This document shows positions 1-64,000 of a stretch of 64,000 bases of DNA, one piece after another. Both the position numbers and the translations under genes were made by a program. Every line of letters begins with the position of its first letter. Positions within the stretch are counted from its first letter, which is position 1. Source of the stretch: Anaerolineales bacterium (lineage in GTDB: Bacteria > Chloroflexota > Anaerolineae > Aggregatilineales > UBA2796); contig JABTTZ010000001.1 in assembly GCA_015075625.1 (NCBI GenBank), forward strand, positions 1,674,001-1,738,000. The letters run 5' to 3'. The notes under the pieces are model-generated. The model saw only the letters and a program-made list of their open reading frames with translations, searched no databases and was not told the origin of the DNA.

Positions 1-488
1 CTACGGGGGCATCCGGTGGGACAGCGGGCGGGGCGTTTCCGGCGGCAAGAACAACCGGCGAGACAAAGCCACCCGCCTTTGGTGGGAGTGGGGGGGCAGC
101 GGGGGCGCTGAGCAAACCGCTCCCCACCGCGCCAACGCCGCCGCCGCTGAAGCCGCCCTCACCCGCCGCCAACCCGCCCAAGATTGGCACACCCTTTGCC
201 AACCGCGATGTGCGCCCCGCCCCCAAACCCGCCAGCGGCGCGTTTAACAAGCCAACATCCCCCGCCGATGATGATGTCATTGATGCGGAGTTGATTGAGG
301 ACGAGGATTACATCGACGCCGACGTGATTGAGGCGGATGTCATTGACGAAGCGCCGCCGCCCAAGCCCTCTGGCGGGTTTAACAAACCCTTTGGCAGGTC
401 ACCCTTTAACGCCACAGGCAGCAAACCGAGCGGCGACAAGAAAGACGACGACGAGACCCTGAAATACGTGGACGCCGATAAACTGTAG
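1..488 (+). CDS. C-terminal part of an acidic, Pro/Ala/Gly-rich low-complexity protein (partial)
   Basis: The frame is open from the left edge to a TAG at 486-488, so this is the 3' end of a gene that starts outside the window; about 162 residues are visible. The first part is rich in Gly, Ala and Pro with the recurring short motif KPxxGxFNKP (also seen as SGAFNKP and GGFNKPFGRSPF). The second part holds an acidic stretch (DDDVIDAELIEDEDYIDADVI) and a charged tail ending VDADKL. No catalytic motif is visible and I do not recognise a family. It could be a disordered tail of a larger protein. A GTG at 210 could be misread as a start, but the same composition continues upstream, which argues for a longer gene. 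Confidence 0.6.
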   Translation, partial: TGASGGTAGGAFPAARTTGETKPPAFGGSGGAAGALSKPLPTAPTPPPLKPPSPAANPPKIGTPFANRDVRPAPKPASGAFNKPTSPADDDVIDAELIEDEDYIDADVIEADVIDEAPPPKPSGGFNKPFGRSPFNATGSKPSGDKKDDDETLKYVDADKL

Positions 489-509
489 GGGCGACCATGT
501 GCGGCGTCC

Positions 510-658
510 ACGCATGATCGCCCGCCGCTAAAGCAGCGGGCTGAGGCTGACCACCCCTACGGGGCTTGAAGGCAGTTCCCCCGCGTCCGTCTTAAGCCCC
601 AACGGGGTGATTATTCTTAGCGCGGGCGTTTTAACCCCGCGCCCGTTTTTGCCCCGCC
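510..658. repeat. Composite REP unit (modules C, B, B', A)
   Basis: The gap between two genes holds the full four-module unit: hairpin C (GCCCGCCGCTAAAGCAGCGG), hairpin B (CCCCTACGGGG), a short core, B' (CCCCAACGGGG) and hairpin A (GCGCGGGCGTTTTAACCCC). The same modules recur in most intergenic gaps of the window. Confidence 0.85.
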
Positions 659-2335
659 CTAGCGCGGCGTCACCCGAAACTGCTGCAACACCTCTGGCTG
701 ATAGGCGAGATACGCCGTCGGATCGGCGCGTATCTCCGCTGGCGTAGGGGCGGGAATCCCGTAGGTTGTCACCGTCAGAACACCCTCGGCGTCAATCTCG
801 AAGGCAGTCCAGCCGAAGGTGTGTGCCAAGACATTCCCCCCCGTGATCCATTCATAGGCAATGCCCGACCCCACCAACCCCAGCGGATCGTACCCCGACG
901 CCATGAGCAGGGTGTTCAAGCCGACCTCGGCAAAGGTATCCTTCAGGGCGCGGGGGGCGGCTTGATACAGGTTGTACTGCGTTTGGCTGATCGCACCGAG
1001 GGCGCGGAAAGCAGTTACTGCCAGCGTTCCGAACGGCGGATCGACGGCAACCGCGCCGGTGACGATTTCAAAGTAGCCCGTTTCAATCTGCGGATCGCCC
1101 GGGGTGAGGGCGTAGGTTAGGTTGTTCACAAACGTCCCGTGAAAATCAGCGGCGACGAACACGGCATTCGTGATTCCATTCCTCACCATGAAGTCCAAGA
1201 GGTCGGCGCGTTCCGCCGCGTAGCCCTCAAAGCGATCTCCGGCGTTGAACACCCCAAACTGTTGAATCGGCTGCGGGACGGCGATCACTTTCCAGAGAAT
1301 GCCCGCCGCCTGTGCCGCCAGCAGATCAGCTTTCAATTGCGCCAACTGCGCCGCGCCAAGCATCGTCCGTGTTGGGTCGTAGGCTTTGTTTAGGAATGTC
1401 CGTATCGCCGCCGGATCGGTAGCGCCCCGTGCGCTAGGCGATGCCAAGCTCGCGTCGCGGAAGGTGCGGGCGTCCAAAACGAACAAGGCGGCGTCCTTCC
1501 CAAACGTCCGGTAGCGGTAGAGATTCGGCTTGCCCGCTGTGCGCGGGTCGCCCGTCGCGCCCCAGACCTCAGCACGGATGGGCATGTAGTCAAGGAACGC
1601 CTGATAACCGTTCTGGAACAGCGCCGTGTCGTGGATATATGCCCCCCGCCGATCAAAGCGGTTATCAGAGGCGGGCGGTGCGCCGCCCGCAAAATCGTCG
1701 GTGATTTCGTGATCGTCCAGCGTGGCGTAGATGGGGGTCGTCTGGTAAATGTCACGCCAGAGATTCAGGTCGTTCACCGTCAGCATATTTTCGGCGTGTT
1801 TTGCCCGAAATTGGGCGAGCGTTTGCGCCTGCCGAAGGGGAACATCTGGCGAGGTGACATCGGCGTAGACCGTATCGCCCAAGAGGACGAAGAAATCAAG
1901 GGCGTGGGCGGGGGCGTTCCGCACGACGATATAGGGCATGAATGCCGCCTGCCAATCGCCCGTAATGCCAAAACGAAGTCCGCGCTGAACGTCCGGTGGG
2001 GCGGGCGTCCTAAACGATCCGTTCAGCGTCAGCCCACCCGCATCGGTGATCTGGTAGGTGTAGACTGTCCCTGCGCTCAAGCCGCTGAGGTCAAGTTTGA
2101 CGGGGAGAAGGGGATCGCTGATGGCGGCGGCGGGAAGGGTGACGGTGGGCGTGAGGCTCACCGCCAGCGCCCCGACGTTTGGGGAGTGAATCCACAGGAC
2201 GGCGGAGGTTTGGTCGGCATCTCCAACGGCGGCAACCAGTGTGGGCGTGCGTGGGGATCGTTGGGCGGCGGTGGGGGACGTGATCAGGATGAACAGGACG
2301 GCAGCAATGAGCATAAAACGGCGGGTGATAGGCAT
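659..2335 (-). CDS. PhoD-like metallophosphatase, secreted
   Basis: The 558-residue product starts with an uncleaved-looking RR plus hydrophobic stretch (residues 5-24), consistent with a Sec or Tat signal peptide. A fibronectin-like N-terminal part (about 30-112) precedes a metallophosphatase core with GITGDW (124-128), LLGDTVYAD (152-159), LDDHEITDDF (206-215) and a late AADFHG. These are the metal-ligand blocks of the PhoD-like alkaline phosphatase D family, which hydrolyses phosphate mono- or diesters outside the cytoplasm. Family assignment rests on the order and spacing of these motifs. The true substrate cannot be told. It lies alone between a REP unit and mreD; no Pho box was recognised. 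Confidence 0.85.
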   Translation of the reverse strand: MPITRRFMLIAAVLFILITSPTAAQRSPRTPTLVAAVGDADQTSAVLWIHSPNVGALAVSLTPTVTLPAAAISDPLLPVKLDLSGLSAGTVYTYQITDAGGLTLNGSFRTPAPPDVQRGLRFGITGDWQAAFMPYIVVRNAPAHALDFFVLLGDTVYADVTSPDVPLRQAQTLAQFRAKHAENMLTVNDLNLWRDIYQTTPIYATLDDHEITDDFAGGAPPASDNRFDRRGAYIHDTALFQNGYQAFLDYMPIRAEVWGATGDPRTAGKPNLYRYRTFGKDAALFVLDARTFRDASLASPSARGATDPAAIRTFLNKAYDPTRTMLGAAQLAQLKADLLAAQAAGILWKVIAVPQPIQQFGVFNAGDRFEGYAAERADLLDFMVRNGITNAVFVAADFHGTFVNNLTYALTPGDPQIETGYFEIVTGAVAVDPPFGTLAVTAFRALGAISQTQYNLYQAAPRALKDTFAEVGLNTLLMASGYDPLGLVGSGIAYEWITGGNVLAHTFGWTAFEIDAEGVLTVTTYGIPAPTPAEIRADPTAYLAYQPEVLQQFRVTPR

Positions 2336-2391
2336 GAAGGGTAGTCCTCATCGTTATTTATGCGAGGCGGTAGGTGCTTTATTCCTCCCCG

Positions 2392-2895
2392 CTAAAAGGT
2401 CATCCGTCGCCCCCGCCCCGATGGACGGGCTAACCAGCCCACCACGCGGAACACGACGATCATCAACGGCACATTGTACAAAACAGAGATGAGTGTCACA
2501 TTGACAAGGGCATAGAAAACGGGGACAGACGAGCCAAACACATTCAGGACGACAATCAGCACCGTCTGAAAGACCACCGTCCCCACCGCAGCGGCAAGCG
2601 GCGGCACGATCAGGTTGCCGCGCCCGACCTCGTTGAAGATCAGGCTGACCGCCCCCGACGCAGCGACCATCGCCACCGCCCCTGTCCCCAACAGCCGCCC
2701 TCCGGCAAGGTCATGGAGCAGTCCGCCAACCACCGCCCATATCGCCCCTTCTTCCGCCCCCATGAGGATCGTCCACGAGAGGACGATCAGCAGGACAAGA
2801 TCGAAGCCCGCCCCGCCGATCCGAAATTCGGGCAAAACCGCCCCTTGCAAAACAGCCGCCAGCACAAGCAGCGGCAGCCCGGAATAGCGTCCCAC
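2392..2895 (-). CDS. mreD: MreD-like rod-shape determining membrane protein
   Basis: About 167 residues with five to six hydrophobic segments, an early acidic/aromatic helix (FDLVLLIVLSWTILMGAEEG) and the segment GGLLHDLAGGRLLGTGAV that resembles the G-x-x-x-D-x-x-x-G block of MreD. MreD works with MreB, MreC and the elongasome at the inner membrane. The reading frame continues up to an ATG at 2958, but those extra residues only shadow the end of hutH; I chose the GTG at 2895, which lies 5 bases after the hutH stop codon, so the two genes are probably co-transcribed. The partners mreB and mreC are not nearby, which is unusual. Another small multi-spanning protein family is a possible alternative. 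Confidence 0.65.
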   Translation of the reverse strand: MGRYSGLPLLVLAAVLQGAVLPEFRIGGAGFDLVLLIVLSWTILMGAEEGAIWAVVGGLLHDLAGGRLLGTGAVAMVAASGAVSLIFNEVGRGNLIVPPLAAAVGTVVFQTVLIVVLNVFGSSVPVFYALVNVTLISVLYNVPLMIVVFRVVGWLARPSGRGRRMTF

Positions 2896-2899
2896 AGGC

Positions 2900-4537
2900 T
2901 CAGTTTTCGCCCCGCACCCATGCCACCAGCGCCGCAATGTAGGGGGCGAGCGGGACATCTTCCTGAAGGACAGCCAAGCGCCGTCCGGGGGCGATCTCTA
3001 GCCGGCGAATGGCAGCCAACAGGCGCTCTGAGGCAGCGCCCGCCCGCGCCGTAGGCGTCATCGCCAAGCGAAGGGAGAGCGCTTGCGCCGCACAGAGGTA
3101 TTCCAGCGCGATCACCTTCTGAACATTCCCAACGATCTGTGCCGCTTTGCGGGCGGCAATCGTACACATGCTGACATGATCTTCGCGGTTGGCGCTGCTA
3201 GGGATGCTGTCCACACTGGCGGGATGCGCCAATGTTTTGTTCTCGCTGACGAGCGCGGCGGCGGTGTATTGGGCGATCATCAGCCCACTGTTCAGCCCTT
3301 CGCGTCCGGCTGAATCATGGATCAAAAAGGGCGGCAGACCGCGATTCAAACGGGGGTCGGTCAGGGTGAACATCCGCCGTTCGGCGATGCTCCCGATCTC
3401 GGCAGTGGCAATGGCGAGGTAATCCATGACCAGCGCCAGCGGTTCGCCGTGAAAATTCCCGCCGCTGATCACTTTTGCCCCGCGTGGGAGGTGGTCGGGC
3501 GAGTCGGCATCGTCAGGGAAGATCAACGGGTTATCGGTGACGGCGCTCAGTTCGTTTTCCAGCACCGTCTGCACGTGATCAAGCGCCGTGCGCACCGCCC
3601 CAAACACGGATGGAATACAGCGCAAACAGTACGGGTCTTGGGGCGGACCTTCGGCGGGGTCAAGGTCACGGTCAGCGTCGCCCCGCATCAGCGTGCTGCC
3701 CTCAAAACGGGCGTAGAGCGCCGCCGCTTCCTCGGCTTGGGTGTGTCCCCGCCGCCGATTCAGATGGGGGAGGAAGGCATCTCGAAAGCCGCGCAGCGCT
3801 TCGGCGCTCATTGCCGCTGCGCCTCGTGCCGCCTCCAACAGGCGGCGGGCATCATGGAGCGCCAACGCGCCAATTGCTGCCGTGATCGCCGTCCCGTTGA
3901 TCAGAGCGACGCCCTCTTTTGCCGTCAAGCGAATTTGGGCAATGCCAACGGCGTGCAGCGCCTCTGCCCCTGTGACGATCTCGCCATTCAGAAAGCACGC
4001 CCCCGACGCGCCGGGTTGGTCGGCGTCCTCGCCGGGAAGGGGGGCGCTCAGCGGTAAGACGAGGTGGGCAAGGGGGGCGAGATCGCCGCTTGCCCCAAGC
4101 GATCCTTGCCCCGGAACAAGCGGGTAGACCCCTCGGTTCAGCATCTCAATCAGGGTGTTGATCACCTCGCGCCGGATGCCCGAATAGCCCTGCGCCAAGC
4201 CCACAATGCGGATCGCCAGCGCCGCCCGAATCACCTCATAGGGGAGCGGGTCGCCCACGCCGACGGCATGGCTAACCAAGAGGTTGCGGGTGAGCCGTTC
4301 GGCGTCCATTTTGTCCCGAAACACGGCGCGTCCGGCGTTATCGCCAAAACCAGTATTGATCGCGTAATAGGCGATAGGCGGGTTCATCTCTAAGGAGGCG
4401 GCAACCCACGCCGCGCTTTGCTCCAAGCGAGGGTTCTCGGCGGGGGCAATGGGGCGCAAGCCAGCGCCATGTCGGGCAATCGCCACCACCTCGGCAAGGG
4501 TGAGCGGCGCAAAGGGGGAGAGGACTCTCTCAGGCAC
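2900..4537 (-). CDS. hutH: Histidine ammonia-lyase
   Basis: Catalyses histidine to urocanate and ammonia, the first step of histidine use. The 545-residue protein has the MIO-forming Ala-Ser-Gly at 149-151 within GSLGASGDLAPLAH, the NTGFG block at 61-65, the NLLVSHAVGVGDPL block (about 85-98) that fits a histidine lyase rather than a tyrosine lyase, and a conserved C-terminal block (NSGLMIAQYTAAALVSENK followed by LAHPASVDSIP and EDHVSM). It is somewhat longer than the usual 505-515 residues. No hutU, hutI or hutG is in the window, so the rest of the pathway must lie elsewhere or the enzyme serves another lyase role. Confidence 0.92.
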   Translation of the reverse strand: MPERVLSPFAPLTLAEVVAIARHGAGLRPIAPAENPRLEQSAAWVAASLEMNPPIAYYAINTGFGDNAGRAVFRDKMDAERLTRNLLVSHAVGVGDPLPYEVIRAALAIRIVGLAQGYSGIRREVINTLIEMLNRGVYPLVPGQGSLGASGDLAPLAHLVLPLSAPLPGEDADQPGASGACFLNGEIVTGAEALHAVGIAQIRLTAKEGVALINGTAITAAIGALALHDARRLLEAARGAAAMSAEALRGFRDAFLPHLNRRRGHTQAEEAAALYARFEGSTLMRGDADRDLDPAEGPPQDPYCLRCIPSVFGAVRTALDHVQTVLENELSAVTDNPLIFPDDADSPDHLPRGAKVISGGNFHGEPLALVMDYLAIATAEIGSIAERRMFTLTDPRLNRGLPPFLIHDSAGREGLNSGLMIAQYTAAALVSENKTLAHPASVDSIPSSANREDHVSMCTIAARKAAQIVGNVQKVIALEYLCAAQALSLRLAMTPTARAGAASERLLAAIRRLEIAPGRRLAVLQEDVPLAPYIAALVAWVRGEN

Positions 4538-4657
4538 AAAAATCTACCTTTCACTGCGAAAATCTTTTCGGGGGGAAATTGTACCGTATTGTCCCCGCAC
4601 CCCGTAGGGACGCGCTGCAGCGCGTCCGTCCCCCCTGCCTAAGAAATCGCAGCGGCG

Positions 4658-5815
4658 TTAGAGGTACTCTGCCGCGCCAGCAATAATCAAGACAAGCTGC
4701 CACATGCCGCTGAGCATCCCCTCGATCTCGATGTATTCATCAAGACGGTGGGCGTTTCCGCCCTGCGTGATTCCCAAAGTCACAGTGGGGATACCTTTGT
4801 GCAAGAGCATGTTGGCATCGGTGCTGCCCGTCTCGTAAAGGGGACGTATGCCGAGGTGCTGCAAGACCTCACCCGCCAACTGTGGAAGGGGATGCGCACG
4901 GGGAATCGCCCCCGCCGGGCGGTCTCCCACAAGGGTCACGTCATAGGTCAGGTCTGGGGTGCGGTTCTGATCGATGAGCATCTGCACGGCTTTTTCCAAC
5001 CGGGCGAGCGCCTCCGTGCTTTCCGAACGTAAATCGAGCAGCAGAGACGCATCGGCAGCAATGGTGTTCACCGTGCTGCCGCCTTCAATAACGCCGATGT
5101 TATAGGTGGTGCGCGGGTGTTCGGGGACGCGCAGCGCGGCGATCCCCGCCCCAAGACGCAGCAGCCCGTGAATGGCGCTCTCCCGTCCAAAATGCAGCCA
5201 GCTATGTCCGCCTTGCCCCTTGCAATGAATTTTCAAGCGACGGACGGCGATTCCAGCGTGGTAAATCCGCCCTAGTGCCATCCCTTCGAGGACGATTGCC
5301 GTCCCGATGCGCCCTTTCAGGTAGTCGGTGACAGCCCGAATCCCACCCAGATCGCCCAAGCCTTCCTCGCGGCTGTTGGCGACAAACCACACATCGCAGG
5401 GGAGGAGGTGATCCGCCAAGAGGTCGGCGGTGGCAATCAGCGCGGCGACGCCGAGGCTGTTATCGCCAAGTCCCGGCGCGTAAATGTGTCTCCCCTCACG
5501 GCGGGCGGTCAGCGGCGTCGCAAGATCAAAGACGGTATCGGTGTGGGCGGAAACCAAAATGCCCGCCGCCTGCCGATCCCGTCCGGCAAGGCGGGCATAG
5601 ACGTTATGGAGATCATCAACGTGGATCGAATCCAAGCCGGCAATGCCCCCTAAGCGCTGGCGAATATAGGCAGCACGGCGCGATTCGTCAAAGGTGGGGG
5701 CGGGGATCGCCTGAATGGTGAGCGCTTCCTCAAGGATGCGCTCTTGGCGGGTTTCAAGGGCGCGGCGGAGGGCGCTCAATTTTTGATCCAGACGGGCAAT
5801 ACGGCTCTCAGTCAC
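4658..5815 (-). CDS. M20-family zinc peptidase/deacylase
   Basis: The product has the M20 di-zinc site: HTD at 91-93, GDN at 117-119, the catalytic Glu pair in SREEGLG (150-151), and later GSTDANMLLHKGIP and AHRLDEYIEIE. The dimerisation (lid) domain sits between. These enzymes cut short peptides or N-acyl amino acids; the exact substrate is not visible. The frame stays open to an ATG at 5914, but the GTG at 5815 has an AAGGGAC ribosome site about 10 bases upstream and gives a normal 385-residue length, so I prefer it. No signal peptide is seen from that start, so it should be cytoplasmic. Confidence 0.85.
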   Translation of the reverse strand: MTESRIARLDQKLSALRRALETRQERILEEALTIQAIPAPTFDESRRAAYIRQRLGGIAGLDSIHVDDLHNVYARLAGRDRQAAGILVSAHTDTVFDLATPLTARREGRHIYAPGLGDNSLGVAALIATADLLADHLLPCDVWFVANSREEGLGDLGGIRAVTDYLKGRIGTAIVLEGMALGRIYHAGIAVRRLKIHCKGQGGHSWLHFGRESAIHGLLRLGAGIAALRVPEHPRTTYNIGVIEGGSTVNTIAADASLLLDLRSESTEALARLEKAVQMLIDQNRTPDLTYDVTLVGDRPAGAIPRAHPLPQLAGEVLQHLGIRPLYETGSTDANMLLHKGIPTVTLGITQGGNAHRLDEYIEIEGMLSGMWQLVLIIAGAAEYL

Positions 5816-5937
5816 GATGGGCAGTCCCTTTTTCAGCCTGTCACAGTGGGGCAAATCGTAACAGAGTGGCGAAAAGGCGGCAACCGGACGTATAGGGTGA
5901 ACATGCGCGGACACCCCTGGGGTGTCCCTACGGGCGC

Positions 5938-6090
5938 GGGCGCGGGGTTAAAACGCCCGCGCTAAGACTAATCACCCCGTTGGGGCTTAAAACGGACGCG
6001 GGGGGAATTGCCTTTCCCTGTTTTCAGCCCCGCCCTTTAGGGCGGGGTGGTCAACCTTAGCCCGCTGCTTTAGCGGCGGGCGCTCACGGG
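5938..6090. repeat. Composite REP unit (A, B, long core, C)
   Basis: Module A (GCGCGGGGTTAAAACGCCCG) is followed by module B (CCCCGTTGGGG), the core ending GGAATTGCC, a CCCGCCC/GGGCGGG variant of B', and module C (GCCCGCTGCTTTAGCGGCGG). The same core is used across the 8.3-9.7 kb array. Confidence 0.85.
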
Positions 6091-6143
6091 CGGCGATGGG
6101 CGCAATGCTTGCGCCCCTACAGGAATTACACGGTCAACCGAAC

Positions 6144-8198
6144 CTAATTCATCACGGCATTCACCGCCCGCAGCATGTGGAGCAGCCCCAGATTGCGCAC
6201 CGTGTAGCCATAGGCGAGGTTTTGCGCCGTGAAGCGCCCCGTCGCCCCATCGGGCGGGGCAGAGGGATGCACGCCATCCCCGCTAATGCCCTGATTCGGC
6301 AGGCTTTGCAGGGCAAACCAATAATCCCAGAGGGGAATTTCGTATTGGTATGCCATCCCTCGGATGATGTTGTTCCAGAGCGTCACCCGTTCGGTGTGCC
6401 ATGCCCCCAAGAGCTTTGGCGGAATCGTGCTGAGGATGGGGATCGTCCCTCGCTCCATCGTAATCTCAACGATGCGCCGTAGGTTTTGGGTGTATTCTTC
6501 GGGGGCAACCCCGCCGGAATCGTTCGTCCCGATCATAATGACCATCACGGCGGGGCGGACGTTCTTCAACTCGCAGACAAGGGGGGAGTCGTTCCCGCAC
6601 AGGGTAGGGTTAGCGAATCCCGCTTGTAAGATGCGATCCGCCCCCCACCCGTTGCCAGCGGCGATGGGCGGGTTTAGGAAGGAATTCTGACCGCCGCGTG
6701 CATTGCCGGCAAGGTAGCGCTGAAGGGTTGGCTCAAGCTCTGCCCGGTATGCGCCCAAATCCGCCCCGCGCCCCAAAGCGGGGATGAACAGCGGCGAGGC
6801 GCTGATGCTATCGCCAGCGATGCTGAACACATCGGCGCGGCTGCCAAGCGTCTGCCCCTTGCGAAAGAGTTCGCGGGTGGTGAAGCCAACGTTGCTGACG
6901 ACCTCCAAGCGCGTCTCGGTGATCACCGGACGCCAGCGAATGGCATCGAGGGCAAACGCCAAGCCAGGTTCAAACGTCCAATCGTTGAGGTAAATCACGC
7001 CCGGCTGCTGCCCACCCGCCTCAATGTAAAACGTGCCGAGGGTCGCCCATTCGTTGTTGTAGAGCGCCTGCGGAACGGTCAGGATGATCTCCGAGGGTTC
7101 GCCGCGAACGCCGTGCAGTTTGTAGCGCATCTTGCCGCTTGTCGCGCCGAGGTTGGGGATGAACGCCTCAATCGTATACCACCCGCTGCGGCGGATTTGC
7201 GGGTCATACCGCGCCCAGACGTTTGCCACGTGGTCATTTGTGGGGTGGGTTTTCCCCGTCCCGCCCAGGTAGCCAACATAGCTCTGGAACGTCCCCGTTC
7301 CGGGTTCGGCGTCGGGAAATTTGCCGTCGGTGTAGCCCGCCCGTCCGGGCTGAACGAGGATCGACGCCCCATAGCGGACGGCTGCCCCATCCGTTCCGGG
7401 GGGCGTCTCCGGTGTGTAGCCGGCAGCGGCACGGTTGGTCGCCGCCAATTCGCTCGCGCTCAGAATCCCCAACACCCACCAACTGACCCCGGGCGAGCGG
7501 TAGGTGTTCACCGCCAACGCCCGCGCCCGTTCCGCCTCGGCGGGGGGGACATTATCCGCCTCCAACAGAGCGAACAGGGGGCGTCCGAACTTGCCCCATG
7601 TTTTGAAACCCGCTTGGAGCGTTGCTTCTGGGGTGGCGCCAAAAATTTTCCAATAGAGTTGAAGATGAACGCTGTTGACGAAAGGAAACCATTCTTCGGG
7701 AAAGACAGAAGTGTAATGTTGGGGGCGGGGGTCAACGGTCATGGCGAGGTGAAAGGCGCCGGGCAGGGCGGCGCGGATGCGCGTCATGAGCGGGCGAACG
7801 GTTGCCCGCCCGCCCTGATAAAAGCCGCGATACGGTTCGACATCCAAGACCATCGAACGGACGCCCGGCGTGGTGCAGGTGTCGATGATCACCCGCGCCT
7901 CGCCTTCAATGTTCAGCCCTTGCGGAACGCACCACGCATGAAATTCCAAGCCGTATTTTTGGAGGGTTTCTACCCAGCGAAGAATGGCATCCTTGCCCGT
8001 GATCGCCATGCTTGCTTTGCGATCATAGCGCCCTTGCCAATCCACCCCGTCGCTCGTTTTCACAAAGACTTGCGAGGCGGCGGGACAGTGGCGGCGGATC
8101 GTCTGGGCGAGTTCGTCAACCGTCTTTTCGGTGACGTTTTGCCCTTTGTGATGCCACAGCCCAATTTTATTATCATATGGGGTGATGATCGTCGGCAT
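6144..8198 (-). CDS. Three-domain protein: TIM-barrel-like, golvesin-type and SGNH hydrolase domains
   Basis: The ATG at 8198 is preceded by an excellent AAGGAG ribosome site, giving 684 residues. Residues about 1-255 look like a glycoside-hydrolase-type barrel (MVLDVEPYRGFYQGG, LAMTVDPRP, VNSVHLQLYWK). Residues about 275-425 resemble the golvesin/Xly-type beta domain (GWYTIEAFIPNLGATSGKMR). Residues about 450-684 are an SGNH/GDSL hydrolase with GDS (Ser464), GTND (557-560) and DGVH (Asp641/His644). SGNH enzymes remove acyl groups from sugars or lipids, so a polysaccharide deacetylase role is plausible but inferred. There is no obvious signal peptide at the chosen start, although the domains are usually extracellular. 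It stands alone between REP arrays. Confidence 0.75.
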   Translation of the reverse strand: MPTIITPYDNKIGLWHHKGQNVTEKTVDELAQTIRRHCPAASQVFVKTSDGVDWQGRYDRKASMAITGKDAILRWVETLQKYGLEFHAWCVPQGLNIEGEARVIIDTCTTPGVRSMVLDVEPYRGFYQGGRATVRPLMTRIRAALPGAFHLAMTVDPRPQHYTSVFPEEWFPFVNSVHLQLYWKIFGATPEATLQAGFKTWGKFGRPLFALLEADNVPPAEAERARALAVNTYRSPGVSWWVLGILSASELAATNRAAAGYTPETPPGTDGAAVRYGASILVQPGRAGYTDGKFPDAEPGTGTFQSYVGYLGGTGKTHPTNDHVANVWARYDPQIRRSGWYTIEAFIPNLGATSGKMRYKLHGVRGEPSEIILTVPQALYNNEWATLGTFYIEAGGQQPGVIYLNDWTFEPGLAFALDAIRWRPVITETRLEVVSNVGFTTRELFRKGQTLGSRADVFSIAGDSISASPLFIPALGRGADLGAYRAELEPTLQRYLAGNARGGQNSFLNPPIAAGNGWGADRILQAGFANPTLCGNDSPLVCELKNVRPAVMVIMIGTNDSGGVAPEEYTQNLRRIVEITMERGTIPILSTIPPKLLGAWHTERVTLWNNIIRGMAYQYEIPLWDYWFALQSLPNQGISGDGVHPSAPPDGATGRFTAQNLAYGYTVRNLGLLHMLRAVNAVMN

Positions 8199-8309
8199 AC
8201 GGATAGTCTCCTTCGAGGGGAAAGTATATCCTGTCAGCGGGAAAGAAGGGGCAGAACCGCCACCCCGTCCACAGGGGAAGGGGGCAAACCAGAAGCGGGG
8301 AAACACATG

Positions 8310-9720
8310 GCGCGGGGTTAAAACACCCGCGCTAGGACTAATCACCCCGTTGGGGCTTAAACCAGAATACAGGATGCGCCTTTGCCTTCAAGCCCCGTAG
8401 GGGGGCGCGGGGTTAAAACACCCGCGCTAGGACTAACCGCCCCGTTGGGGCTTAACACGGACGCGGGGGGAATTGCCTTTCTCTGTTTTCAGCCCCGCCC
8501 CTAAAGGGCGGGGTGGTCAGCCTTAGCCCGCTGCTTTAGCGGCGGGCGATCATGGGTGGACGGGGCGGGGGGAAACACAAGGCGCGGGGTTAAAACACCC
8601 GCGCTAGGACTAACCGCCCCGTTGGGGCTTAAACCAGAATACAGGATGCGCCTTTGCCTTCAAGCCCCGTAGGGAGGCGCGGGGTTAAAACACCCGCGCT
8701 AGGCGTGATCACCCCGTTGGGGCTTAACACGGACGCGGGGAATTGCCTTTCTCTGTTTTCAGCCCGCCCCAAAGGGCGGGTGGTCAACTCTTAGCCCGCT
8801 GCTTTGGCCCGCCGCTTTCAGCGGCGGGCGATCGCGGGTAAACACGGACGCGGGGAATTGCCTTTCTGTTTTCAGCCCCGCCCCAAAGGGCGGTGGTCAG
8901 CCTTAGCCCGCTGCTTTGGCGGCGGGCGATCGTGGGTGGACGGGGCGGGGAAACACAAGGCGCGGGGTTAAAACACCCGCGCTAGGACTAATCACCCCGT
9001 TGGGGCTTAACACGGACGCGGGGGGAATTGCCTTTCTCTGTTTTCAGCCCCGCCCTAAAGGGCGGGGTGGTCAACCTTAGCCCGCTGCTTTAGCGGCGGG
9101 CGATCATGGATGGACGGGGCGGGGGGAAACACAAGGCGCGGGGTTAAAACACCCGCGCTAGGACTAACCGCCCCGTTGGGGCTTAAACCAGATACAGGAT
9201 GCGCCTTTGCCTTCAAGCCCCGTAGGGAGGCGCGGGGTTAAAACACCCGCGCTAGGCATGATCACCCCGTTGGGGCTTAACACGGACGCGGGGGGAATTG
9301 CCTTTCTCTGTTTTCAGCCCCGCCCTAAAGGGCGGGGTGGTCAACCTTAGCCCGCTGCTTTAGCGGCGGGCGATCATGGGTGGACGGGGCGGGGGGAAAC
9401 ACAAGGCGCGGGGTTAAAACACCGCGCGCTGGGACTAATCACCCCGTTGGGGCTTAACACGGACGCGGGGGGTTGCCTTTCCCCTGTTTTCAGCCCGCCC
9501 CTAAAGGGCGGGGTGGTCAGCCTTAGCCCGCTGCTTTAGCGGCGGGCGATCATGGATGGACGGGGCGGGGGGAAACACAAGGCGCGGGGTTAAAACACCC
9601 GCGCTAGGAATAACCGCCCCGTTGGGGCTTAACACGGACGCGGGGAATTGCCTTTCTGTTTTCAGCCCCCTAAAGGGCGGGTGGTCAGCCTTAGCCCGCT
9701 GCTTTAGCGGCGGGCGTCGG
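8310..9720. repeat. Long decayed REP array (about 1.4 kb, no gene)
   Basis: At least eight repeats of the A-B-core-B'-C composite follow one another. Two cores alternate: one with CCAGAATACAGGATGCG and one with CACGGACGCGGGG plus GGAATTGCC. Several units carry small deletions (for example near 8755-8830 and 9640-9700), so the array is decaying. Reading frames here are only REP translations. Confidence 0.9.
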
Positions 9721-9762
9721 GGTGCGGCAGATGCAAGCGGGCGCACGCCTCCCCCCCTCCCA

Positions 9763-10443
9763 GTTTCAGTACCCTCAACGGGCTGGATGTGGTTGCAACT
9801 GGTTGGGCATCCATCAGCAGCTTGTCTAAGCCGTTTCAGTACCCTCAACGGGCTGGATGTGGTTGCAACTGTCAGCCCGCGTGTTCTACTTCCTCGCCCA
9901 CCATTGTTTCAGTACCCTCAACGGGCTGGATGTGGTTGCAACGCCTAGCTGAAAACGCGCAACTGGCAAACGCGCAGTTTCAGTACCCTCAACGGGCTGG
10001 ATGTGGTTGCAACAGCGCAGCAGGGGGCAAGGGTGGTTGTCATTGACAAGTTTCAGTACCCTCAACGGGCTGGATGTGGTTGCAACCTCTTGAACACCGT
10101 CCCGAACCCCAACTTCAATGTTTCAGTACCCTCAACGGGCTGGATGTGGTTGCAACCGATAGCCACATAGACGATTGCCCCTATACCAAACAGTTTCAGT
10201 ACCCTCAACGGGCTGGATGTGGTTGCAACTTGAAGGCACAAGACAAGGTGAACGTTGACCAAGGTTTCAGTACCCTCAACGGGCTGGATGTGGTTGCAAC
10301 AAGGTAAAGGGAGGGGGAGGGGCATGAACCCTCACTTGTTTCAGTACCCTCAACGGGCTGGATGTGTTGCAACCCGTCTCCGCACGCATCTTGAACGTCA
10401 CCCCGTGTTTCAGTACCCTCAACGGGCTGGATGTGGTTGCAAC
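9763..10443 (-). CRISPR. CRISPR array 1: ten 37-nt repeats, nine spacers
   Basis: Repeats start at 9763, 9833, 9906, 9977, 10050, 10120, 10193, 10264, 10338 and 10407. Each reads GTTTCAGTACCCTCAACGGG followed by CTGGATGTGGTTGCAAC; the repeat at 10338 lacks one G (36 nt). Spacers are 33-37 nt. On the minus strand the repeat begins GTTGCAACC and ends GGTACTGAAAC, the usual form of a repeat 3' end, and the conserved leader lies on the right, so transcription runs leftward and the newest spacers are near 10400. No cas gene is in the window. Confidence 0.97.
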
Positions 10444-10765
10444 CGCCCCTCATTCAAACGCCTCACGGGGTGCAAATGACCTTTGGGATCATTTTCGTTC
10501 AAATTTGGGCGTTCCTCGATAGCGATCATCATACACCCTATTCCAAAATGTCAAGCAATTTGTCCCGATTTTCGAAAGTCGATCCCTGTCAAAACCCGCC
10601 GAGTTGCGACGGGCTTTCGGCGGGAGTTGCGAAAGCCGCTCCATGCACAGGGATGGGTAAATTCAAGGAAAGTCCCTTCAAGAAAGAGTATGTCTACCCG
10701 ACGATCAGCGCTCTATAAAACGGTATGTCGGAGAGGACTTGCGAAATACCCCGAAAACGCCCTGT
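10444..10765 (-). promoter_or_regulatory. CRISPR leader of array 1
   Basis: About 320 bases match the flank of array 2 (41277-41600). The minus strand holds a promoter with TTGACA (10549-10554) and TATGAT (10528-10533). The spacer is 15 nt here because one A is missing compared with 16 nt in array 2. A hairpin at 10474-10495 (AAATGACC and GATCATTT arms) lies about 30-50 bases from the first repeat. No gene is seen in this stretch. Confidence 0.8.
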
Positions 10766-10789
10766 TTTTCCTTTGCGGGGTGGGAGATA

Positions 10790-10972
10790 CGCGCGGGGTT
10801 AAAACGCCCGCGCTAGGATTAATCACCCGTTGGGGCTTAAGACGCAAGATGGGTGCGACGCATGGATTCCCCCTCTCTCCTTGTGGGAGAGGGGGCTAGG
10901 GGGTGAGGGTTTCCAAGCCCCGTCCTTTAGGGCGGGGCGGTTAACCTTAGCCCGCTGGGTTACCCTCGGGCG
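10790..10972. repeat. REP unit, modules A, B, F, B' and a modified C that enters the next gene
   Basis: Module A at 10792 and B are followed by a C-rich hairpin (CCCCCTCTCTCC / GGGAGAGGGGG, about 10869-10896), B' and a C module whose loop was rewritten to GAGGGTAACCC. The modified C module supplies the last codons and stop of the neighbouring gene. Confidence 0.75.
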
Positions 10973-11384
10973 CACCCTCCCGCAGCCAGCGCAGGGCGTC
11001 TTCCTCGGCGGTGAAAAAGTGGATGTGCCAGTTGGCATAGGGACGGCGCTTGAAAAACGACGCCAAAAGCGCTGCCACCGCGTCGTTCGTCAGCAAGATG
11101 GCGCCGCGCCCATCGGTCACGGGGAGGTAGCGCATCTGCCGCAGAACGCGGATCACTTTGTCCGTTGCATAGGGCGTCACCCGTTCCGCCCCGCGTATAT
11201 CGTGCAGGTAGCGCAGCCGCCGTCCGGGTCGCCACGCGGACATCACCTTGTGGCAATCGGCAAACCACGTATCGAGCGTCTCGCGGCGGGCGTCTAAGAG
11301 GCGCATAGCGACGACCTCACCGGGGAGGCGTTCGCGGCGGTAGCCGGCGTGGGCAATGACAGTACGGGGGGGAAACGTGTTCAT
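10947..11384 (-). CDS. Small STAS/SpoIIAA-like domain protein
   Basis: A 145-residue cytoplasmic protein. The pattern of alternating strands and helices, the segment LRYLHDIRGAERVTPYATDK and the end FFTAEEDALRWLREG resemble SpoIIAA-like/STAS-fold proteins common in Chloroflexota; this is a fold-level guess. Its ATG lies directly after element E1, with GAGGG about 10 bases upstream as ribosome site, so E1 probably supplies both promoter and translation start. The last residues (PEGNPAG) and the TAA stop are encoded by a modified REP C module. The next gene, on the other strand, is a Ser/Thr kinase, so a signalling role is possible but not shown. Confidence 0.6.
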   Translation of the reverse strand: MNTFPPRTVIAHAGYRRERLPGEVVAMRLLDARRETLDTWFADCHKVMSAWRPGRRLRYLHDIRGAERVTPYATDKVIRVLRQMRYLPVTDGRGAILLTNDAVAALLASFFKRRPYANWHIHFFTAEEDALRWLREGAPEGNPAG

Positions 11385-11385
11385 A

Positions 11386-11550
11386 GTGCAGTACCCTCAC
11401 TGGTTGGGTTGCAACCAGCCTTCTTACAAGAAGGGCGAGCGTCGTTCGTTTACCCCTTAGATTACCACCGCCTAGCCCATCGGTAAGTCTATCGTGATAA
11501 GCGGAGCCGTCAACCACTAAGGGGTCAATCTCCTTGAAAAATGCTGTAGG
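11386..11550 (-). promoter_or_regulatory. Element E1: promoter and 5' UTR cassette with a CRISPR-repeat-like end
   Basis: Read on the minus strand, it has TTGACG (11508-11513), a 16-nt spacer, TAGACT (11486-11491), a UTR hairpin around CCTTCTTACAAGAAGG, then GGTTGCAACC and TGAGGGTACTG, ending a few bases before the ATG at 11384. Three more copies lie at 58892, 62003 and 62399. Its last 33 bases match the CRISPR repeat in the blocks GTTGCAACC, CCAG and TGAGGGTACTG. Confidence 0.75.
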
Positions 11551-11619
11551 TCAAAGTATAGCACAGACGGTACAATCAACGGTACACCTTGCCGCACACA
11601 GCGGAGACCACCAACACCT

Positions 11620-13836
11620 ATGACAACCTTAACCGACCTCATTGGAAAACAGATCGGCAATTATCAGATCGTTAGCTCACTTGGGGCAGGCGGGATGGCG
11701 GCGGTCTTTTTGGCACGCCAACTCACCATCGAGCGCAACGTTGCCCTAAAGGTGATGAAACCAGCCCTGACCGACTCGGCGCAGGGGACTGATTTTGTCC
11801 AACGCTTCATCCGTGAGGCGAACACGATTGCCCAATTGGATCACCCGCATATTGTGAAACTCTTTGATTTTGGGCAGCACGAGGACATGTTCTACCTCGT
11901 TATGCAGCTTGTGCGCGGCGGGACGCTGAGCAAGGCACTTCAGGAATCAGCCGTTCCCGATGCGCAAATCGCCCGTTGGCTGAATCAGATTGCCAGCGCC
12001 CTGGATTATGCACACGGACGGGGAATCATTCACCGCGATCTGAAACCGCAGAATGTCCTCCTTGACGAATCGGGCAACGCCATCCTCACCGATTTCGGCA
12101 TCGCCCGTCTGGTGGAAAACAAAGAGGCAAGCCAACTGACCCAGACAGGAGCGATTATAGGCACGCCCGCTTACATGTCGCCGGAGCAGTGGCAGGCGCG
12201 TCCCATCGACGCCCGCTCCGACCTGTATTCCCTCGGCGTCATGGTCTACGAAATGCTGGCGCGGCGCGTCCCCTTTGATACGGATACGCCCTACCAAATG
12301 ATGTTCAAGCACGTCCACGAACCGCCGCCGCCCCTTCGCGCCTTACGCCCTGATTTACCCCCCAGTGTGGAGGCTGTTCTAAACAAGGCGCTGGCGAAAG
12401 AGCCAAAGGAACGCTTTCAATCTGGGGAGTCCTTCGCGGGCGCATTCGATATAGCGCTGAGCGGGCAAACGCCCTGGCAGATTGCCGCTGACAAGCCAAC
12501 CTCAACGGCGCCCGCTCTTGCCATGCCAAGCGCGGTGCGGCAGGAAAGCCCAACGGCTGTCCCTTCACAATCCGCCCCCGCCCGACGGGGGAGCGGTATG
12601 CTGATCGCCGGAGTCGCCGTCCTCATCGTGCTGTTTGTGGCAATCGTGGCGCTCTTAAGCGGACGGGGGAACGGCGACAGCCCCACCACCGACAGCGCCG
12701 CGCTGACCCTGACGGCGAGCGAGGTCGCCCGCCTTGCCGCCATCCTCAGCGCCACCGTCCCCCCCCCGACGACGCCCACCGCGACGGCGACCTTCACCGC
12801 CACCGCCACCGGGACATTCACCGCGACGGCAACCTTCACGGCAGCGGCGACCGCTACCGAAACGTTCACCGCCACCCCGTCGGAGACGCCCGACGCCCGC
12901 CTGATTGCCCAAGTGACCTTTAGCGCCATCCAAACGGCAACGGCGACACTCTGGACAGCCACCCCCACCCCCGACGTGCCAGCCACCATCGGCGCAGAGC
13001 TGACCGCCCTCGCCGTTGCCTCTTTCACAAAAACGCCGACACCCACCGACACCGCGACGGCGACCTTCACCGCGACGGCGCCGCCCACCCTGACGCCGCT
13101 CCCCACCCTCACGCTCCTGCCAAGTGCCACGCCCGCCGCCGTCGTCATGCGCAACAACGACTGGCTGCCGCGCGGCAGCCTCTTTGACGGCGTGGAGATG
13201 GTGCTTGTTCCGGCGGGCTGTTTCCAGATGGGCTACCCGGACGATGCGCAGACCTCACCGACGAGCCAAGTGTGCTTTGATCAGGATTATTGGATTGACC
13301 GCTACGAAGTGACGAATGAGCAGTTCAGCCGTTTGAACGGGGCAGCCGTCAACCGCACCAGCTACCCCGACCAACCTTTCTTCCCCCGTGTGAACATCTC
13401 GTGGTTCGAGGCACGGACGTTCTGCCTCCAGCGCGGCGGACGCTTGCCCACCGAGGCAGAGTGGGAATATGCTGCCCGCGGTCCCGATAATTTGCTTTTC
13501 CCCTGGGGGAACGACTATGGGCGGAGCTACCTAATCGCCAATTCGCCGCGCCCCTCGGCGGTGGGATCGCGCCCGAAGGGAATGTCGTGGGTGGGCGCCT
13601 ATGACCTGAGCGGGAATGTGTGGGAGTGGGTGAATTCGATCTTGCGCCCCTACCCTTATGATCCCACCGATGGGCGCGAGGGGCTGGAACTGCGTCCGGG
13701 CGAGGAACGGGTGGCGCGGGGCGGATCATACAACTTCAGCAGTTCGATTGATCTGCGCGGGAGTTCCCGAAACGATATTGATCCTACCCGCACGGACAGT
13801 GTGTACGGCGGGTTTCGCTGTGTGCGGGGGAGTTAA
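11620..13836 (+). CDS. Transmembrane Ser/Thr protein kinase fused to an FGE-sulfatase-like domain
   Basis: 738 residues. The cytoplasmic kinase (about 14-280) has the Gly loop LGAGGMAAV (21-29), Lys44, HRDLKPQN (138-145, Asp140) and DFG (158-160), followed by GTPAYMSPEQ. A membrane segment spans 327-347. A Thr/Ala/Pro-rich linker (about 355-510) leads to a C-terminal formylglycine-generating-enzyme-like domain (about 518-738: MVLVPAGCFQMG, RLPTEAEWEYAARG, LSGNVWEW, GGFRCVRG). In true FGE the catalytic site uses two Cys five residues apart near the C-terminus; here only the FRC cysteine is present, so it is probably a ligand-binding C-type-lectin-like fold and not an oxidase. It probably senses an outside signal. 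Confidence 0.92.
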   Translation: MTTLTDLIGKQIGNYQIVSSLGAGGMAAVFLARQLTIERNVALKVMKPALTDSAQGTDFVQRFIREANTIAQLDHPHIVKLFDFGQHEDMFYLVMQLVRGGTLSKALQESAVPDAQIARWLNQIASALDYAHGRGIIHRDLKPQNVLLDESGNAILTDFGIARLVENKEASQLTQTGAIIGTPAYMSPEQWQARPIDARSDLYSLGVMVYEMLARRVPFDTDTPYQMMFKHVHEPPPPLRALRPDLPPSVEAVLNKALAKEPKERFQSGESFAGAFDIALSGQTPWQIAADKPTSTAPALAMPSAVRQESPTAVPSQSAPARRGSGMLIAGVAVLIVLFVAIVALLSGRGNGDSPTTDSAALTLTASEVARLAAILSATVPPPTTPTATATFTATATGTFTATATFTAAATATETFTATPSETPDARLIAQVTFSAIQTATATLWTATPTPDVPATIGAELTALAVASFTKTPTPTDTATATFTATAPPTLTPLPTLTLLPSATPAAVVMRNNDWLPRGSLFDGVEMVLVPAGCFQMGYPDDAQTSPTSQVCFDQDYWIDRYEVTNEQFSRLNGAAVNRTSYPDQPFFPRVNISWFEARTFCLQRGGRLPTEAEWEYAARGPDNLLFPWGNDYGRSYLIANSPRPSAVGSRPKGMSWVGAYDLSGNVWEWVNSILRPYPYDPTDGREGLELRPGEERVARGGSYNFSSSIDLRGSSRNDIDPTRTDSVYGGFRCVRGS

Positions 13837-14651
13837 CCGATAGCCTTATAGGGGGAGGGCATTTTTCGCGCCACAACGAGGAAATAGGCTGCCCCCTCAG
13901 TCGATTCGGTGATCAGTGTATCCGCCATATCGAGGGCGGGAATACCGCGCACACGCCCTAGCCATGTATAGAAGGCTGGCGGCAGCCACGCCCGCAGCCA
14001 GCGCCGTGCATATGCCCCCCACGCAATGCGGGTGTCCTTTACGATGCTTCCTCGCTCTGTTGGGGCGGGCGGCGGGGGGATACGCGCCGAACGGCGCATC
14101 CCGTACATCTGGTCGATGCGCCAACCGGTTTCGCTCAGCAGCGTTCGGAGTTCATCTTCCAGCGGTTCAAAGGTGTGGTAGGGGCTGAAGGGCGTCGCGC
14201 TGTTAGGGCTGGCGATGGCGCGGTTCGGCGTGGAGAGGATGAACACCCCATCTGCCACCAGCACACGGCGTGCCTCAGCAAGGAAGGCGTGCGGGGTGGG
14301 GAGGTGTTCTAGCGTCTCAAAGGAAACAACCACCTCCCGCGATTCCGCCGCAAGGGGGAGATGTGCAGCGTCCCCCTGAGCGAGGGTCAGCCCCTTCCAG
14401 CGTCCCGCCGCATAGCGCAGCGCCGCCGCACTAAGATCAAGGGAGAGGACGTTCCGCGCCCCGCCGCGCCACAAAAGCGCCGATCCGTAACCCGTTCCAC
14501 AGGCAATATCGAGAACCTCTTTTTGCCACACCCACGTTTGGGCAAAAAGATAGCGGCGGACGTGATCGAAATACTGAACAGTGTCCGCCTCTAGCTCAGG
14601 GACAAGGCGTTCGTTCAAAAAAGCGCGGGTCAGGCGGCGGGAAGATGCCAT
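13833..14651 (-). CDS. Class I SAM-dependent methyltransferase
   Basis: 272 residues with the SAM-binding block VLDIACGTGYGSALL, the acidic residue after the second strand (LSLDLS), DAAHLPL and VVSFETLEHL, typical of the Methyltransf_11/UbiE-COQ5 type. The acceptor cannot be predicted; the C-terminal part (about 180-270) has no familiar motif. The gene ends 4 bases inside the 3' end of the kinase gene on the other strand, so the two converge tail to tail. It is otherwise alone. Confidence 0.85.
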   Translation of the reverse strand: MASSRRLTRAFLNERLVPELEADTVQYFDHVRRYLFAQTWVWQKEVLDIACGTGYGSALLWRGGARNVLSLDLSAAALRYAAGRWKGLTLAQGDAAHLPLAAESREVVVSFETLEHLPTPHAFLAEARRVLVADGVFILSTPNRAIASPNSATPFSPYHTFEPLEDELRTLLSETGWRIDQMYGMRRSARIPPPPAPTERGSIVKDTRIAWGAYARRWLRAWLPPAFYTWLGRVRGIPALDMADTLITESTEGAAYFLVVARKMPSPYKAIG

Positions 14652-14694
14652 AAGGGGTGTCCTGTCATTCTGTGGTTGGTGTGGCAGGGGCGCA

Positions 14695-14736
14695 CATGGA
14701 CGCCCCAGGGGGCGTCCCTACGAAACCCTACGCTGG
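14695..14736. repeat. REP module D (GGACGC hairpin)
   Basis: The short hairpin GGACGCCCC-AGG-GGGCGTCC followed by CTACG recurs at 16757, 27121, 31527, 39590, 43563, 56345, 58502 and 62330. Confidence 0.6.
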
Positions 14737-15456
14737 TTAAGGTGCTTTCGTCGCCTCGGCGGTGGCGGCTGGCTCAGGGGTGGCTTCGGCAGTCGCAGCC
14801 GGGGCGCTGGTTGCCTCGTCGGTGGCAGCCGGGGCGCTGGTCGCTTCGCCCGTTGCCGCCGGGGCGCTCGTCGCCTCGCCCGTTGCCGAGAGGGGCGGTT
14901 GGGTCGCCTCGCCAGTGGCGGCGGGATCAGCCTCTTGGGTGGCGGCGGGGGTGGCATCGACGCTTGGCGCGGCGACGCCGCTAAACGGCACACCGTACCA
15001 GGTGATGTAGGTGAGAATGCCCAACGTCGCGGCGATCAGCCAACACGCCAATGTCAGACGCATCGCCGGCTTGATCGGCTCAAAACGAAGTGCCTTCGGC
15101 AGTTGGTACTCAAACCACATCCGAATGACGAGGATCGTCCCCAAAATCTGCGCCAGCCCCCCGAAAAAGAGATGAACGGTGGGGGTCAGAAAAAACGGCT
15201 GTCCCAATTTTTCGGGAATGCTTGGGCGGACGTAGTTGGAATAAGAGATCGCCATAATCAGCCCGATCAGCACCCAATTGACAATGACGATGGTCGTCAT
15301 GATGAATTTGTGGTGTGGGACGAACATCTTCCGGCGGGCGAAGATGAAGCCGATGATCATGCCAGGAACAATCAGTAAAATGTAGGCAACAACGGTTAAA
15401 TCAGCGCCGAGGCGTGCGGTTGTGCCGAGAAATCCGGCAGCGGAGCGAAAATCCAT
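14737..15456 (-). CDS. Four/five-span membrane protein with an Ala-Thr repeat tail
   Basis: 239 residues. Membrane segments lie at about 20-40, 52-70, 90-112 and 135-155; the histidines in FVPHHKFIM and PTVHLFFGG sit at helix ends, as in DUF420-like or heme-associated membrane proteins, but I cannot assign a family firmly. From about residue 168 the protein is a low-complexity tail built on ATGEATSAPA-type repeats (Ala, Thr, Glu, Pro), which would lie outside the membrane. The tail DNA is a direct-repeat tract likely to vary in length between strains. No operon partner is visible. Confidence 0.6.
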   Translation of the reverse strand: MDFRSAAGFLGTTARLGADLTVVAYILLIVPGMIIGFIFARRKMFVPHHKFIMTTIVIVNWVLIGLIMAISYSNYVRPSIPEKLGQPFFLTPTVHLFFGGLAQILGTILVIRMWFEYQLPKALRFEPIKPAMRLTLACWLIAATLGILTYITWYGVPFSGVAAPSVDATPAATQEADPAATGEATQPPLSATGEATSAPAATGEATSAPAATDEATSAPAATAEATPEPAATAEATKAP

Positions 15457-15852
15457 GAGCGCGTCCCCTCCCTTTGTCAGTTTGTGAGATGAGCTTGTCA
15501 GCCTTGCTCTTTTTCACGGTCAGGCTGAATGATAGTGTGCCTACCGGATTTACGCAATTCACCGCCCTATTCACCTATGTCGGTGGGGCGACACTCGCTC
15601 ATAAGCGATGGCAATAGCCCTCTCAGCCCCCCTGCCCCCTTCTCTCCCACATCGTAGGAGAGAAGGGGGCTTACGGTGTGGGGGCGGTCTACCCCTCCGA
15701 ATCTCGATTCGCCCTTTGCTCGCCTGTGGAAGAAGCGGGTACACACCGAAAGCGGATCGCATGGGGATGAGCGTAAAGGCTGCTGTCGCCCCCTCAAATC
15801 CACCTATGCGGGTGGGGCATAGCGCGGCGGGCAAGGGGGGGCAGCGTGCAGA
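15457..15852. other. Intergenic region with a C-rich hairpin and an 18-nt near-direct repeat
   Basis: No gene is supported. A perfect 14-bp hairpin lies at 15634-15670 (GCCCCCTTCTCTCC arm, 9-base loop), a member of the F module family. Two 18-base copies (CACCTATG, two variable bases, GGTGGGGC) at 15572-15589 and 15801-15818 bracket a 211-base segment of unknown nature. Confidence 0.5.
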
Positions 15853-16662
15853 CTAATCGGCATAGGCAATGAAGCGCATCGTCGCCTGATCGAGATTCCC
15901 ATACGCGCCGCGCAGTTCGGGGGGGAGTTGGGCGGCGATCTGGTACATGATCTCAACGGCGGCGGCGGCGTAATCTCCCCGCCCAACCTTCCCCCGCAGC
16001 CGTACCGGACGCCCATAGCTCACCGTGACGGGCGTCCGCCGCAGCCGCAGCATGTTGCGGCGGAAGTGCTGCTGCCCGCTCAAGCCCACTGGCACCATCA
16101 CGGCGTTTGTTCGCGCCGCCAGCATGATGAATCCTTCCTTTGGCGCACCAAGCGCTTTGTAGCGGTGTCCTTCAGGGGCAATGGAGAGGACATCGCTTGT
16201 CTCTTGGAGGACGTACAAGCAGCGGCGGAGGGCGCTCATATCGAGTTCGCCGCGCTTGAGGGGAATCGTTGACCACATCCACGAAATCCAGCCGATAAAG
16301 GGATTTGTGCTGAGTTCCTTCTTGCCAATCGGCACGTTATCCCGAAAGCGAATCGGCGCACACGCCAGCACTGGGTCAAGGTAGGTCATGTGGTTGTAGA
16401 GGATGATCGTCGCCCCCCTTTGGGGGACGTGTTCCAGCCCGCTGAGCGTCACCTTGCAGGTTGTTTTCATGATGCACAAATCGCCCAACACGCGCATGAT
16501 AGCGCGGGTGAGGCGCACACGGCGAGAGTTATCGCCCGTCCGGTGGAGGGGTATTTTGGGGGCGGGGGTGTTGTTTGGCAGGGGCGATGCTCCCTCGGCA
16601 GGGGATTCGCTGCTCGCCTCTGAAACGGAATCAGGGATGAAATCAGGGGCGTCATGGTTCAT
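15853..16662 (-). CDS. PlsC-type 1-acylglycerol-3-phosphate acyltransferase
   Basis: The product (269 residues from the ATG at 16662, with AAAGGA just upstream; a GTG at 16680 is possible) has the acyltransferase signature NHMTYLDPV (the H-x4-D motif) and the later IAPEGHR block in place of FPEGTRS. It should move an acyl chain to lysophosphatidic acid or a similar lipid at the inner face of the membrane. The N-terminal 60 residues are Ser/Pro-rich and probably disordered. The EGHR variant is seen in other PlsC-like proteins; a different acyl acceptor is possible. Confidence 0.82.
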   Translation of the reverse strand: MNHDAPDFIPDSVSEASSESPAEGASPLPNNTPAPKIPLHRTGDNSRRVRLTRAIMRVLGDLCIMKTTCKVTLSGLEHVPQRGATIILYNHMTYLDPVLACAPIRFRDNVPIGKKELSTNPFIGWISWMWSTIPLKRGELDMSALRRCLYVLQETSDVLSIAPEGHRYKALGAPKEGFIMLAARTNAVMVPVGLSGQQHFRRNMLRLRRTPVTVSYGRPVRLRGKVGRGDYAAAAVEIMYQIAAQLPPELRGAYGNLDQATMRFIAYAD

Positions 16663-16739
16663 AAGGATTCCTTTGGTCACGCCAACGAGATGTCGATCAA
16701 AAAGATACCAATCCTAGAGGTCAATTCAAAATTCGATGA

Positions 16740-16779
16740 GGGGGCGAGGTGGCGCAAGCGGACGCCCCAGGGGGCGTCC
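16740..16779. repeat. REP module D
   Basis: GGACGCCCCAGGGGGCGTCC followed by CTACG, directly at the 3' end of the histidine kinase gene. Confidence 0.55.
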
Positions 16780-19700
16780 CTACGCTGTGATGAAGGGGAG
16801 TAAAACGGTGAAGGTTGTCCCCACGCCTTCCACACTGCGGACGTGAATATCCCCCCCGTGCAGGCGGGTAATCTCTTGTGAGATGGTCAAGCCCAAGCCC
16901 GTCCCGCGCACTGTCCCCAGTTTGGAGCGGAAGAAGGGTTCAAAGATGTGCGTCAGTTGGTCGGCGCGTATGCCAATGCCGGTATCGGCAACGCTGATGA
17001 CCGTGTAGGTCATTCCCTTGTGCTGGTCTAGCCGAAGGGCAATAGTAATTATACCTTTTTCAGGGGTGTAGTTGATGGCGTTGACCAGCAGATTGGTAAT
17101 GACCTGACTGATCCGCCCCCAATCTACATGATTGATAATCGGCGTGTCGGGCAGTTCCATCCGAATCACCTGCTGCTTTTGATCAGCGTGGGGCATTTGG
17201 GTTGCCACCACCTCCCGAATCACCCTATCCAACGGGTAGGGGTGGCTGTCCAGTTCGACAATCCCCCGCTCAAAGCGGGAGACATCCAACAGATCGTCCA
17301 CAAGTTCTTGCATCCGATCCGCCGCCGTCTCCAAAACGTTCATATGCTCAAGGGCTTTTTCCGGCTGTTTGCGAATCAGATAGAGGCGCATCTTGAAATT
17401 GGTGATCGGCGTGCGCAGTTCATGGGAGGCGTTGGCAATGAAGCGCTCCCGTTGGGATTCCAACGCCCGCTGCTTGCTCACATCGCGGACGAGGATAACC
17501 CCTTCAAAGAGGTTATCGTCTAGCCAGCGGATGGGCGTCACCGTCAGTTGGGTGTCAATCTTCGTCCCATCGCGGTGCGTGAGCTTGATGTTTTCTTGGG
17601 CAAAGCCCTTGCCCCGAACGGCAGCGACAAGCTGCATGGCAAACTGGCTCTGTTTGTGCGTTTCTTCCAACAGCGCCGGAAAGTTCGGGCGCATGGCGAT
17701 CAGTTCATCGAGGGTGTAGCCAAGCATCGCGATCAGCGCGCTGTTGGCATACTTGATCTCGGTGTCCGCGCCAATGACCGCGTTCAAGACCCCTTCGCCC
17801 ATCGATTCTAAAATAGCGTTCAGTTGGGTGCGCTCTCGATCAAGGGCAGCGGTGCGCTCTGCCACCCGCGTTTCTAGGTCAGAGGCATGGCGCTGCACAG
17901 CATCGTAGAGCATGACGCTCTCAATTGCCGCCGCCGCCCGCCCCGAAAACGCCGTGAGAACGCGCTGCTCGTGGTCGCTGAAGGCGGCGCGGTGCGTGCT
18001 GGTGACATCAAGGACACCGATAACCGCCGTCGTCGTGATCAGCGGAATGGCTATTTCGGTGCGCACATCGGGGTCAGTGCGTACATAGCGGCTGTCAAAG
18101 TTCACCTCTGGGGCATAAATCGTCTCGGTGTTTTCAAGGGCATAACGGGCAATCCCTTGCGGGAGCGAATCGGGCGATGGGCTGTCATCCAAGCGGACGT
18201 AGTAGACCTTGCATTGGGCGTGCGGAAATTCGGTCTGAAGTGCCGCTTGAATCTGATCGGCAACATCTTCAACGGTCTGGGCGCTGTTGAGCGAATTCGT
18301 CAGGATGGTCGTCAGGCGGACAAGCGCCGCCAGCGGTTCGGCGTTCATCTTGACGCGCTCGTACAAGCCAGCATTGTAAAGGGCATTGCCAGCTTGGTCG
18401 GCAAACACCTTCAACAACTCGGCGTGGCTTTCCTTAAAAAAGCCGGGAATAGAACTATCCAGATTGAGCGACCCAATAACTTCCCCGCCCACAAAAATGG
18501 GGACGCCGAGGTAGGATTCCGTCCAATTGTTGACACGTAACTGCGCCCAGGGAACGACATTATCGGGGGCATGTACATCGGAGATGAGGCAGGCTTTGCC
18601 CGTGTTCAGCATGTACTCTTGGGTAGAGATGTTCTGCGGCAGGCGTTCGCCGCGCTCGAACATCTCGCGCAGGATGGGGTTATCCATCCGCACACCAGCA
18701 ATGCGCATAGCGTCGCCATCGTACACGAGGATGGTTGCCCCTTCGTTGGGGACAACACGCCCGACACTATCCAAAATGCGGGCGATGATGATCTCGCTAT
18801 CGAGGGTGCTGCTAATGGCGGCGGTGGTTTCGCGCAGCGCCTCGGCAAGCACGCGCTGCTCGCGCTCTGCCCGCTCTGCTTGGAAGCGCTCGGTCACATC
18901 AAGGGCAATACCCATTACCTGTTGAACGCGGTTGCCCTGATTGGATTGGGGGATAAACCAGGTGTTGAAATAGTTATCCTCGCCCATCCGCAAAAGCGTG
19001 GAGAACATATCGCCCCACAAGGCGCGGTCAAAGCTCTCGATCATCCAGGGCATTCCCTGAAAAAAACGCTCTACCGACTCCAGATCGCCCGCTGTGTACT
19101 GAGGAATTAAGAGGGTTAGCCCGCGTCCGGCGGCAAAGGTCAAGCTGCCCCGTTCATCAAGGGTAAAAATGAAGAGCGGCGCGTTGGCAACGATGGATTG
19201 AAAGCGGCGTTCACTATCCAAAAGCGCCTGAAGGGTGCGCCGCCGCACAAACAAAGCACTCAGGCTATCGATCCCCACCCGCAGAGAGGCAACATCTTCC
19301 ATCGCCCAATGGCGCTCTTTGGTGTACATATTCAGCGAGACAAAGCCCAAGATTTCCTCGCCGTGAATCAAGGGGATGGAGAGGACGGATTTGACATTAA
19401 TGGAGGTGAGACGCTTGTGTTCGGGTGCCGCCTCGGGGGGGAGATCGTCAAGGCTGTCGATGGGAACGGCACGGCGAGCTATATACTGTGCTTTTGTCCA
19501 GGGCAAATCGTGGAGAGACAGCCCAATGCCCTGCCCTAATCGGGTTGGGATGTCCTCACTGCGCCGCCATTCGTGCGCACAGGGTTCAACATTCCATTCG
19601 CTGTTCATCTTGTAAAAATAGGCGTGGTCGGCTTGGCTAATCTCGCCCAAACTGCGCAAGGCGCGGTTGAGTACAGCATCAAAATCGTCTTCGCCGGCAG

Positions 19701-20487
19701 TGACCAAATCGGTAGAGAGGGTGGCAATGGTCTGTTCGATCATCTGGCGGCGGTTGAGCGCTTCTTCGGCGTGGTGGCGGGCAGTAATATCCTGCACGAT
19801 GATGCCGCCGCCAATGACGCCGCCAGCGTCATCCCAAATGGGGTGGAGTTGAAGGTTGATCAGGCGCCCCTGCACGGTAACATCAAAGGTGCGCGGCTCG
19901 CCCCGCAGCATCGCCTGTAACGCCTCGTCATGGGCTTGCCAGCGGGGATCGTTGTGCCATGAGTGACCGGTGATCGTATCCGCCGTTAAGCCCGTCACCC
20001 GCAGCGCCCCGCCCTCGGCAAAAATGCGCTCCATGTTCCGGTTAATGACCCCTAAGGCGAGGTGCGGTGTGCCGTTGATAAAGCGCCGGAACAAGCCGAC
20101 GTTATGGCGATAGCGATCCGCTTCGTAGGCATGGAGCAGGTTGAGGATCAGCGCGGGGGCAAGGCGGTGGGTTAGCTCTGTCGCCAGAAGGTAATCGTTG
20201 GCGTCGCCGCGCTCACAAAGGCGGAGCGCTTCCGCTTCCTCTGTCTGGGTGGCGATTAAAATCGTTGGGGGGAAGGTGAGATCGGGCGGGCAGTGGGCAT
20301 GAAGGGCATGGAACAAGGGGAGGTCAGCCAACAGCAAGCTGTAATGATGCTGCGCCAGAAACCTCACCGCCCTTTCAACCCCTTCGGCATGGACAATCGT
20401 CAGCCGCCTATCGCCCATTTTCGCCTGTACAGCGGACAGTAGTGCCGCGCTTTGCCCCTCATCCAAAGATAGACGTAAGATGTGCAT
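16780..20487 (-). CDS. Large multi-sensor histidine kinase (receiver-like, PAS, GAF)
   Basis: About 1235 residues from the ATG at 20487; the frame is open to 20529, but MHILRLSLDEGQ reads like the first strand of a receiver fold. Order: receiver-like domain (about 1-120), PAS (about 140-245), GAF (about 260-430), PAS (about 440-560), GAF (about 575-725), GAF (about 740-885), a coiled coil (about 895-920), PAS (about 920-1030), HisKA with SHELRTP, and HATPase with NLLVNAINYTP, VADTGIGI and RGTGLGLTIS. It is cytoplasmic, with no membrane segment, and lacks a C-terminal receiver. No response regulator is adjacent, so it is an orphan kinase. Ligands of the GAF domains are unknown. Confidence 0.9.
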   Translation of the reverse strand: MHILRLSLDEGQSAALLSAVQAKMGDRRLTIVHAEGVERAVRFLAQHHYSLLLADLPLFHALHAHCPPDLTFPPTILIATQTEEAEALRLCERGDANDYLLATELTHRLAPALILNLLHAYEADRYRHNVGLFRRFINGTPHLALGVINRNMERIFAEGGALRVTGLTADTITGHSWHNDPRWQAHDEALQAMLRGEPRTFDVTVQGRLINLQLHPIWDDAGGVIGGGIIVQDITARHHAEEALNRRQMIEQTIATLSTDLVTAGEDDFDAVLNRALRSLGEISQADHAYFYKMNSEWNVEPCAHEWRRSEDIPTRLGQGIGLSLHDLPWTKAQYIARRAVPIDSLDDLPPEAAPEHKRLTSINVKSVLSIPLIHGEEILGFVSLNMYTKERHWAMEDVASLRVGIDSLSALFVRRRTLQALLDSERRFQSIVANAPLFIFTLDERGSLTFAAGRGLTLLIPQYTAGDLESVERFFQGMPWMIESFDRALWGDMFSTLLRMGEDNYFNTWFIPQSNQGNRVQQVMGIALDVTERFQAERAEREQRVLAEALRETTAAISSTLDSEIIIARILDSVGRVVPNEGATILVYDGDAMRIAGVRMDNPILREMFERGERLPQNISTQEYMLNTGKACLISDVHAPDNVVPWAQLRVNNWTESYLGVPIFVGGEVIGSLNLDSSIPGFFKESHAELLKVFADQAGNALYNAGLYERVKMNAEPLAALVRLTTILTNSLNSAQTVEDVADQIQAALQTEFPHAQCKVYYVRLDDSPSPDSLPQGIARYALENTETIYAPEVNFDSRYVRTDPDVRTEIAIPLITTTAVIGVLDVTSTHRAAFSDHEQRVLTAFSGRAAAAIESVMLYDAVQRHASDLETRVAERTAALDRERTQLNAILESMGEGVLNAVIGADTEIKYANSALIAMLGYTLDELIAMRPNFPALLEETHKQSQFAMQLVAAVRGKGFAQENIKLTHRDGTKIDTQLTVTPIRWLDDNLFEGVILVRDVSKQRALESQRERFIANASHELRTPITNFKMRLYLIRKQPEKALEHMNVLETAADRMQELVDDLLDVSRFERGIVELDSHPYPLDRVIREVVATQMPHADQKQQVIRMELPDTPIINHVDWGRISQVITNLLVNAINYTPEKGIITIALRLDQHKGMTYTVISVADTGIGIRADQLTHIFEPFFRSKLGTVRGTGLGLTISQEITRLHGGDIHVRSVEGVGTTFTVLLPFITA

Positions 20488-20529
20488 CAGTGGGATACTT
20501 TCACCCGACGGTTTCATGTATTGTAGCAT

Positions 20530-21046
20530 CAGGGGCAGAATTTCGTATGAGGGATGACCTCCAGAGAGTCCGTGTGACCCCCGCCCTAAAAGGCGGGGCG
20601 GAAAATAGGGAAAGACGAAAAAGCTGCGTTCAGGACGCGGGCTTTAAGGCTTGTCCGAGAACTAAGTACAAACAAAAAAGCCCTTTGGGGTGGGAACGAC
20701 GGAAAAGCCCATACGGATATGCCTTTTAAGCCCCGAAGGGGTGGCTGTTTTCAGCCCGCTGCTTTAGCGGCGGGATCATACGTCAGCCCGCCTTTTCACT
20801 GTGGTGGTACTTAGGCTGTGTTGACGTATTTGGTTCAGAACCCCTATCCCCCCGCCCCCTTTTCCCCCAGAGAGAAAGGGGCGGGGGGATGAGGACAACG
20901 GCGTAACGTCTACACCTATAATTCAGTGGAGAAGGTAGCCCTATCCATTGTTCAATCCGTTCATTGCTGTCTTGGATTGTCCATAGGCGATCCCTTCTTT
21001 CCCTTACCGGACAAGCCTTTTAGCCCCGCGCCCCCGCGTCCGCCCC
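20530..21046. repeat. Intergenic region: REP pieces, F hairpin and an inverted partial copy of repeat P
   Basis: No gene is supported. Pieces of B' and C (GCCCGCTGCTTTAGCGGCGG) lie at about 20730-20775, a C-rich hairpin at about 20855-20895, and bases about 20805-20850 read, in reverse complement, GGGATAGGGGTTCTGAACC and CGTCAACACAGCC, the start of repeat P (see 25582). Confidence 0.6.
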
Positions 21047-22714
21047 TCAGCACCCCGTCGCCACGATCACCGGATGCGGCGTTCGCGCTTGCACCGTCAC
21101 AGCGCGGTAGCAGCCGGGCGCACTCCGCCATTGTTGAATGAAATTCCAACCGCCCCACGCCAAAATGACAATTTCCGAACGCTGATCACAGGGGAGCGCC
21201 CCACGCGGACGTTCAATCGTGATCAATTCCTCTTGGTGATCCCCATCGAGATCGGCAAGGGTCAGGGCGCTCACTGCTGAATGGGTTGCCGACCCGCCCC
21301 ACAGGGTGCGGAATTCCCCACCGCGATAGCCGATCACCCAGGGGTGGGTGGTGACGGGTGCGCCGGGTGCATCGTGGCGAAGCATGAGCGCCATGATCTC
21401 AAAGCGTCCATCGCGGTTGGGGTCGCCCATGTGCGCCTCGGTGAAATGGTAATCGGGATCGGTTTGGTAGAGCGCGTGGACGCCATTCCAGATCGTCAAC
21501 TGCCCATCGCGGAGCGTCACCCGCTCAGGGCTGCCGTCCCCTTGCAAATCAACCGTCCCCATCACCCGTGTGGCGCTTGGGGCGGGGCAAGCAAGCGGAC
21601 GCGGCGGCGCCGTTTCGGGCAAAACGGCGTAGGCGTCCTGTTCAGGGTCATAGCCAATGATCGCGCTGGAGGTATGCAGCGGGCGGCACGAATTCTGAAG
21701 GTAGGCAGCCGAGGTGGGGGCGGCGTGCCAACGCGGAAGATAGCCCGCGCTCATCGTGATCCCGCGTATTTCGTAGATGCCCGCTTTGTCGAGGGTGATA
21801 TACAGCCCCATGCCCGGCTTATCGTCTTGGTCAAACAGGAAATTCCCCAAACTGTAGGCGATAAAGCCGCCCTTGTACGTCTCCACATCTTGGATCACAT
21901 GGGGGTGATGCCCAATGACGAGGGACGCTCCGGCGTCGATTGCCGCCTGTGCCGTCTTGACCTGCCACGCATCGGGACAGGTGGTGTATTCATGCCCCCA
22001 GTGGAGTTGGACGATCACCACATCGGCGTGCTGTTTCGCCGCCGCCACCGCCTTCAACAGCGGGCTTGTGTCACGGGGGTCAAGCCATGCCCGTGTTCCC
22101 TTGTCGCCCCAATCTTTGAGCGTATGTGGCGGGTCAACGACAGCGGTATAGCCAAGCCAGGCAATGGTGATCCCGCGCACCTCGGTGATCAGCGGCTGAT
22201 AGGCGTCCTTTTTTTTCATCCCCGCCCCAAAGGTCTTTACGCCCGCCGCCGCAAAGAGATCAATCGTCGCCTTCAATCCGGCGGGACCGTAATCCATCGC
22301 GTGGTTGTTTGCCAAACTAAAGAGATCAAACCCGTTGCGAGCGAGCGCCTCTGCCGCTTCTGGTTTGCTGCGAAAGCGGAACGGACCGGATTGCTTTTCG
22401 CCCGCCCCTTCGGGGGCAATCACCCCTTCGTAGTTGGCAACGGTCAGATCGGGCGCTTGGAGAAGGGGCTTTGTCGGATCAAGAACGGCGTCCATCCCCC
22501 ATTCGTCGGAAAAACGGGTCAGATCGCGCCCGAACCCCGTATCGCCTAAGGCGAGAATTGTTGCCGATTCCCCGCTGAGCGGTGTTTCGCGCTGGAACAG
22601 CAGCGGATAGAGGCTCATATCGGGGACATCCCACGCGGCGGCGGGAGGCGTGTTCCCAAAGGCAAGGCACACAAGAAGGGTGACTGGCAGGGCGGCGATC
22701 AGCACACGTTTCAT
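21047..22714 (-). CDS. CapA/PgsA-type metallophosphatase-fold protein with an FG-GAP-like tail
   Basis: Translation most likely starts at the ATG at 22714, which has GGAG 8 bases upstream; about 555 residues. A signal peptide covers the first 28 residues. The core (about 45-330) has the CapA family blocks ILALGDTGFGRDL, VANYEGVI, LANNHAMDYG and IGHHPHVIQ. CapA-like proteins act in poly-gamma-glutamate or capsule export, though many homologues have unknown roles. The C-terminal third carries calcium-loop-like repeats (DLQGDGSPERV, DPNRDGRFEIM, DLDGDHQEELI) typical of FG-GAP/VCBS propeller blades. The fusion suggests a surface or periplasmic protein. No capsule genes are adjacent. Confidence 0.85.
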   Translation of the reverse strand: MKRVLIAALPVTLLVCLAFGNTPPAAAWDVPDMSLYPLLFQRETPLSGESATILALGDTGFGRDLTRFSDEWGMDAVLDPTKPLLQAPDLTVANYEGVIAPEGAGEKQSGPFRFRSKPEAAEALARNGFDLFSLANNHAMDYGPAGLKATIDLFAAAGVKTFGAGMKKKDAYQPLITEVRGITIAWLGYTAVVDPPHTLKDWGDKGTRAWLDPRDTSPLLKAVAAAKQHADVVIVQLHWGHEYTTCPDAWQVKTAQAAIDAGASLVIGHHPHVIQDVETYKGGFIAYSLGNFLFDQDDKPGMGLYITLDKAGIYEIRGITMSAGYLPRWHAAPTSAAYLQNSCRPLHTSSAIIGYDPEQDAYAVLPETAPPRPLACPAPSATRVMGTVDLQGDGSPERVTLRDGQLTIWNGVHALYQTDPDYHFTEAHMGDPNRDGRFEIMALMLRHDAPGAPVTTHPWVIGYRGGEFRTLWGGSATHSAVSALTLADLDGDHQEELITIERPRGALPCDQRSEIVILAWGGWNFIQQWRSAPGCYRAVTVQARTPHPVIVATGC

Positions 22715-23257
22715 GAGAGGGGTCTCCATAGCGCCTATCCTAACCTGATTGGGGGGAAATTTGTAGGGCGACTCCTCTGTGCTTGCCCGCCGCCCTAAAA
22801 GGCATGTCCGTAAAGAGTCCAGCCTAAGAGCGACGCCAAAACACCGAGGGGTCTAGGCTCTGTTGGCAGGGTAATTCCCATAGGGACGCCCCCCGCGCCT
22901 CCGCCCATCGCCGCCCATGAGCGCCCGCCGCTAAAGCAGCGGGCTAGGAGTAACCACCCCTGCGGGGCTTGCCCCCATACCAGAGAGAGGGCAGCTCTCC
23001 CCCTTTCCCTGCAAGCGGGGATAGGGGTTCTAAACCAAGACCGTCACCACAGCCAAGTTAGTCACGTTTGCGTTTACCCCTTCTTGGCTGATGTTCTTTT
23101 TTCTAACTGCGGACACGCCTGAAAGACAGGTAGGCGGATAGGGTGTCTTTGCCCGCCGCGCCGGACTGAGCGGACTGATCATTCCAATCCTTTCAGGATT
23201 AGGTATACTGAACCCGCCGTTGCCAAAGAAAGATCGGTTTCATCCTTTTGAGCGCAT
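22715..23257. repeat. Intergenic region with a REP C/B unit, F hairpin and a diverged copy of repeat P
   Basis: Module C (CCCGCCGCTAAAGCAGCGGG) is at about 22924, B at 22955, a C-rich hairpin near 22995-23025, and bases 23030-23135 are a diverged copy of repeat P sharing CCCTTCTTGGC-GATGTTC and CTAACTGCGGACACGCCT. TATACT at 23204-23209 could be the -10 box of the next gene, with a weak TTCCAA upstream. Confidence 0.6.
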
Positions 23258-23269
23258 GTGAGGCATCTT

Positions 23270-23602
23270 ATGTACAACAAACCAAAGACCGGCATCCGCG
23301 AATTCACCGATTTTGACCTGCGTGTAGGGCAGGCGTGGAGTCTCCACATTCGCAAAAATTACGGCGAGGCGGTGGAAGCCTACCGCAAACTCTTAGACGA
23401 ATGGGGCGATCACATTGACGCCAACTTTGGCTTGGCGCTCACCTATAAGGGGATGGGACAGGCTTCAAAAGCTGCCGAAGCCTTTCGCAAGACAGAAAGC
23501 CTGATCCGCGCTGAAATTGGTAAGACGGCGGACGAACACTCTCGCTTTCCGATGCTTTTGAAACTGGTGACACAGCATTTGGCAGAAATAGTCAAGGGAT
23601 AA
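23270..23602 (+). CDS. Small TPR-like protein
   Basis: The ATG at 23270 has GAGG six bases upstream and gives 110 residues; a GTG at 23258 is less likely. The centre (about 25-75) forms two helix-turn-helix TPR units: YGEAVEAYRKLLDEWGDHID and ANFGLALTYKGMGQASKAAE. TPRs bind other proteins, but no partner is evident. It is followed 9 bases later by rsmD, so the two are likely in one transcript. A cytoplasmic helper or scaffolding role is all that can be inferred. Confidence 0.75.
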   Translation: MYNKPKTGIREFTDFDLRVGQAWSLHIRKNYGEAVEAYRKLLDEWGDHIDANFGLALTYKGMGQASKAAEAFRKTESLIRAEIGKTADEHSRFPMLLKLVTQHLAEIVKG

Positions 23603-23611
23603 GTAAACCGT

Positions 23612-24181
23612 ATGACGATGCGCGTGATCAGCGGCAAGGCGAAGGGGCGCAGGTTGAAGGTTGTCCCCGGCATTGGGACGCGCCCGATCATGGATCGGGT
23701 GAAGGAAGCGCTCTTTAGCATCTTGGGTCAGCGCATCCCTGAATCATCCTTCCTTGACCTGTATGCAGGGACAGGGAGCGTTGGGATTGAGGCGCTCAGC
23801 CGAGGCGCGACATGCGCTGTATTCGTTGAAAATGCCCGCATCGCCCAACGGACGATTGAGGAAAACCTTGCCAGCACAGGGTTGGCGGGGGGTGTCATCG
23901 TCAAAGACGATGTACGGGCATACCTCCGCCGCCCGCCGCCGGAAAATCTCGCTGGTGGGGCGGAGATCATCTATATTGCCCCGCCACAATATCTTAACCT
24001 GTGGGCAGAGACGCTGGCGATCCTCGATCAGAATCCCGCCCACATCGCTCCCGATGGGCTGATCATTGTCCAGATTGACCCAACGGAAAAGGGCGCGATC
24101 TCCCTGACCAACTTACGGGAGACTCAAGAGCGCCGCTATGGGAATACCCTTTTGTGGTTCTTCGAGCGCCCCGGCGAGTAG
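23612..24181 (+). CDS. rsmD: RsmD-type 16S rRNA guanine-N2 methyltransferase with an altered motif IV
   Basis: The 189-residue protein fits RsmD (m2G966 of 16S rRNA): MRVISGKAKGRRLK at the start, TRPIMDRVKEALFSIL, and the SAM motif FLDLYAGTGSVGIEALSRGA (47-66). In RsmD and related N2/N6 methyltransferases motif IV is (D/N)PPY; here it reads IAPPQY (122-127), with Ala in place of Asp. The rest of the fold is intact and the gene is full length, so this looks like a lineage variant and not a dead gene. It is probably co-transcribed with the upstream TPR gene. The usual neighbour coaD is absent. Confidence 0.85.
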   Translation: MTMRVISGKAKGRRLKVVPGIGTRPIMDRVKEALFSILGQRIPESSFLDLYAGTGSVGIEALSRGATCAVFVENARIAQRTIEENLASTGLAGGVIVKDDVRAYLRRPPPENLAGGAEIIYIAPPQYLNLWAETLAILDQNPAHIAPDGLIIVQIDPTEKGAISLTNLRETQERRYGNTLLWFFERPGE

Positions 24182-24214
24182 GGGCGCATACGATGCGCCC
24201 ACTTCCCCCCACCC

Positions 24215-24682
24215 TCATTTAATCGTCTTTAGTGCTTCCAGCGCCAGCGGGTAGCTATCCGGCGCTTTCACCGGAACGTTGGCGGCAACAATGCGCCCTT
24301 CGCCGTCAAGGATGTACTGCGAACGGATCAACCCCTCGTATTCAACCCCATTGGAATAGGTTTTCTTCCCATAAACACCCCACGCCTTTGTCAGGCTTAG
24401 ATCGGGATCGCACAGCAGCGTGAAAGGTAGGTTTAACACCTGACGAAATTCCGTGTGACGTTCGGGCGTATCGGGGCTGATGCCCACGACAACGGCGTTT
24501 TCGGCATGGATCGCCTCGTAGCCATCGCGGAATTTGCACGCCTGATACTCACAGCCGGAGGTGAAGTCTTCGGGGTAAAAGTAAAGGACGACGTTCTTCC
24601 CGCGAAAGTCGGAGAGCTTCACGGGGCTGCCGTCCTGATTCAGCAGTTCAAAATCGGGGGCAATCTCGCCAATCTGAGGCAT
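24215..24682 (-). CDS. bcp: Bcp-type peroxiredoxin (thioredoxin-dependent thiol peroxidase)
   Basis: 155 residues, the family's usual length. The sequence keeps [14 protein letters not shown], the peroxidatic cysteine in [11 protein letters not shown] (Cys44) with the resolving cysteine five residues on (Cys49), and [17 protein letters not shown]. The peroxidatic motif has TSGC where TPGC is usual. The enzyme reduces hydroperoxides in the cytoplasm using thioredoxin. It stands alone, convergent with rsmD. No OxyR or PerR site was recognised. Confidence 0.9.
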
Positions 24683-24688
24683 GGTCAC

Positions 24689-25067
24689 TCGCTTTCTGGT
24701 TGCTTATGTAAATGGTTCTTTGTAACGTTAGGATAGGTTGCCATTATAACCCCAGTGACCCCGCCGCTAAAGCGGCGGGCTATGAATAATCACCCCTTCG
24801 GGGCTTGGAAAGCCGCCACCCCATAGATGGAGAGAGGGGAATTCATGCGGCGCAGTCTGTCTTCCGTGTTAAGCCCCAACGGGGTGTCTAGCCTTAGCGC
24901 GAGGGCTTTAGCCCCGCGCCACACCCGCGCCCGCCACTTTCGATCAATTTTACCGCAATCTGCTGCCCATTCGTGCAACATGCCTGAAAAAATGAGCTAA
25001 GATTCCTATGATCATTGCTTTCCTACCCTTTTAGCTTGTGATAAAATGAACAGGGTATCAACATTGC
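24689..25067. repeat. Intergenic region with a complete REP unit
   Basis: Modules C (about 24762-24782), B, a longer core (about 24810-24870), B' and A (GCGCGAGGGCTTTAGCCCCG, variant loop) fill 24755-24925. The rest, 24930-25067, is AT-richer and probably holds the promoter of the next gene; GATAAAAT at about 25040 is a possible -10 box. Confidence 0.7.
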
Positions 25068-25082
25068 ATGGAAGGGTCACGA

Positions 25083-25424
25083 ATGATCATGCTCAAGAAG
25101 AAGTTCCTCAAATCGAAAGCCAAAATCACCTTTGAATTGCCGTCGGGCATTGAAGGCGCAGAGGACGTCTATCTTGTTGGCGACTTTAACAACTGGGATG
25201 AACGCAGCCACCCGATGGAAAAAAAGGTGGATGCCAAGAAGAAAACAACGCGGTTCACGCTGACGCTCGATCTTGATTTGAACCGTGAATACCAGTATCG
25301 CTACCTCGTCAACGGATCGGATTGGCACAACGATTGGCACGCCGACAAGTACGTGTCTAACCCCTTTAGTGGGGATAATTCCGTCCTCGTCACCACCCCC
25401 GAAGAAGGGGGCGAAACGGAATAA
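25083..25424 (+). CDS. Isolated CBM48/glycogen-recognition domain protein
   Basis: The ATG at 25083 has GAAGGG about 9 bases upstream; 113 residues. After a basic N-terminus (MIMLKKKFLKSKAK) the whole protein is one beta-sandwich with VYLVGDFNNWDERSHPMEKK and YQYRYLVNGSDWHNDWHADK, the key blocks of the CBM48/AMPK-beta glycogen-binding domain. There is no catalytic domain. Free-standing proteins of this kind may bind glycogen or starch, or act as regulatory subunits; the partner here is unknown. No glycogen genes are in the window. Confidence 0.85.
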   Translation: MIMLKKKFLKSKAKITFELPSGIEGAEDVYLVGDFNNWDERSHPMEKKVDAKKKTTRFTLTLDLDLNREYQYRYLVNGSDWHNDWHADKYVSNPFSGDNSVLVTTPEEGGETE

Positions 25425-25439
25425 CCGCATCATACAAAA

Positions 25440-25570
25440 ATGCGGGGGATGCGCCCGCCGCTAAAGCAGCGGGCTAGGAGTAACCACCCCTTCGGGGCTT
25501 GCCCCCACCCCTAACAGAGACACGGACTCTCTCCCCCTTTCCCTGTTTATGGGGAAAGGGGGCAGGGGGG
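25440..25570. repeat. REP C/B unit plus C-rich hairpin F
   Basis: Module C at about 25457-25480 and B (CCCCTTCGGGG) are followed by a C-rich hairpin at about 25532-25562 (CCCCCTTTCCC and GGGGAAAGGGGG arms). Confidence 0.65.
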
Positions 25571-25581
25571 ATAGGGGTTCT

Positions 25582-25675
25582 GACCCAAAACGGTCAACAC
25601 AGCCTCGGTTGGTCTCTTTTGAGGGTTTCCCTTCTTGGCAGATGTTCCTTTTTCTAATTGCGGACACGCCTTTCA
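25582..25675. repeat. Repeat P, copy 1 (94 bp)
   Basis: Matches 59287-59380 at 93 of 94 positions. It starts GACCCAAAACGGTCAACAC and ends CGGACACGCCTTTCA, next to the 3' end of hppD. Diverged copies lie at about 23030-23135 and, inverted and partial, about 20805-20850. Confidence 0.85.
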
Positions 25676-25693
25676 GCGCCACACTACACTGCC

Positions 25694-26815
25694 TTAGAGA
25701 TTACCGCGTTTTTCCTGTTCGCGCTCAATCGCCTCAAAGAGTGCTTTGAAGTTCCCTTTGCCAAAGCCCCGCGATCCATGCCGCTCGATTACCTCGAAAA
25801 AGACGGTGGGGCGATCTTGAACGGGGTTCGTGAAGATTTGCAGTAAATAGCCTTCCTCATCGCGATCCACCAAAATCCCAAGCTCGGCAAGACGATCAAT
25901 CGGCTCATCAATCGTCCCGACGCGCTCGGTCAACTGCTCGTAATAGGCAGAGGGGACGGTGAGAAATTCGATCCCGTTCGCCCGCAGTTGGGAGACGGTG
26001 CCGATGATGTCGCCCGTCGAAAGGGCAAGGTGCTGGACGCCGGGTCCATAGTGGTAATCAAGGTATTCTTGAATCTGCGATTTGCGCTTGCCCTCGGCGG
26101 GTTCGTTGATGGGGAATTTCACTTTCCCGGTGCCGTTTTGCATCACCTTTGACATGAGCGCCGAATACTCGGTGCTGATGTCCCGATCATCAAAGTGGAG
26201 CAACTGCGAGAAGCCCATCGTTTCGGCAAAGAACTGCACCCAACGGTTCATCGCCCCCAATTCGACATTGCCCACCATGTGATCGACAGCAGCGAGTCCG
26301 ATCCCCTTGTGGTGGTGTGCGCCGCGCCCATTCGTGCCGTTCGTGGCGGCGTTCACCGCCCGATAGCCCGGCAGAAACACACCCTGATAATCCTGCCGAT
26401 CCACAAACTTGATGATTACATCGCCATAGCAGCGGATGGCGCTGTAACGAAGGACGCCGTACTCATCGGCGCGTTCGGTGGGGGGAATCGCCCCTGTCGC
26501 CCCGCGCTTGGTCGATTCCCGATAGGCGCTCTCGGCGTCGGGGACTTCCATGGCAATCACAGCGACGGAATCCCCATGAAGGTGAACGAAGCGTGACGCC
26601 GCATGGTCAGGGGAAAACGAGGTGGAAAGGACAAGGCGAATCTGTCCTTGTTCCATCAGGTAGGAAGCAAACTCACGGTTGCCCGTCTCCAGCCCGCTGT
26701 AGCCGGTGTGGGCAAAGCCAAACCCCGTCCGGTAAAAATGGGCGGCTTGCTTGGCATTCCCGACATAGAGTTCGACATGATCAATACGCTTAATTGGCAA
26801 AAAATCGTCCGACAT
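25694..26815 (-). CDS. hppD: 4-hydroxyphenylpyruvate dioxygenase
   Basis: Converts 4-hydroxyphenylpyruvate to homogentisate in tyrosine breakdown or tocopherol/plastoquinone-type synthesis. The 373-residue length is normal. It has two vicinal-oxygen-chelate halves; the iron ligands are His179 (AAVDHMVGN), His262 (GPGVQHLAL) and Glu341 (VFFEVIERHG), and the C-terminal helix with FGKGNFKALFEAIEREQ is conserved. GGAGGGG about 9 bases before the ATG at 26815 supports the start. No homogentisate dioxygenase or other tyrosine genes are adjacent. Confidence 0.95.
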   Translation of the reverse strand: MSDDFLPIKRIDHVELYVGNAKQAAHFYRTGFGFAHTGYSGLETGNREFASYLMEQGQIRLVLSTSFSPDHAASRFVHLHGDSVAVIAMEVPDAESAYRESTKRGATGAIPPTERADEYGVLRYSAIRCYGDVIIKFVDRQDYQGVFLPGYRAVNAATNGTNGRGAHHHKGIGLAAVDHMVGNVELGAMNRWVQFFAETMGFSQLLHFDDRDISTEYSALMSKVMQNGTGKVKFPINEPAEGKRKSQIQEYLDYHYGPGVQHLALSTGDIIGTVSQLRANGIEFLTVPSAYYEQLTERVGTIDEPIDRLAELGILVDRDEEGYLLQIFTNPVQDRPTVFFEVIERHGSRGFGKGNFKALFEAIEREQEKRGNL

Positions 26816-26939
26816 TGGTTAAAACCCCTCCTGTTGGTAACGAATCGGGGTAATTTTTTGAGGAAATACCCCACTTTTCGTCTTTTGTTTATTCTGCACA
26901 AGTATAGCACAGGCGGCGTTGTCACATGAGGGGGAAGGG

Positions 26940-27150
26940 GTGGTTATCCATCAAAACGGGCGCAAGGCATTGCGCCCCTACGGGGTGCGGGGTTAAAACA
27001 CCCGCGCTAGGCGTGATCACCCCGTTGGGGCTTGAAGACAACATGGTGTGGGCTGCCTTCCAAGCCCCGTAGGGGTGGTTATTCTTAGCCCGTCCCCTTT
27101 AGGGGCGGGCTAGAGCGTGCGGCGGACGCCCAGGGGGGCGCCCCTACGAG
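26940..27150. repeat. REP unit with modules A, B, B', C-variant and D
   Basis: Module A (GCGGGGTTAAAACACCCGCG) at 26987, B (CCCCGTTGGGG), a core containing ACAACATGGTGTG, B' and a CCCGTCCCC/GGGGCGGG variant of C are followed by a D-type hairpin near 27122. The remaining bases of this gap back to 26816 hold TATACT in the minus sense (near 26900), a possible -10 box of hppD. Confidence 0.7.
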
Positions 27151-27163
27151 GGGTGCGCAATAT

Positions 27164-29410
27164 CTACGGTGTGTACACCCAAATGTCGAGGAGAATGTTC
27201 GCCCCGTTGTAGCCCGCCACACGGATATAGGCACGCTGACCTTCCGCCGTGTAGACGCCAATAACCAAGCCTTGCAGCAGATTTCCCTGCGCAATGCCCA
27301 CAACATTGTTGACGACGGCGGGCGAGAGGTAGTCATAGTGGACCTGCGCTACCTGTACGCCGGAGAGCGCCCCAACCACCGAGCCGTTGATCGGCACAAG
27401 GTTGGAGGTCGGATCAAAGGTCAGGTCTTGAGTCCCCCCAAAGAGATCGATGCTGCTGCCGGGGGCAAGCTGCGCCGTTGCTTGGGTCACATTGAAGCCG
27501 CGATCAATCTTATAGGTGAAGGACGGGCTGTTGTTCTGCTCACCGAGATCACCTTCATCCACCTCGCGGTTCAGGTCAAGGACGATAGCAATCGTCTCCA
27601 CGCCCGTCCCGCCGAGGGTGTAGTTGATGATCGCCTGTGTTTGCTGTCCGGCTGCCAGCCCCGGCACAATTGCCGAGCCGAATACCTCGCCGGGGCGCAT
27701 GGAGGCTGCCACCGCAAACTGTCCGGCGTTGATCCCGCCCTGATTGGCGAGCGTCACCGTCAGGGTGAAGGGCTGTCCGGGCAGCGGCACGGCGGGCGTC
27801 AGGAAGGCGTTCACCATGACAATATCCGCTTTGGGCGTGGGGGTGACTGTTGGCGGCACGGTGGGCGTCGGCGGCGGCGCAATGAGCGGCAGCGTGCGCA
27901 CATCGCCGGCGATGCTGATGAACTGGCTTGCCCCGCTGATCCACGCCGGCTGTTGGCGGAACAGAATAGCAAACCAACTGAAATCGGCATTCGCGCCGAG
28001 GAGTTGCACTTGCTCATTGCGGTTCAACTGACCGAGGATCGGGTAATTTTGCCCCGGACCCTGCCGCACATTCAACGTGCTAGAACGAACGGTGGCAAAG
28101 ACGCCATCCAGCGTGGGCGAGGGGACAAGCGTAAATGTCGGCGGGAGCGTCGGCGTCGGAGTGAACGTCGGGGAGGGGGTGAAGGTCAGGGTGAAGGTGG
28201 GCGTTGGCGTTTCGGTAGCGACGGTTGGTACGGCGGTGGGCGGCGTTGTGGGGACTGCCGTTGCTTGCCCGCTAAAATCGACCCGCGTCCGCCCATCAAA
28301 AATAGCGACGGGGCGGAGTGCGCCGTACACATTTGCCTCACCCACAATGACATTCTCGTTGATCCGTCCCCCTTCGCGGGCGGGGATCAGTCCCCCCTGC
28401 ACGCCACTCACCGTCCCGACGGTGATCAGCTTGGCGCGAATATCGGCGGCGGTGGTCGCCCCCTCTAGGACGGCGTTGGCAAGCAGTGTCGCGCCGTCAA
28501 AGGCGGCGGCGGCACGCCCATCGGGAAGTTTGCCAAACAGGGTGACATACGTCTTTAGAAAGCTGGCGCTGGTGGGGGTATCAAGGATGGGCGTCCAATC
28601 AATGGCGGTGAGGATTCCCCGCCGCCCGCCGAAGGGAATCCCCTCTAAAAAGGCGTTGTCATCGCCATTGGCAAGAGCAAACACCCCGCCAAAGCCGGCA
28701 TCGCGCAGGGCGCGAAAGACGAGCGCACTCGTCTGCGAATTGGCAAGGCTAACCACCGCCCCCGCCCCACTGCCCAAGAGTTGAGCGGCGGCATCCGTTG
28801 GCGAAAGCAGCGTTCCATCAGCGCCTTCGCCGTTCAGCAGCAGCGCCGGAACGCCGAAGGACGCCAGCGCGTCCGTGACAATCTGGACGAGGGGCGCTTG
28901 GGCGGCGCTTTCCTGATATACGGCGATCCGCGTTTGGGCGCGATCCCGCACCAAGACCTCAACCAGCGCCCGCAGTTTGAGCGTATCTTCCGCGCGGGTA
29001 TGGAAGATCAGCCCGCCGCGAGGGGAATCAACGCCTGTTGCACCCGTAAAGACGGGGACGCCCGCGCTGTTCAGCGCATCACTGGCGGCAGCGGCAAGGG
29101 CGCTGTTATCCGGTCCAAAAATAGCGACCACCCCAATGTTTTTGAAGGCGTCAACCACTTGGCGAACTTCATCAGGCGTTGTTGCCGCCCCTGCCGCCAC
29201 CGCAAAACGGACTTTGCCAGTGGCGTTTGCCGTCTCCACCGCCAACGAAACACCGAGGGCAAGCGAGCTATCGGCGGTACCAATGACGCCAATCACAAGC
29301 GGCGCTCCGCCTTGTGGGGCGGGTTCGGCGCGGGTGATGCCAACGGCGCTGACCGTGAGCGCCAAGACGATGATCAGCACAGAGGCGATCTGCTGCAAGG
29401 ATTTTTTCAT
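27164..29410 (-). CDS. Secreted periplasmic-binding-protein-like receptor with SH3 and CARDB domains
   Basis: 748 residues with a signal peptide (1-28). Residues about 35-370 form a type I periplasmic binding fold as in branched-chain amino acid (Leu/Ile/Val) transport receptors (VIGVIGTADSSLALGVSLAV, IFGPDNSALAAAASDALN, GGLIFHTRAEDTLKLRALV). A Thr/Pro-rich linker (about 395-435) leads to a bacterial SH3 domain (STLNVRQGPGQNYPILGQLN), then a CARDB adhesion-type Ig domain (LPGQPFTLTVTLANQGGINA) and a final beta domain of about 100 residues. No ABC permease or ATPase genes are adjacent, so it may be a free surface sensor or binder and not a transporter part. Confidence 0.85.
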   Translation of the reverse strand: MKKSLQQIASVLIIVLALTVSAVGITRAEPAPQGGAPLVIGVIGTADSSLALGVSLAVETANATGKVRFAVAAGAATTPDEVRQVVDAFKNIGVVAIFGPDNSALAAAASDALNSAGVPVFTGATGVDSPRGGLIFHTRAEDTLKLRALVEVLVRDRAQTRIAVYQESAAQAPLVQIVTDALASFGVPALLLNGEGADGTLLSPTDAAAQLLGSGAGAVVSLANSQTSALVFRALRDAGFGGVFALANGDDNAFLEGIPFGGRRGILTAIDWTPILDTPTSASFLKTYVTLFGKLPDGRAAAAFDGATLLANAVLEGATTAADIRAKLITVGTVSGVQGGLIPAREGGRINENVIVGEANVYGALRPVAIFDGRTRVDFSGQATAVPTTPPTAVPTVATETPTPTFTLTFTPSPTFTPTPTLPPTFTLVPSPTLDGVFATVRSSTLNVRQGPGQNYPILGQLNRNEQVQLLGANADFSWFAILFRQQPAWISGASQFISIAGDVRTLPLIAPPPTPTVPPTVTPTPKADIVMVNAFLTPAVPLPGQPFTLTVTLANQGGINAGQFAVAASMRPGEVFGSAIVPGLAAGQQTQAIINYTLGGTGVETIAIVLDLNREVDEGDLGEQNNSPSFTYKIDRGFNVTQATAQLAPGSSIDLFGGTQDLTFDPTSNLVPINGSVVGALSGVQVAQVHYDYLSPAVVNNVVGIAQGNLLQGLVIGVYTAEGQRAYIRVAGYNGANILLDIWVYTP

Positions 29411-29508
29411 GGAGCGTCTCCAAAAGGGATTTCAACTGCGAATAGACAATACACAACACACGATTAACCGCAGCGCGTGGGCGCGGGTAACGATTTTAAA
29501 GCGTTTCT

Positions 29509-30366
29509 TCAGGCATCCTCTTCAAATCCGGCATAGGCAAGTTGTTTTTCAAGCTGGTCACCGAGGCGCTCTAGCCACGTGTTCTCCGTCTTGAGATCGC
29601 GCAAGCGCCCTAAGATAGCGTCCATTTCATCATAAAACTGCTTCCAAAAATCGCTATCCTCAAATTCGACCACTTTTTCCAACAGGTAGAGTCCGGTCAT
29701 CGCCTGTTTTGATTTCAAATCCGGGCGCAGCCCCTCCAGAAAAAAGTTTAGGGCGTTGATCAGGGCGGGCGGGTAAAGGCGGTACAACCCCTCGGCAACG
29801 AGATCGATCCGCTCGCGGTCATGCTCTATGACGCGCTCGGCGTGCTGGATGACCCGATCATAATCGTCCATCGTCCCGCACGCGCCCAACATGAAGGCGA
29901 TGTACGCCGACGATTTTGGCGAGGTGGTCGGATCATCGGCAACGCGGCGGAGCATCGCCAAACCGTCCGGCTTGGCGCGGATTGCCTCGGCGCGGTGGCT
30001 TGCCAACCAGCCCATCAGCACGCGGGCATTCTGGCTTGTCACTGTCGCCGGATCGGACAGAAAGCCCGGCAGCCAACGGACGTAGTGTTGGGCGTGTTCG
30101 TCGGTAATCTGTTCGGCGGCAAGCAGATTCGGCGTCAGGGCGGGGGCGCTGCTCAGAAAGTGACTCATCTCCGAAGGGTCAAGCGGGTAGCGGACGCGGG
30201 TCAGCAGCGCCGCGCCAAGCTGCGCTTCGGTCATCTCGTCAAGAAAAAGGGCATCCTCCGCCAAGCGTGCCGAGGCGACAGCAAGGGTGTGTTCGGTGAC
30301 CCCTGTCAGTTTGGCGCGGGTCAGGGCGACAATCACGCGGTTGAGTCCAGCTTGCGAATGAGTCAT
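29509..30366 (-). CDS. Uncharacterised helical-repeat protein
   Basis: 285 residues, predicted almost entirely helical, with no signal peptide or membrane segment. Pairs of amphipathic helices (for example ARLAEDALFLDEMTEAQLGA and SAYIAFMLGACGTMDDYDRV) suggest an alpha-solenoid such as ARM/HEAT. No catalytic motif is seen. The C-terminus is acidic (GFEEDA). It lies between the receptor gene and virion cluster A but on the opposite strand to the capsid gene, so it is likely a host gene. I do not recognise a family. Confidence 0.6.
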   Translation of the reverse strand: MTHSQAGLNRVIVALTRAKLTGVTEHTLAVASARLAEDALFLDEMTEAQLGAALLTRVRYPLDPSEMSHFLSSAPALTPNLLAAEQITDEHAQHYVRWLPGFLSDPATVTSQNARVLMGWLASHRAEAIRAKPDGLAMLRRVADDPTTSPKSSAYIAFMLGACGTMDDYDRVIQHAERVIEHDRERIDLVAEGLYRLYPPALINALNFFLEGLRPDLKSKQAMTGLYLLEKVVEFEDSDFWKQFYDEMDAILGRLRDLKTENTWLERLGDQLEKQLAYAGFEEDA

Positions 30367-30456
30367 GCCTTCTCCATGATCAGCGGCTTGCCGTCACAAA
30401 CTATACCCTTTGTTCATCGGGAAGGGCAAGGCGTGCGGGGGCGGACGATCTGACTC

Positions 30457-30485
30457 TTGACACATAAGAACTTATGTGCTAAACT
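30457..30485 (+). promoter_or_regulatory. Promoter with palindromic operator for virion cluster A
   Basis: TTGACA (30457-30462), a 17-nt spacer and TAAACT (30480-30485) form a strong sigma70-type promoter. The spacer is a perfect inverted repeat, CACATAAG-AA-CTTATGTG (30461-30478), placed where a repressor would block polymerase. Nearly the same 29 bases stand in the other orientation at 58822-58850 before virion cluster B. Confidence 0.85.
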
Positions 30486-30546
30486 GCCTTTCATGCGATT
30501 GAGAGGGTGCTTGTGGTGTGCGACCCAACCCTCAGCCGGGAAATGA

Positions 30547-30586
30547 CGCGCCCGGTACGGATTCAGGAGAGTCCGTGCCGGGTGCG
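30547..30586 (+). promoter_or_regulatory. Strong RNA hairpin in the capsid leader
   Basis: A 15-bp stem (30547-30561 with 30572-30586, two G-U pairs) with the loop TTCAGGAGAG lies between the promoter and the capsid gene. It is followed by TTTGTG, a poor U-run, so it could be an attenuator, a processing site or an RNA-binding element. A counterpart with a full T6 run lies at 58696-58749. Confidence 0.6.
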
Positions 30587-30651
30587 TTTGTGATTCTCAG
30601 CCGTGATTCAATGCCCGCTGGTCTTGATCAGGTGACATGGAGAGCGAACGA

Positions 30652-31509
30652 ATGAGCGTTTATAACTTGATTCCCTCGGTGTGGACGGCGCGGCTGCTGG
30701 CAAACCTGCACACGGCGCACGTGTTTGGGCAGGCGGGTGTGGTGAACCGCGATTACGAAGGGGACATTCGGCAAAAGGGCGACAGTGTGCGCATCAACGC
30801 TATTGGGGCGATCACCATTGAGGATTACATCCGCGACGACCAGCTTGGCGAACCGGAAACACTGGAGGACGCGCAGACCGTTCTTGAAATTGACCAAGCG
30901 AAGTACTTCCACTTTCAGATTGACGACGTGGATCGCCTTCAGAGCAGCCCCGACGCCATGGACGAGGCGATGAAGGAAGCCGCCTATGCCCTTGCCGATA
31001 GCGCGGATCGTTACATTGCCGGACTCTACACGGATGCGGCGGAGGGGAACACGATTGGCAGCACAACGACCCCCAAAACGGATTTGGGGACGGCAGGACG
31101 CGCCTATGAATACCTTGTTGATCTCGATACGATGCTGACCGAGGCAAACGTCCCCCGCCCCGGACGGTGGGTGGTTGTCCCCCCCTGGTATTACGCCCTG
31201 CTGCGTAAAGACGAACGGTTCATCCGTTCGGGGACGGCGCTTGGCGATCAGGCGCTGCGCAATGGGCAGATCGGGATGGCGGCGGGGCTTTCGGTGATGG
31301 AATCGAACAACGCCCCGAATCCGGCTGGCTCGGTCTACAAGATCATCGCCGGCTATGGCGGGGCGATCACCTTTGCCGAACAGATCGTCCAGTTTGAGGC
31401 ATACCGCCCGGAAAAACGCTTTGCCGACGCGGTGAAAGGGCTGCACCTGTATGGGGCAAAGCTCGTCCGCCCGATGGGGATCGCCGTCCTCTCCGCACAG
31501 CGGGCGTAG
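30652..31509 (+). CDS. Phage-type major capsid protein (P22/HK97-fold coat)
   Basis: 285 residues from the ATG at 30652 (GGAG 9 bases upstream; an ATG at 30637 is less likely). The pattern VYNLIPSVWTARLLANLHTA, VNRDYEGDIRQKGDSVRINA, ITIEDYIRDDQLG, LEIDQAKYFHFQIDDVDRLQ and the helix DEAMKEAAYALADSADRYIA matches P22-coat-like capsid proteins of tailed phages. The end (FEAYRPEKRFADAVKGLHLY and KLVRPMGIAVL) also fits. It would build the icosahedral shell. Its own promoter lies at 30457. No terminase or protease gene is nearby, and the portal and scaffold-like genes are 26 kb away at 56.4-58.1 kb. Confidence 0.87.
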   Translation: MSVYNLIPSVWTARLLANLHTAHVFGQAGVVNRDYEGDIRQKGDSVRINAIGAITIEDYIRDDQLGEPETLEDAQTVLEIDQAKYFHFQIDDVDRLQSSPDAMDEAMKEAAYALADSADRYIAGLYTDAAEGNTIGSTTTPKTDLGTAGRAYEYLVDLDTMLTEANVPRPGRWVVVPPWYYALLRKDERFIRSGTALGDQALRNGQIGMAAGLSVMESNNAPNPAGSVYKIIAGYGGAITFAEQIVQFEAYRPEKRFADAVKGLHLYGAKLVRPMGIAVLSAQRA

Positions 31510-31526
31510 GGCGGTGAAAGGCGGGC

Positions 31527-31705
31527 GGACGCCTCAGAGGGCGTCCCTACAGGGGCGGGGCAACCAAACTATAGCGCGGGGTTAAACCACCCGCGCTAGG
31601 ACTAACCACCCCTGCGGGGCTTGACCCCGAATCCGCGATGTAATTTGCCTTCAAGCCCCAACGGGGCGGTTAATTTCAGCCCGCTGCTTTAGCGGCGGGC
31701 GGACG
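31527..31705. repeat. REP unit (D, A, B, core, B', C)
   Basis: D hairpin at 31527, module A (GCGCGGGGTTAAACCACCCG) at 31573, B, the core CCGAATCCGCGATGTAATTT, B' and C. The CGAATCCGCGATGTA core is shared by the REP units in virion cluster A. Confidence 0.85.
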
Positions 31706-31786
31706 CCGACGGGCGTGAGCGGGCGACCACGCGGGGTCGCCCCCCATAGAGTTTTTCAACCAACTGACCGAAAGGATAACCAACCA

Positions 31787-32152
31787 ATGGCACGCGATAC
31801 GCTCCCGATCACCGATCTTGCCGTGAACGCGCTGACCGCACCGGAAACGCCGCTGGCGATCTCGCCAACAGATGGGGCGACGCTCCCCGCCGGTGGCGAT
31901 ACGGGGCGGATCGCCGTCCAGATCACAAACAGCGCCGAGGCAGCCTACACGGTGACCGTTGCGGCGGGGGTGAACCCGCCCGCCTTCCGCGCCCCAATGG
32001 GCGATCTCGCCATGGAAATCCCCGCCGGAGCAACGCGCTACCTCGTCATTGAGTCAGCGCGATTTGCCCAAGCGAACGGGGCGATCTGGCTGGATTTTGA
32101 AAGCGGGATGACGGGGACGGCGCTCGCTTTGCGGCTGCCGCGTGGGGTGTGA
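31787..32152 (+). CDS. Small virion-associated beta protein (decoration-like)
   Basis: 121 residues from the ATG at 31787, with AAAGGA about 10 bases upstream. The sequence alternates short beta strands (DTGRIAVQITNSAEAAYTVT, AGATRYLVIESARFAQ) and has no catalytic motif, no signal peptide and no Cys. Its place after the capsid gene and its Ig-like strand pattern suggest a capsid decoration or head protein; this is inference. Its stop codon is two bases from the next ATG, so the two genes are translationally coupled. Confidence 0.6.
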   Translation: MARDTLPITDLAVNALTAPETPLAISPTDGATLPAGGDTGRIAVQITNSAEAAYTVTVAAGVNPPAFRAPMGDLAMEIPAGATRYLVIESARFAQANGAIWLDFESGMTGTALALRLPRGV

Positions 32153-32154
32153 CC

Positions 32155-32847
32155 ATGCGCCGGACGATCACGACAATCCTCTTACAGCGTACCGCCGCCG
32201 ATGATGCTGGCGCCTTCGCCACACTGCTCCGCTCGCTGCGTTTCACCCTGACGCGGGACGACTGCGAGGCGCTCATCTTGTTGAACGGAGTCGATGGCGC
32301 ATCGCCCGATCTGCCGGGGTCCGTTCGCTGGCTTCGTTGGCAAACGCCCCGCCCCGCCGCCGAGGGGTGGGCGGCGCTGGCACTGGCGGCACGCGGGCGG
32401 CGTCTCGCTCTAATCGCCCCCGATGGGCAGATTCGGGATTCGGCGTGGCTGGATGCGCTGAGTGCTGCGCTGCGGGGGGATGGCGTTGGGCTGGCGGCGG
32501 CGGCGGGGGGGTGGCTTGCCCTCACCGCTGAGCGTGAGGGCTGTCTGATCCCCGCCAAAGGGGGGGCGGGGATGGATGTTCCCCTTGGGGGGGCAATCCT
32601 CGGACGGCGGGAGGTGATCCGTGCGGCGCTGGAGGCGGCGGCAGAAGAAAACGACCCCCACCCGATCATCGGGATCGCGCTGCGGGCGCGGGCGGCAGGC
32701 TATGGGGCGGTGGTGGGGAAGAACGCCGAAGCTCTTGTCTGTGGGGGGTGGTGGGGGGCGGCTGACCTTCGCGCCCCGCCCGATTTTGCGCGGCGCTGGC
32801 GCGGGCGCGGGCTAATTCAGGCAGAGCAAGGCGGGCGCATTCCGTAG
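32155..32847 (+). CDS. GT-A-fold glycosyltransferase-like protein
   Basis: 230 residues. The N-terminal half reads like a family 2 glycosyltransferase: beta strand EALILLNGVDGASPDLP, then AARGRRLALIAPDGQIRDSA and WLDALSAALRGDGVGLAAAA, where the usual DxD lies in a (V/F)xDDD segment but is APDG here. A second nucleotide-sugar-type segment is GGAILGRREVIRAALEAAAE. The DxD motif is not intact, so activity is uncertain. It overlaps the translation unit of the small protein upstream (ATG 2 bases after its TGA). It could modify virion or surface glycans. GC content and Gly/Ala richness are extreme. Confidence 0.5.
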   Translation: MRRTITTILLQRTAADDAGAFATLLRSLRFTLTRDDCEALILLNGVDGASPDLPGSVRWLRWQTPRPAAEGWAALALAARGRRLALIAPDGQIRDSAWLDALSAALRGDGVGLAAAAGGWLALTAEREGCLIPAKGGAGMDVPLGGAILGRREVIRAALEAAAEENDPHPIIGIALRARAAGYGAVVGKNAEALVCGGWWGAADLRAPPDFARRWRGRGLIQAEQGGRIP

Positions 32848-32854
32848 GGACGCC

Positions 32855-33125
32855 CGCCGCTAAAGCAGCGGGCTGAGATTGACCGCCCCGTTGGGGCTTG
32901 AAGGCAACCTACATCGCGGATTCGGGATTAAGCCCCGCAGGGGTGGTTAACCCTAGCGCGGGTGTTTTAACCCCGCGCTATTTCGTGCCTTTGCGCCCGC
33001 CGTTAAAGCAGCGGGCTGAGATTGACCGCCCCGTTGGGGCTTGAAGGCAAAGTACATCACGGATTCGGGGTCAAGCCCCGCAGGGGTGGTTAGCCCTAGC
33101 GCGGGCGGTTTAACCCCGCGCCACG
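32855..33125. repeat. Two consecutive REP units
   Basis: Two full C-B-core-B'-A composites stand head to tail (32855-32980 and 32995-33122). Their cores (CTACATCGCGGATTCGGG and GTACATCACGGATTCGGG) differ at a few positions and belong to the virion-cluster-A subfamily. Confidence 0.88.
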
Positions 33126-33200
33126 CAACCCCATCCCCGATTTTTTTGCCTCTTCGCGGTACAATGTCACCTTCCAACAAAAACCCTATTGGAACACTGC

Positions 33201-33923
33201 ATGTCCACTCTGAAAACCCTTCTTCCCGCGCCGCTGCGCCGCCGTTTGGGAGCGTTCCGCAAAGGCTTAGAGGTCGCCCGCTTCCGGTGGGAGACGCGCC
33301 ACCTTGATGCCTTCCTCCGTGATGTGCGCGGCGTGATTCATGTCGGGGCGCACACTGGCGAGGAGGCTGACCTCTACGCCGCACGCGGGTTGGATGTGAT
33401 CTGGCTTGAGCCGATCCCCGCTGTCTTTGCCCAATTGGAAAAAAACATTGCGCCGTTCCCTCGCCAGCGGGCGATCCGCGCCCTCATCAGCAGCGCCGAC
33501 GACCAGCCAATCACCTTTCATGTTGCCGATAATGCGGGGAGCTCGTCCTCCCTGTTCGAGTTCGCCCGTCACACCGAACTGTATGGCGAGGTCGCTATGG
33601 GGCAGACGCTCACCCTTCAGACGGTGACGCTCTCCACGCTGGCGCAGCGCGAACAGATCGACCTCAGCAAGTACGACGCGCTGGTCATGGACACACAGGC
33701 ATCCGAACTGCTCGTTTTGCAAGGGGCAGCGCCTATCTTGGATGGCTTTCGCTACATCAAAACGGAGGCAGCCGATTTTGAACTTTACAAGGGCGGCTGC
33801 CAATTGAAAGATATTGAGGCATTCCTCTCGCCACGTGGCTATAGGGAAATCGCCCGCTACCTGTACATCGAAAAGGCGGACGTCGGGCATTGCTACGATG
33901 TCGTCTACCGGCGCGGTACGTAG
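33201..33923 (+). CDS. FkbM-family methyltransferase
   Basis: 240 residues from the ATG at 33201. The SAM-binding block is VIHVGAHTGEEADLYAARGL, followed by VIWLEPIPAVFAQLEKNI, the conserved SSSLFEFARH segment and DTQASELLVLQGA (the FkbM D-x-x-G/S-x-E-x-x-V-L-x-G motif). FkbM enzymes O-methylate sugars or natural products, and often sit in surface-glycan clusters. Here the gene lies among virion genes next to a glycosyltransferase-like gene, which suggests glycan modification of a particle or the cell surface. It has REP units on both sides and its own promoter is not clear. Confidence 0.88.
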   Translation: MSTLKTLLPAPLRRRLGAFRKGLEVARFRWETRHLDAFLRDVRGVIHVGAHTGEEADLYAARGLDVIWLEPIPAVFAQLEKNIAPFPRQRAIRALISSADDQPITFHVADNAGSSSSLFEFARHTELYGEVAMGQTLTLQTVTLSTLAQREQIDLSKYDALVMDTQASELLVLQGAAPILDGFRYIKTEAADFELYKGGCQLKDIEAFLSPRGYREIARYLYIEKADVGHCYDVVYRRGT

Positions 33924-33927
33924 GGAC

Positions 33928-34060
33928 GCCCGCCGCTAAAGCAGCGGGCTGAGATTGACCGCCCCGTTGGGGCTTGAAGGCAAACTACATCCCGTATTCG
34001 GGTTCAAGCCCCGCAGGGGTGGTTAACCCTAGCGCCGCACGCGCTCACGGTTGCGCCCGC
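33928..34060. repeat. REP unit (C, B, core, B', partial A)
   Basis: C and B are followed by a core with CTACATCCCGTATTCGGG and B'; module A is cut short after AGCGC at about 34032. Confidence 0.8.
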
Positions 34061-34100
34061 CGCCCAACCTCACCCCACGTCGGGGCGACCACGCGCCCTC

Positions 34101-34526
34101 TCATTCCCACGTCTCGCTGATCCATTCCCCCACCCGAACAAAGACGATCTCAAAGACCGCCGCCGCGCCTTGATTCAGCCGTTCGCTGAAGGTCTGCACA
34201 ACGGCGGGAAAGCCCCGTTTGGGCATCCCCGGCGCAGCGCCGCCGCGCCCGTAGATGAGGACGCCCCGCGTCCCCTCGGCAAGCGCCCCCTCAAGGGATT
34301 CCTCCGCGTGCAGGACAATCCGCGCTGCGCCGCCCGCCGCCCCCAGCAGGACATCACGGTAGGGGGCGTTGTGGGGAGTCCCATCGGGGAGATCGGCGTT
34401 TCGTTCGATGCGAAACTCTAGGTAATGGGGGTGGAGCGCGTGTGATTCGTCCGCCACCTCCCAAAAAATGACGAGTTGAGCAAGGGCGGCGCGGCGCAGC
34501 TCCAAAAATGCCGAGGAGGGGTACAT
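34101..34526 (-). CDS. Small virion-type protein (tail terminator/completion-like position)
   Basis: 141 residues, no Cys, no signal peptide. It starts MYPSSAFLELRRAALAQLVI and holds GVLIYGRGGA and an aromatic end FEIVFVRVGEWISETWE. No family can be named from sequence alone. It lies 14 bases after the connector-like gene and probably shares its transcript; in tailed phages this place is normally taken by head-completion or tail-terminator proteins, and the size fits. That role is inferred from order only. Confidence 0.5.
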   Translation of the reverse strand: MYPSSAFLELRRAALAQLVIFWEVADESHALHPHYLEFRIERNADLPDGTPHNAPYRDVLLGAAGGAARIVLHAEESLEGALAEGTRGVLIYGRGGAAPGMPKRGFPAVVQTFSERLNQGAAAVFEIVFVRVGEWISETWE

Positions 34527-34540
34527 CGATCCACCTTTCT

Positions 34541-35086
34541 CTAGACGAATCTTCCGACGACGATCCCCGCCAAGCGTTCATGATGATCGACCATCCGTAA
34601 ACAGTGGGCGTGTTCTTGCGCCGCCCGCACCCCGCGCCCTTCTGCCTCCCAATCAAGTTTGGCAGCAGCAAGGGCGGCTTTCTGCGCCCAAACCGCCGCC
34701 GCCGCCCGATGGAGGTTGTAGACTCGGCAGTCAAGGACGTACCGCGCCCCGCCCGTCTCACTGAGGAAGGTGATCCGCCGTGCGGCATAATTCACCGCGT
34801 AGAGCGCCGGATTGACCACCGCCCCCCGCCGATCCCGCACAGCAAAGCCGGAATCCGTCCCCGCTTCCTCTAGCGGGTCGCTCAGCGGGATGCGGTATAC
34901 CGTCACCGGTGGGGGCGTCACGGCGATCAGTCCCAGGCGGCTATGAACCGTCGCCATCCGATCCAGTTCGGCTTGAAGTTGGTCGTCCGTCCAATAGGGG
35001 ACGCCCGCCAGAGTGACATCCGTCGGCGTCGTGTTCGTCAGCAGCCGCAGTTGGGCGATCACCGTCGCCATCCCAGATCGGGGCAT
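34541..35086 (-). CDS. Phage head-tail connector-like protein
   Basis: 181 residues from the ATG at 35086, which has AAAGGA about 8 bases upstream; longer reading of the frame runs into a REP unit. The start MATVIAQLRLLTNTTPTDVT and YWTDDQLQAELDRMATVHSR match the N-terminal helix pair of gp6-type head-tail connector proteins (a short DNA-adaptor family). A beta middle (VYRIPLSDPLEEAGTDSGFA) and a helical end (LHRAAAAVWAQKAALAAAKL) follow. It would join the portal to the tail. Next gene in the transcript is the small protein at 34101-34526. Confidence 0.65.
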   Translation of the reverse strand: MPRSGMATVIAQLRLLTNTTPTDVTLAGVPYWTDDQLQAELDRMATVHSRLGLIAVTPPPVTVYRIPLSDPLEEAGTDSGFAVRDRRGAVVNPALYAVNYAARRITFLSETGGARYVLDCRVYNLHRAAAAVWAQKAALAAAKLDWEAEGRGVRAAQEHAHCLRMVDHHERLAGIVVGRFV

Positions 35087-35124
35087 CTTGTGTATCCTTT
35101 CTTGTTTCTCGTCGTGTGGCTGCC

Positions 35125-35268
35125 CGCGTTTGCGCCCGCCGCTAAAGCAGCGGGCTGAGATTGACCGCCCCGTTGGGGCTTGAAGGCAAATCATGTCACG
35201 GATTCGGGTTCAAACCTCGCAGAGGTGGTTAACCCTAGCGCGGATGGTTTAACCCCGCGCCCTCATGA
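35125..35268. repeat. REP unit (C, B, core, B', A)
   Basis: Full composite with the core CATGTCACGGATTCGGG; B' is mutated (CCTCGCAGAGG) and module A has GATG in its loop. Confidence 0.85.
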
Positions 35269-35275
35269 GGACGCG

Positions 35276-35959
35276 CTACAGGGCATCCGCCGCCAGCGCT
35301 GCGATCTGCGCCGCCGTCAGCGCCGCCCCCCACAAGCCAACACGGGCGAGCGACCCGCGCATATCCGCCGCGCCCGGTGTCCGCCCAAAGGTCAGCGGTA
35401 CGGCGGCGGGCGTGATCGGCGTGCTGTATGCCCGCACCGCAGCCAACACCCCGCCGCGATACAGCCGCACGAACTCGCCATCGTAGCTCAGCGCCCAGTG
35501 TTGCCAGCGGTTCAGGGCGGGGTCAAGGCGGCTAACCCCGCTTTCGGTGTAACTGTTCAGCCAACCGAGGTAGCCACCGGCAAAGGCAAAGGCATAGCCC
35601 GCCTCTGACCACGACGCCTCATTTTTCCCGATGATTCCCCCATATGGCGCGTGGGCGGCAAGGCGCAGCCAAAACGCCAGTGTGAATGCCGCCGGGGTCA
35701 GCGCCGCATCGTCGGGGACGATCACCGCCCCCTCGCCCCCAAAACGCGGGGCGGGGCGTCCATCAGGGGCGCGGTCTGCCCCCGCCGCCACGCCCGTATA
35801 CGTCCCGTTGTAGCCGTTCCCAGAGGCATCCACCGCCACCGCCGCCCCCGCCCCTTCGTCCAGCACCCATGCGCCGATCAGGGCGGCGGGGTAGGCGTTC
35901 AGCAGGCGGCGGGTGAAGTTCGGCGCGGCGGGTTGAAGGCTGAGCAAGCGGTGTGCCAT
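35276..35959 (-). CDS. LamG/concanavalin A-like domain protein of the virion cluster
   Basis: 227 residues. After a 25-residue lead (FTRRLLNAYPAALIGAW) the rest is one LamG-type beta-sandwich: VDASGNGYNGTYTGV, FTLAFWLRLAAHAPYGGIIG, RWQHWALSYDGEFVRLYRGG and RVGLWGAALTAAQIAALAAD. LamG domains bind sugars and are common on phage tail fibres and baseplates. There is no signal peptide, which fits a virion protein more than a secreted host lectin. It is 18 bases downstream of the 120-residue gene at 35978 and probably shares its transcript. A second LamG domain lies inside the protein at 36923-39466. Confidence 0.75.
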   Translation of the reverse strand: MAHRLLSLQPAAPNFTRRLLNAYPAALIGAWVLDEGAGAAVAVDASGNGYNGTYTGVAAGADRAPDGRPAPRFGGEGAVIVPDDAALTPAAFTLAFWLRLAAHAPYGGIIGKNEASWSEAGYAFAFAGGYLGWLNSYTESGVSRLDPALNRWQHWALSYDGEFVRLYRGGVLAAVRAYSTPITPAAVPLTFGRTPGAADMRGSLARVGLWGAALTAAQIAALAADAL

Positions 35960-35977
35960 GATTCGGACTCCTCTCGG

Positions 35978-36340
35978 CTAGACAGGGCGCACGACGATCT
36001 GAAAGACTCGATCCGCCGCCTCCGCCTCCGCCGTTTCAATTTTTAGGTAGCGCCAGCCGAGAAAATCACGGGGGTTCAAGGGGTATGCCCGCGCCGCAGC
36101 GGTGCTGACCGCCAGGCTGAGCGGGACGTTTCCCCCATCGCACAGGGGGTAGAACGTCTCGCCATCGGCGCTGACCTGAAAGGTGATCGCCGCGTTCGTC
36201 AGGGCGGCGGGCGTGATCAGCCCAACGGGGGTATAGCCGCCCAGATCAAGCGCTGTGCTGAGCGATTCTTCCTCGGCAAGGGTGAGCGCCGCTGTCGCCC
36301 GCGTGTAGGCGGATTGGGCGCTGAAGGGTGGGAGAGTCAT
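35978..36340 (-). CDS. Small virion-cluster protein
   Basis: 120 residues from the ATG at 36340, with AAAGGA 8 bases upstream; the frame is open to 36403 but without a ribosome site. The composition is beta-rich (AITFQVSADGETFYPLCDGG, FLGWRYLKIETAEAEAADRV). The pattern of a short beta-sandwich with 'QVSADGETFYPL' is seen in small phage tail proteins, but I cannot assign a family. First gene of the leftward group 36340-34101. No virion-type promoter (as at 30457) was found upstream; a REP array starts there. Confidence 0.55.
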   Translation of the reverse strand: MTLPPFSAQSAYTRATAALTLAEEESLSTALDLGGYTPVGLITPAALTNAAITFQVSADGETFYPLCDGGNVPLSLAVSTAAARAYPLNPRDFLGWRYLKIETAEAEAADRVFQIVVRPV

Positions 36341-36419
36341 GGGGCAATCCTTTCTAAGGTAGACGACGATGCGCATGAACCATTCGCCGTAATCGATTTT
36401 CAACGACGTTACGGGGGCG

Positions 36420-36912
36420 CGTGTGGCGCGGGGTTAAAACACCCGCGCTAGAAATAGCCACCCCTACGGGGCTTAATCCCGAATCCGCGATGTAGGTTGC
36501 CTTCAAGCCCCAGCGGGGCGGTCAATCTCAGCCCGCTGCTTTAGCGGCGGGCGCAAAGGCACGAAATGGCGCAGGGTTAAAACATCCGCGCTAGGGTTAA
36601 CCACCCCTGCGGGGCTTAATCCCGAATCTGCGATGACGGCGCGGGGTTAAAACACCCGCGCTAGAAATAGCCACCCCTACGGGGCTTAATCCCGAATCCG
36701 CGATGTAGGTTGCCTTCAAGCCCCAACGGGGCGGTCAATCTCAGCCCGCTGCTTTAGCGGCGGGCGGAAAGACACGAAATAGCGCGGGGTTAAACCGCCC
36801 GCGCTAGGGCTAACCACCCCTGCGGGGCTTGACCCCGAATCCGTGATGTAGTTTGCCTTCAAGCCCCAACGGGGCGGTCAATCTCAGCCCGCTGCTTTAG
36901 CGGCGGGCGGAA
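36420..36912. repeat. REP array between divergent virion genes (about 490 bp)
   Basis: Three A-B-core-B'-C composites, one of them partly deleted near 36635, all with cores of the CGAATCCGCGATGTAG type. The last C module ends 11 bases before the next start codon and directly abuts its ribosome site. Confidence 0.9.
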
Positions 36913-36922
36913 AGGAGAATGC

Positions 36923-39466
36923 ATGACAACCTTGATCCTGATCATTCAGTTTGACTCCGACGACGATCCTACCGATCTTTCTGCCGAGGTGATCAGCGCC
37001 GAGATTGAGGCGGGGCTGTGCGCCGACGATTCCCCGATGGGCGGCGGGCGGGCGCGAATTGTCTTGGGCAATGCCGATGGGCGTTTTTCGCCAGAGAATC
37101 TGAGCAGCCCCTTTTACGGGCGGCTCAATCCGAACCGCCCCATCGCATTAAGCGCCCGCGTGGGGACAACCACTTACCCCCTATTCACGGGCGTCACTGA
37201 GCGCTGGCTGCCCGAATCGGGCGGCTATGGGCGGCGCACCTGCACGCTGATCGCGGGCGATTTGATGGGGACGCTGGATCGCGCCGGAGTCAGCCTCCCG
37301 CTGCGGCGGGACGAGGCGGGCGGGGCGCTTATCCGGCACATTCTGAACCTTGCCCTTGATGCCCCCGCCGCGATAGGGACGGTCAGCTTCAGCGCCGCCC
37401 CCACCGATGGCGATACGATCACGGTGAATGGGGTGACCTATACCTTCCGAACGGCGCTCACGCCGAGTACCCCCGCCGAACTTCTGATCGGGGCAGACGC
37501 CGAGGACAGCGCCGATGCCCTTGCCGATGCGATCAACGGGGCGGAGGGAGTCGGGACGCGCTATACCGCTGGCACGCCCCGCCCAGAGATCGTCACGGCG
37601 GCGGCGCGGGGGACGTACTTCCGCCGCCTGCGGGAGAGCGGCGCGATCCGCTATTATCGCTTGGGGGTGTTCCCCGCTGGCGCTGCGCTGGATTCCGGCG
37701 TGAACGGGCGCGATGGGCTGGTGACGGGCGGGGCGCTGACGGTGATCAGCGGGGCGTTGGGCGGCGACCCCGACGGGGCGGGGTATTTCGATGGCTCTGG
37801 CGAACACATCGCCATTCCGACGCTCGATCTCGCCCATCGTTCGTTCACGATCAGCGCATGGCTCAAGCCCGACGCCGCGCCGCCCGCCGCGCAAGATTGG
37901 TTCAGCGCCGTCAGCGCGGGGGCGTTCCGTCAGGCGCTCTCCCTGCGCCTGTATGACGATGGGGCGCTCGGCGTCCTCTATTGGGATGACGATGCCTTCA
38001 GCGCGGCGGGCGTCCTCCCCTTTGGGGTGTGGAGTCACCTCGCCTGTGTCTATGACCACAGCGCCGGACAGACGCGCCTCTACCGGAACGGGGAGATCGT
38101 CTACGCGGGGACGGTGGGCGGCTTTGAGGGGGCGAATGCGGCGCTGCGGATTGGGTCGGGGGCGGGCGGAAACGGCTGGCAGGGCGGGATTGACGAGGTG
38201 GCGATCCACCTTCGCCCCCTCAGCGGCGAGGAAATCAGTGATCTGGTGGGGGCGGCGGGCGAGGGGCGCGGGGTGACCCTGCGGGCGGCGCTCCCCGGCG
38301 CGGTGGGCAATGCCATTCCGCTGGGCAAGAGCGGGACGGCGATCAGCCTTTCGGGAGCAACGCTGGCGGGCGGGGAAGACCGCCCAGCCGACGCCCAGAT
38401 CGACGCCGGACGGTGGGCGTTCGATGTGGCGGGCGATGGCTGGACGCGAGAAGCGACTTCGGCGCGGGCGGCGCTGCGGGCGGTGACGGAATCGGCGCAG
38501 GGGTTGGCGTGGGTAGGGCGCGAAGGGATGTTCGTCTGGCGCGATGGGGAGTTTCTGTTGCGGGCAGCGGCGGCTACGCCCACCCTGACCATCGGCGGCG
38601 AACTGACTCTGCGCGGAGAGCGCGGGGCGGTGGTGAACGCTGTGCGGGTGACGACGACTCCCCGCGCCACGCAAGGGACGGGCGTCGTTGCCCGCGCCGA
38701 CTCGGTGATCGCGGTGCCGGGTGGGAGCGGCTACCGGCGCTATGACCCTAACGATCCGCTCATTGTGAATCCGGGTGGGGCGGCGCGGACGGTGATCCTC
38801 CCCTTCCGCGACCCGCTGACGGGCGAGACAGCCGGCGCTGAGGGCGTCATTTTGCCGCTGGAGGCGGGGATCGATTGGACGGCGAATGATCGCCCCGATG
38901 GGAGCGGGATCGATTACACCTATTTCGAGGCGCTCACCTTCAGCGTGGCGCTGACGGCGGGCGAGGCGGCGGTGACGATTCGGAACACGGCGTTGGGCGT
39001 CCTCTATGTGACCTTCTTGCAACTACGGGGGAGGCTGATCACGCGCTATGCCCCGCTGACCTTCGCCGCCGATGATCCGGCGAGTGCGGCTGCCTACGGG
39101 CTGCACGCCGAGCGGCTCTTTCTGCCGCTGCCGGCGCCGCCCGCCTTCGCCGCGTCGTTGGCGGAATACCGCTTGGCGCGGGGGGCGCTGCCACACTACC
39201 GCGTGACGACACTCAGCGGGAATGTCGAGTCCGTTGGCGGGGTCAGCCTCTACGCGCCGGAGATCGGGGAGGTGATCGCCGTCAGCGAGCCGCATACGGG
39301 CGTGAGTGGGGCAAAATACCTCTTGGCGGGGGTGGTCTACCGTTTCGGGCTGCGCGATGCGCCGCGAATCACCTACCATGTGCGGCGCTTGGACGACCAA
39401 ACCTACGGGGTGTTCGATGACGCGCTCTATGGACGGTTTGATGAGACGCTGCGGGCGGCGGTGTGA
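36923..39466 (+). CDS. Large phage tail/baseplate-like protein with an inserted LamG domain
   Basis: 847 residues with AAAGGAG just before the ATG at 36923. Residues about 1-125 (TDLSAEVISAEIEAGLCADD, GNADGRFSPENLSSP) look like the first domain of phage tail or baseplate hub proteins. Residues about 150-230 hold a region with DGDTITVNGVTYTF seen in phage tail-associated proteins. Residues about 240-445 form a LamG sandwich (FDGSGEHIAIPTLDLAHRSF, WSHLACVYDHSAGQTRLYRN). The last 400 residues return to a tail-type pattern and end in VYRFGLRDAPRITYHVRRLD. It has no signal peptide or Cys pair. The LamG insertion, matching the separate LamG gene at 35276, suggests a host-binding structure. Confidence 0.65.
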   Translation: MTTLILIIQFDSDDDPTDLSAEVISAEIEAGLCADDSPMGGGRARIVLGNADGRFSPENLSSPFYGRLNPNRPIALSARVGTTTYPLFTGVTERWLPESGGYGRRTCTLIAGDLMGTLDRAGVSLPLRRDEAGGALIRHILNLALDAPAAIGTVSFSAAPTDGDTITVNGVTYTFRTALTPSTPAELLIGADAEDSADALADAINGAEGVGTRYTAGTPRPEIVTAAARGTYFRRLRESGAIRYYRLGVFPAGAALDSGVNGRDGLVTGGALTVISGALGGDPDGAGYFDGSGEHIAIPTLDLAHRSFTISAWLKPDAAPPAAQDWFSAVSAGAFRQALSLRLYDDGALGVLYWDDDAFSAAGVLPFGVWSHLACVYDHSAGQTRLYRNGEIVYAGTVGGFEGANAALRIGSGAGGNGWQGGIDEVAIHLRPLSGEEISDLVGAAGEGRGVTLRAALPGAVGNAIPLGKSGTAISLSGATLAGGEDRPADAQIDAGRWAFDVAGDGWTREATSARAALRAVTESAQGLAWVGREGMFVWRDGEFLLRAAAATPTLTIGGELTLRGERGAVVNAVRVTTTPRATQGTGVVARADSVIAVPGGSGYRRYDPNDPLIVNPGGAARTVILPFRDPLTGETAGAEGVILPLEAGIDWTANDRPDGSGIDYTYFEALTFSVALTAGEAAVTIRNTALGVLYVTFLQLRGRLITRYAPLTFAADDPASAAAYGLHAERLFLPLPAPPAFAASLAEYRLARGALPHYRVTTLSGNVESVGGVSLYAPEIGEVIAVSEPHTGVSGAKYLLAGVVYRFGLRDAPRITYHVRRLDDQTYGVFDDALYGRFDETLRAAV

Positions 39467-39469
39467 AGG

Positions 39470-39690
39470 GTCGCCCGCCGCTAAAGCAGCGGGCTGAAAT
39501 TGACCGCCCCGTTGGGGCTTGAAGAGTCCCTCACCCCCTGCCCCCCCTCCCACAAGGGGGAGAGGGGGAAATCAATCCCCATATTTCGTAGGGACGCCCC
39601 AGGGGGCGTCCGTCCTATCAGGCATTGGGGTTTCAAGCCCCGCAGGGGTGGTTACTCATAGCGCGGGCGTTTTAACCCCACGCCATTTCC
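39470..39690. repeat. REP unit broken by an F hairpin and a D module
   Basis: Modules C and B are separated from B' and A by a C-rich hairpin (about 39535-39570) and a D hairpin (39592-39612). So F and D sit in the place of a normal core. Confidence 0.8.
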
Positions 39691-39785
39691 CGCCTTTGCG
39701 CCGCACGCGGTCATGGCTGCCACTCGCCGTGTGTTCGCGCCGCGACTCGGCATCTTCTACGTTGTATCAGAAAGGACACCCCCTC

Positions 39786-40280
39786 ATGGCATGGACACCC
39801 CCCGACACGCGCACCGCTGGTGATGTATTCAGCGCTGCCGCCTACAACACCTACCTACGCGATAACCTCACCTACCTTCACGCTGGAAAGCCCCTCGCGG
39901 CGCTGGCACGGGCGAACGGGTCGGTGTACACCGTCAGCGCCTCGGCGTGGGCGGCGGTGGATGCGACGCACCTTGCCCCCACCCTGACCCTTTCCACCGG
40001 GCGCGTCCTGATCGCCTGTGTGGGCAGTTTTTATGCTGATGCCGCCTCGCGCCTTCTCTCGCTGGATGTCGCCATTGACGGAACGCGCATCGGTGGCACG
40101 GATGGGCTGCTCAAGACAACACTGGACACGAACGCTCAGAGCATCGCCTTCACCATCCTGCACGCGGGGCTAAGCGCCGGATCGCACAGTTTTACGCTGA
40201 TGTGGCGGGTGGGGTCGGGGATTGCCTCCCTGTTCAGCGGGACGGATGTCGCCGTCCATTTCACAGTGGCGGAGTGGTAG
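39786..40280 (+). CDS. Small tail-fibre-like protein
   Basis: 164 residues from the ATG at 39786 (AAAGGA about 10 bases upstream). The start TPPDTRTAGDVFSAAAYNTY followed by RDNLTYLHAGK is typical of short phage tail or fibre proteins and of cyanophage-type structural proteins ('W-x-P-G-D-x-L-T-A-A-x-x-N'). The rest is a beta-sandwich (VLIACVGSFYADAASRLLSL, LDVAIDGTRIGGTDGL). It closes virion cluster A. No lysis genes follow; a REP array and CRISPR array 2 come next. Confidence 0.6.
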   Translation: MAWTPPDTRTAGDVFSAAAYNTYLRDNLTYLHAGKPLAALARANGSVYTVSASAWAAVDATHLAPTLTLSTGRVLIACVGSFYADAASRLLSLDVAIDGTRIGGTDGLLKTTLDTNAQSIAFTILHAGLSAGSHSFTLMWRVGSGIASLFSGTDVAVHFTVAEW

Positions 40281-40319
40281 CGGCGGGCGGTTGTCTGGAG
40301 GGGAGGCGGGGAGGCGCGG

Positions 40320-40770
40320 GGAAACACATGGCGCGGGGTTAAAACGCCCGCACTAAGAATAATCACCCCGTTGGGGCTTAACACGGAATACACCGTGCGG
40401 CATTTGCCTTCAAGCCCCGTAGGGGAGGCGCGGGGTTAAAACGCCCGCGCTAGGAATAATCACCCCGCTGGGGCTTAAGGCGGAATACACCGTGCGGCAT
40501 TTGCCTTCAAGCCCCGTAGGGGTGGCGCGGGGTTAAAACGCCCGCGCTAAGAATAATCACCCCGTTGGGGCTTAACACGGAATACACCGTGCGGCATTTG
40601 CCTTCAAGCCCCGTAGGGGTGGTCAGCCTCAGCCCGCTGCTTTAGCGGCGGGCGATCATGGGTGGACGCCGCACACGGACGCGGGGAAACACATGGCGCG
40701 GGGTTAAAACGCCCGCGCTAGGAATAATCACCCCGATGGGGCTTAAGACGGAATACACCGTGCGGCAGTC
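40320..40770. repeat. REP array leading into CRISPR array 2
   Basis: Four A-B halves with identical cores (GGAATACACCGTGCGGCA) and one complete C module. The last A-B half runs into the first CRISPR repeat with its core cut after GTGCGGCA, so the array's trailer end replaced the rest of a REP unit. Confidence 0.9.
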
Positions 40771-40792
40771 GGTTGCAGATCGAGATCAAGGG

Positions 40793-41276
40793 GTTTCAGT
40801 ACCCTCAACGGGCTGGACGTGGTTGCAACTGGGCGATAGCGATGCTATTGAAATCTACCGCCTGCTGGGTTTCAGTACCCTCAACGGGCTGGACGTGGTT
40901 GCAACAGTATGGGCAGGTGGTTGGGCTGCCTGAGAGAGAAGAGGTTTCAGTACCCTCAACGGGCTGGACGTGGTTGCAACGTGGCAGCAATTGCGTTTCC
41001 AGCCCTTAATTTTAGTTTCAGTACCCTCAACGGGCTGGACGTGGTTGCAACTCTATCGCCGTCAAGTCCTCCCCCCCATTGTGAGAAATGTTTCAGTACC
41101 CTCAACGGGCTGGACGTGGTTGCAACAATGCATTCATTCTTTCCAGTGATGATCTGACCGCCGGTTTTCAGTACCCTCAACGGGCTGGACGTGGTTGCAA
41201 CCTGAGCGATATACACTTGACTACTGCATTAAAACCTCAGTTTCAGTACCCTCAACGGGCTGGACGTGGTTGCAAC
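40793..41276 (-). CRISPR. CRISPR array 2: seven 37-nt repeats, six spacers
   Basis: Repeats start at 40793, 40869, 40944, 41015, 41090, 41165 and 41240. They differ from array 1 by one base (GGACG for GGATG); the repeat at 41165 has T as first base. Spacers are 34-39 nt, a little longer than in array 1. The leader is on the right, so transcription is leftward. No spacer was seen to match the window by eye. Confidence 0.97.
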
Positions 41277-41600
41277 GCCCCTCATTCAAACGTCTCACCG
41301 GAGGCAAAATGACCTGTGAGATCATTTTCGTTCAAATTTGGGCGTTCCTCGATAGCGATCATCATACACCCTATTCCAAAAATGTCAAGCAATTTGTCCC
41401 GATTTTCGCAACTCGATCTCTGTCTTAAAAAGCCGCCGAGTTGCGACGGGCTTTCGGGGGGAGTTGCGAAACCCGCTCCATCCACAGGGGATGGGTAAAT
41501 TCAAGGAAAGCCCCTTTAGGCAGTGGTATGTCTACCCAATGATCAGCGCTCTATAAAACGGTATGTCAGGGAGGGACTTGCGACATACCCCCCTAAAAAG
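41277..41600 (-). promoter_or_regulatory. CRISPR leader of array 2 (intact promoter)
   Basis: About 320 bases are shared with the flank of array 1. On the minus strand: TTGACA (41383-41388), 16-nt spacer, TATGAT (41361-41366), 84 bases before the first repeat. A 9-bp hairpin (41306-41328, arms AAAATGACC and GATCATTTT) keeps its stem in all three loci while its loop differs. The leader ends within a few bases of the next gene's stop codon. Confidence 0.82.
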
Positions 41601-41602
41601 GC

Positions 41603-42871
41603 TTACAAACCCCGCCGAGGGAACGCCAATGTAAACTTGCTCCCCGCGCCGGGCGTGCTGCTCACCCACAGATGCCCCCCGTGTGCCTCGATCACCGCTT
41701 TGGCAATGTACAGCCCCTGCCCCAAGCCGCGTGGGTCAATCTGCTTGCCGTCGGGCGTTTTCGGCTGCCCTCGGTAGAAGCGCTCGAAAATATGCGCCTG
41801 ATCGTACTCGCTGATCCCCACTCCCGTATCGATGACCTCGATGAGCATGTAGGTATTTTTCACCCGCCCCACCCGTACCCAAACAAAGCCGCCGGGAAGC
41901 GTGTAATAGATCGCATTATCCAGCAGATGCCCCACCGCCCACAACAAGCGTTGATCGTCGCCCTCAATGGTTAACTCTGACGAAGCCGCAAGGTACAGCC
42001 CATAGCCCAGGTTCCCGCGCTTAAAACTGACTTCCCGCGAGGCGAGGGCGTCATACAAGAGGGTGTCCAAGCGTACCGCGTCCCGGCGCACATCAAACGA
42101 TCCGGCGCTGATCTCCGACAGATCGAGCAGTTCGACAATCATCCGATCCAAAACGGCGGCGTTGCGGGCGATTGCCTCCAAAAAATTGCGGTTCAACGGT
42201 TTATCGGGCGGCGTGTTTAAAAGAACATCGCTCATCCCTTTGATTGAGGTCAGCGGCGTCCGCAGTTCGTGGGTGATCTGCGTGACGAACTGATCCTTGA
42301 TGCGGTCTGCCAGCGCCTCACGGGTGACATCCTTCAGGATGATCAGCGTCCCTAGCGGCAGCCCGTCAAGGGCGGTGACCATCGCCATGCTCGCGCCGAG
42401 TATCCGGTCATTGATTTGGACGCGAAGGGGATCGCCAATGGGCGTCACTTCTTCGCCGGGCGGCGGGGGAAGGTTTTCGGCAAGGCGGAACATTCGCCCT
42501 AAATCGCTCTCCCAAAAAGCACGCATACTGCCCACCAGCTTTGTCGCTGCGTCGTTCATGAGGACGATCCGCCCTTCGGGGGATTGCATAATGACGCCCT
42601 CCCCAATCTGCTCAAAGACAACCTTCAAGCGGGCGCCCGCCGTTTGCATCCGCTGGATGCGCACCATGAGATCGCGGTTTTCGCGGCGCAAGGTGCGCAT
42701 TTGCTCGGTGTTTCCGGTGGGGCGGCGGCTAGGTTGTTTGCGCATCAGCCCGCGATAGAGGCGGCTAAAAAAGCGCTCTGCCGCCGTCCCAAATTCATCG
42801 ACAAAGCGTGCGACCCCTTGCGTCATCGGATCGTCCTCAGCATCATTCGTCGGGGCGGCGGGTGTCGTCAT
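41603..42871 (-). CDS. PAS-containing sensor histidine kinase
   Basis: 422 residues: a helical/coiled-coil lead (about 55-85), a PAS domain (about 80-190; VFEQIGEGVIMQSPEGRIVL), HisKA with QITHELRTPLTSIKG, and a HATPase with NAIYYTLPGG (N box), DTGVGIS (G1) and GLGQGLYIAK (G2). Cytoplasmic, no membrane segment. Its start is 4 bases after the stop of the response regulator gene upstream, so both are in one leftward transcript and are likely partners. The signal is unknown. Confidence 0.9.
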   Translation of the reverse strand: MTTPAAPTNDAEDDPMTQGVARFVDEFGTAAERFFSRLYRGLMRKQPSRRPTGNTEQMRTLRRENRDLMVRIQRMQTAGARLKVVFEQIGEGVIMQSPEGRIVLMNDAATKLVGSMRAFWESDLGRMFRLAENLPPPPGEEVTPIGDPLRVQINDRILGASMAMVTALDGLPLGTLIILKDVTREALADRIKDQFVTQITHELRTPLTSIKGMSDVLLNTPPDKPLNRNFLEAIARNAAVLDRMIVELLDLSEISAGSFDVRRDAVRLDTLLYDALASREVSFKRGNLGYGLYLAASSELTIEGDDQRLLWAVGHLLDNAIYYTLPGGFVWVRVGRVKNTYMLIEVIDTGVGISEYDQAHIFERFYRGQPKTPDGKQIDPRGLGQGLYIAKAVIEAHGGHLWVSSTPGAGSKFTLAFPRRGL

Positions 42872-42875
42872 CAGC

Positions 42876-43499
42876 TTATGACTTTGGCGGCTCTGGCGTG
42901 GACGGCGGCGTTGGCGCGGGCGGCGCGGCGCTGGCAGCCGGACTCGCGGGCGGCTCTGTTTGGGGGGCGGGCGGAGTCACAGGCGCCGGCGTTGGCGCGG
43001 GCGGCGCGGCACTGGCAGCCGGACTCGCGGGGGTGCTGCCATTTGTCACACTGGCGGCTGGCGGTGTGAGGCTAGGTGCTTGCGCTTGGGCGGCATTCTT
43101 CGCCCGTTTTTGGTCGCGGACACCGTAAATGAGATCGCGGAAAACGTCCATGTCGGGAAGGGGTTTGTTCATCAGATGATCAATGCCCGCCTTCTGCTTC
43201 AGCCCTTCGATCTCGGCATCGTTTTTGGTGAATGCCGTCATGAGGATGATCGGAATGTCCTTCAGCGGGGAGACGGTGCGGATGCGGGCGGCAACCTGAT
43301 CCCCGGTGTAGCCGGGCATTTTAATATCCATCAGAGCAAGATCAGGCAGTGCGCCGGAGTACGTGCCGGTTTCAACCTTATCCAGCCAATCCCACGCCGC
43401 GCCGCCATCGGGAAATTCCAGCGGCGTTTCGCCCCACATCATCATCATCAACGAGACAACGGTACGGATATCGGGGTCGTCCTCAACAAGCAGCCACAT
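42876..43499 (-). CDS. Response regulator with a Pro/Ala repeat tail and no output domain
   Basis: 207 residues from the ATG at 43499 (GGAG about 10 bases upstream). The receiver domain (about 1-125) has WLLVEDDPD, the phosphoacceptor in DLALMDIKMPGYTG, LMTAFTKND and the conserved Lys in MNKPLPDM. The remaining 75 residues are low-complexity repeats (PASPAASAAPPAPTP twice), with no DNA-binding domain. It therefore acts by protein contact or as a phosphate relay to the kinase encoded directly downstream. The repeat DNA is a tract likely to vary in length. Confidence 0.85.
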   Translation of the reverse strand: MWLLVEDDPDIRTVVSLMMMMWGETPLEFPDGGAAWDWLDKVETGTYSGALPDLALMDIKMPGYTGDQVAARIRTVSPLKDIPIILMTAFTKNDAEIEGLKQKAGIDHLMNKPLPDMDVFRDLIYGVRDQKRAKNAAQAQAPSLTPPAASVTNGSTPASPAASAAPPAPTPAPVTPPAPQTEPPASPAASAAPPAPTPPSTPEPPKS

Positions 43500-43559
43500 A
43501 GCGAAGTACTCCGGTGAATGTGAACTATGTCTAATTGTAGTAGGACATGCGCTATGGAT

Positions 43560-43935
43560 CAAGTAGGGACGCCCCCTGCGGCGTCCACCCATGATCGCCC
43601 GCCGCTAAAGCAGCGGGCTGAGACTGACCACCCCTTCGGGGCTTGAAGGCAAAGGCGGCACGGTGTATTCCGTGTTAAGCCCCAACGGGGTGATCATCCC
43701 TAGCGCGGGCGTTTTAACCCCGCGCTTCCCCTTCGGGGCTTGAAGGCAAATGCCGCACGGTGTATTCCGTGTTAAGCCCCAGCGGGGTGATCATGCCTAG
43801 CGCGGGCGTTTTAACCCCGCGCTTCCCCTTCGGGGCTTGAAGGCAAATGCCGCACGGTGTATTCCGTGTTAAGCCCCAGCGGGGTGATTAGTCCTAGCGC
43901 GGGCGTTTTAACCCCGCGCCATGTGTTTCCCCGCG
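43560..43935. repeat. REP array (about 375 bp)
   Basis: D and C modules begin the array, followed by three B-core-B'-A units with near-identical cores (GCACGGTGTATTCCGTG), the same core as the array at 40320-40770 but inverted. The two arrays therefore flank CRISPR array 2 and the two-component pair as inverted repeats. Confidence 0.9.
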
Positions 43936-43956
43936 CCCACATCGGGACGCCCCCGT

Positions 43957-46491
43957 TTACGCCTCGTCGTAGGCGTCCCCAACGGCGATCTCTAGCGGCA
44001 TGATCTGACGCGCCTCCTCAAGATCAAAGGGATTCAGGTCGCTTGGCTCATACTGCCCTAAGCGCTCGTACAACCCCTGCACCGCCGTCAGGGTGGGTGT
44101 GTAGGCATAGGGTTCGCCATCGCACCAGGCAAGGTAATAGGCGGCTTGCGCCGTCTTGATCGCCGCCTCGGGTTGCCCGGCGTCAATCTCCATCTCGGTG
44201 AGCAAGGTGTAGGCGTCGGCGTGATGAAGGCGATAGGGTCCGCGTTCGGCGCTCTCCCACACATCGTTCAGCAGCGTCCGCGCCGCTTTTGTATCGCCCA
44301 TCGTTCGCCGCAGCGCCGCCAGACTGATCAAGGCGGGGAGTTCGGCATCGGGCATGTTCCCCGCCCGCGCCCGTGTCAGGGCGTGGTTCAGCCGCTCATC
44401 GGCACGTTCGTGATCGCCCGCCGCCAACGCCGCCCGCCCTTGCGCCAACGCCGCCCGGACGTAATCCCCTTCAAACTTGGCGTGGTCGGCAAGCTGCCAA
44501 GCCCGCTCGGCAAAATCGGCGGCGGCTTCACGCTCGCCCGTCGCCAAGAGAACACCAGAGAGCAGCCCACAGCAGACGCCTTCCAACTGAATGTGCTTTT
44601 GCGCCCGAAGGATGTTCAGCGCCCGCCGGAGCGCCTGCCCCGCCTCGTCGTGGTTGCCCACCGCCGCCCGCACCAAGCCGACGAAGTGCAGCCCGAACGC
44701 CTCGCCCGGGGCATCGCCAATCGTGCGGCTGATCAGCACAGCGCGGTTTGCTGCCGCTGTCGCCCCGCCAAGCGCCCCCATCTGGCGGAGGACATCGGAG
44801 AGGTTGTTCAAACCAATCGTCACATTTTTCAGGTTGTTCTCGGTTTCCGCCATGCGCACCGCTCGTAGGTACAGCCCCGCCGCTGCGCCCGGCACACCGC
44901 CGGCGTGGTAGGCAAGGGCAAGGGCGTTGATCGCCCGCGCTTGTGCCGCCTCGCGCCGGATTGCTGGCGGCTTATCGATACCCTCGATGAACAGTCCTTC
45001 GAGCAGTTCGGCGCGTTCGCGGTGGGCGCTCAGACGGCGCAGCATGGGAATGTTCAGGCGTTCGGTAAAGAGGGCAAAGGCTTCCTCGTACTCGTGCAAG
45101 CCGATGTACGTGTTATAGAGTTCGATCATGCCGGTGAGGTCGTCAAGGCTTTTGACATCTTCCAAGCTGACCGCCGGAAGCGCCCCAAAATGGGCATTCA
45201 GGCGTGTGTAGAGCGTCTTTTGCGTCCCCTTGTCCAGCGAATTCCACGCCACGCCGCGCACAATGGGATGTAGATCGCAGCGGTTGGCGGGACGATCCCA
45301 GCCCATCAGCCCGCGTGATTCTAACGCGGTGAGCGCGGCGGTTAACCCCTCCTCAGAATCGAAGCGGGCAAACTTTTGGCTCTCTTTGGGCGCGTCGGGG
45401 CGCTTGATCAGCAGATCGCCAAGCGCCTCCACCGTTGCCGGCATCCGAAAGGAGGCGATCAGATCGAGAGTCCGCCGTTGGGCGTCCTCCAAGCCGGCGA
45501 GGGCGAAGGTCATCACATGGGACTTTACTTGATCGGCGGGCTGTTTCAGCGGGTTAAAGCCCCGGTTTTTCTTCCGCCACGCGGCAAAGTCGCCCGGCGC
45601 ATCGGGAAAATGGGAGACCGCCCCCGCCAGCGCCCGAATCAGGAGCGGGTAGTTGGCAAAGGTTTTGAAGATTGCCAAAAGCTCGCCATCGTCGCCGCTG
45701 CACCCGAAGGAACGCCACAGCGAGAGGGCGTCGGGATCGTCCAAGCCCATGAGGAACATGGCATGGCTGCCCGGCGTGGGGTAGCCCGTGTTCGTTTGGA
45801 GATCGGCGGGGTAGAGGCGCGTGCTGACGAGGATGCGCGAGGCGTTGACCGCCGCCAGCTTGCGTAGGAATGCGCCAGCGCGGGGATCGGCGGTTTTGCG
45901 CAGGCGGTTGGCGCTGAACATCGTGGGGGCGGCATCGGCGGGCAAGCCGATTGCTCCGGCGACGACGTTTGCCGTCTCTGCGTCAAGGGCATCGTCGTCC
46001 ATGCGGGCGGCGTCCAAACGGGCATAGGCAATCATCATCCGCTCAATGCCGTCAAGGACGATGAGGTATGGCTCTTTGTCCAGGATGCGGAGCAGTTCGC
46101 GCTCGCGTTCGGGGGCGGTAATTTCGCGCACCTCACCAAGCGGGGCTTGGGTTACATAGGCAAGGGCGCGGATGATGAAATTTTCAAAGTGGGCGTCGCT
46201 CTCGTAAAAGCTCCACCACATGCGCCCGGCGCGGTTGGGGAGGGCGCTAGGGGCAATCTCGGTGAACCATTTCCAGGTCATGGCGCTTTTGCCCATGCCG
46301 CCAATGGCGACGACGTTCAAAATGCGGACGTTATGATCGGTTGCCGTCGCCCATTCGGTCAGCAGGTCAAGCTGTTTGGCGCGTCCCGCCACCTTTCCCG
46401 AAGGAATCAGCGTGTAAGGGTGGGCAATATAATCTTCCGGTGGTTTCGGGATCGTCCCCACATGATGAAACTTCGGGGTGAGATCGGTCAT
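43957..46491 (-). CDS. STAND NTPase with C-terminal TPRs
   Basis: 844 residues. The NTPase has a P-loop AIGGMGKSA (62-70), the segment MWWSFYESDAHFENFIIRAL and Walker B YLIVLDGIER (142-151), then a helical arm with SRILVSTRLYPADLQ (sensor 1 type). A winged-helix-like part follows (about 380-440) and about 400 residues of TPR-type helical repeats (AINALALAYHAGGVPGAAAG, ALAQGRAALAAGDHERADER). STAND proteins act as switches in signalling, transcription or anti-phage defence (Avs type). There is no N-terminal effector domain here, so it may be a regulator or adaptor. Its gene is alone, divergent from the glucosidase gene. Confidence 0.85.
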   Translation of the reverse strand: MTDLTPKFHHVGTIPKPPEDYIAHPYTLIPSGKVAGRAKQLDLLTEWATATDHNVRILNVVAIGGMGKSAMTWKWFTEIAPSALPNRAGRMWWSFYESDAHFENFIIRALAYVTQAPLGEVREITAPERERELLRILDKEPYLIVLDGIERMMIAYARLDAARMDDDALDAETANVVAGAIGLPADAAPTMFSANRLRKTADPRAGAFLRKLAAVNASRILVSTRLYPADLQTNTGYPTPGSHAMFLMGLDDPDALSLWRSFGCSGDDGELLAIFKTFANYPLLIRALAGAVSHFPDAPGDFAAWRKKNRGFNPLKQPADQVKSHVMTFALAGLEDAQRRTLDLIASFRMPATVEALGDLLIKRPDAPKESQKFARFDSEEGLTAALTALESRGLMGWDRPANRCDLHPIVRGVAWNSLDKGTQKTLYTRLNAHFGALPAVSLEDVKSLDDLTGMIELYNTYIGLHEYEEAFALFTERLNIPMLRRLSAHRERAELLEGLFIEGIDKPPAIRREAAQARAINALALAYHAGGVPGAAAGLYLRAVRMAETENNLKNVTIGLNNLSDVLRQMGALGGATAAANRAVLISRTIGDAPGEAFGLHFVGLVRAAVGNHDEAGQALRRALNILRAQKHIQLEGVCCGLLSGVLLATGEREAAADFAERAWQLADHAKFEGDYVRAALAQGRAALAAGDHERADERLNHALTRARAGNMPDAELPALISLAALRRTMGDTKAARTLLNDVWESAERGPYRLHHADAYTLLTEMEIDAGQPEAAIKTAQAAYYLAWCDGEPYAYTPTLTAVQGLYERLGQYEPSDLNPFDLEEARQIMPLEIAVGDAYDEA

Positions 46492-46596
46492 AGAAATGCG
46501 GTCTCCCTGTCTCTCAAAAACGTGAATTCATCCTTTAAGTATAATCAATGCCAATGCCTTGACCATTGATGACCCTCAGGTTTTAGGGGTGCTGCT

Positions 46597-49293
46597 ATGT
46601 CCTACCGCCGCCTCGATTCCCTTGTTGCCCGAACAATCACCGAATACACCGCCGTTCACCGCCGCCTCGATGATCACGGCACGATGTGGCGAAAGTGGGG
46701 GTCTTACCTTGCCGAGCGGGCGTGGGGGACCGTCCGCGAGGATTACAGCGCCGATGGCGACGCTTGGGACTATTTTCCCCACGATCACGCCCGTTCTCGC
46801 GTCTACCGTTGGAACGAGGACGGCTTAGGCGGGATCAGCGACGATGGCGGGCGCTTGTGCTTTGCCCTCGCCCTTTGGAATGGGCGCGACCCCATCCTCA
46901 AAGAGCGGTTCTTTGGCTTGAGCAACCCAGAGGGCAATCACGGTGAGGATGTCAAAGAATGTTACTACTACCTTGATAACACACCCTGCCACAGCTCTAT
47001 GAAGATGCTCTACAAGTACCCGCACGCCGCCTTCCCTTACGCTCAACTCATTGCGGAAAACCGCCGTCGCGGGGCGGATGCCCCTGAGTATGAACTGATC
47101 GATACGGGGGTCTTTGCCGAGAGCCGTTATTTTGATGTCTTTATAGAGTATGCCAAAGCCGCCCCGGAAGACATTCTGATTCGGATCACGGCGCACAATC
47201 GGGGCAGCGAAAGCGCCCACCTGACGCTGCTCCCCACCCTTTGGTATCGGAATACATGGGCGTGGGGGCGGGAGGCAGGGCGACCCGGACTTTCGCGCAT
47301 TGGCAAGACGGTGATCCGTGCCAACCACCCGATCATGGGGCAGTATGTGTTCGCCGCCGAGGGCGCCGAGGAACTGCTTTTCACCGAGAACGAGACGAAC
47401 ATGGCGCGGCTTTACAACACGCCGAACACCAACCCTTATGTGAAGGATGCCTTTCACGAATACCTGATTCGCGGGCGGGAAGCCGCCGTGAACCCCGGTC
47501 ATTTCGGGACGAAGGCTGCCGCGCTCTATGCGGGCGAGATTGCCGGCGGCGGCGCGGTCACCCTTCGCCTGCGGCTGACGAGGGCGAGCGGTGAAACGCC
47601 CGCGCTCCCCGAATTTTCCGATTTCGAGGAGGTCTTTGCGGCGCGGGCTGCCGAGGCAGACGCCTTCTACGAGGCGATTGAGCCGGTCAGCCTGAGCGCC
47701 GATCACCGCGCCATTCAGCGCCAAGCGCTGGCGGGGATGCTCTGGACGAAACAGTATTACAACTACGATGTAGGGCAGTGGTTAGAGGGCGATCCCACAC
47801 AGCTTCCGCCGCCGCCCGCCCGCAAGCGTGGGCGCAACCGCGAATGGACTCACCTGAACAACGGGGACGTGATCTCCATGCCCGACACCTGGGAATACCC
47901 TTGGTATGCCTCGTGGGATACGGCGTTTCACTGCCTGCCGCTGGCGCTGGTCGATCCGACCTACGCCAAAAGCCAACTGAGCCTGCTTGTTTATGAATGG
48001 TATCAGCATCCCAACGGGCAAATCCCCGCCTATGAATGGAACTTCAGCGATGTCAACCCGCCGGTGATCGCCTGGGCGACGTGGCGCATCTACAAGATTG
48101 ACCAAAAGCAATACGGCAAGAGTGACCGCCTGTTCCTAGAGACGATGTTTCATAAACTGCTCTTGAATTTTACGTGGTGGGTGAACCGCAAAGACAGCGA
48201 AGGGAACAACGTCTTTCAGGGCGGCTTTTTGGGCTTGGATAACATCGGCGTCTTTGACCGCAGCGCCCCCCTGCCCACCGGCGGCAAAATTGAGCAGTGT
48301 GACGGCACAAGCTGGATGGGCATGTTCTGCCTCAACATGCTGACGATAGCGCTGGAACTGGCAAAAGACAACCCCGCCTACGAGAACATTGCCACGAAAT
48401 TTTTCGAGCATTTCCTCTATATTGCGTGGGCGATGAACCACGTGGCGGGGACGAACATCACCCTATGGGATGAGGACGATCAGTTTTTCTACGATGTCCT
48501 CCATTTGCCCAACGGGGAAACGCTCCCTCTGAAGGTGCGCTCCCTCGTCGGGCTGATTCCCCTTTTTGCGGTGGAGACGATTGAGCCGGAACTATTGGAA
48601 CGGCTGCCCAATTTTAAGGGGCGCTTGGAATGGTTTTTGACGAACCGCCCTCGCTTGGCAAGTTTGGTCTCCCGCTGGTACGAACCCGGCGCGGGGGAGC
48701 GGCGTTTGCTGGCGCTGGTGCGCGGCACACGGCTGAAAAAGCTCTTGCGGCGGGCGCTTGATCCGGCGGAATTCCTCAGCGATTACGGGATTCGCTCGCT
48801 CAGCCGCCACCATGCCGAAAATCCCTATGTGCTGAACATGGGCGGCAATGCCTACAGCGTTCGCTATGAGCCTGCCGAATCGAACAGCCGCATTTTTGGC
48901 GGGAATTCAAATTGGCGCGGTCCGCTGTGGTTTCCGATCAACTACCTCTTGATCGAATCGCTTCAGAAGTTCCACCACTATTACAGCGATGATTTTCTGG
49001 TCGAATGCCCTACGGGGTCAGGGGTGCAGCGCAACTTGAATCAGATTGCCGATGAGTTATCGCAGCGCTTGATCCGCATCTTTGCGCGGGATGACCAGGG
49101 TCGCCGCCCTTTCAATGGCGATCAGGCATGGCTGGCGGAGGATGCCCACTGGCGGGATTTACTCTTGTTTCACGAGTATTTTCATGGGGACAGCGGGGCG
49201 GGGCTTGGGGCGTCCCACCAGACGGGCTGGACGGGGCTGATCGCCAAACTGATTCAGCAGCAAGGGCGGCAGATGGACAAAGGCATATCGTGA
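46597..49293 (+). CDS. GH63/MGH1-like glucosidase
   Basis: 898 residues without a signal peptide. The N-terminal part ([40 protein letters not shown]) and the (alpha/alpha)6 barrel with [55 protein letters not shown] and [20 protein letters not shown] fit the large bacterial GH63-like glucosidase/MGH1 family. Acidic residues in WDTAF and in EYFHGDSG are likely catalytic positions by family analogy. Substrates in this group include glucosides and mannosylglycerate-type compounds, so a role in compatible solute or storage sugar turnover is possible. It stands alone. Confidence 0.88.
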
Positions 49294-49327
49294 GGCGTGG
49301 CGCATTGTATGCGCCCATCGTCGCCCG

Positions 49328-49455
49328 TGAGCGCCCGACGATAAATCATCGGGCTATGACGAACCACCCCTGCGGGGCTTGAATACACCTCACCCGTCTT
49401 TAAGCCCCAAGGGGGCGGTCAGCCTTAGCGCGGGTGTTTTAACCCCGCGCCATAC
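49328..49455. repeat. REP unit (C variant, B, short core, B', A)
   Basis: Module C is diverged (GCCCGACGATAAATCATCGG with matching arm changes that keep the stem), followed by B, a short core, B' and A. The paired changes in C show selection or biased repair for the hairpin. Confidence 0.8.
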
Positions 49456-49476
49456 GCCCCCGCGCCCCCAACATGG

Positions 49477-50073
49477 TTAAGGGGCAGGATCAGCCTCGAA
49501 AAGCTGGCTAAACGCCCAAAAGAGGGCGAATTCGCCTTTGGTGGGGTTGTTCGTGTAGTAGAGCGTGTTGAAACCGACCAGCGCACAGCCCATCGCCTCG
49601 TAAAAGCGACAGGCGGCAAGGTTCGTGTTTTGGGTTTCAAGGGTGAGCGCCCGCACCCCGCGCTGGCGCGCAAAGCGCACCGCCTCCCCCCACAGGCGCC
49701 TGCCTAACCCCTGCCGGCGGTAGGCATGGTCGATCATCAGATTCCAGATGAAGGCAGTGTTGTTCCACGTTTGGATGTGAACGTCGAGCAGCCCAACCAA
49801 ACACCCCCGCTGCGTATCCTCAGCAATGCGCTGGAAGGTCTGGTCAGCATCCAAAAACCGCGCCCGAATATCGGCTTGGACGGCGGGGATAAAATCGTAC
49901 AGCCCGCCTTTGTCGTAGGGGGTGTTCACCTCCACTAACGCCCACCCACTGCGAATGCCCGTCCCCCGCTGGACAAGCTGAAGGATGGTCTCCGTTTGGT
50001 AGGTGGGACGGATGTCGGGCAAATTGGGGATGTCGGGCAGGGTCAGCGGGCGAATGTGAATCGGCACGCTCAC
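49477..50073 (-). CDS. GNAT-family N-acetyltransferase
   Basis: 198 residues with the acetyl-CoA binding motif A: FIWNLMIDHAYRRQGLGRRL (Q/R-x-x-G-x-G/A), then TLETQNTNLAACRFYEAMGC (motif B), and a C-terminal strand with FNTLYYTNN. The arrangement resembles streptothricin-acetyltransferase-like members, but the substrate is unknown. Its ATG overlaps the TGA of the upstream hybrid kinase gene by four bases, so translation is coupled. Why an acetyltransferase is coupled to a signalling kinase is not clear. Confidence 0.85.
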   Translation of the reverse strand: MSVPIHIRPLTLPDIPNLPDIRPTYQTETILQLVQRGTGIRSGWALVEVNTPYDKGGLYDFIPAVQADIRARFLDADQTFQRIAEDTQRGCLVGLLDVHIQTWNNTAFIWNLMIDHAYRRQGLGRRLWGEAVRFARQRGVRALTLETQNTNLAACRFYEAMGCALVGFNTLYYTNNPTKGEFALFWAFSQLFEADPAP

Positions 50074-51251
50074 GGGGCTGCTCCCGCACCTTGTTCCGCC
50101 GCTTGTTCCGCCGTCCGCAGGGGCAGGGTGAGCGTCACCGTCGTCCCCACGCCCACGGCGCTTTCCAGTTGTGCCGTTCCGCCATGCGCCCGCAGGGTGT
50201 GGTAGACAATGGGCAGCCCCAAGCCAAAGCCTTGCTGCTCATAGACCTTGCGATCCGGCTGCACCATGACTTCCCAGACTTTTTCAAGATGTTCAGGGGC
50301 AATGCCCCGCCCGTGATCGATCACGCGGAGAATGGCGTTGGGGGGGCTTGGATAGCTATCCAGTTCGAGCCTCAGGCAAAGGGTGACGTCGGGCGCACTG
50401 TAAACAATCGCGTTTCTGAGTATCTCTATAAGCGCCGCCACAAGGTACTCGCTGACGCCCCATACTTCGGCATCAGGGGGAAGGTGGTAGTCCTTCTGAA
50501 GGGTCGTTCGTTGTTCGGCAAGCTCTGTCGTCACCAGACTGGCTGCCAGATCGACCAGCCTAACAAGGCTCACCCAAGCGGCAGCCTCCCCCATACGCGC
50601 TTCAAAACCGCCGGTCATCAGTTCGGTAAAGCGGACGACCTGTTCCGCCAAGCGTGTTAGCCGCGCCGTCCCGCTGCGGATCAAATCAATGCTGATCGCC
50701 ATGTCGTCACTGGCTGTCTCTGCCCGCAGCGTGTCCGTCAGCAGTTCAAAGCCGCCTGTGATGTACGTCAGCGGGGTGCGCAGTTCGTGGGAAAGCATCT
50801 GGATCAGAAAAGAACGGACATTGTTCACCACTTTAGCGGCGTTCGTCTCCGTTTGGGTTTGGAGGGCGTGAACGCGATCCAAGCGGTGGCGAATGGCAGC
50901 GATAAGTTCCTTGGGATCGAAGGGCTTCACAATATAATCGTCCACCCCCTTCTTGCGCCCCTCGCTGATCGACAAGCGCGTCCCCTGCGCCGAGAGGAAG
51001 ATGAACGGCACAAGCTGCAAGGTGGGCATCATTTTGACTGCTTCTAGCAGTTGAAACCCATTTAAGCCGGGCATGGCAATATCACTGAGAATGACGCTGG
51101 GCGTCCAGGAAAGGTCTTGAAGAAGGGCGAGGGCGCTCGCCCCATCAGTGGCGGTACGCACCTCAAACTCATGCAGTTCAAGAATAATGGCAATGTTTTT
51201 CAGAATGTCGTCGTCGTCATCGACTAATAATACAGACTCGCGGGGCGTCAT
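50070..51251 (-). CDS. Receiver-histidine kinase fusion
   Basis: 393 residues. An N-terminal receiver (1-125: LLVDDDDDI, phospho-Asp in VILSDIAMPGLNG, conserved Lys in YIVKPFD) is joined by a short coiled coil to a HisKA domain (QMLSHELRTPLTYITGGFEL) and a HATPase (LRNAIVYSAPD N box, DHGRGIAPEH G1, GFGLGLPIV G2). Input by receiver and output by kinase is the reverse of a classical hybrid, and suits a relay or a phospho-controlled kinase. The C-terminal Ala/Glu-rich end overlaps the start of the GNAT gene by 4 bases. No membrane segment. Confidence 0.9.
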   Translation of the reverse strand: MTPRESVLLVDDDDDILKNIAIILELHEFEVRTATDGASALALLQDLSWTPSVILSDIAMPGLNGFQLLEAVKMMPTLQLVPFIFLSAQGTRLSISEGRKKGVDDYIVKPFDPKELIAAIRHRLDRVHALQTQTETNAAKVVNNVRSFLIQMLSHELRTPLTYITGGFELLTDTLRAETASDDMAISIDLIRSGTARLTRLAEQVVRFTELMTGGFEARMGEAAAWVSLVRLVDLAASLVTTELAEQRTTLQKDYHLPPDAEVWGVSEYLVAALIEILRNAIVYSAPDVTLCLRLELDSYPSPPNAILRVIDHGRGIAPEHLEKVWEVMVQPDRKVYEQQGFGLGLPIVYHTLRAHGGTAQLESAVGVGTTVTLTLPLRTAEQAAEQGAGAAP

Positions 51252-51374
51252 TGCAGACCTCCCGATCCATCATTTCATAGGTTGATTAACAAGAAATTCC
51301 TATACCCTGTTCATTGTGGGGGTTTTGCTTGAGATGTCAAGGTTTTCGATGGTGGGCGGGGGGTAGCCGCGCAG

Positions 51375-51870
51375 ACGCCCAGGGAGCGCCCGCCGCTAAA
51401 GCAGCGGGCTAAGGCTGACCGCCCCGTTGGGGCTTGAAAGCAAGAGGGTACAGCGGGCGATCTGTCTTTCCAAGCCCCGTAGGGGTGGTTATTCCTAGCG
51501 CGGGCGTTTTAACCCCGCGCCATTTCGCGCGTTTGCGCCCGCCGCTAAAGCAGCGGGCTAAGGCTGACCACCCCGTTGGGGCTTGAAAGCAAGAGGGTAC
51601 AGCGGGCGATCTGTCTTTCCAAGCCCCGTAGGGGTGGTTACTCCTAGCGCGGGCGGTTTAACCCCGCGCCATTTCGCGCGTTTGCGCCCGCCGCTAAAGC
51701 AGCGGGCTAAGGCTGACCGCCCCGTTGGGGCTTGAAAGCAAGAGGGTACAACAGGCGATCTGTCTTTCCAAGCCCCGTAGGGGTGGTTATTCCTAGCGCG
51801 GGCGTTTTAACCCCGCGCCGTAAGGATGGTTACTCCTAGCGCGGGTGGTTTAACCCCGCACCGTAAGGCT
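51375..51870. repeat. REP island, left part, up to the transposase gene
   Basis: Three complete C-B-core-B'-A units in a row with the core GGGTACAGCGGGCGATCTGT, followed by an extra A module. The last A module ends two bases before the transposase stop codon. The cores differ at one or two bases only, which points to recent local duplication. Confidence 0.92.
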
Positions 51871-51871
51871 G

Positions 51872-52276
51872 CTAGGTTACTGTTTCCAATAGTTTGTTGA
51901 GCGTTTTGTTAGCATGATGTTCTTGTTGGCGGCGAACATAATCTACAACCATTAATAGCTGGCTTTCTGATACGGAGAGAATGCCATATTCTGCCTGCCA
52001 AACGAAATTTGGATCGGCGTTAGGTAAACGTCTAGCCACAAAGGAGGATGACCCTTTCATTTTGGCGATCATCTCAGAGAGTTTTACCGAAGGGGGTAAG
52101 GTCATTACAATATGAACATGATCTTCCATACCATTTATTGCATGTACCATCCCCTGTTCATCATTTATCTTTGCTGTCATTGTCGCAAAAAGAACATCTC
52201 GATTCTCCATTGTAATGCAAGGAAATCGATTTTTTGTTGTCCATATGGCATGATAAAACAATCGATAGTAAGGCAT
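51872..52276 (-). CDS. tnpA: Small HUH (Y1) transposase, IS200/REP-associated type
   Basis: 134 residues from the ATG at 52276, with GGAGG just upstream. It has the HUH pair His53/His55 in MEDHVHIVMTL and the single catalytic Tyr113 in VVDYVRRQQEHH, with Gln117 of the metal site, so all active residues of a single-strand DNA Y1 transposase are present. The size and the missing accessory tnpB fit IS200 elements or REP-associated tyrosine transposases (RAYTs), which cut at hairpin ends. The gene is plainly richer in A and T than its surroundings, a sign of transfer, and it lies inside the largest REP island with REP modules touching both ends. Confidence 0.9.
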   Translation of the reverse strand: MPYYRLFYHAIWTTKNRFPCITMENRDVLFATMTAKINDEQGMVHAINGMEDHVHIVMTLPPSVKLSEMIAKMKGSSSFVARRLPNADPNFVWQAEYGILSVSESQLLMVVDYVRRQQEHHANKTLNKLLETVT

Positions 52277-52291
52277 ACATCCTCCCACCAC

Positions 52292-53568
52292 TGCCCGCCG
52301 CTAAAGCAGCGGGCTAAGGCTGACCGCCCCGTTGGGGCTTGAAAGCAAGAGGATACAGCGGGCGATCTGTCTTTCCAAGCCCCGTAGGGGTGGTTATTCC
52401 TAGCGCGGGCGGTTTAACCCCGCGCCGTAGGGCTGCTGTCTTTCCAAGCCCCGTAGGGGTGGTTATTCCTAGCGCGGGCGTTTTAACCCCGCGCCGTAGG
52501 GCGATCTGTCTTTCCAAGCCCCGTAGGGGTGGTTATTCCTAGCGCGGGTGTTTTAACCCCGCGCCGTAAGGCGATCTGTCTTTCCAAGCCCCGTAGGGAT
52601 GGTTATTCCTAGCGCGGGTGGTTTAACCCCGCGCCATTTCGCGCGTTTGCGCCCGCCGCTAAAGCAGCGGGCTAAGGCTGACCGCCCCGTTGGGGCTTGA
52701 AAGCAAGAGGATACAGCAGGCGATCTGTCTTTCCAAGCCCCGTAGGGGTGGTTTATTCCTAGCGCGGGTGTTTTAACCCCGCGCCGTAAGGCTGCTGTCT
52801 TTCCAAGCCCCGTAGGGGTGGTTTATTCCTAGCGCGGGTGTTTTAACCCCGCGCCATTTCGCGCGTTTGCGCCCGCCGCTAAAGCAGCGGGCTATTGACC
52901 GCCGCCCGTTGGGGCTTGAAAGCAAGAGGGTACAGCGGGCGATCTGTCTTTCCAAGCCCCGTAGGTGGTGGTTATTCTAGCGCGGGTGTTTTAACCCCGC
53001 GCCGTAAGGCTGCTGTTTTCCAAGCCCCGTAGGGGTGGTTTATTCCTAGCGCGGGCGTTTTAACCCCGCACCATTTCGCGCGTTTGCGCCCGCCGCTAAA
53101 GCAGCGGGCTAAGGCTGACCGCCCCGTTGGGGCTTGAAAGCAAGAGGATACAGCAGGCGATCTGTCTTTCCAAGCCCCGTAGGGGTGGTTTATTCTAGCG
53201 CGGGTGTTTTAACCCCGCGCCGTAAACGCTGCTGTCTTTCCAAGGAGGTGGTTTATTCCTAGCGCGGGCGGTTTAACCCCGCGCCGTAAGGCTGCTGTCT
53301 TTCCAAGCCCCGTAGGGGTGGTTTATTCCTAGCGCGGGTGTTTTAACCCCGCGCCGTAGGGCGATCTGTCTTTCCAAGCCCCGTAGGGGTGGTTATTCCT
53401 AGCGCGGGTGTTTTAACCCCGCGCCGTAGGGCTGCTGTCTTTCCAAGCCCCGTAGGGGTGGTTATTCCTAGCGCGGGCGTTTTAACCCCGCGCCGTAGGG
53501 CGATCTGTCTTTCCAAGCCCCGTAGGGGTGGTTATTCCTAGCGCGGGCGTTTTAACCCCGCGCCATTC
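52292..53568. repeat. REP island, right part (about 1.3 kb)
   Basis: A run of C, B, core, B' and A modules, with many copies reduced to B'-A doublets joined by GCGCCGTA(A/G)GGCTGCTGTC or GCGCCGTAGGGCGATCTGTC. The doublets keep the core end CTGTCTTTCCAAG. At least ten A modules are present. Some copies have small deletions (near 52905, 52970 and 53235). No gene is supported here. Confidence 0.92.
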
Positions 53569-53591
53569 CCCCCTGTGTTTCTCATCCGCGA

Positions 53592-53621
53592 TTACCCGAT
53601 CACCCATGAAGTTTGTATAAT
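53592..53621 (+). promoter_or_regulatory. Possible promoter of the DUF4397 gene
   Basis: TATAAT at 53616-53621 is a perfect -10 box; TTACCC at 53592-53597 is a weak -35 with an 18-nt spacer. The region is AT-richer than the REP island to its left. The start codon lies about 100 bases downstream, with AAAGGATG as ribosome site. Confidence 0.5.
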
Positions 53622-53723
53622 TGAGGGTATCTTGTACATTTGCTTGTGGACAACCGTACATCAAAATAACTCATGTGCGCTGTGTTAGGTTAGGTTTCTA
53701 TCCTGTGAAAGGATGCTGTTTCC

Positions 53724-56234
53724 ATGAAAATTCGTTCTCTCTTTGTTTTCTTACTCACGGTGGCTGTCGCGTTGGGGGTTCTTACCATCCCCGCCGCGCA
53801 GCCGGTCTTGGCGCAAGGCTCAACGGGCTACCTGCGCTTCACGCACGGCGTGGCAGGCGGTCCGGCGGTTGATATTTACATTGGGGCGGGGGAACAACCC
53901 GCCGTAGCAAACTTAGAATTCGGCAGCGCCTCACAAATTTTTGCCTTTCCCTCAGGGACATACACAGTTGCGATCCGTCCGGCGGGCGATAAGACGCAGA
54001 ACAACATTCTTCGTCTGAATGTCGCCGTGCCGTTGGCGGGGCTTGCCGAGACGGTCATTATGGGCGAGGTGGGCGGCACGGGCGCACGGGCGCTCCGCTT
54101 GGGCTACTTCCGCCTGAACATGCGCGACCTCAACGGGCAGGCGCGGGTCTATGTGATCCACGCCGCGCCGAATGCCTCGCGGGTGGATGCCCTTGCTGGC
54201 GCAGATGTCCTGACAACCCTTTCCTACGGGCAGTTTGATGGTCCCTTTGATGTCGATGCGGGCAGCTATAACCTTGCCGTTGCTGCACCGGGCAACCCCG
54301 ACGCAAAACTGATCGAACTGAACGATACGGCGCTCGCTGGTGGGACGCTCTATTCGGTGATTGCGCTTGGCACGCCCGGCGCGTTGGTGGGGCAGATCAA
54401 CGCGGCGATCCCGCTTGGCAGCGAACCGCCCGCCGTTGGGCAAACCAGCTTCCTGCGCGTGACGCACGCCGCAACCGGCGCCCCGAATGTTGATGTTTAT
54501 CTGAACGGGGCAACCACTCCCGCCATTCCCGATTTGGCATATGGCGCGTCCACCGACTTTATCGAACTGCCGACGGGCGAATACACCGTCCAGATTCGGG
54601 CGGCGGGTGAGCCAGCACGGACAGCGCCGCTTTATGAAACGCTTGTCTTTCTTGAGGGCGGCGCCTCTGTCGAAGCCGTTGCGCTTGGCGTCGTCGGCGG
54701 CGACCCCGCCTTTGATGTGCTGTTCTATGATATAGACCGCACGGGGACGGCGGGCAAGGCGCGGCTCTACGTGATCCATGCGGCGGCGAAGGCAGGCGCG
54801 GTGGATCTCTATGTGAACGGGAAATCGGTTGGGACGGGCGTCACCTTTAGCGAAATCACCCCGCCGCTCAGCGCCGATGCCGGATTGATCAATGTGGCGG
54901 CGACGGCAGCCGGCAAGCGCAGTCCGGTGATCGTCCGTTTGGTGCAGGCGGAGATCGCGGCAGATACGATTTACACGGCAATCGCCGTCGATGGGCAAGA
55001 TGCGCCCATCCTTGCCAGCAGCGGGGCAATCTCTGACGCAGTGGCGGGCAAGACGGGGCAAATCCGCATCACGCATGCTTCGCCGGGTGCGCCCAATGTT
55101 GATATTTACCTTGATGGCTCGCCAACGGCAGCGGTCACTGACCTCGCCTTCAAGGGATCGACGGACTGGATCACCCTTCCGGCGAAGGACTTCACCGTAG
55201 CGATCCGTCCGGCAGGGGCGGCGGCGGTTAATCTGCCCGTCTTTACCAAGACGATCAGCGTTCCGGCGGATGGCGCGGTAGAGGTGGTGGCGCTTGGCTC
55301 ACTGGGCGGCGACCCCGCTTTTGATGTTCAAACCTACACCACGAATGTTGGTCCAACGGGCGGCAAGGTGCGTCTGTACGTTGTCCATGCGGCGACGGAG
55401 GCGGGCGCGGTTGACCTCCGTGTGAACGGCAAGGTGATTGCTAAGGATGTCACCTTTGGGGCGTGGACGGAAACACCCATCGAGGTTGAGGCGGGCTTTG
55501 TCAATGTTGCCCTGACGCCCGCTGGCAAGGCGTCGCCCGTCTTGAAACGGCTGACGCAAGGCGAGGTGGTCGCCAACACGACCCTGACGCTCGTCTTTGT
55601 GAAGGGGCAGGACGCACCGCTGATCCTCAGCACCGAACAGCCCGCCCAAGTGCGCCTGACGAACGCTTCGCAGGGGGCGCCGGATATTGATGTTTATGTA
55701 GACGATGCCTTGATCTTCGGCGGAGTCCCCGTTGGGGCGTCCACCGACCTCGCCCTCTTAGGCACGGGCGAACGTAAAGTCACCATCTGGGCGGCGGGCG
55801 CGGCGGAAACGGCGGGCGTTGACCCGCTCTTGGAGACAACCATCGCTATCCCACCCGGGGCAAACCTTGATCTGGTGGCGTTTGGGCGCTTAGGTGGCGA
55901 ACCCGTCTTTGGGCTTGGCGTGTTCCCCTTCGACACCAGCAATCCGGGCAAAGACAAGGCGCGTGTCTATGTGATCCATGCGGCGGCGGGCGCTGGCGCG
56001 GTGGATATTCGGCTGAACGGCAAGGTGGTGGTGGAAGGCTTGGAATTCGGCAAGGCGAGTAGTGCGCTGAGCGTTCCGGCGGGCATCCAGAACATCGCTG
56101 CTACCCCTGCCGGCAAGGGCGCACCCGTCTTGGTGCGTCTGACCCAGTTTGAATTTGCTGGCGAGACGATCTATGTGGCTGTGGCGCTCGATGATGAGGA
56201 CGCCCCTGCCCTGTCCATCGTCAACGCCGACTAA
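53724..56234 (+). CDS. Secreted protein with four DUF4397 repeats
   Basis: 836 residues. A clear signal peptide (about 1-31, ending in VLAQG) is followed by four copies of a roughly 200-residue DUF4397 unit, starting near residues 35, 240, 450 and 645. Each unit has a strand like RFTHGVAGGPAVDIYIG, a mid strand YTVAIRPAG, then a second half with RVYVIHAAPNASRVDALAGA or its like (VDLYVNGKSVGTG). DUF4397 proteins are surface or exported beta-rich proteins of unknown role in Chloroflexota and related phyla. No anchor is seen at the C-terminus. It is the only gene of its transcript and ends with a strong terminator at 56293. Confidence 0.9.
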   Translation: MKIRSLFVFLLTVAVALGVLTIPAAQPVLAQGSTGYLRFTHGVAGGPAVDIYIGAGEQPAVANLEFGSASQIFAFPSGTYTVAIRPAGDKTQNNILRLNVAVPLAGLAETVIMGEVGGTGARALRLGYFRLNMRDLNGQARVYVIHAAPNASRVDALAGADVLTTLSYGQFDGPFDVDAGSYNLAVAAPGNPDAKLIELNDTALAGGTLYSVIALGTPGALVGQINAAIPLGSEPPAVGQTSFLRVTHAATGAPNVDVYLNGATTPAIPDLAYGASTDFIELPTGEYTVQIRAAGEPARTAPLYETLVFLEGGASVEAVALGVVGGDPAFDVLFYDIDRTGTAGKARLYVIHAAAKAGAVDLYVNGKSVGTGVTFSEITPPLSADAGLINVAATAAGKRSPVIVRLVQAEIAADTIYTAIAVDGQDAPILASSGAISDAVAGKTGQIRITHASPGAPNVDIYLDGSPTAAVTDLAFKGSTDWITLPAKDFTVAIRPAGAAAVNLPVFTKTISVPADGAVEVVALGSLGGDPAFDVQTYTTNVGPTGGKVRLYVVHAATEAGAVDLRVNGKVIAKDVTFGAWTETPIEVEAGFVNVALTPAGKASPVLKRLTQGEVVANTTLTLVFVKGQDAPLILSTEQPAQVRLTNASQGAPDIDVYVDDALIFGGVPVGASTDLALLGTGERKVTIWAAGAAETAGVDPLLETTIAIPPGANLDLVAFGRLGGEPVFGLGVFPFDTSNPGKDKARVYVIHAAAGAGAVDIRLNGKVVVEGLEFGKASSALSVPAGIQNIAATPAGKGAPVLVRLTQFEFAGETIYVAVALDDEDAPALSIVNAD

Positions 56235-56292
56235 CCGTTCATCGTCGGGCTGAGCCTGAGCGGGCGCGTGGGAGACGCCCGCTCAGCAAGCG

Positions 56293-56330
56293 AAAACGCC
56301 CCGTTCTTGTAGAGAGCGGGGCGTTTTTTT
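56293..56330 (+). terminator. Rho-independent terminator after the DUF4397 gene
   Basis: The stem CGCCCCG (56297-56303) pairs with CGGGGCG (56317-56323), extended by a G-U and three more pairs, with a 5-base loop and a T7 run (56324-56330). Four A before the stem make it a weaker terminator for the leftward virion cluster B as well. Confidence 0.93.
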
Positions 56331-56391
56331 GATCGACATGCGGGGAGCGGACGCCGCAAAGGGCGTCCCGACAAGGGGAACATGAAAACCC

Positions 56392-56745
56392 CTAACCACC
56401 GCGCAGCAGACGCCGCACATCTGCCCACCGCGCATTGATCGCCTCTGGCGAGAGCGCCCGCAGATCGTCGGCGCTCAGCGGCGTTTCGCTTGCCGGATGC
56501 GTCGGAGAGGGCGCGGACGGACGTTTCGCCCCGCTTGCCCCGCCGCTCTGGGTGATCTCGCTGATCGCCTTGCGCAAGCGCTGCGCGTCCGCTGTCAATT
56601 CCGCCTCGGTTGCCCCTTGCAGACGGTCTGCCAGTGTCTCGCTCAGGTGGTGGCGAAGCGCCACCCGCAGCCGCAGCGCGTCAAGGATGGCGCTGCTGTC
56701 CTCCTTTGGCTCATCGTTCAAAACTGGACTGGAGTCCTCTGGCAT
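56392..56745 (-). CDS. Small scaffold-like protein downstream of the portal gene
   Basis: 117 residues from the ATG at 56745, which has a perfect AGGAGG 6 bases upstream; longer reading only shadows the portal gene. The protein is charged and helical (RLRVALRHHLSETLADRLQG, TEAELTADAQRLRKAISEIT) with a disordered Pro/Ser/Ala stretch (about 68-90) and a basic C-terminus (RWADVRRLLRGG). Size, composition and position directly after the portal are as in phage scaffolding proteins, whose C-terminal basic helix contacts the capsid. No family is certain. Confidence 0.6.
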   Translation of the reverse strand: MPEDSSPVLNDEPKEDSSAILDALRLRVALRHHLSETLADRLQGATEAELTADAQRLRKAISEITQSGGASGAKRPSAPSPTHPASETPLSADDLRALSPEAINARWADVRRLLRGG

Positions 56746-56747
56746 GG

Positions 56748-58100
56748 TCAGCCTCCTACGTCTCTGCTCATCGTTTCCATCGTGCCGAACTGCCCCACAG
56801 GGACGCCGCTTTCCCCGCTCATGCGGGTGGTTTCCATGCGCCAATCGCGCCCGCGTTCTCGTGCCGCCGTCTCGCGGCTGATGATGCCCATCGCCCGTTC
56901 GCGTTCCAGCGCCTCCAGCATCTCCAAGTCGCCCACCGGAAGCGGATCGCGCCAGTGGAGGATCACATCGAGCGGCGTCCGCCCGTCGTAGCGCCCGGAC
57001 AGCATGAGCATCGTCCGGCTGAGCGCGGCGATGCCGGGTTCGTAGTTACGGCGCAGTTCCTCCGCCCGCGCAAGCTGATCGAGGTAGAGCGCCCGAATGC
57101 CGAGGTTGGTCACGTAACGCATCTCGGAAAGCGACCCCTCGTGTTGGATCACGCGGCGCTCTGCCATGAACGAGCGCGTGCAGAAGTTCAGAAAGTTCAT
57201 GCTGCTGGCGAGGTCGGTTTTCATCTCAAGGTTAAATACCTGCGCATCCCGCGCCGGAATCGTCCAGAAGTGATCGATACCCGTCCCCGTCACCTCCCCC
57301 GCCGTGAAACCGATGCCAATCGTGCGCGGGGCGGCGTGAAAGCGCAGAATCCGGCTGATGTCGCTGGCGACGCTGTTCACCCGTTCGTTCAGCGCCAAAT
57401 TGCCCGCCTCGCCCACGCCATAGTAGCGATCCGGGTAGGGATCGTGCGCCCAATCGACTAGGGGCGGCAGCGGGTATGCCCACGCCGTCTCGTTCGCCAA
57501 AGTCCACGCGCCTGGGGTGAGCGCCGGAATCCGCGCCGCCTCGCGCCGAAAATCACGGATCAGCCAGCGCCCCGCCTCGCCCTGCCGGACGACATCCTGA
57601 CGGTAATCGACGCCGCCCGCGCTGTAGTTGATCTCGTACCACAGGACATGCTCGGCGTCGTCCGCCCGCCAATAGGTCGTCACCAACGAGGGATTCAGGG
57701 CGATCAGGCGCGGGAAGGGGCTGCCCATCGCTGGTGGAATCACACGGGCGACAATATGCCCATCAAGCGCCCCGAAGCGGGCGAATTTTGTCATGAGCCG
57801 CGCCCCGCCCGCCGCCTTCCACGCCCGCCGCAGCCAGAGTTCATCGGCGCTCTCTCGCAGGGGGTCAAGGTCAAGGGCAGGAAAATCGGGGGCGACAAAG
57901 GCGCAGAGCCGATCTACCGCCTGTTTCAAGAGGTTGATCGCCGTGTTATCGTCCGCCTCGCCCGGACGGGGCGGGAACGAGCGCCGAAAACGCCCCTCAT
58001 AAGCAGCCCAGGCAGCGGCGTGCGCATGGCGACGGGCGCTCCGCTCTGCCTCGCCCGCCTCGCGGTAGCGCTCCGGCGCGTACTCAGTTGCCGCTGGCAT
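56748..58100 (-). CDS. Phage portal protein (SPP1 gp6-like)
   Basis: 450 residues from the ATG at 58100. The sequence fits portal proteins: NTAINLLKQAVDRLCAFVAP near the N-terminus, the stem/wing segment VLWYEINYSAGGVDYRQDVV, an insertion with PLPPLVDWAHDPYPDRYYGV, the long helix NLALNERVNSVASDISRILR and a C-terminal helical region (LDVILHWRDPLPVGDLEMLE) ending in a mixed tail. Portals form the ring through which DNA enters the capsid. It overlaps the upstream TM/coiled-coil gene by 17 bases and lies 2 bases before the scaffold-like gene. No terminase gene is present on either side, which is unusual, as terminase is normally the neighbour. Confidence 0.85.
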   Translation of the reverse strand: MPAATEYAPERYREAGEAERSARRHAHAAAWAAYEGRFRRSFPPRPGEADDNTAINLLKQAVDRLCAFVAPDFPALDLDPLRESADELWLRRAWKAAGGARLMTKFARFGALDGHIVARVIPPAMGSPFPRLIALNPSLVTTYWRADDAEHVLWYEINYSAGGVDYRQDVVRQGEAGRWLIRDFRREAARIPALTPGAWTLANETAWAYPLPPLVDWAHDPYPDRYYGVGEAGNLALNERVNSVASDISRILRFHAAPRTIGIGFTAGEVTGTGIDHFWTIPARDAQVFNLEMKTDLASSMNFLNFCTRSFMAERRVIQHEGSLSEMRYVTNLGIRALYLDQLARAEELRRNYEPGIAALSRTMLMLSGRYDGRTPLDVILHWRDPLPVGDLEMLEALERERAMGIISRETAARERGRDWRMETTRMSGESGVPVGQFGTMETMSRDVGG

Positions 58101-58440
58101 GGTTGAGCGCCTCTCGGGTCTCGCGTTCCTCACGGCGCAGCGTTTCAAGGATCACGCGCTGCCCTTCTAAGAGGGCGGCGGCGTGCTGAAGCATCGTCCG
58201 CTGTTCGTGAAGAAGCGCCACCTGCTGCCCGGCAATCGCTTTCAACTCAATGAGCGTATCGCGCATCACGGCGAAAATCTCCGTCCGTTCCGCCTCCAGC
58301 CGCGCCCGCTGCGGGATGTAGTATTCGGCAAACCAGGGCCACAGCTTGCGCCAGGCGAACACGCCAACGCCCAAGACAAGGATCACGCCAACGCTCAATT
58401 GGGCGGGGTCAAGCCGCGCCAGCCACGCATCAAAGGACAT
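58084..58440 (-). CDS. Small membrane/coiled-coil protein of virion cluster B
   Basis: 118 residues with one membrane helix (about 15-35, SVGVILVLGVGVFAW) followed by a long amphipathic coiled coil (about 45-115, RLEAERTEIFAVMRDTLIEL, HEQRTMLQHAAALLEGQRVI). One-span proteins of this size beside phage structural genes can be holins, spanins or assembly anchors, but no motif decides. It is the first gene after the promoter at 58822-58850 and overlaps the portal gene by 17 bases. Confidence 0.55.
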   Translation of the reverse strand: MSFDAWLARLDPAQLSVGVILVLGVGVFAWRKLWPWFAEYYIPQRARLEAERTEIFAVMRDTLIELKAIAGQQVALLHEQRTMLQHAAALLEGQRVILETLRREERETREALNHASGN

Positions 58441-58499
58441 ATCGCCACCTTCCTTTATCTGCCGCCGTCATGCCGCACCCCCTAACCCCCGCACCCCTG

Positions 58500-58690
58500 T
58501 AGGGACGCCCCCTAGGGCGTCCGTCCGCACCCGACGTAAAAACGTCGGGCTATGAGTAACCACCCCTTCGGGGCTTGGAAGGCAAAGGCGCATCCTGTCT
58601 TCTGTTTTAAGCCCCAACGGGGCGATCACGCTTAGCGCGGGTGTTTTAACCCCGCGCCCCCCCTTGGGGCGTCCGGTTGCGCCCGCCGCA
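58500..58690. repeat. REP unit with D, C variant, B, B' and A modules
   Basis: D hairpin at about 58502-58526, a C variant (CCCGACGTAAAAACGTCGGG), B, a core with CGCATCCTGTCTTCTG, B' and A, then half a D module. It lies between the leader hairpin of cluster B and its first gene. Confidence 0.85.
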
Positions 58691-58695
58691 CCCAC

Positions 58696-58749
58696 AAAAA
58701 AGCGCCCGACACAACCACCGCCCCGTTCAGGGATGGTCATGCCGAGCGC
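58696..58749 (-). terminator. Attenuator-like terminator between the cluster B promoter and its first gene
   Basis: On the minus strand GCGCTCGGCATGACC (58749-58735) pairs over 15 positions, with several G-U pairs, to GGTTGTGTCGGGCGC (58716-58702), followed by T6 (58701-58696). As it lies downstream of the promoter at 58822-58850 and upstream of the genes, transcription may stop here unless prevented; or it ends a small RNA of about 120 bases. Confidence 0.65.
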
Positions 58750-58821
58750 CTCAGACCCGGCGCGGGGGTGGGTGGGTGCAGGGAGGCAGCACGCCACATC
58801 AACCCCTCAAGCGCACGAGTT

Positions 58822-58850
58822 AGTTTAGCACAAAAGTTCGGTTGTGTCAA
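58822..58850 (-). promoter_or_regulatory. Promoter of virion cluster B, twin of the capsid promoter
   Basis: On the minus strand TTGACA (58850-58845), 17-nt spacer, TAAACT (58827-58822). Compared with 30457-30485 it keeps TTGACACA, GAACTT and TGTGCTAAACT; the inverted repeat is less perfect (CACAACCG-AA-CTTTTGTG). The unusual identity of the spacer as well as the boxes implies a shared regulator. Confidence 0.82.
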
Positions 58851-58891
58851 GGGCGAGGGGGAGTGCATCAGGAAGGCTTCGAGATGCGTAT

Positions 58892-59055
58892 ATTGCAGTA
58901 CCCTCGCTGGTTGGGCTGCAACCAGCCTTCTTAGAAGAAGGGCGGGCATCGTTTGTTTACCCCTTGATTACCACCGCCTAGCCCATCGGCGAGTATATCA
59001 TGATACGTGGGGCGTCAACAATTAAGGGGTCAATCTCTTTGAAAAATGCTGTAGG
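58892..59055 (-). promoter_or_regulatory. Element E2, orphan copy
   Basis: Minus strand: TTGACG (59018-59013), 15-nt spacer, TATACT (58997-58992), UTR hairpin, and the repeat-like end with GAGGGTACTGCAAT. No start codon follows at the place where E1 and E3 have one (ATA is found). The element ends about 40 bases before the cluster B promoter. Confidence 0.72.
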
Positions 59056-59096
59056 CATCCAAAGGTGGTATGGTATGCCCTACGTGCCGATCTTGT

Positions 59097-59133
59097 GTTT
59101 CAGTACCCTCAACGGGCTGGATGTGGTTGCAAC
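59097..59133 (-). CRISPR. Solitary CRISPR repeat with leader
   Basis: One 37-nt repeat identical to the array 1 consensus, followed on the right by a leader copy (59134-59286) but with no second repeat on the left. Either the array has been lost, or this is a site where spacers could be added. A single repeat is not proof of an active locus. Confidence 0.8.
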
Positions 59134-59286
59134 CGCCCCTCATTCAAACGCCTCACGGGGTGCAAAATGACCTTTGGGATCATTTTCGTTCAAATTTGGG
59201 CGTTCCTCGATAGCGATCATCATACACCCTATTCCAAAAATGTTAAGCAATTTGTCCCGATTTTCGAAAGTCGATCCCTGTCAAAA
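59134..59286 (-). promoter_or_regulatory. Leader of the solitary CRISPR repeat, truncated by repeat P
   Basis: It matches the array 1 leader from the repeat outward for about 150 bases, including the hairpin (59164-59186), then stops where repeat P begins. The -35 box is TTAACA in place of TTGACA, with the 16-nt spacer and TATGAT kept. Confidence 0.78.
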
Positions 59287-59380
59287 GACCCAAAACGGTC
59301 AACACAGCCTCGGTTGGTCTCTTTTGAGGGTTTCCCTTCTTGGCAGATGTTCCTTTTTCTAACTGCGGACACGCCTTTCA
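59287..59380. repeat. Repeat P, copy 2 (94 bp)
   Basis: Matches 25582-25675 at 93 of 94 positions. Its last three bases (59378-59380) are the stop codon of the regulator gene to its right, and its left end abuts the CRISPR leader remnant. Confidence 0.85.
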
Positions 59381-62002
59381 CAGCCCCGCATCCGCCTGCA
59401 GCGCCGCCATATCGCCCACGCCCGCCGCTGCTCGCAAGGATTCCCACAACCGCTGCTGCACCGCCCGCACGCCATCTTCAGCACAGATGGAGAGCGCAAT
59501 CTGGGCGTCGCGCAGGGCTGCCTCTGCGTAGGGCATTTCGCCCGTCAGATGGTAGATCCCGGCGTTTGCCAATGCCAGCGTGTAGCGGGCGTGGTACAAG
59601 CCATAGGTATATCCCAAGAGGCGTTTTGCCTGATGCGCTCCCTCCTGAAAGGCAGCCAACGCTTCCTCCCCGCGCCCCAACCGCGCCACGATGATCCCGT
59701 ACAGTACGGCGGTGACATGATCGTTGCCATAGATCGCCGCCGCCCGCGCCGCGCTCGCCGCCTCTAACGCCTCATCGAAAGCGCCCGCCCACAGGAACGC
59801 CTTTGCCAGATAGCCCCCCTTGTAACTTTGCTCGCGGCGCAGCCCTAAGCGTTCGGCAATCGCCCGCGATTCGCGCAGAAGGTCTATGGCACGGGGATAA
59901 TCCCCCACCGCCGCATAGACCTCGCCCAGATCGCCCCAGTTCATCCCCATGCCGATCACCGGCTCAAAGCCGTCATCCTGAAAATCGGGGGGCATGGCGC
60001 GGTAGAGGCTGAGGGCGGCTTCAAAGCGGCGGATTGCCTCGTCATACTGCCCGCGTAAATAGGCAACCCACCCTAACCCGCTGTGCGTTTTCCCTTGCGC
60101 TACCGCATCATTGAGCGCCTCGGCAAGCGTCAGCGATTCACCCAAATAGTGACGCGCTTGGCGGAACAACCCCAGATCGTAATACGCCCAACCGAGGCTG
60201 TTGAGGGCTTTTTCCTCATCGCGGGGTGATCCCTGTTGGCGGGCGCGTTCGCCAGCATCCTCGTAACAGGCAATAGCATCCCGCGTTCGCCCCATGCGGC
60301 GGTAGACCTTTCCCAAGCGCAGCGTCAAAAAGCGCCCCAACGCTGGGTCTAGGTCGCCCCCATGAGGGCGGAGCGCCTCATACATCTCGCGCAGGTCGCT
60401 ATCCCGTCCGCGCAAGGAATAACCGCTGTCAATCTCAGCCAAAAGCGCGGCGGCTGCCGCATTGCTGCCGGCGCTAAGGTAATGGTCAAAGGCAGCCCGC
60501 GCCCGTTCCTCCGAATCATCGCCGTGAATGTGGGCATATTCGGCAGCGCGGGCGTGCAACGTCCGGCGGGTGAAGGCGGCGGGGGCGTCGCTGGCTGCCC
60601 CCTGTGGAAGCTGTTCATAGAGGAAGGCACGATCCAGCGGGTGCAGGCTGAACAGCCGCTCTTGGTAATTCAAAAAATAACTGCGCACCAGTCGATTCAA
60701 CGACTGATGGATGATTTTGGGGTCAAGGAAGGGGGCGAGCAGGTACTCAAAGGCGGCTTTCGGGGCGGGGCGATTCAAGACCGCCGCCGCCGCCAAAACC
60801 TGACCAAGCTCCGGGGCGTGGTCAATCAGCGCTCGGATTGCCCCCTCTACCAACAGGGACGCCATCTCCCCGCGCAAGAAGGAGTCATCGGATAGCACAT
60901 CGCTCACCGTCAGCAGCGAATCTTCCAACAACAGCCCAACAAGGGCGACGAGGGCGCGGGGATAGCCTTGCGCCAAGCCCGCTAAGCGCTCCAGCACATC
61001 GGGATGGGCATCGCGAACGCCCGCCGCCCCATCGGGATCGGCACGGCGCAGCAGTTCGACGGACTCGGCGGGGGGCAAGCCTTCCTCAAGGGCAATGACG
61101 CGCTCCCAAGCCTTCACTGTGCGCGGCAGCGCCAATGGGTAGCGGCTGGTGATCACCACCTGGAGAGAACTGCCCTGTTCGAGGACAATCTCAAAAAAAA
61201 TGGCTAAATCGGGATCGTGAAACTCGCCTGTCGCTGAATGTTGGTAGGATTCAAGGTTATCGAGGTAGAGCAGGTAGGGTTTCCCCTCAAGCGAATCGAG
61301 GAATACCGTCACCCGCTGCGCCGCCGAGAGCGAATCGGTGAGCGCCGCATCGAGGGCGGCACGCGCCGTTGGGGAGATGATCAGGCGAAAGTCGTCTATG
61401 ATGCGCTGGAGGGTGATCCCCGTCCCCGTCGGCGTGAGGACGACCACTCCGGCGATTTCTGCCGACTCCCGTTCAAGATCGCCCAAGACCTTGCAGACAA
61501 GCGCCGTCTTGCCCACCCCCGCCCGCCCATACAGGCTGATCAACCGCGCCCCTTCGTGGATCACAGTGCGCAGGTGGCGCTGTGCTTCCGCCCGTCCCAC
61601 ATAGCGCTCGCCCACCGCTTGGGGGAGGGCGTTCACCCATAGGATGCGCGGCGGGGGCTGTGCCGCTTCGGTAGATGGTTCGGGCGGGGGGGCGGCACTT
61701 AGCGGGAGTTCAAGGCGATAGCCAATGCCCATCTCGGTGCAGAGGTATTCGGGGTTTGCCGGGTCGTCCTCAATCTTACGGCGCAGGCGGCGCACATAGG
61801 TGTGAACGTACTCGCTCTCATCGCCGTACATATCGCCCCAGACGTGCTGCAAAAGCGTCCGATGGCTGAGGACTTGTCCGTGATGTTTCAGAAAGACGGC
61901 AAGCAGCGCCCACTCCGTTTTCGTCAGGCGGATTGGCACGCCGTTCCGCGTGAGGCGATAGGCGGCGAGATCAATTTCAAGTGTTCCGTGCAGTGTCCTC
62001 AC
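59378..62002 (-). CDS. Winged-helix/STAND ATPase/TPR transcriptional regulator
   Basis: 874 residues starting at the GTG at 62002, with GAGGG 9 bases upstream supplied by element E3. Residues about 5-100 form an OmpR/SARP-type winged helix (LTKTEWALLAVFLKHHGQVL, HTYVRRLRRKIEDD). A STAND/AAA ATPase follows (P-loop LYGRAGVGKTALV at about 158-170, Walker B YLLYLDNLES), and the C-terminal half is TPR repeats (EKALNSLGWAYYDLGLFRQA, GKTHSGLGWVAYLRGQYDEA). This resembles SARP/LAL-type regulators, where ATP and a ligand or partner switch DNA binding. The target genes are unknown. The stop codon coincides with the end of repeat P copy 2. Confidence 0.88.
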   Translation of the reverse strand: MRTLHGTLEIDLAAYRLTRNGVPIRLTKTEWALLAVFLKHHGQVLSHRTLLQHVWGDMYGDESEYVHTYVRRLRRKIEDDPANPEYLCTEMGIGYRLELPLSAAPPPEPSTEAAQPPPRILWVNALPQAVGERYVGRAEAQRHLRTVIHEGARLISLYGRAGVGKTALVCKVLGDLERESAEIAGVVVLTPTGTGITLQRIIDDFRLIISPTARAALDAALTDSLSAAQRVTVFLDSLEGKPYLLYLDNLESYQHSATGEFHDPDLAIFFEIVLEQGSSLQVVITSRYPLALPRTVKAWERVIALEEGLPPAESVELLRRADPDGAAGVRDAHPDVLERLAGLAQGYPRALVALVGLLLEDSLLTVSDVLSDDSFLRGEMASLLVEGAIRALIDHAPELGQVLAAAAVLNRPAPKAAFEYLLAPFLDPKIIHQSLNRLVRSYFLNYQERLFSLHPLDRAFLYEQLPQGAASDAPAAFTRRTLHARAAEYAHIHGDDSEERARAAFDHYLSAGSNAAAAALLAEIDSGYSLRGRDSDLREMYEALRPHGGDLDPALGRFLTLRLGKVYRRMGRTRDAIACYEDAGERARQQGSPRDEEKALNSLGWAYYDLGLFRQARHYLGESLTLAEALNDAVAQGKTHSGLGWVAYLRGQYDEAIRRFEAALSLYRAMPPDFQDDGFEPVIGMGMNWGDLGEVYAAVGDYPRAIDLLRESRAIAERLGLRREQSYKGGYLAKAFLWAGAFDEALEAASAARAAAIYGNDHVTAVLYGIIVARLGRGEEALAAFQEGAHQAKRLLGYTYGLYHARYTLALANAGIYHLTGEMPYAEAALRDAQIALSICAEDGVRAVQQRLWESLRAAAGVGDMAALQADAGL

Positions 62003-62173
62003 ATTGCAGTACCCTCACTGGTTGGACTGTACCAGACCTCTTACAAGATGTACGGGCAGCGGTAGTCTCTACCCCTTGCTTCCCACAGCCTATCGTAATC
62101 CACAAGTATAGTGTGATGACTCGGTTTGTCAACCGCTAGAGAGCAATCTTCTTGGAACATGCTCGGCGTTAGG
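62003..62173 (-). promoter_or_regulatory. Element E3: promoter and 5' UTR of the wHTH-STAND regulator
   Basis: Minus strand: TTGACA (62132-62127), 16-nt spacer, TATACT (62110-62105), then a UTR ending in TGAGGGTACTGCAAT directly before the GTG start at 62002. It is the most diverged copy of the E family, yet the promoter, the spacing and the repeat-like end are kept, as expected if it is functional. Confidence 0.72.
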
Positions 62174-62184
62174 CGGTTGCCCCG

Positions 62185-62345
62185 CCGGGCGGGGAGGACG
62201 CGGGGCTAAAGCCCACGCGCTAAGGCTGATCACCCCGTTGGGGCTTGAATATGGGACGCCTTTCAAGCCCTGTGGGGTGGTTACTTTCAGCCCGTCCCCT
62301 TTAGGGGCGGGCGGATCATAGACGGACGCCCCCTGGGGCGTCCCT
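62185..62345. repeat. REP unit (A, B, core, B', C variant, D)
   Basis: Module A is diverged (GCGGGGCTAAAGCCCACGCG), then B, a short core, B', a CCCGTCCCC/GGGGCGGG variant of C, and a D hairpin at about 62324-62346. Confidence 0.8.
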
Positions 62346-62398
62346 ACGGGGGGCTAGGGGGCGCGGGGTTCTTTTAGACATGTTCCTATCGGACGACT

Positions 62399-62562
62399 AT
62401 TGCAGTACCGTCACTGGTTGGTCTGCAACCAGCCTTCTTACAAGAAGGGCGGGCGTCGTTCGTTTACCCCATGATCACCACTGCCTGCCCCATTGGTAAT
62501 TATATCGTGATACGTGGGGCGTCAACCATTAAGGGGTCAATCTCCTTGAAAAATACTGTAGG
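62399..62562 (-). promoter_or_regulatory. Element E4, orphan copy upstream of the glycosyltransferase gene
   Basis: Minus strand: TTGACG (62525-62520), 15-nt spacer, TATAAT (62504-62499), UTR hairpin CCTTCTTACAAGAAGG and a repeat-like end with GACGGTACTG, where the ribosome site is mutated and no start codon follows. It lies on the opposite strand to the gene at 62596, within 35 bases of its start. Confidence 0.72.
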
Positions 62563-62595
62563 CTATTTCGGAAAGACCTTCTACAATCCCCAACC

Positions 62596-64000
62596 ATGAT
62601 AGACATCCTCCCCTGGCTGCTCACGCTTGTCACCCTCCTCTCGCTCTATCCCTGTGCGCGTCTTGCCGTGCCGGAGGGCGATCTGATCCTCGTCGGCTGT
62701 ACGGCGCTGGCGCTGGCGGCGGGCGCACTCTCCCTGACGATGCTTTGGTGTGGGCTGCTTGGGCTTCCCCTCGATTGGCGCATCCCTGCCGCTGTGGTCA
62801 TTGGTGGCGGGGCGTGCGGGTGGCTTGTTTTAGGGCGGGCGATGCCCCTCTCCCTCCGAATGCCCCATCGAGAACGATCTGCGTTTCCTATCGCCGTGTG
62901 GCTCAGCGGGAGCATTATCGGCGGGATGGTCGTCCTCATCCTGTTCAACGCCGCTTATGGCGTCTTTGCTATTGATGATGCGATTGCTATCTATGGCTGG
63001 CAAGGCAAACAGATTTACCTGAGCGGAACCCTCCCCGTAGGGATGCTTTACGAAACGTACCCGATGCTGCTGCCGCTGCTCTATGCCTTCACGCATAGCG
63101 CGGCGGGGTGGGTGAACGAAGGGCTGGCGCTTTTCGTCTCGGCGCTGCTCAGCGTGGGGAGCATTGGCGCGGCGTATTGCTTGGGAAGGGCGCTCTATGG
63201 CGGCGGGACGGGGAGGCTGGCGGCGCTGCTCTGCGCCCTAACGCCAATGGTCACCCATTGGGCATCGGCGGGCTATGCCGACCTGCCCACAGGGTTTTTC
63301 TATGGGATGAGCGCCGTTTACCTCTATCGTTTGGCGGATCGGGCTGCTCCCCATCCCCTCTCCGCTGCCCTCGCGGGGATTATGGCTGGCTTGGCGGCGT
63401 GGACGAAAAACAGCGGTCTGTTGATTCTGCCCGGAATCGGGCTGTGGCTGATTTCTCTGTGGTGGGGGGGAGGAATCCCCTTTCGGCGGGTGCTGATCTA
63501 TGGGGCGCTCTGTGCGGCGGGGGTGGCTGCCACCGCTGCCCCCTGGTATCTGCGCAGCTTGAGCATGGCGGGGGTCATCATCCCCCCGACGGGCTGGACG
63601 TGGCTGGCACAGCGGACGCTGACGACGCTTTTCCCCTACCTTGCCGATCCACGCTACGGGGTGATTGGGATCATCTTTAGCGCGGGAATTATCCTGACGG
63701 CGATCAGCGCGATTGCAGGCATCGCCCGACGGCGGCGAGATGCGGCAGGGGCGCTGCTGCTGGCGCTTTACCTACCCTTTTTCGCCGCGTGGTGGTGGCT
63801 TGTCTCTTACGATGGACGCTTTTTGTTGGCGCTCACGCCGCTGGTGGCGGTCATGGCGGGGCGGGTGGTGCGCCGTGTTCTGGATGGCATTGCCCCGCTG
63901 TTCGGCGCGAGAGAACGGCTAGGTGGGCTGTTCGCCGCTGTGGTGATGATCGTCCTTGCTTTGCCGGCGGCATGGAACGCCGTTGATTTTAAAGACGCCC
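62596..64000 (+). CDS. GT39-like integral membrane glycosyltransferase (partial, runs off the right edge)
   Basis: The frame is open from the ATG at 62596 to the end of the window, giving at least 468 residues. It has ten or more membrane segments. The loop after the early helices has FAIDDAIAIYGWQGKQIYLS with the acidic pair typical of PMT/GT39-type polyprenyl-phosphate-dependent enzymes; YETYPMLLPLLYAF, WASAGYADLPTGFFYG and GLAAWTKNSGLL follow the family pattern. Such enzymes transfer sugars from lipid carriers to proteins or lipids outside the membrane. Donor and acceptor are unknown. The start was taken for its position after element E4; only a weak ribosome site is present. Confidence 0.75.
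   Translation, partial: MIDILPWLLTLVTLLSLYPCARLAVPEGDLILVGCTALALAAGALSLTMLWCGLLGLPLDWRIPAAVVIGGGACGWLVLGRAMPLSLRMPHRERSAFPIAVWLSGSIIGGMVVLILFNAAYGVFAIDDAIAIYGWQGKQIYLSGTLPVGMLYETYPMLLPLLYAFTHSAAGWVNEGLALFVSALLSVGSIGAAYCLGRALYGGGTGRLAALLCALTPMVTHWASAGYADLPTGFFYGMSAVYLYRLADRAAPHPLSAALAGIMAGLAAWTKNSGLLILPGIGLWLISLWWGGGIPFRRVLIYGALCAAGVAATAAPWYLRSLSMAGVIIPPTGWTWLAQRTLTTLFPYLADPRYGVIGIIFSAGIILTAISAIAGIARRRRDAAGALLLALYLPFFAAWWWLVSYDGRFLLALTPLVAVMAGRVVRRVLDGIAPLFGARERLGGLFAAVVMIVLALPAAWNAVDFKDA

Follow-up and report, generated by a model that had tools for sequence, protein, structure and literature searches.

What is a sequence of some 165 bases doing four times, always in one orientation, in a single window (the whole 64,000-nucleotide stretch of DNA analysed here), with promoter-like boxes in its body and a tail resembling the local CRISPR repeat? 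The initial annotation read the copies, E1 to E4, as a dispersed promoter/5' UTR cassette whose tail might place a cellular gene under Cas6-type cleavage or crRNA pairing. The data presented in this study favor the cassette, and suggest that it is mobile: E appears to be a small non-autonomous transposon, about 161-165 bp long, that serves as a promoter/5'-leader cassette and occupies about 100-120 sites in one species, a reading to which we give a probability of roughly 0.78. The window copies and the genes behind two of them are as follows.

11387..11548, minus strand: E1, full copy, from TACAG to CTGCA (alignments A1-A3; nhmmer E-value 2.5e-54)
58894..59053, minus strand: E2, full copy
62005..62167, minus strand: E3, old, diverged copy, 76% identical to the consensus
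62401..62560, minus strand: E4, full copy, oriented toward E3
10947..11384, minus strand: 145-aa ORF beginning 2 nt past E1, no Pfam match
59378..62002, minus strand: 874-aa regulator (Pfam Trans_reg_C, AAA/NB-ARC, TPR) beginning 2 nt past E3

E1 is flanked by CC on its left and CTATG on its right. E3 ends 2 nt from the GTG of the regulator gene, and neither E2 nor E4 has a start codon close behind it; palindromic repeats separate E4 from E3. On the plus strand, divergent from E1, 11620-13836 encodes a serine/threonine kinase fused to an FGE-sulfatase domain.

The common orientation of the four copies held up (all lie on the minus strand), but as a set of four they had been far undercounted. 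Within the 2.45 Mb examined (contig 1, 0-2.05 Mb; contig 2, 0-0.4 Mb) there are 64 full copies of a non-coding unit of about 161 nt, with per-copy E-values of about 1e-26 to 1e-57 and the consensus TACAGCATTTTTCAAGGAGATTGACCCCTTAGTGGTTGACAGCCCCGCTTATCACGATATACTTACCGATGGGCTAGGCGGTGGTGATC(T)AAGGGGTAAACGAACGACGCCCGCCCTTCTTGTAAGAAGGCTGGTTGCAGYCCAACCAGTGAGGGTACTGCA. A DNA search of the whole genome (4.68 Mb, five contigs) gave 122 candidates, 40 of them scored at 88-100% identity, and the core CTGRTTG-N5-CAAYCAG-NRAGGGTAC was matched 102 times genome-wide with two mismatches or fewer. By scaling, the genome holds about 100-120 copies in total. Pairwise identity among copies runs from 59 to 99%; since the lower figure means that some copies are old, the family has been spreading over a long time.

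This spread is confined to one genome. DNA searches of 101 genomes and a covariance-model search of 61 genomes both found E in its own genome only, with none in relatives in the former. The core gave one chance-like match (2 mismatches) in 150 relatives, a single, probably fortuitous match across 84,980 species, in Motilimonas, and none in viral contigs, and neither plasmids nor phages matched E itself. The same-genus genome has one 37-nt fragment (G001, C333:18125-18184; L230/L257) that is about 83% like the left end of E and has the perfect hairpin ATCTTC-GCT-GAAGAT. It is joined to another, unrelated repeat and is only a lead as a possible homologue; a second, weaker match in that genome did not look related.

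The boundaries of E are those of an insertion. Flanks of different copies are unrelated and the element ends sharply; outside the left-hand CYTA and the right-hand CAATA, flanking sequence is random. The left flank is strongly constrained (C.88, C/T.82/.17, T.95, A.95), and TA follows on the right in about 70% of copies. For two insertions (C1:1082762 and C1:1799343) paralogous empty sites were found, the change being from CCTA|GTT to CCTA|CAGC...CTGCAATA|GTT. Because the joined flanks match these E-free sites, insertion is precise and its orientation fixed. Further copies adjoin other dispersed repeats at their CC|TA end; where such a repeat lacks E, it continues CC|TAG. Dispersed copies, unrelated flanks, sharp ends and precise empty sites together identify E as a small non-coding mobile element; dispersal, constant ends and empty sites are also what is generally expected of a small non-autonomous one. 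Both empty sites fit either a TA duplication or an element ending in ATA, and there was no signal among the copies for a longer target-site duplication. The element ends match at only 5 of 7 positions (TACAGCA/TGCAGTA), no terminal inverted repeats of 15-30 bp are present, and a subterminal 13-bp match that could pair end to end covaried no better than shuffles. Of the possible terminal hairpins, the one at the right end is strong and the one at the left end weak. In one copy (C1:1074693; L119:14693-14854, minus strand) the final 16 nt, CGAGGGTACTGCAATA, are tandemly repeated.

The cassette itself was well described by the initial annotation. All four window copies have TTGAC(A/G) and a -10 box separated by 15-16 nt, and the family has the promoter-like consensus TTGACA-16-TATACT, with exact TTGACA in 47 of 63 copies and exact TATACT in 32 of 63. 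The parts of E1 that would serve in expression are listed below.

11486..11513, minus strand: promoter-like site TTGACG-16-TAGACT (sequence scan; hexamer tally over 63 copies)
11393..11440, minus strand: three-way junction with P1 GCTC/GGGT (covariation on 66 copies, exceeding all or nearly all shuffles; fold of the E1 tail)
11434-11419, minus strand: H1 hairpin CCTTCTTGTAAGAAGG
11418-11400, minus strand: H2 hairpin CTGGTTGCAACCCAACCAG
11389..11399, minus strand: TGAGGGTACTG, containing the Shine-Dalgarno-like GAGGG

As had been claimed, GAGGG stands 9-10 nt before a start codon in E1 (ATG, gene 10947-11384) and in E3 (GTG, gene 59378-62002). The 14 copies that are less than 90% identical to the consensus keep 0.86-0.93 identity in the -35, the -10, GGTGATC, the hairpins and the tail, compared with 0.84 at the left end and 0.70-0.76 in the remaining parts. 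The promoter boxes, leader fold and ribosome site are thus the best conserved portions, and copies precede starts more often than by chance, all of which is consistent with predicted promoter and translation activity.

The fold in question occupies the 3' third of E, a three-way junction of P1 (GCCC/GGGT), H1 and H2. Across 66 copies, 97.3% of cells pair and four pairs carry changes on both sides. Seven cells are changed on both sides, which none of 500 shuffles reached, and the covariation score exceeds all 500 shuffles, though kinship of the copies can inflate it. Slid controls were far lower in paired cells and in score, although not in the number of doubly changed pairs. For most copies, single-sequence folding gave structures no more stable than those of shuffles, and the consensus tail contains a competing hairpin, GCAGCCC...GGGUACUGC; some copies may therefore fold in two ways. 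GGG of the GAGGG site is paired in both folds and lies within the closing helix P1 in the first, so that the fold could damp translation. A bolder extension is that E acts as a portable riboregulator, its junction sequestering the ribosome site and opening on one signal (ligand, temperature or protein), which would subject dozens of genes with no relation to one another, including mraY and pyrB, to common translational control in one species. We consider this speculative and quite unlikely.

Nearly all copies (62 of 64) are intergenic. Measured against a null of 5,029 intergenic CYTA sites, and with genes taken from a home-made hexamer caller whose exact starts are approximate, 44 of the 62 have a same-strand gene ahead of them (null 0.55, p 0.011) and 12 of the 62 end 40 nt or less before a start codon (null 0.068, p 8e-4). 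At C1:69749-69907 a copy occupies the whole 165-bp gap between an ftsI-like gene and mraY (TIGR00445); the former is a likely assignment, read from its sequence and the dcw gene order. Other copies lie 23 nt upstream of pyrB (TIGR00670) and 19 nt upstream of a PDH E1-alpha-like (pdhA-like) gene that falls just below the TIGR03182 cut-off. Many copies head no gene.

These features could instead belong to a native regulatory leader RNA for a large regulon, resembling a riboswitch or a thermometer, with selection and not transposition behind its copies. Such an RNA would account for a covarying junction and for Shine-Dalgarno bases held in its closing helix, and related tails do occur alone in leaders, for example before ppx/gppA at C1:853526 (L108:13526-13578, minus strand), where the fold is more stable (z -3.0) and the tail may represent either a decayed E or a native form of greater age. 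However, what is copied includes the promoter and upstream DNA, with sharp ends and unrelated flanks; copies have gone into other repeats and empty sites exist; many copies serve no gene, E is absent from the same-genus genome searched, and Rfam has no match (the window has no family at gathering thresholds, and at three loci the E sites gave none at an E-value of 5). A native leader is very unlikely on this evidence. In the preferred reading, that of a mobile cassette, E inserts precisely behind 5'-C(C/T)TA-3', its orientation fixed and its sites nearly all between genes, most likely through a transposase acting in trans, and would bring its own sigma-70-like promoter and a leader of about 100 nt that ends in the three-way junction and the terminal GAGGG. 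A copy that landed just before a start codon (mraY, the E1 ORF, the E3 regulator and others) would be positioned as promoter and ribosome-binding region, and one that landed farther upstream would add a promoter. Natural selection probably kept copies landed before genes, and this would explain the bias toward same-strand starts.

The remaining claim of the initial annotation was that the tail is CRISPR-repeat-like, with control by Cas6 or crRNA comparable to CreTA. The following features served for comparison, and the arrays lie outside E.

9763..10443, minus strand: CRISPR array 1 (repeat families D7/D11)
40793..41276, minus strand: CRISPR array 2
59097..59133, minus strand: solo CRISPR repeat, no array, behind a leader-like stretch at 59134-59282 (D11, D19)

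E2 lies about 40 nt downstream, on the minus strand, of the solo leader and repeat. In array 1 one repeat (10323-10374) is one base short, GATGTG-TTGCAAC (D7). The local repeat on the minus strand is GTTGCAACCACATCCAGCCCGTTGAGGGTACTGAAAC, and its best alignment with E is colinear, GTTGCA(A/G)CC-CA(A/T)CCAG-----TGAGGGTACTG, with a 5-nt gap. The reported identity of the 11-base block TGAGGGTACTG between E1 and the repeat (11/11) is correct, and at the level of the family this 11-mer is the only sequence exactly common to E and the repeat. The 9-base block GTTGCAACC, also offered as a feature of E, is not one: it occurs in 2 of 64 copies only (E1 and one other), the others having GTTGCAGCC, GTTGCAGTC, GTTGCCGCC or similar in its place. 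Among masked genomic 161-mers the likeness score puts the consensus in the top 0.08% (8e-4) and E1 in the top 0.01% (1e-4); the former is the fair figure because E1 was the copy noticed. The likeness exceeds chance for one comparison, yet it was picked among many possible comparisons.

If the tail were a mimic through which Cas6 binding or cutting, or crRNA pairing, controlled the downstream gene, the colinear alignment, these ranks and the Cas6 gene at C1:878904 would all be in its favor. However, the local repeat and two related repeats form the hairpin CCC-GUNGA-GGG, and the alignment gap, CCCGT, contains most of its 5' arm and part of its loop, so that the hairpin is missing from E. Changes within E keep its own hairpin (CTGGTTG/CAACCAG to CTGATTG/CAATCAG) and in doing so depart from the repeat, whose 8-nt 3' handle, ACTGAAAC, is altered to ACTGCAAT in E, and the best match between array spacers and E is at chance level. 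Moreover, the same repeat type is found in four relatives (G005, G008, G010, G011), all without E, which shows that the repeat is neither derived from E nor dependent on it; the same-genus genome G001 does not have this repeat type. Repeats of the four relatives (L217-L228) share roughly GTTGCAACC-N-CCCGTNGAGGGTACTGAAAC, with conserved ends and a variable middle. Control of this kind is thus highly improbable, and E most likely resembles the CRISPR repeat by coincidence. The region C1:876.9-887 kb looks like a cas operon, its genes besides cas6 being judged from order and size. A copy of E stands at the far 3' end (C1:876543; L109:16543-16704, plus strand) and is oriented against the operon, so it is not that operon's promoter.

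It remains to ask what would move E. The window contains an intact-looking IS200-like Y1 transposase gene (51872-52291, minus strand; PF01797, E-value 1.8e-22) amid dense palindromic repeats, and the genome has three further Y1 loci, which look partial or different. Arrays of such repeats lie at 8297-9740, 31573-36991, 39631-43938 and 51313-53582, and in 2.45 Mb there are 84 H1 and 146 H2 palindromic hairpins, named separately from the hairpins of the leader. C(C/T)TA precedes most H1 palindromes and one H1 group surrounds the Y1 gene of the window, which makes Y1 machinery shared with E a reasonable guess, and we hold it tentatively, at somewhat less than even odds. An element mobilised by an IS200/IS605-type (Y1) enzyme would stand in fixed orientation behind a short 5' target and carry no duplication; E has the CYTA flank and the fixed orientation, but may also have a TA duplication. 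An autonomous partner bearing the ends of E was found neither near the four Y1 loci nor in the 2.45 Mb. A bridge-RNA (IS110) element was considered and rejected, as no IS110 transposase was found in the genome. The same mobile E might instead owe its movement to a DDE transposase that duplicates a TA target site, as in Correia-like elements. A TA duplication would fit the two empty sites, the ends match at the 5 of 7 positions noted above and there are DDE_3 matches in the genome; those matches are fragments, though, the right-flank TA is present in only some 70% of copies, and a TA-duplicating DDE enzyme requires neither an asymmetric CYTA target nor a fixed orientation. We regard a DDE mover as unlikely, if a serious contender, and one of the Y1 transposases of the genome as a candidate.

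Mobile promoters are already known; here, about 100 copies of one species-restricted family combine a predicted promoter with a covarying folded leader and with a ribosome site, and one of them fills the region before mraY. The family offers a testable case of the regulatory rewiring of core genes by a selfish repeat. The case also illustrates that exact identity to a CRISPR repeat over a short stretch can be misleading if copy number and structure go unchecked.

Putative mobile promoters, cases in which unrelated genes of one genome are preceded by nearly identical promoter regions, have reportedly been described under the heading 'Promoter propagation in prokaryotes', and to these E adds the covarying leader, the Shine-Dalgarno site and a defined insertion site. 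It is not a MITE in the strict sense, failing on inverted repeats. REP/REPIN sequences are palindromes of 20-40 bp tagged GTAG or CGTC and moved by RAYT Y1 transposases (PMC3733652, PMC8049555); E likewise is high-copy, intergenic, non-coding and hairpin-bearing in a genome with Y1 genes, but its unit is 161 nt, has no GTAG/CGTC tag and carries a predicted promoter. With CreA/CreTA, which are ectopic CRISPR repeats (PMC8501985, PMC9458426), E has in common a CRISPR-repeat-like stretch outside an array; in contrast, E has no degenerate repeat hairpin and no toxin RNA, no guide-like stretch was recognised beside it, and it has about 100 copies. The closest parallel is the Correia element (CREE) of Neisseria, non-coding, about 155 bp in its long form and present in about 120 copies per gonococcal genome, with TA target sites, some CA ends and, frequently, a place immediately upstream of genes, to which it brings promoters and hairpins and where its final A can serve as the A of ATG (PMC2649163). 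E resembles it in size, copy number, non-coding character, TA or CA ends, and in hairpins and promoters (by consensus in E) upstream of genes. The inverted repeats of CREE are clear and its promoters arise partly at the junction (PMC2649163), whereas E has weak ends, a fixed orientation behind CYTA and its whole predicted promoter and Shine-Dalgarno site inside. The range of E is also different, and E was not filed as a Correia element. It is best read as a new, species-restricted family of mobile promoter/leader cassettes that would work in the way Correia elements do in Neisseria.

Follow-up and report, generated by a model that had tools for sequence, protein, structure and literature searches.

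A dispersed and probably gene-transfer-agent-like system of phage-derived genes in Anaerolineae

The window, a 64,000-nucleotide stretch of chromosome from an Anaerolineales bacterium, contains two of at least three chromosomal loci which probably constitute a host-owned, phage-derived, dispersed, vertically inherited and co-regulated gene-transfer-agent-like system of Anaerolineae, with packaging and transfer of DNA as its presumed activities. The third known locus encodes a terminase and is located about 140 kb upstream of the capsid gene on the same contig. A preliminary description of the window had envisaged either a broken-up locus or a domesticated particle. This view is partly supported overall: both parts hold, the gene set being rearranged and at the same time conserved, co-regulated and co-diversifying with its host.

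Virion genes of the window and the distant terminase

Family matches and homologues confirm the capsid-, portal-, scaffold-, connector-, tail- and fibre-like genes proposed in the preliminary description, and their reading frames are indeed intact; the genes run in two directions, not in three as counted there. The capsid block on the forward strand comprises the major capsid protein (30637–31509; phrog_267, E 1e-73; Pfam Phage_capsid_4), a small protein 3′ of it (31715–32152, likely start 31787; phrog_24894) that is kept at the same position in the sister genome of the genus (G001) and in viral contigs, a protein without family match (32149–32847), whose homologue in G003 of the same family sits between capsid and adaptor, and an FkbM-type methyltransferase between repeat units (33189–33923, likely start 33201). 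In viral contigs and G002 (L086, L145, L202), glycosyltransferase-like genes lie between capsid and adaptor or before the adaptor and occupy the place of the 32149 gene and the methyltransferase of the window; all of these possibly serve particle decoration. The portal block on the reverse strand starts with p118, a membrane plus coiled-coil protein (58084–58440) which is also found in the G004 cluster of the order type described below and might serve lysis, followed by the portal protein (56748–58148, likely start 58100; weak match to phrog_533, E 0.028) and the scaffold protein (56392–56844; phrog_233, E 1e-7). Portal homologues in the family are 49–62% identical, and that of G005 matches PF05133 (SPP1 portal) with E 2e-9. 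The window portal also shares 42% identity with that of viral contig L084, in which the genes follow the order terminase, portal, scaffold-like gene, capsid, p145 and adaptor.

Four further genes of this region are located on the reverse strand. The tail-tube-like protein (34101–34526) is assigned by phage homologues, which match major tail protein families (E 4e-7 and 1e-4), and by a predicted structure (mean pLDDT 60) that modestly matches the tail tubes of phages such as lambda, NF5 and 80alpha (Foldseek E about 0.002–0.02). It is accompanied by a head-tail adaptor-like protein (34541–35194, likely start 35071) kept in family genomes and viral contigs, a LamG-like protein (35276–35959; Laminin_G_3) and, upstream of the latter, a small protein without family (35978–36403). 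On the forward strand, a tail hub-like protein with a LamG insert (36923–39466), which finds matches in 43 of the 61 genomes of the order and whose structure model is unusable at a mean pLDDT of 29, precedes a fibre-like protein (39786–40280) that is paired with the hub in other families as well.

The terminase missed in the preliminary description is indeed absent from the window, but not from the genome. A phrog_2 search of the own genome, with UvrB as the sole match, had first suggested its absence there too; this was overturned by a family-specific model built from two same-family terminases, which identified the gene at C1:1564263–1565684 (+) among host genes (E 4e-173). The encoded protein matches phrog_9 (E 2e-41), scores above the Pfam cut-off for TerL_nuclease, and its P-loop (CPKKSAKST), DE motif and three nuclease-domain Asp residues are invariant in the five members aligned. 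Terminases of this type also occur in G001, G003, G005, G007, G009 and G010, and thus in every same-family genome with a window-type portal (the own genome G000, G001, G003, G005, G007 and G010). They are present as one or two genes amid host genes; the small subunit may be encoded by a gene of about 190 residues that lies upstream in G005, G007, G009 and G010, and a small-subunit gene was not detected next to the own terminase. The phrog_2 search had turned up this different kind of terminase in the family members G005 and G009. Outside the family, the own type was found only as distant copies in family f8, where the terminase contigs of G017 and G042 also hold a tape measure, which identifies those copies as prophages. 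Neither the own terminase nor the hub has a match in 50,697 phage records.

A domesticated particle that has ceased to transfer genes, for instance a weapon built on a tail or capsid, or a storage shell, would fit the LamG and fibre proteins, the retention of hub and fibre in G002, where head genes were not detected, and the lack of a tape measure: as the preliminary description had it, no phrog_28-type match was obtained in the own genome, and the same model finds prophages in relatives. We nevertheless regard such a particle as unlikely, because a terminase with its catalytic residues accompanies the window-type portal in every genome and stands under the operator of the capsid (see below), a combination that makes sense mainly if DNA is packaged.

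A common operator and leader hairpins

The capsid and portal operons start from promoters of identical layout, TTGACA-17-TAAACT, whose spacers contain a common operator, AGAACnnnnGTGCTA. For the capsid operon, the promoter TTGACA-CATAAGAACTTATGTGC-TAAACT spans 30457–30485 (+) with the operator AGAACTTATGTGCTA at 30467–30481 (+), and for the portal operon TTGACA-CAACCGAACTTTTGTGC-TAAACT spans 58822–58850 (−) with CGAACTTTTGTGCTA at 58826–58840. The earlier suggestion to seek a terminase behind the shared promoter motif proved fruitful, as a copy of the same operator (GCGAACGTCTGTGCTAGACT) ends 33 bp upstream of the start of the distant terminase. When one mismatch is allowed, AGAACN4GTGCTA occurs three times in the window, one site falling inside an unrelated gene, against 0.47 expected occurrences, and none of 100 shuffles reached three. 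In 1.404 Mb of own DNA, ten operator sites were counted (three exact, seven with one mismatch), three of which precede the capsid, the portal operon and the terminase.

An order-wide scan, allowing one mismatch to GAACN4GTGCTA within 1000 bp upstream, detected the operator at 20 of 25 order-type terminases and 17 of 26 protease-capsid genes, and at six of ten terminases and four of five portals of the window type. The corresponding counts for hub (0/24), fibre (0/18) and the control gene tsaD (0/37) were nil. Where the capsid lies behind the portal in one operon (G003, G005) the site is found at the portal only; where the two are apart (own genome, G001) it is found at both. The box resembles the GAAC-N4-GTTC SOS (LexA) boxes of Gram-positive bacteria. 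An SOS-like regulon is also hinted at by two further own sites, C1:709496 (L480) before a pair of helicase/nuclease-like genes and C1:1763260 (L171:5261) before a small SWIM-like gene; no LexA or RecA was recognised by sequence motif in 1.4 Mb (about 30%) of the own genome.

Both leaders of the window contain a terminator-like hairpin (30545–30587, + and 58702–58752, −), with similar hairpins in relatives. In family f1, a strong hairpin, similar at its foot (GCGCCCGG-like) and trailed by T residues, is present in five capsid or portal operon leaders and in the terminase leader of G004, and these elements could act as attenuators. Rfam gave no match in the window, apart from a chance miRNA match of the leader hairpin.

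Between the two virion blocks lies a STAND-type AAA plus TPR protein (43957–46491), of which a 78% identical orthologue is located 9 kb from the portal in G001. It was considered as a regulator and is not put forward as such, because the gene in G005 is a different paralogue. The window also contains CRISPR-like arrays with a common repeat (among 9748–10443, 40778–41276 and 59082–59282), including a solitary repeat near the portal operon whose leader copy is almost identical.

Head modules, inheritance and gene order across the order

In other families of the order, the head is of a related yet distinct type and is encoded by a terminase (phrog_2), a portal protein (PF04860) and a protease-capsid fusion of about 600 residues (PF04586 plus PF05065), together with a connector (phrog_442), a completion-like protein and homologues of the hub and fibre of the window. 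The capsid model of this order type detected its target in 29 of 29 genomes (12/12 in f2, 11/11 in f4, 5/5 in f5 and 1/1 in f6; in pieces in G029 and G055), nearly always accompanied by the order-type terminase; outside the order, 14 of about 270 class members gave weaker matches. The genes mostly lie within some 13 kb in f4, where several genomes have them next to a phosphoglucomutase-type gene. Terminase and capsid of f2 were mostly found on separate contigs, and the f5 terminase lies apart (examples are G014, G018, G047 and G060); in the one-contig genome G310 the capsid stands alone amid host genes. The f4 contigs L210, L211, L214 and L217 contain TIR-, HEAT-like and FHA-like genes among the portal, terminase and capsid genes. 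Within the family of the window, G004 has the order-type terminase, portal and protease-capsid on one contig with hub, fibre and p118, neither head type was detected in G002, G006 and G008, and the order-type terminase and protease-capsid models found no match in the own genome. Two IMG/VR contigs, L241 and L242, carry capsids 100% and 97% identical to that of the chromosomal G004 cluster and are host-owned genes filed as virus.

This variation of the head module within the family, where the capsids of G005, G007 and G010 are only about 19% identical to that of the window, and the existence of free phages with capsids up to 57% identical would be expected from repeated independent acquisition of related phage modules. 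We consider this explanation very improbable. Pairwise distances of terminase, capsid and hub track those of the host gene tsaD, the single host marker of this comparison (Mantel r 0.85, 0.80 and 0.86; range 0.79–0.86; p 0.0001), for terminase and capsid also within f2 and f4; f2, f4 and f5 form single clades in the terminase and the capsid tree; and matches to terminase or hub were not detectable in any named phage. Between the own genome and G001, dS of terminase (1.68), portal (1.86), capsid (1.76) and hub (1.70) resembles that of tsaD (1.76), all values being near saturation, and dN/dS amounts to 0.17, 0.17, 0.14 and 0.33, respectively. Close pairs in other families yielded dN/dS of 0.06–0.26 at a dS like that of tsaD, so that the dN/dS comparison proposed earlier, with 0.06–0.33 across relatives, indicates purifying selection. 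The virion genes of the window are intact, vertically inherited and under purifying selection.

REP-like units lie between the virion genes and, in agreement with their earlier assignment to the host type, also in flanking host DNA. A segment at 33927–36909 is bracketed by inverted repeat units (33927–34035 and 36801–36909, 96% complementary), and flipping it would render the virion genes here collinear, as in G001 and G003; the mixed gene directions fit one inversion between repeat units. The proposed synteny comparison bears on this point. G003 has, on a 6.4 kb contig and in one direction, p118, portal, scaffold, capsid, the 32149 homologue, adaptor, tail tube and the start of the hub, and hub and fibre on a second contig. 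In G001, p118, portal and scaffold adjoin nuo genes on contig 44, capsid and p145 are on contig 234, and adaptor, tail tube, hub and fibre are collinear on contig 334. Separation of portal and capsid, which are 26 kb apart in the own genome, is accordingly common to the genus, and only the flip of adaptor and tail tube is specific to the window.

Mixed directions, repeat units between genes and the lack of a tape measure or integrase in the window could also indicate a decaying prophage, split by repeat-mediated rearrangement so recently that its genes are still intact. The preliminary description held that a complete prophage at this place in a close relative, or frameshifts in other strains, would speak against its reading: no complete prophage was seen at this place, and in one relative, G003, the portal gene (L166 4107–5420) is interrupted once by an in-frame TAG where Arg is otherwise conserved, as an assembly error or a real stop, which would suit decay. 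We judge a young decaying prophage to be quite unlikely, since the split already exists in G001, with capsid, portal, hub and terminase on four contigs, dS resembles that of a host gene at a dN/dS of 0.14–0.33 over a genus-level split, and the common operator is kept at all three units.

For the favoured gene-transfer-agent-like system we propose the following scenario. A regulator binding AGAACnnnnGTGCTA would control the capsid, portal-scaffold and terminase units, and a signal, perhaps DNA damage, would cause head, portal and terminase to be made together. For want of a phage genome, the terminase would then fill the heads with cell DNA, which a short tail bearing the hub, LamG and fibre proteins would deliver to kin cells; the genes might have been scattered by repeat-driven rearrangement. 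Hub and fibre without operator, own adaptor and tail-tube genes flipped away from the hub, no phrog_28 tape measure, no small-subunit gene next to the own terminase, the in-frame TAG of the G003 portal, the near-saturated dS and the family members in which neither head type was detected speak against this interpretation. Somewhat more tentatively, we lean towards the wider proposal that a gene transfer agent of independent origin belongs to the order. Its scattered terminase, portal, capsid and tail units would be reunited only by a shared SOS-like operator (in one family also by the leader hairpin), and its head module would have been swapped in the family of the window while hub and fibre were kept.

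Comparison with known gene transfer agents and phages

Gene transfer agents (GTAs) have been established for only a small number of lineages. If true, the fixed, co-regulated set of Chloroflexota would bring in a further phylum and show to what extent a phage can be dismantled and still be retained, and the operator sequence would offer a means to find further dispersed systems. As a caution, calls of “incomplete prophage” and some IMG/VR contigs (L241, L242) can represent host-owned particle genes. A review notes that dispersed loci hide further GTAs (PMC11841831). In the literature searched, judged by titles and abstracts, no GTA of Chloroflexi or Anaerolineae was apparent.

GTAs are recognised as viriforms and include RcGTA and its relatives, BaGTA and the Brachyspira GTA (PMC9662315, PMC11841831). 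They are characterised by tailed-phage-derived proteins, a genome endogenised often over multiple loci and mostly vertical inheritance, and further by a genome too large for one particle, mostly random host DNA inside and delivery to other cells (PMC9662315). The Anaerolineae set shares tailed-phage ancestry (capsid, scaffold, portal, terminase and tail-tube-like proteins), endogenisation at several loci, with terminase and portal 140 and 26 kb from the capsid and dispersal in much of the order, and vertical inheritance according to the Mantel correlations with the one marker tsaD, the family clades and the tsaD-like dS. Its virion loci span about 168 kb of chromosome, a figure whose comparison with whole-genome packaging depends on head capacity. 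It does not form a compact prophage, the terminase being remote amid host genes and the split recurring in G001.

Free siphophages with phrog_267-type capsids, Aeribacillus phage AP45 and phage D6E, share a capsid 57% identical over 98% of its length and are, in contrast to the scattered genes of the window, complete phage genomes. In the Caulobacter GTA, control is exerted by activation and anti-termination (PMC11150451). Dedicated control of structural genes is a common feature, and the terminator-like leader hairpins of f1 would likewise need read-through; hairpins and operator are, unlike the Caulobacter control, described at the level of sequence. RcGTA, BaGTA and the Brachyspira GTA resemble the Anaerolineae system in their phage-derived head, portal, terminase and tail genes at multiple loci, some with one or two genes only, and in co-diversification with the host. 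They differ in that the Anaerolineae set belongs to another phylum and consists of other genes without a phrog_28 tape measure, in the separate loci of its head and packaging genes in f1, f2 and f5, and in the common operator that precedes its terminase, capsid and portal units.
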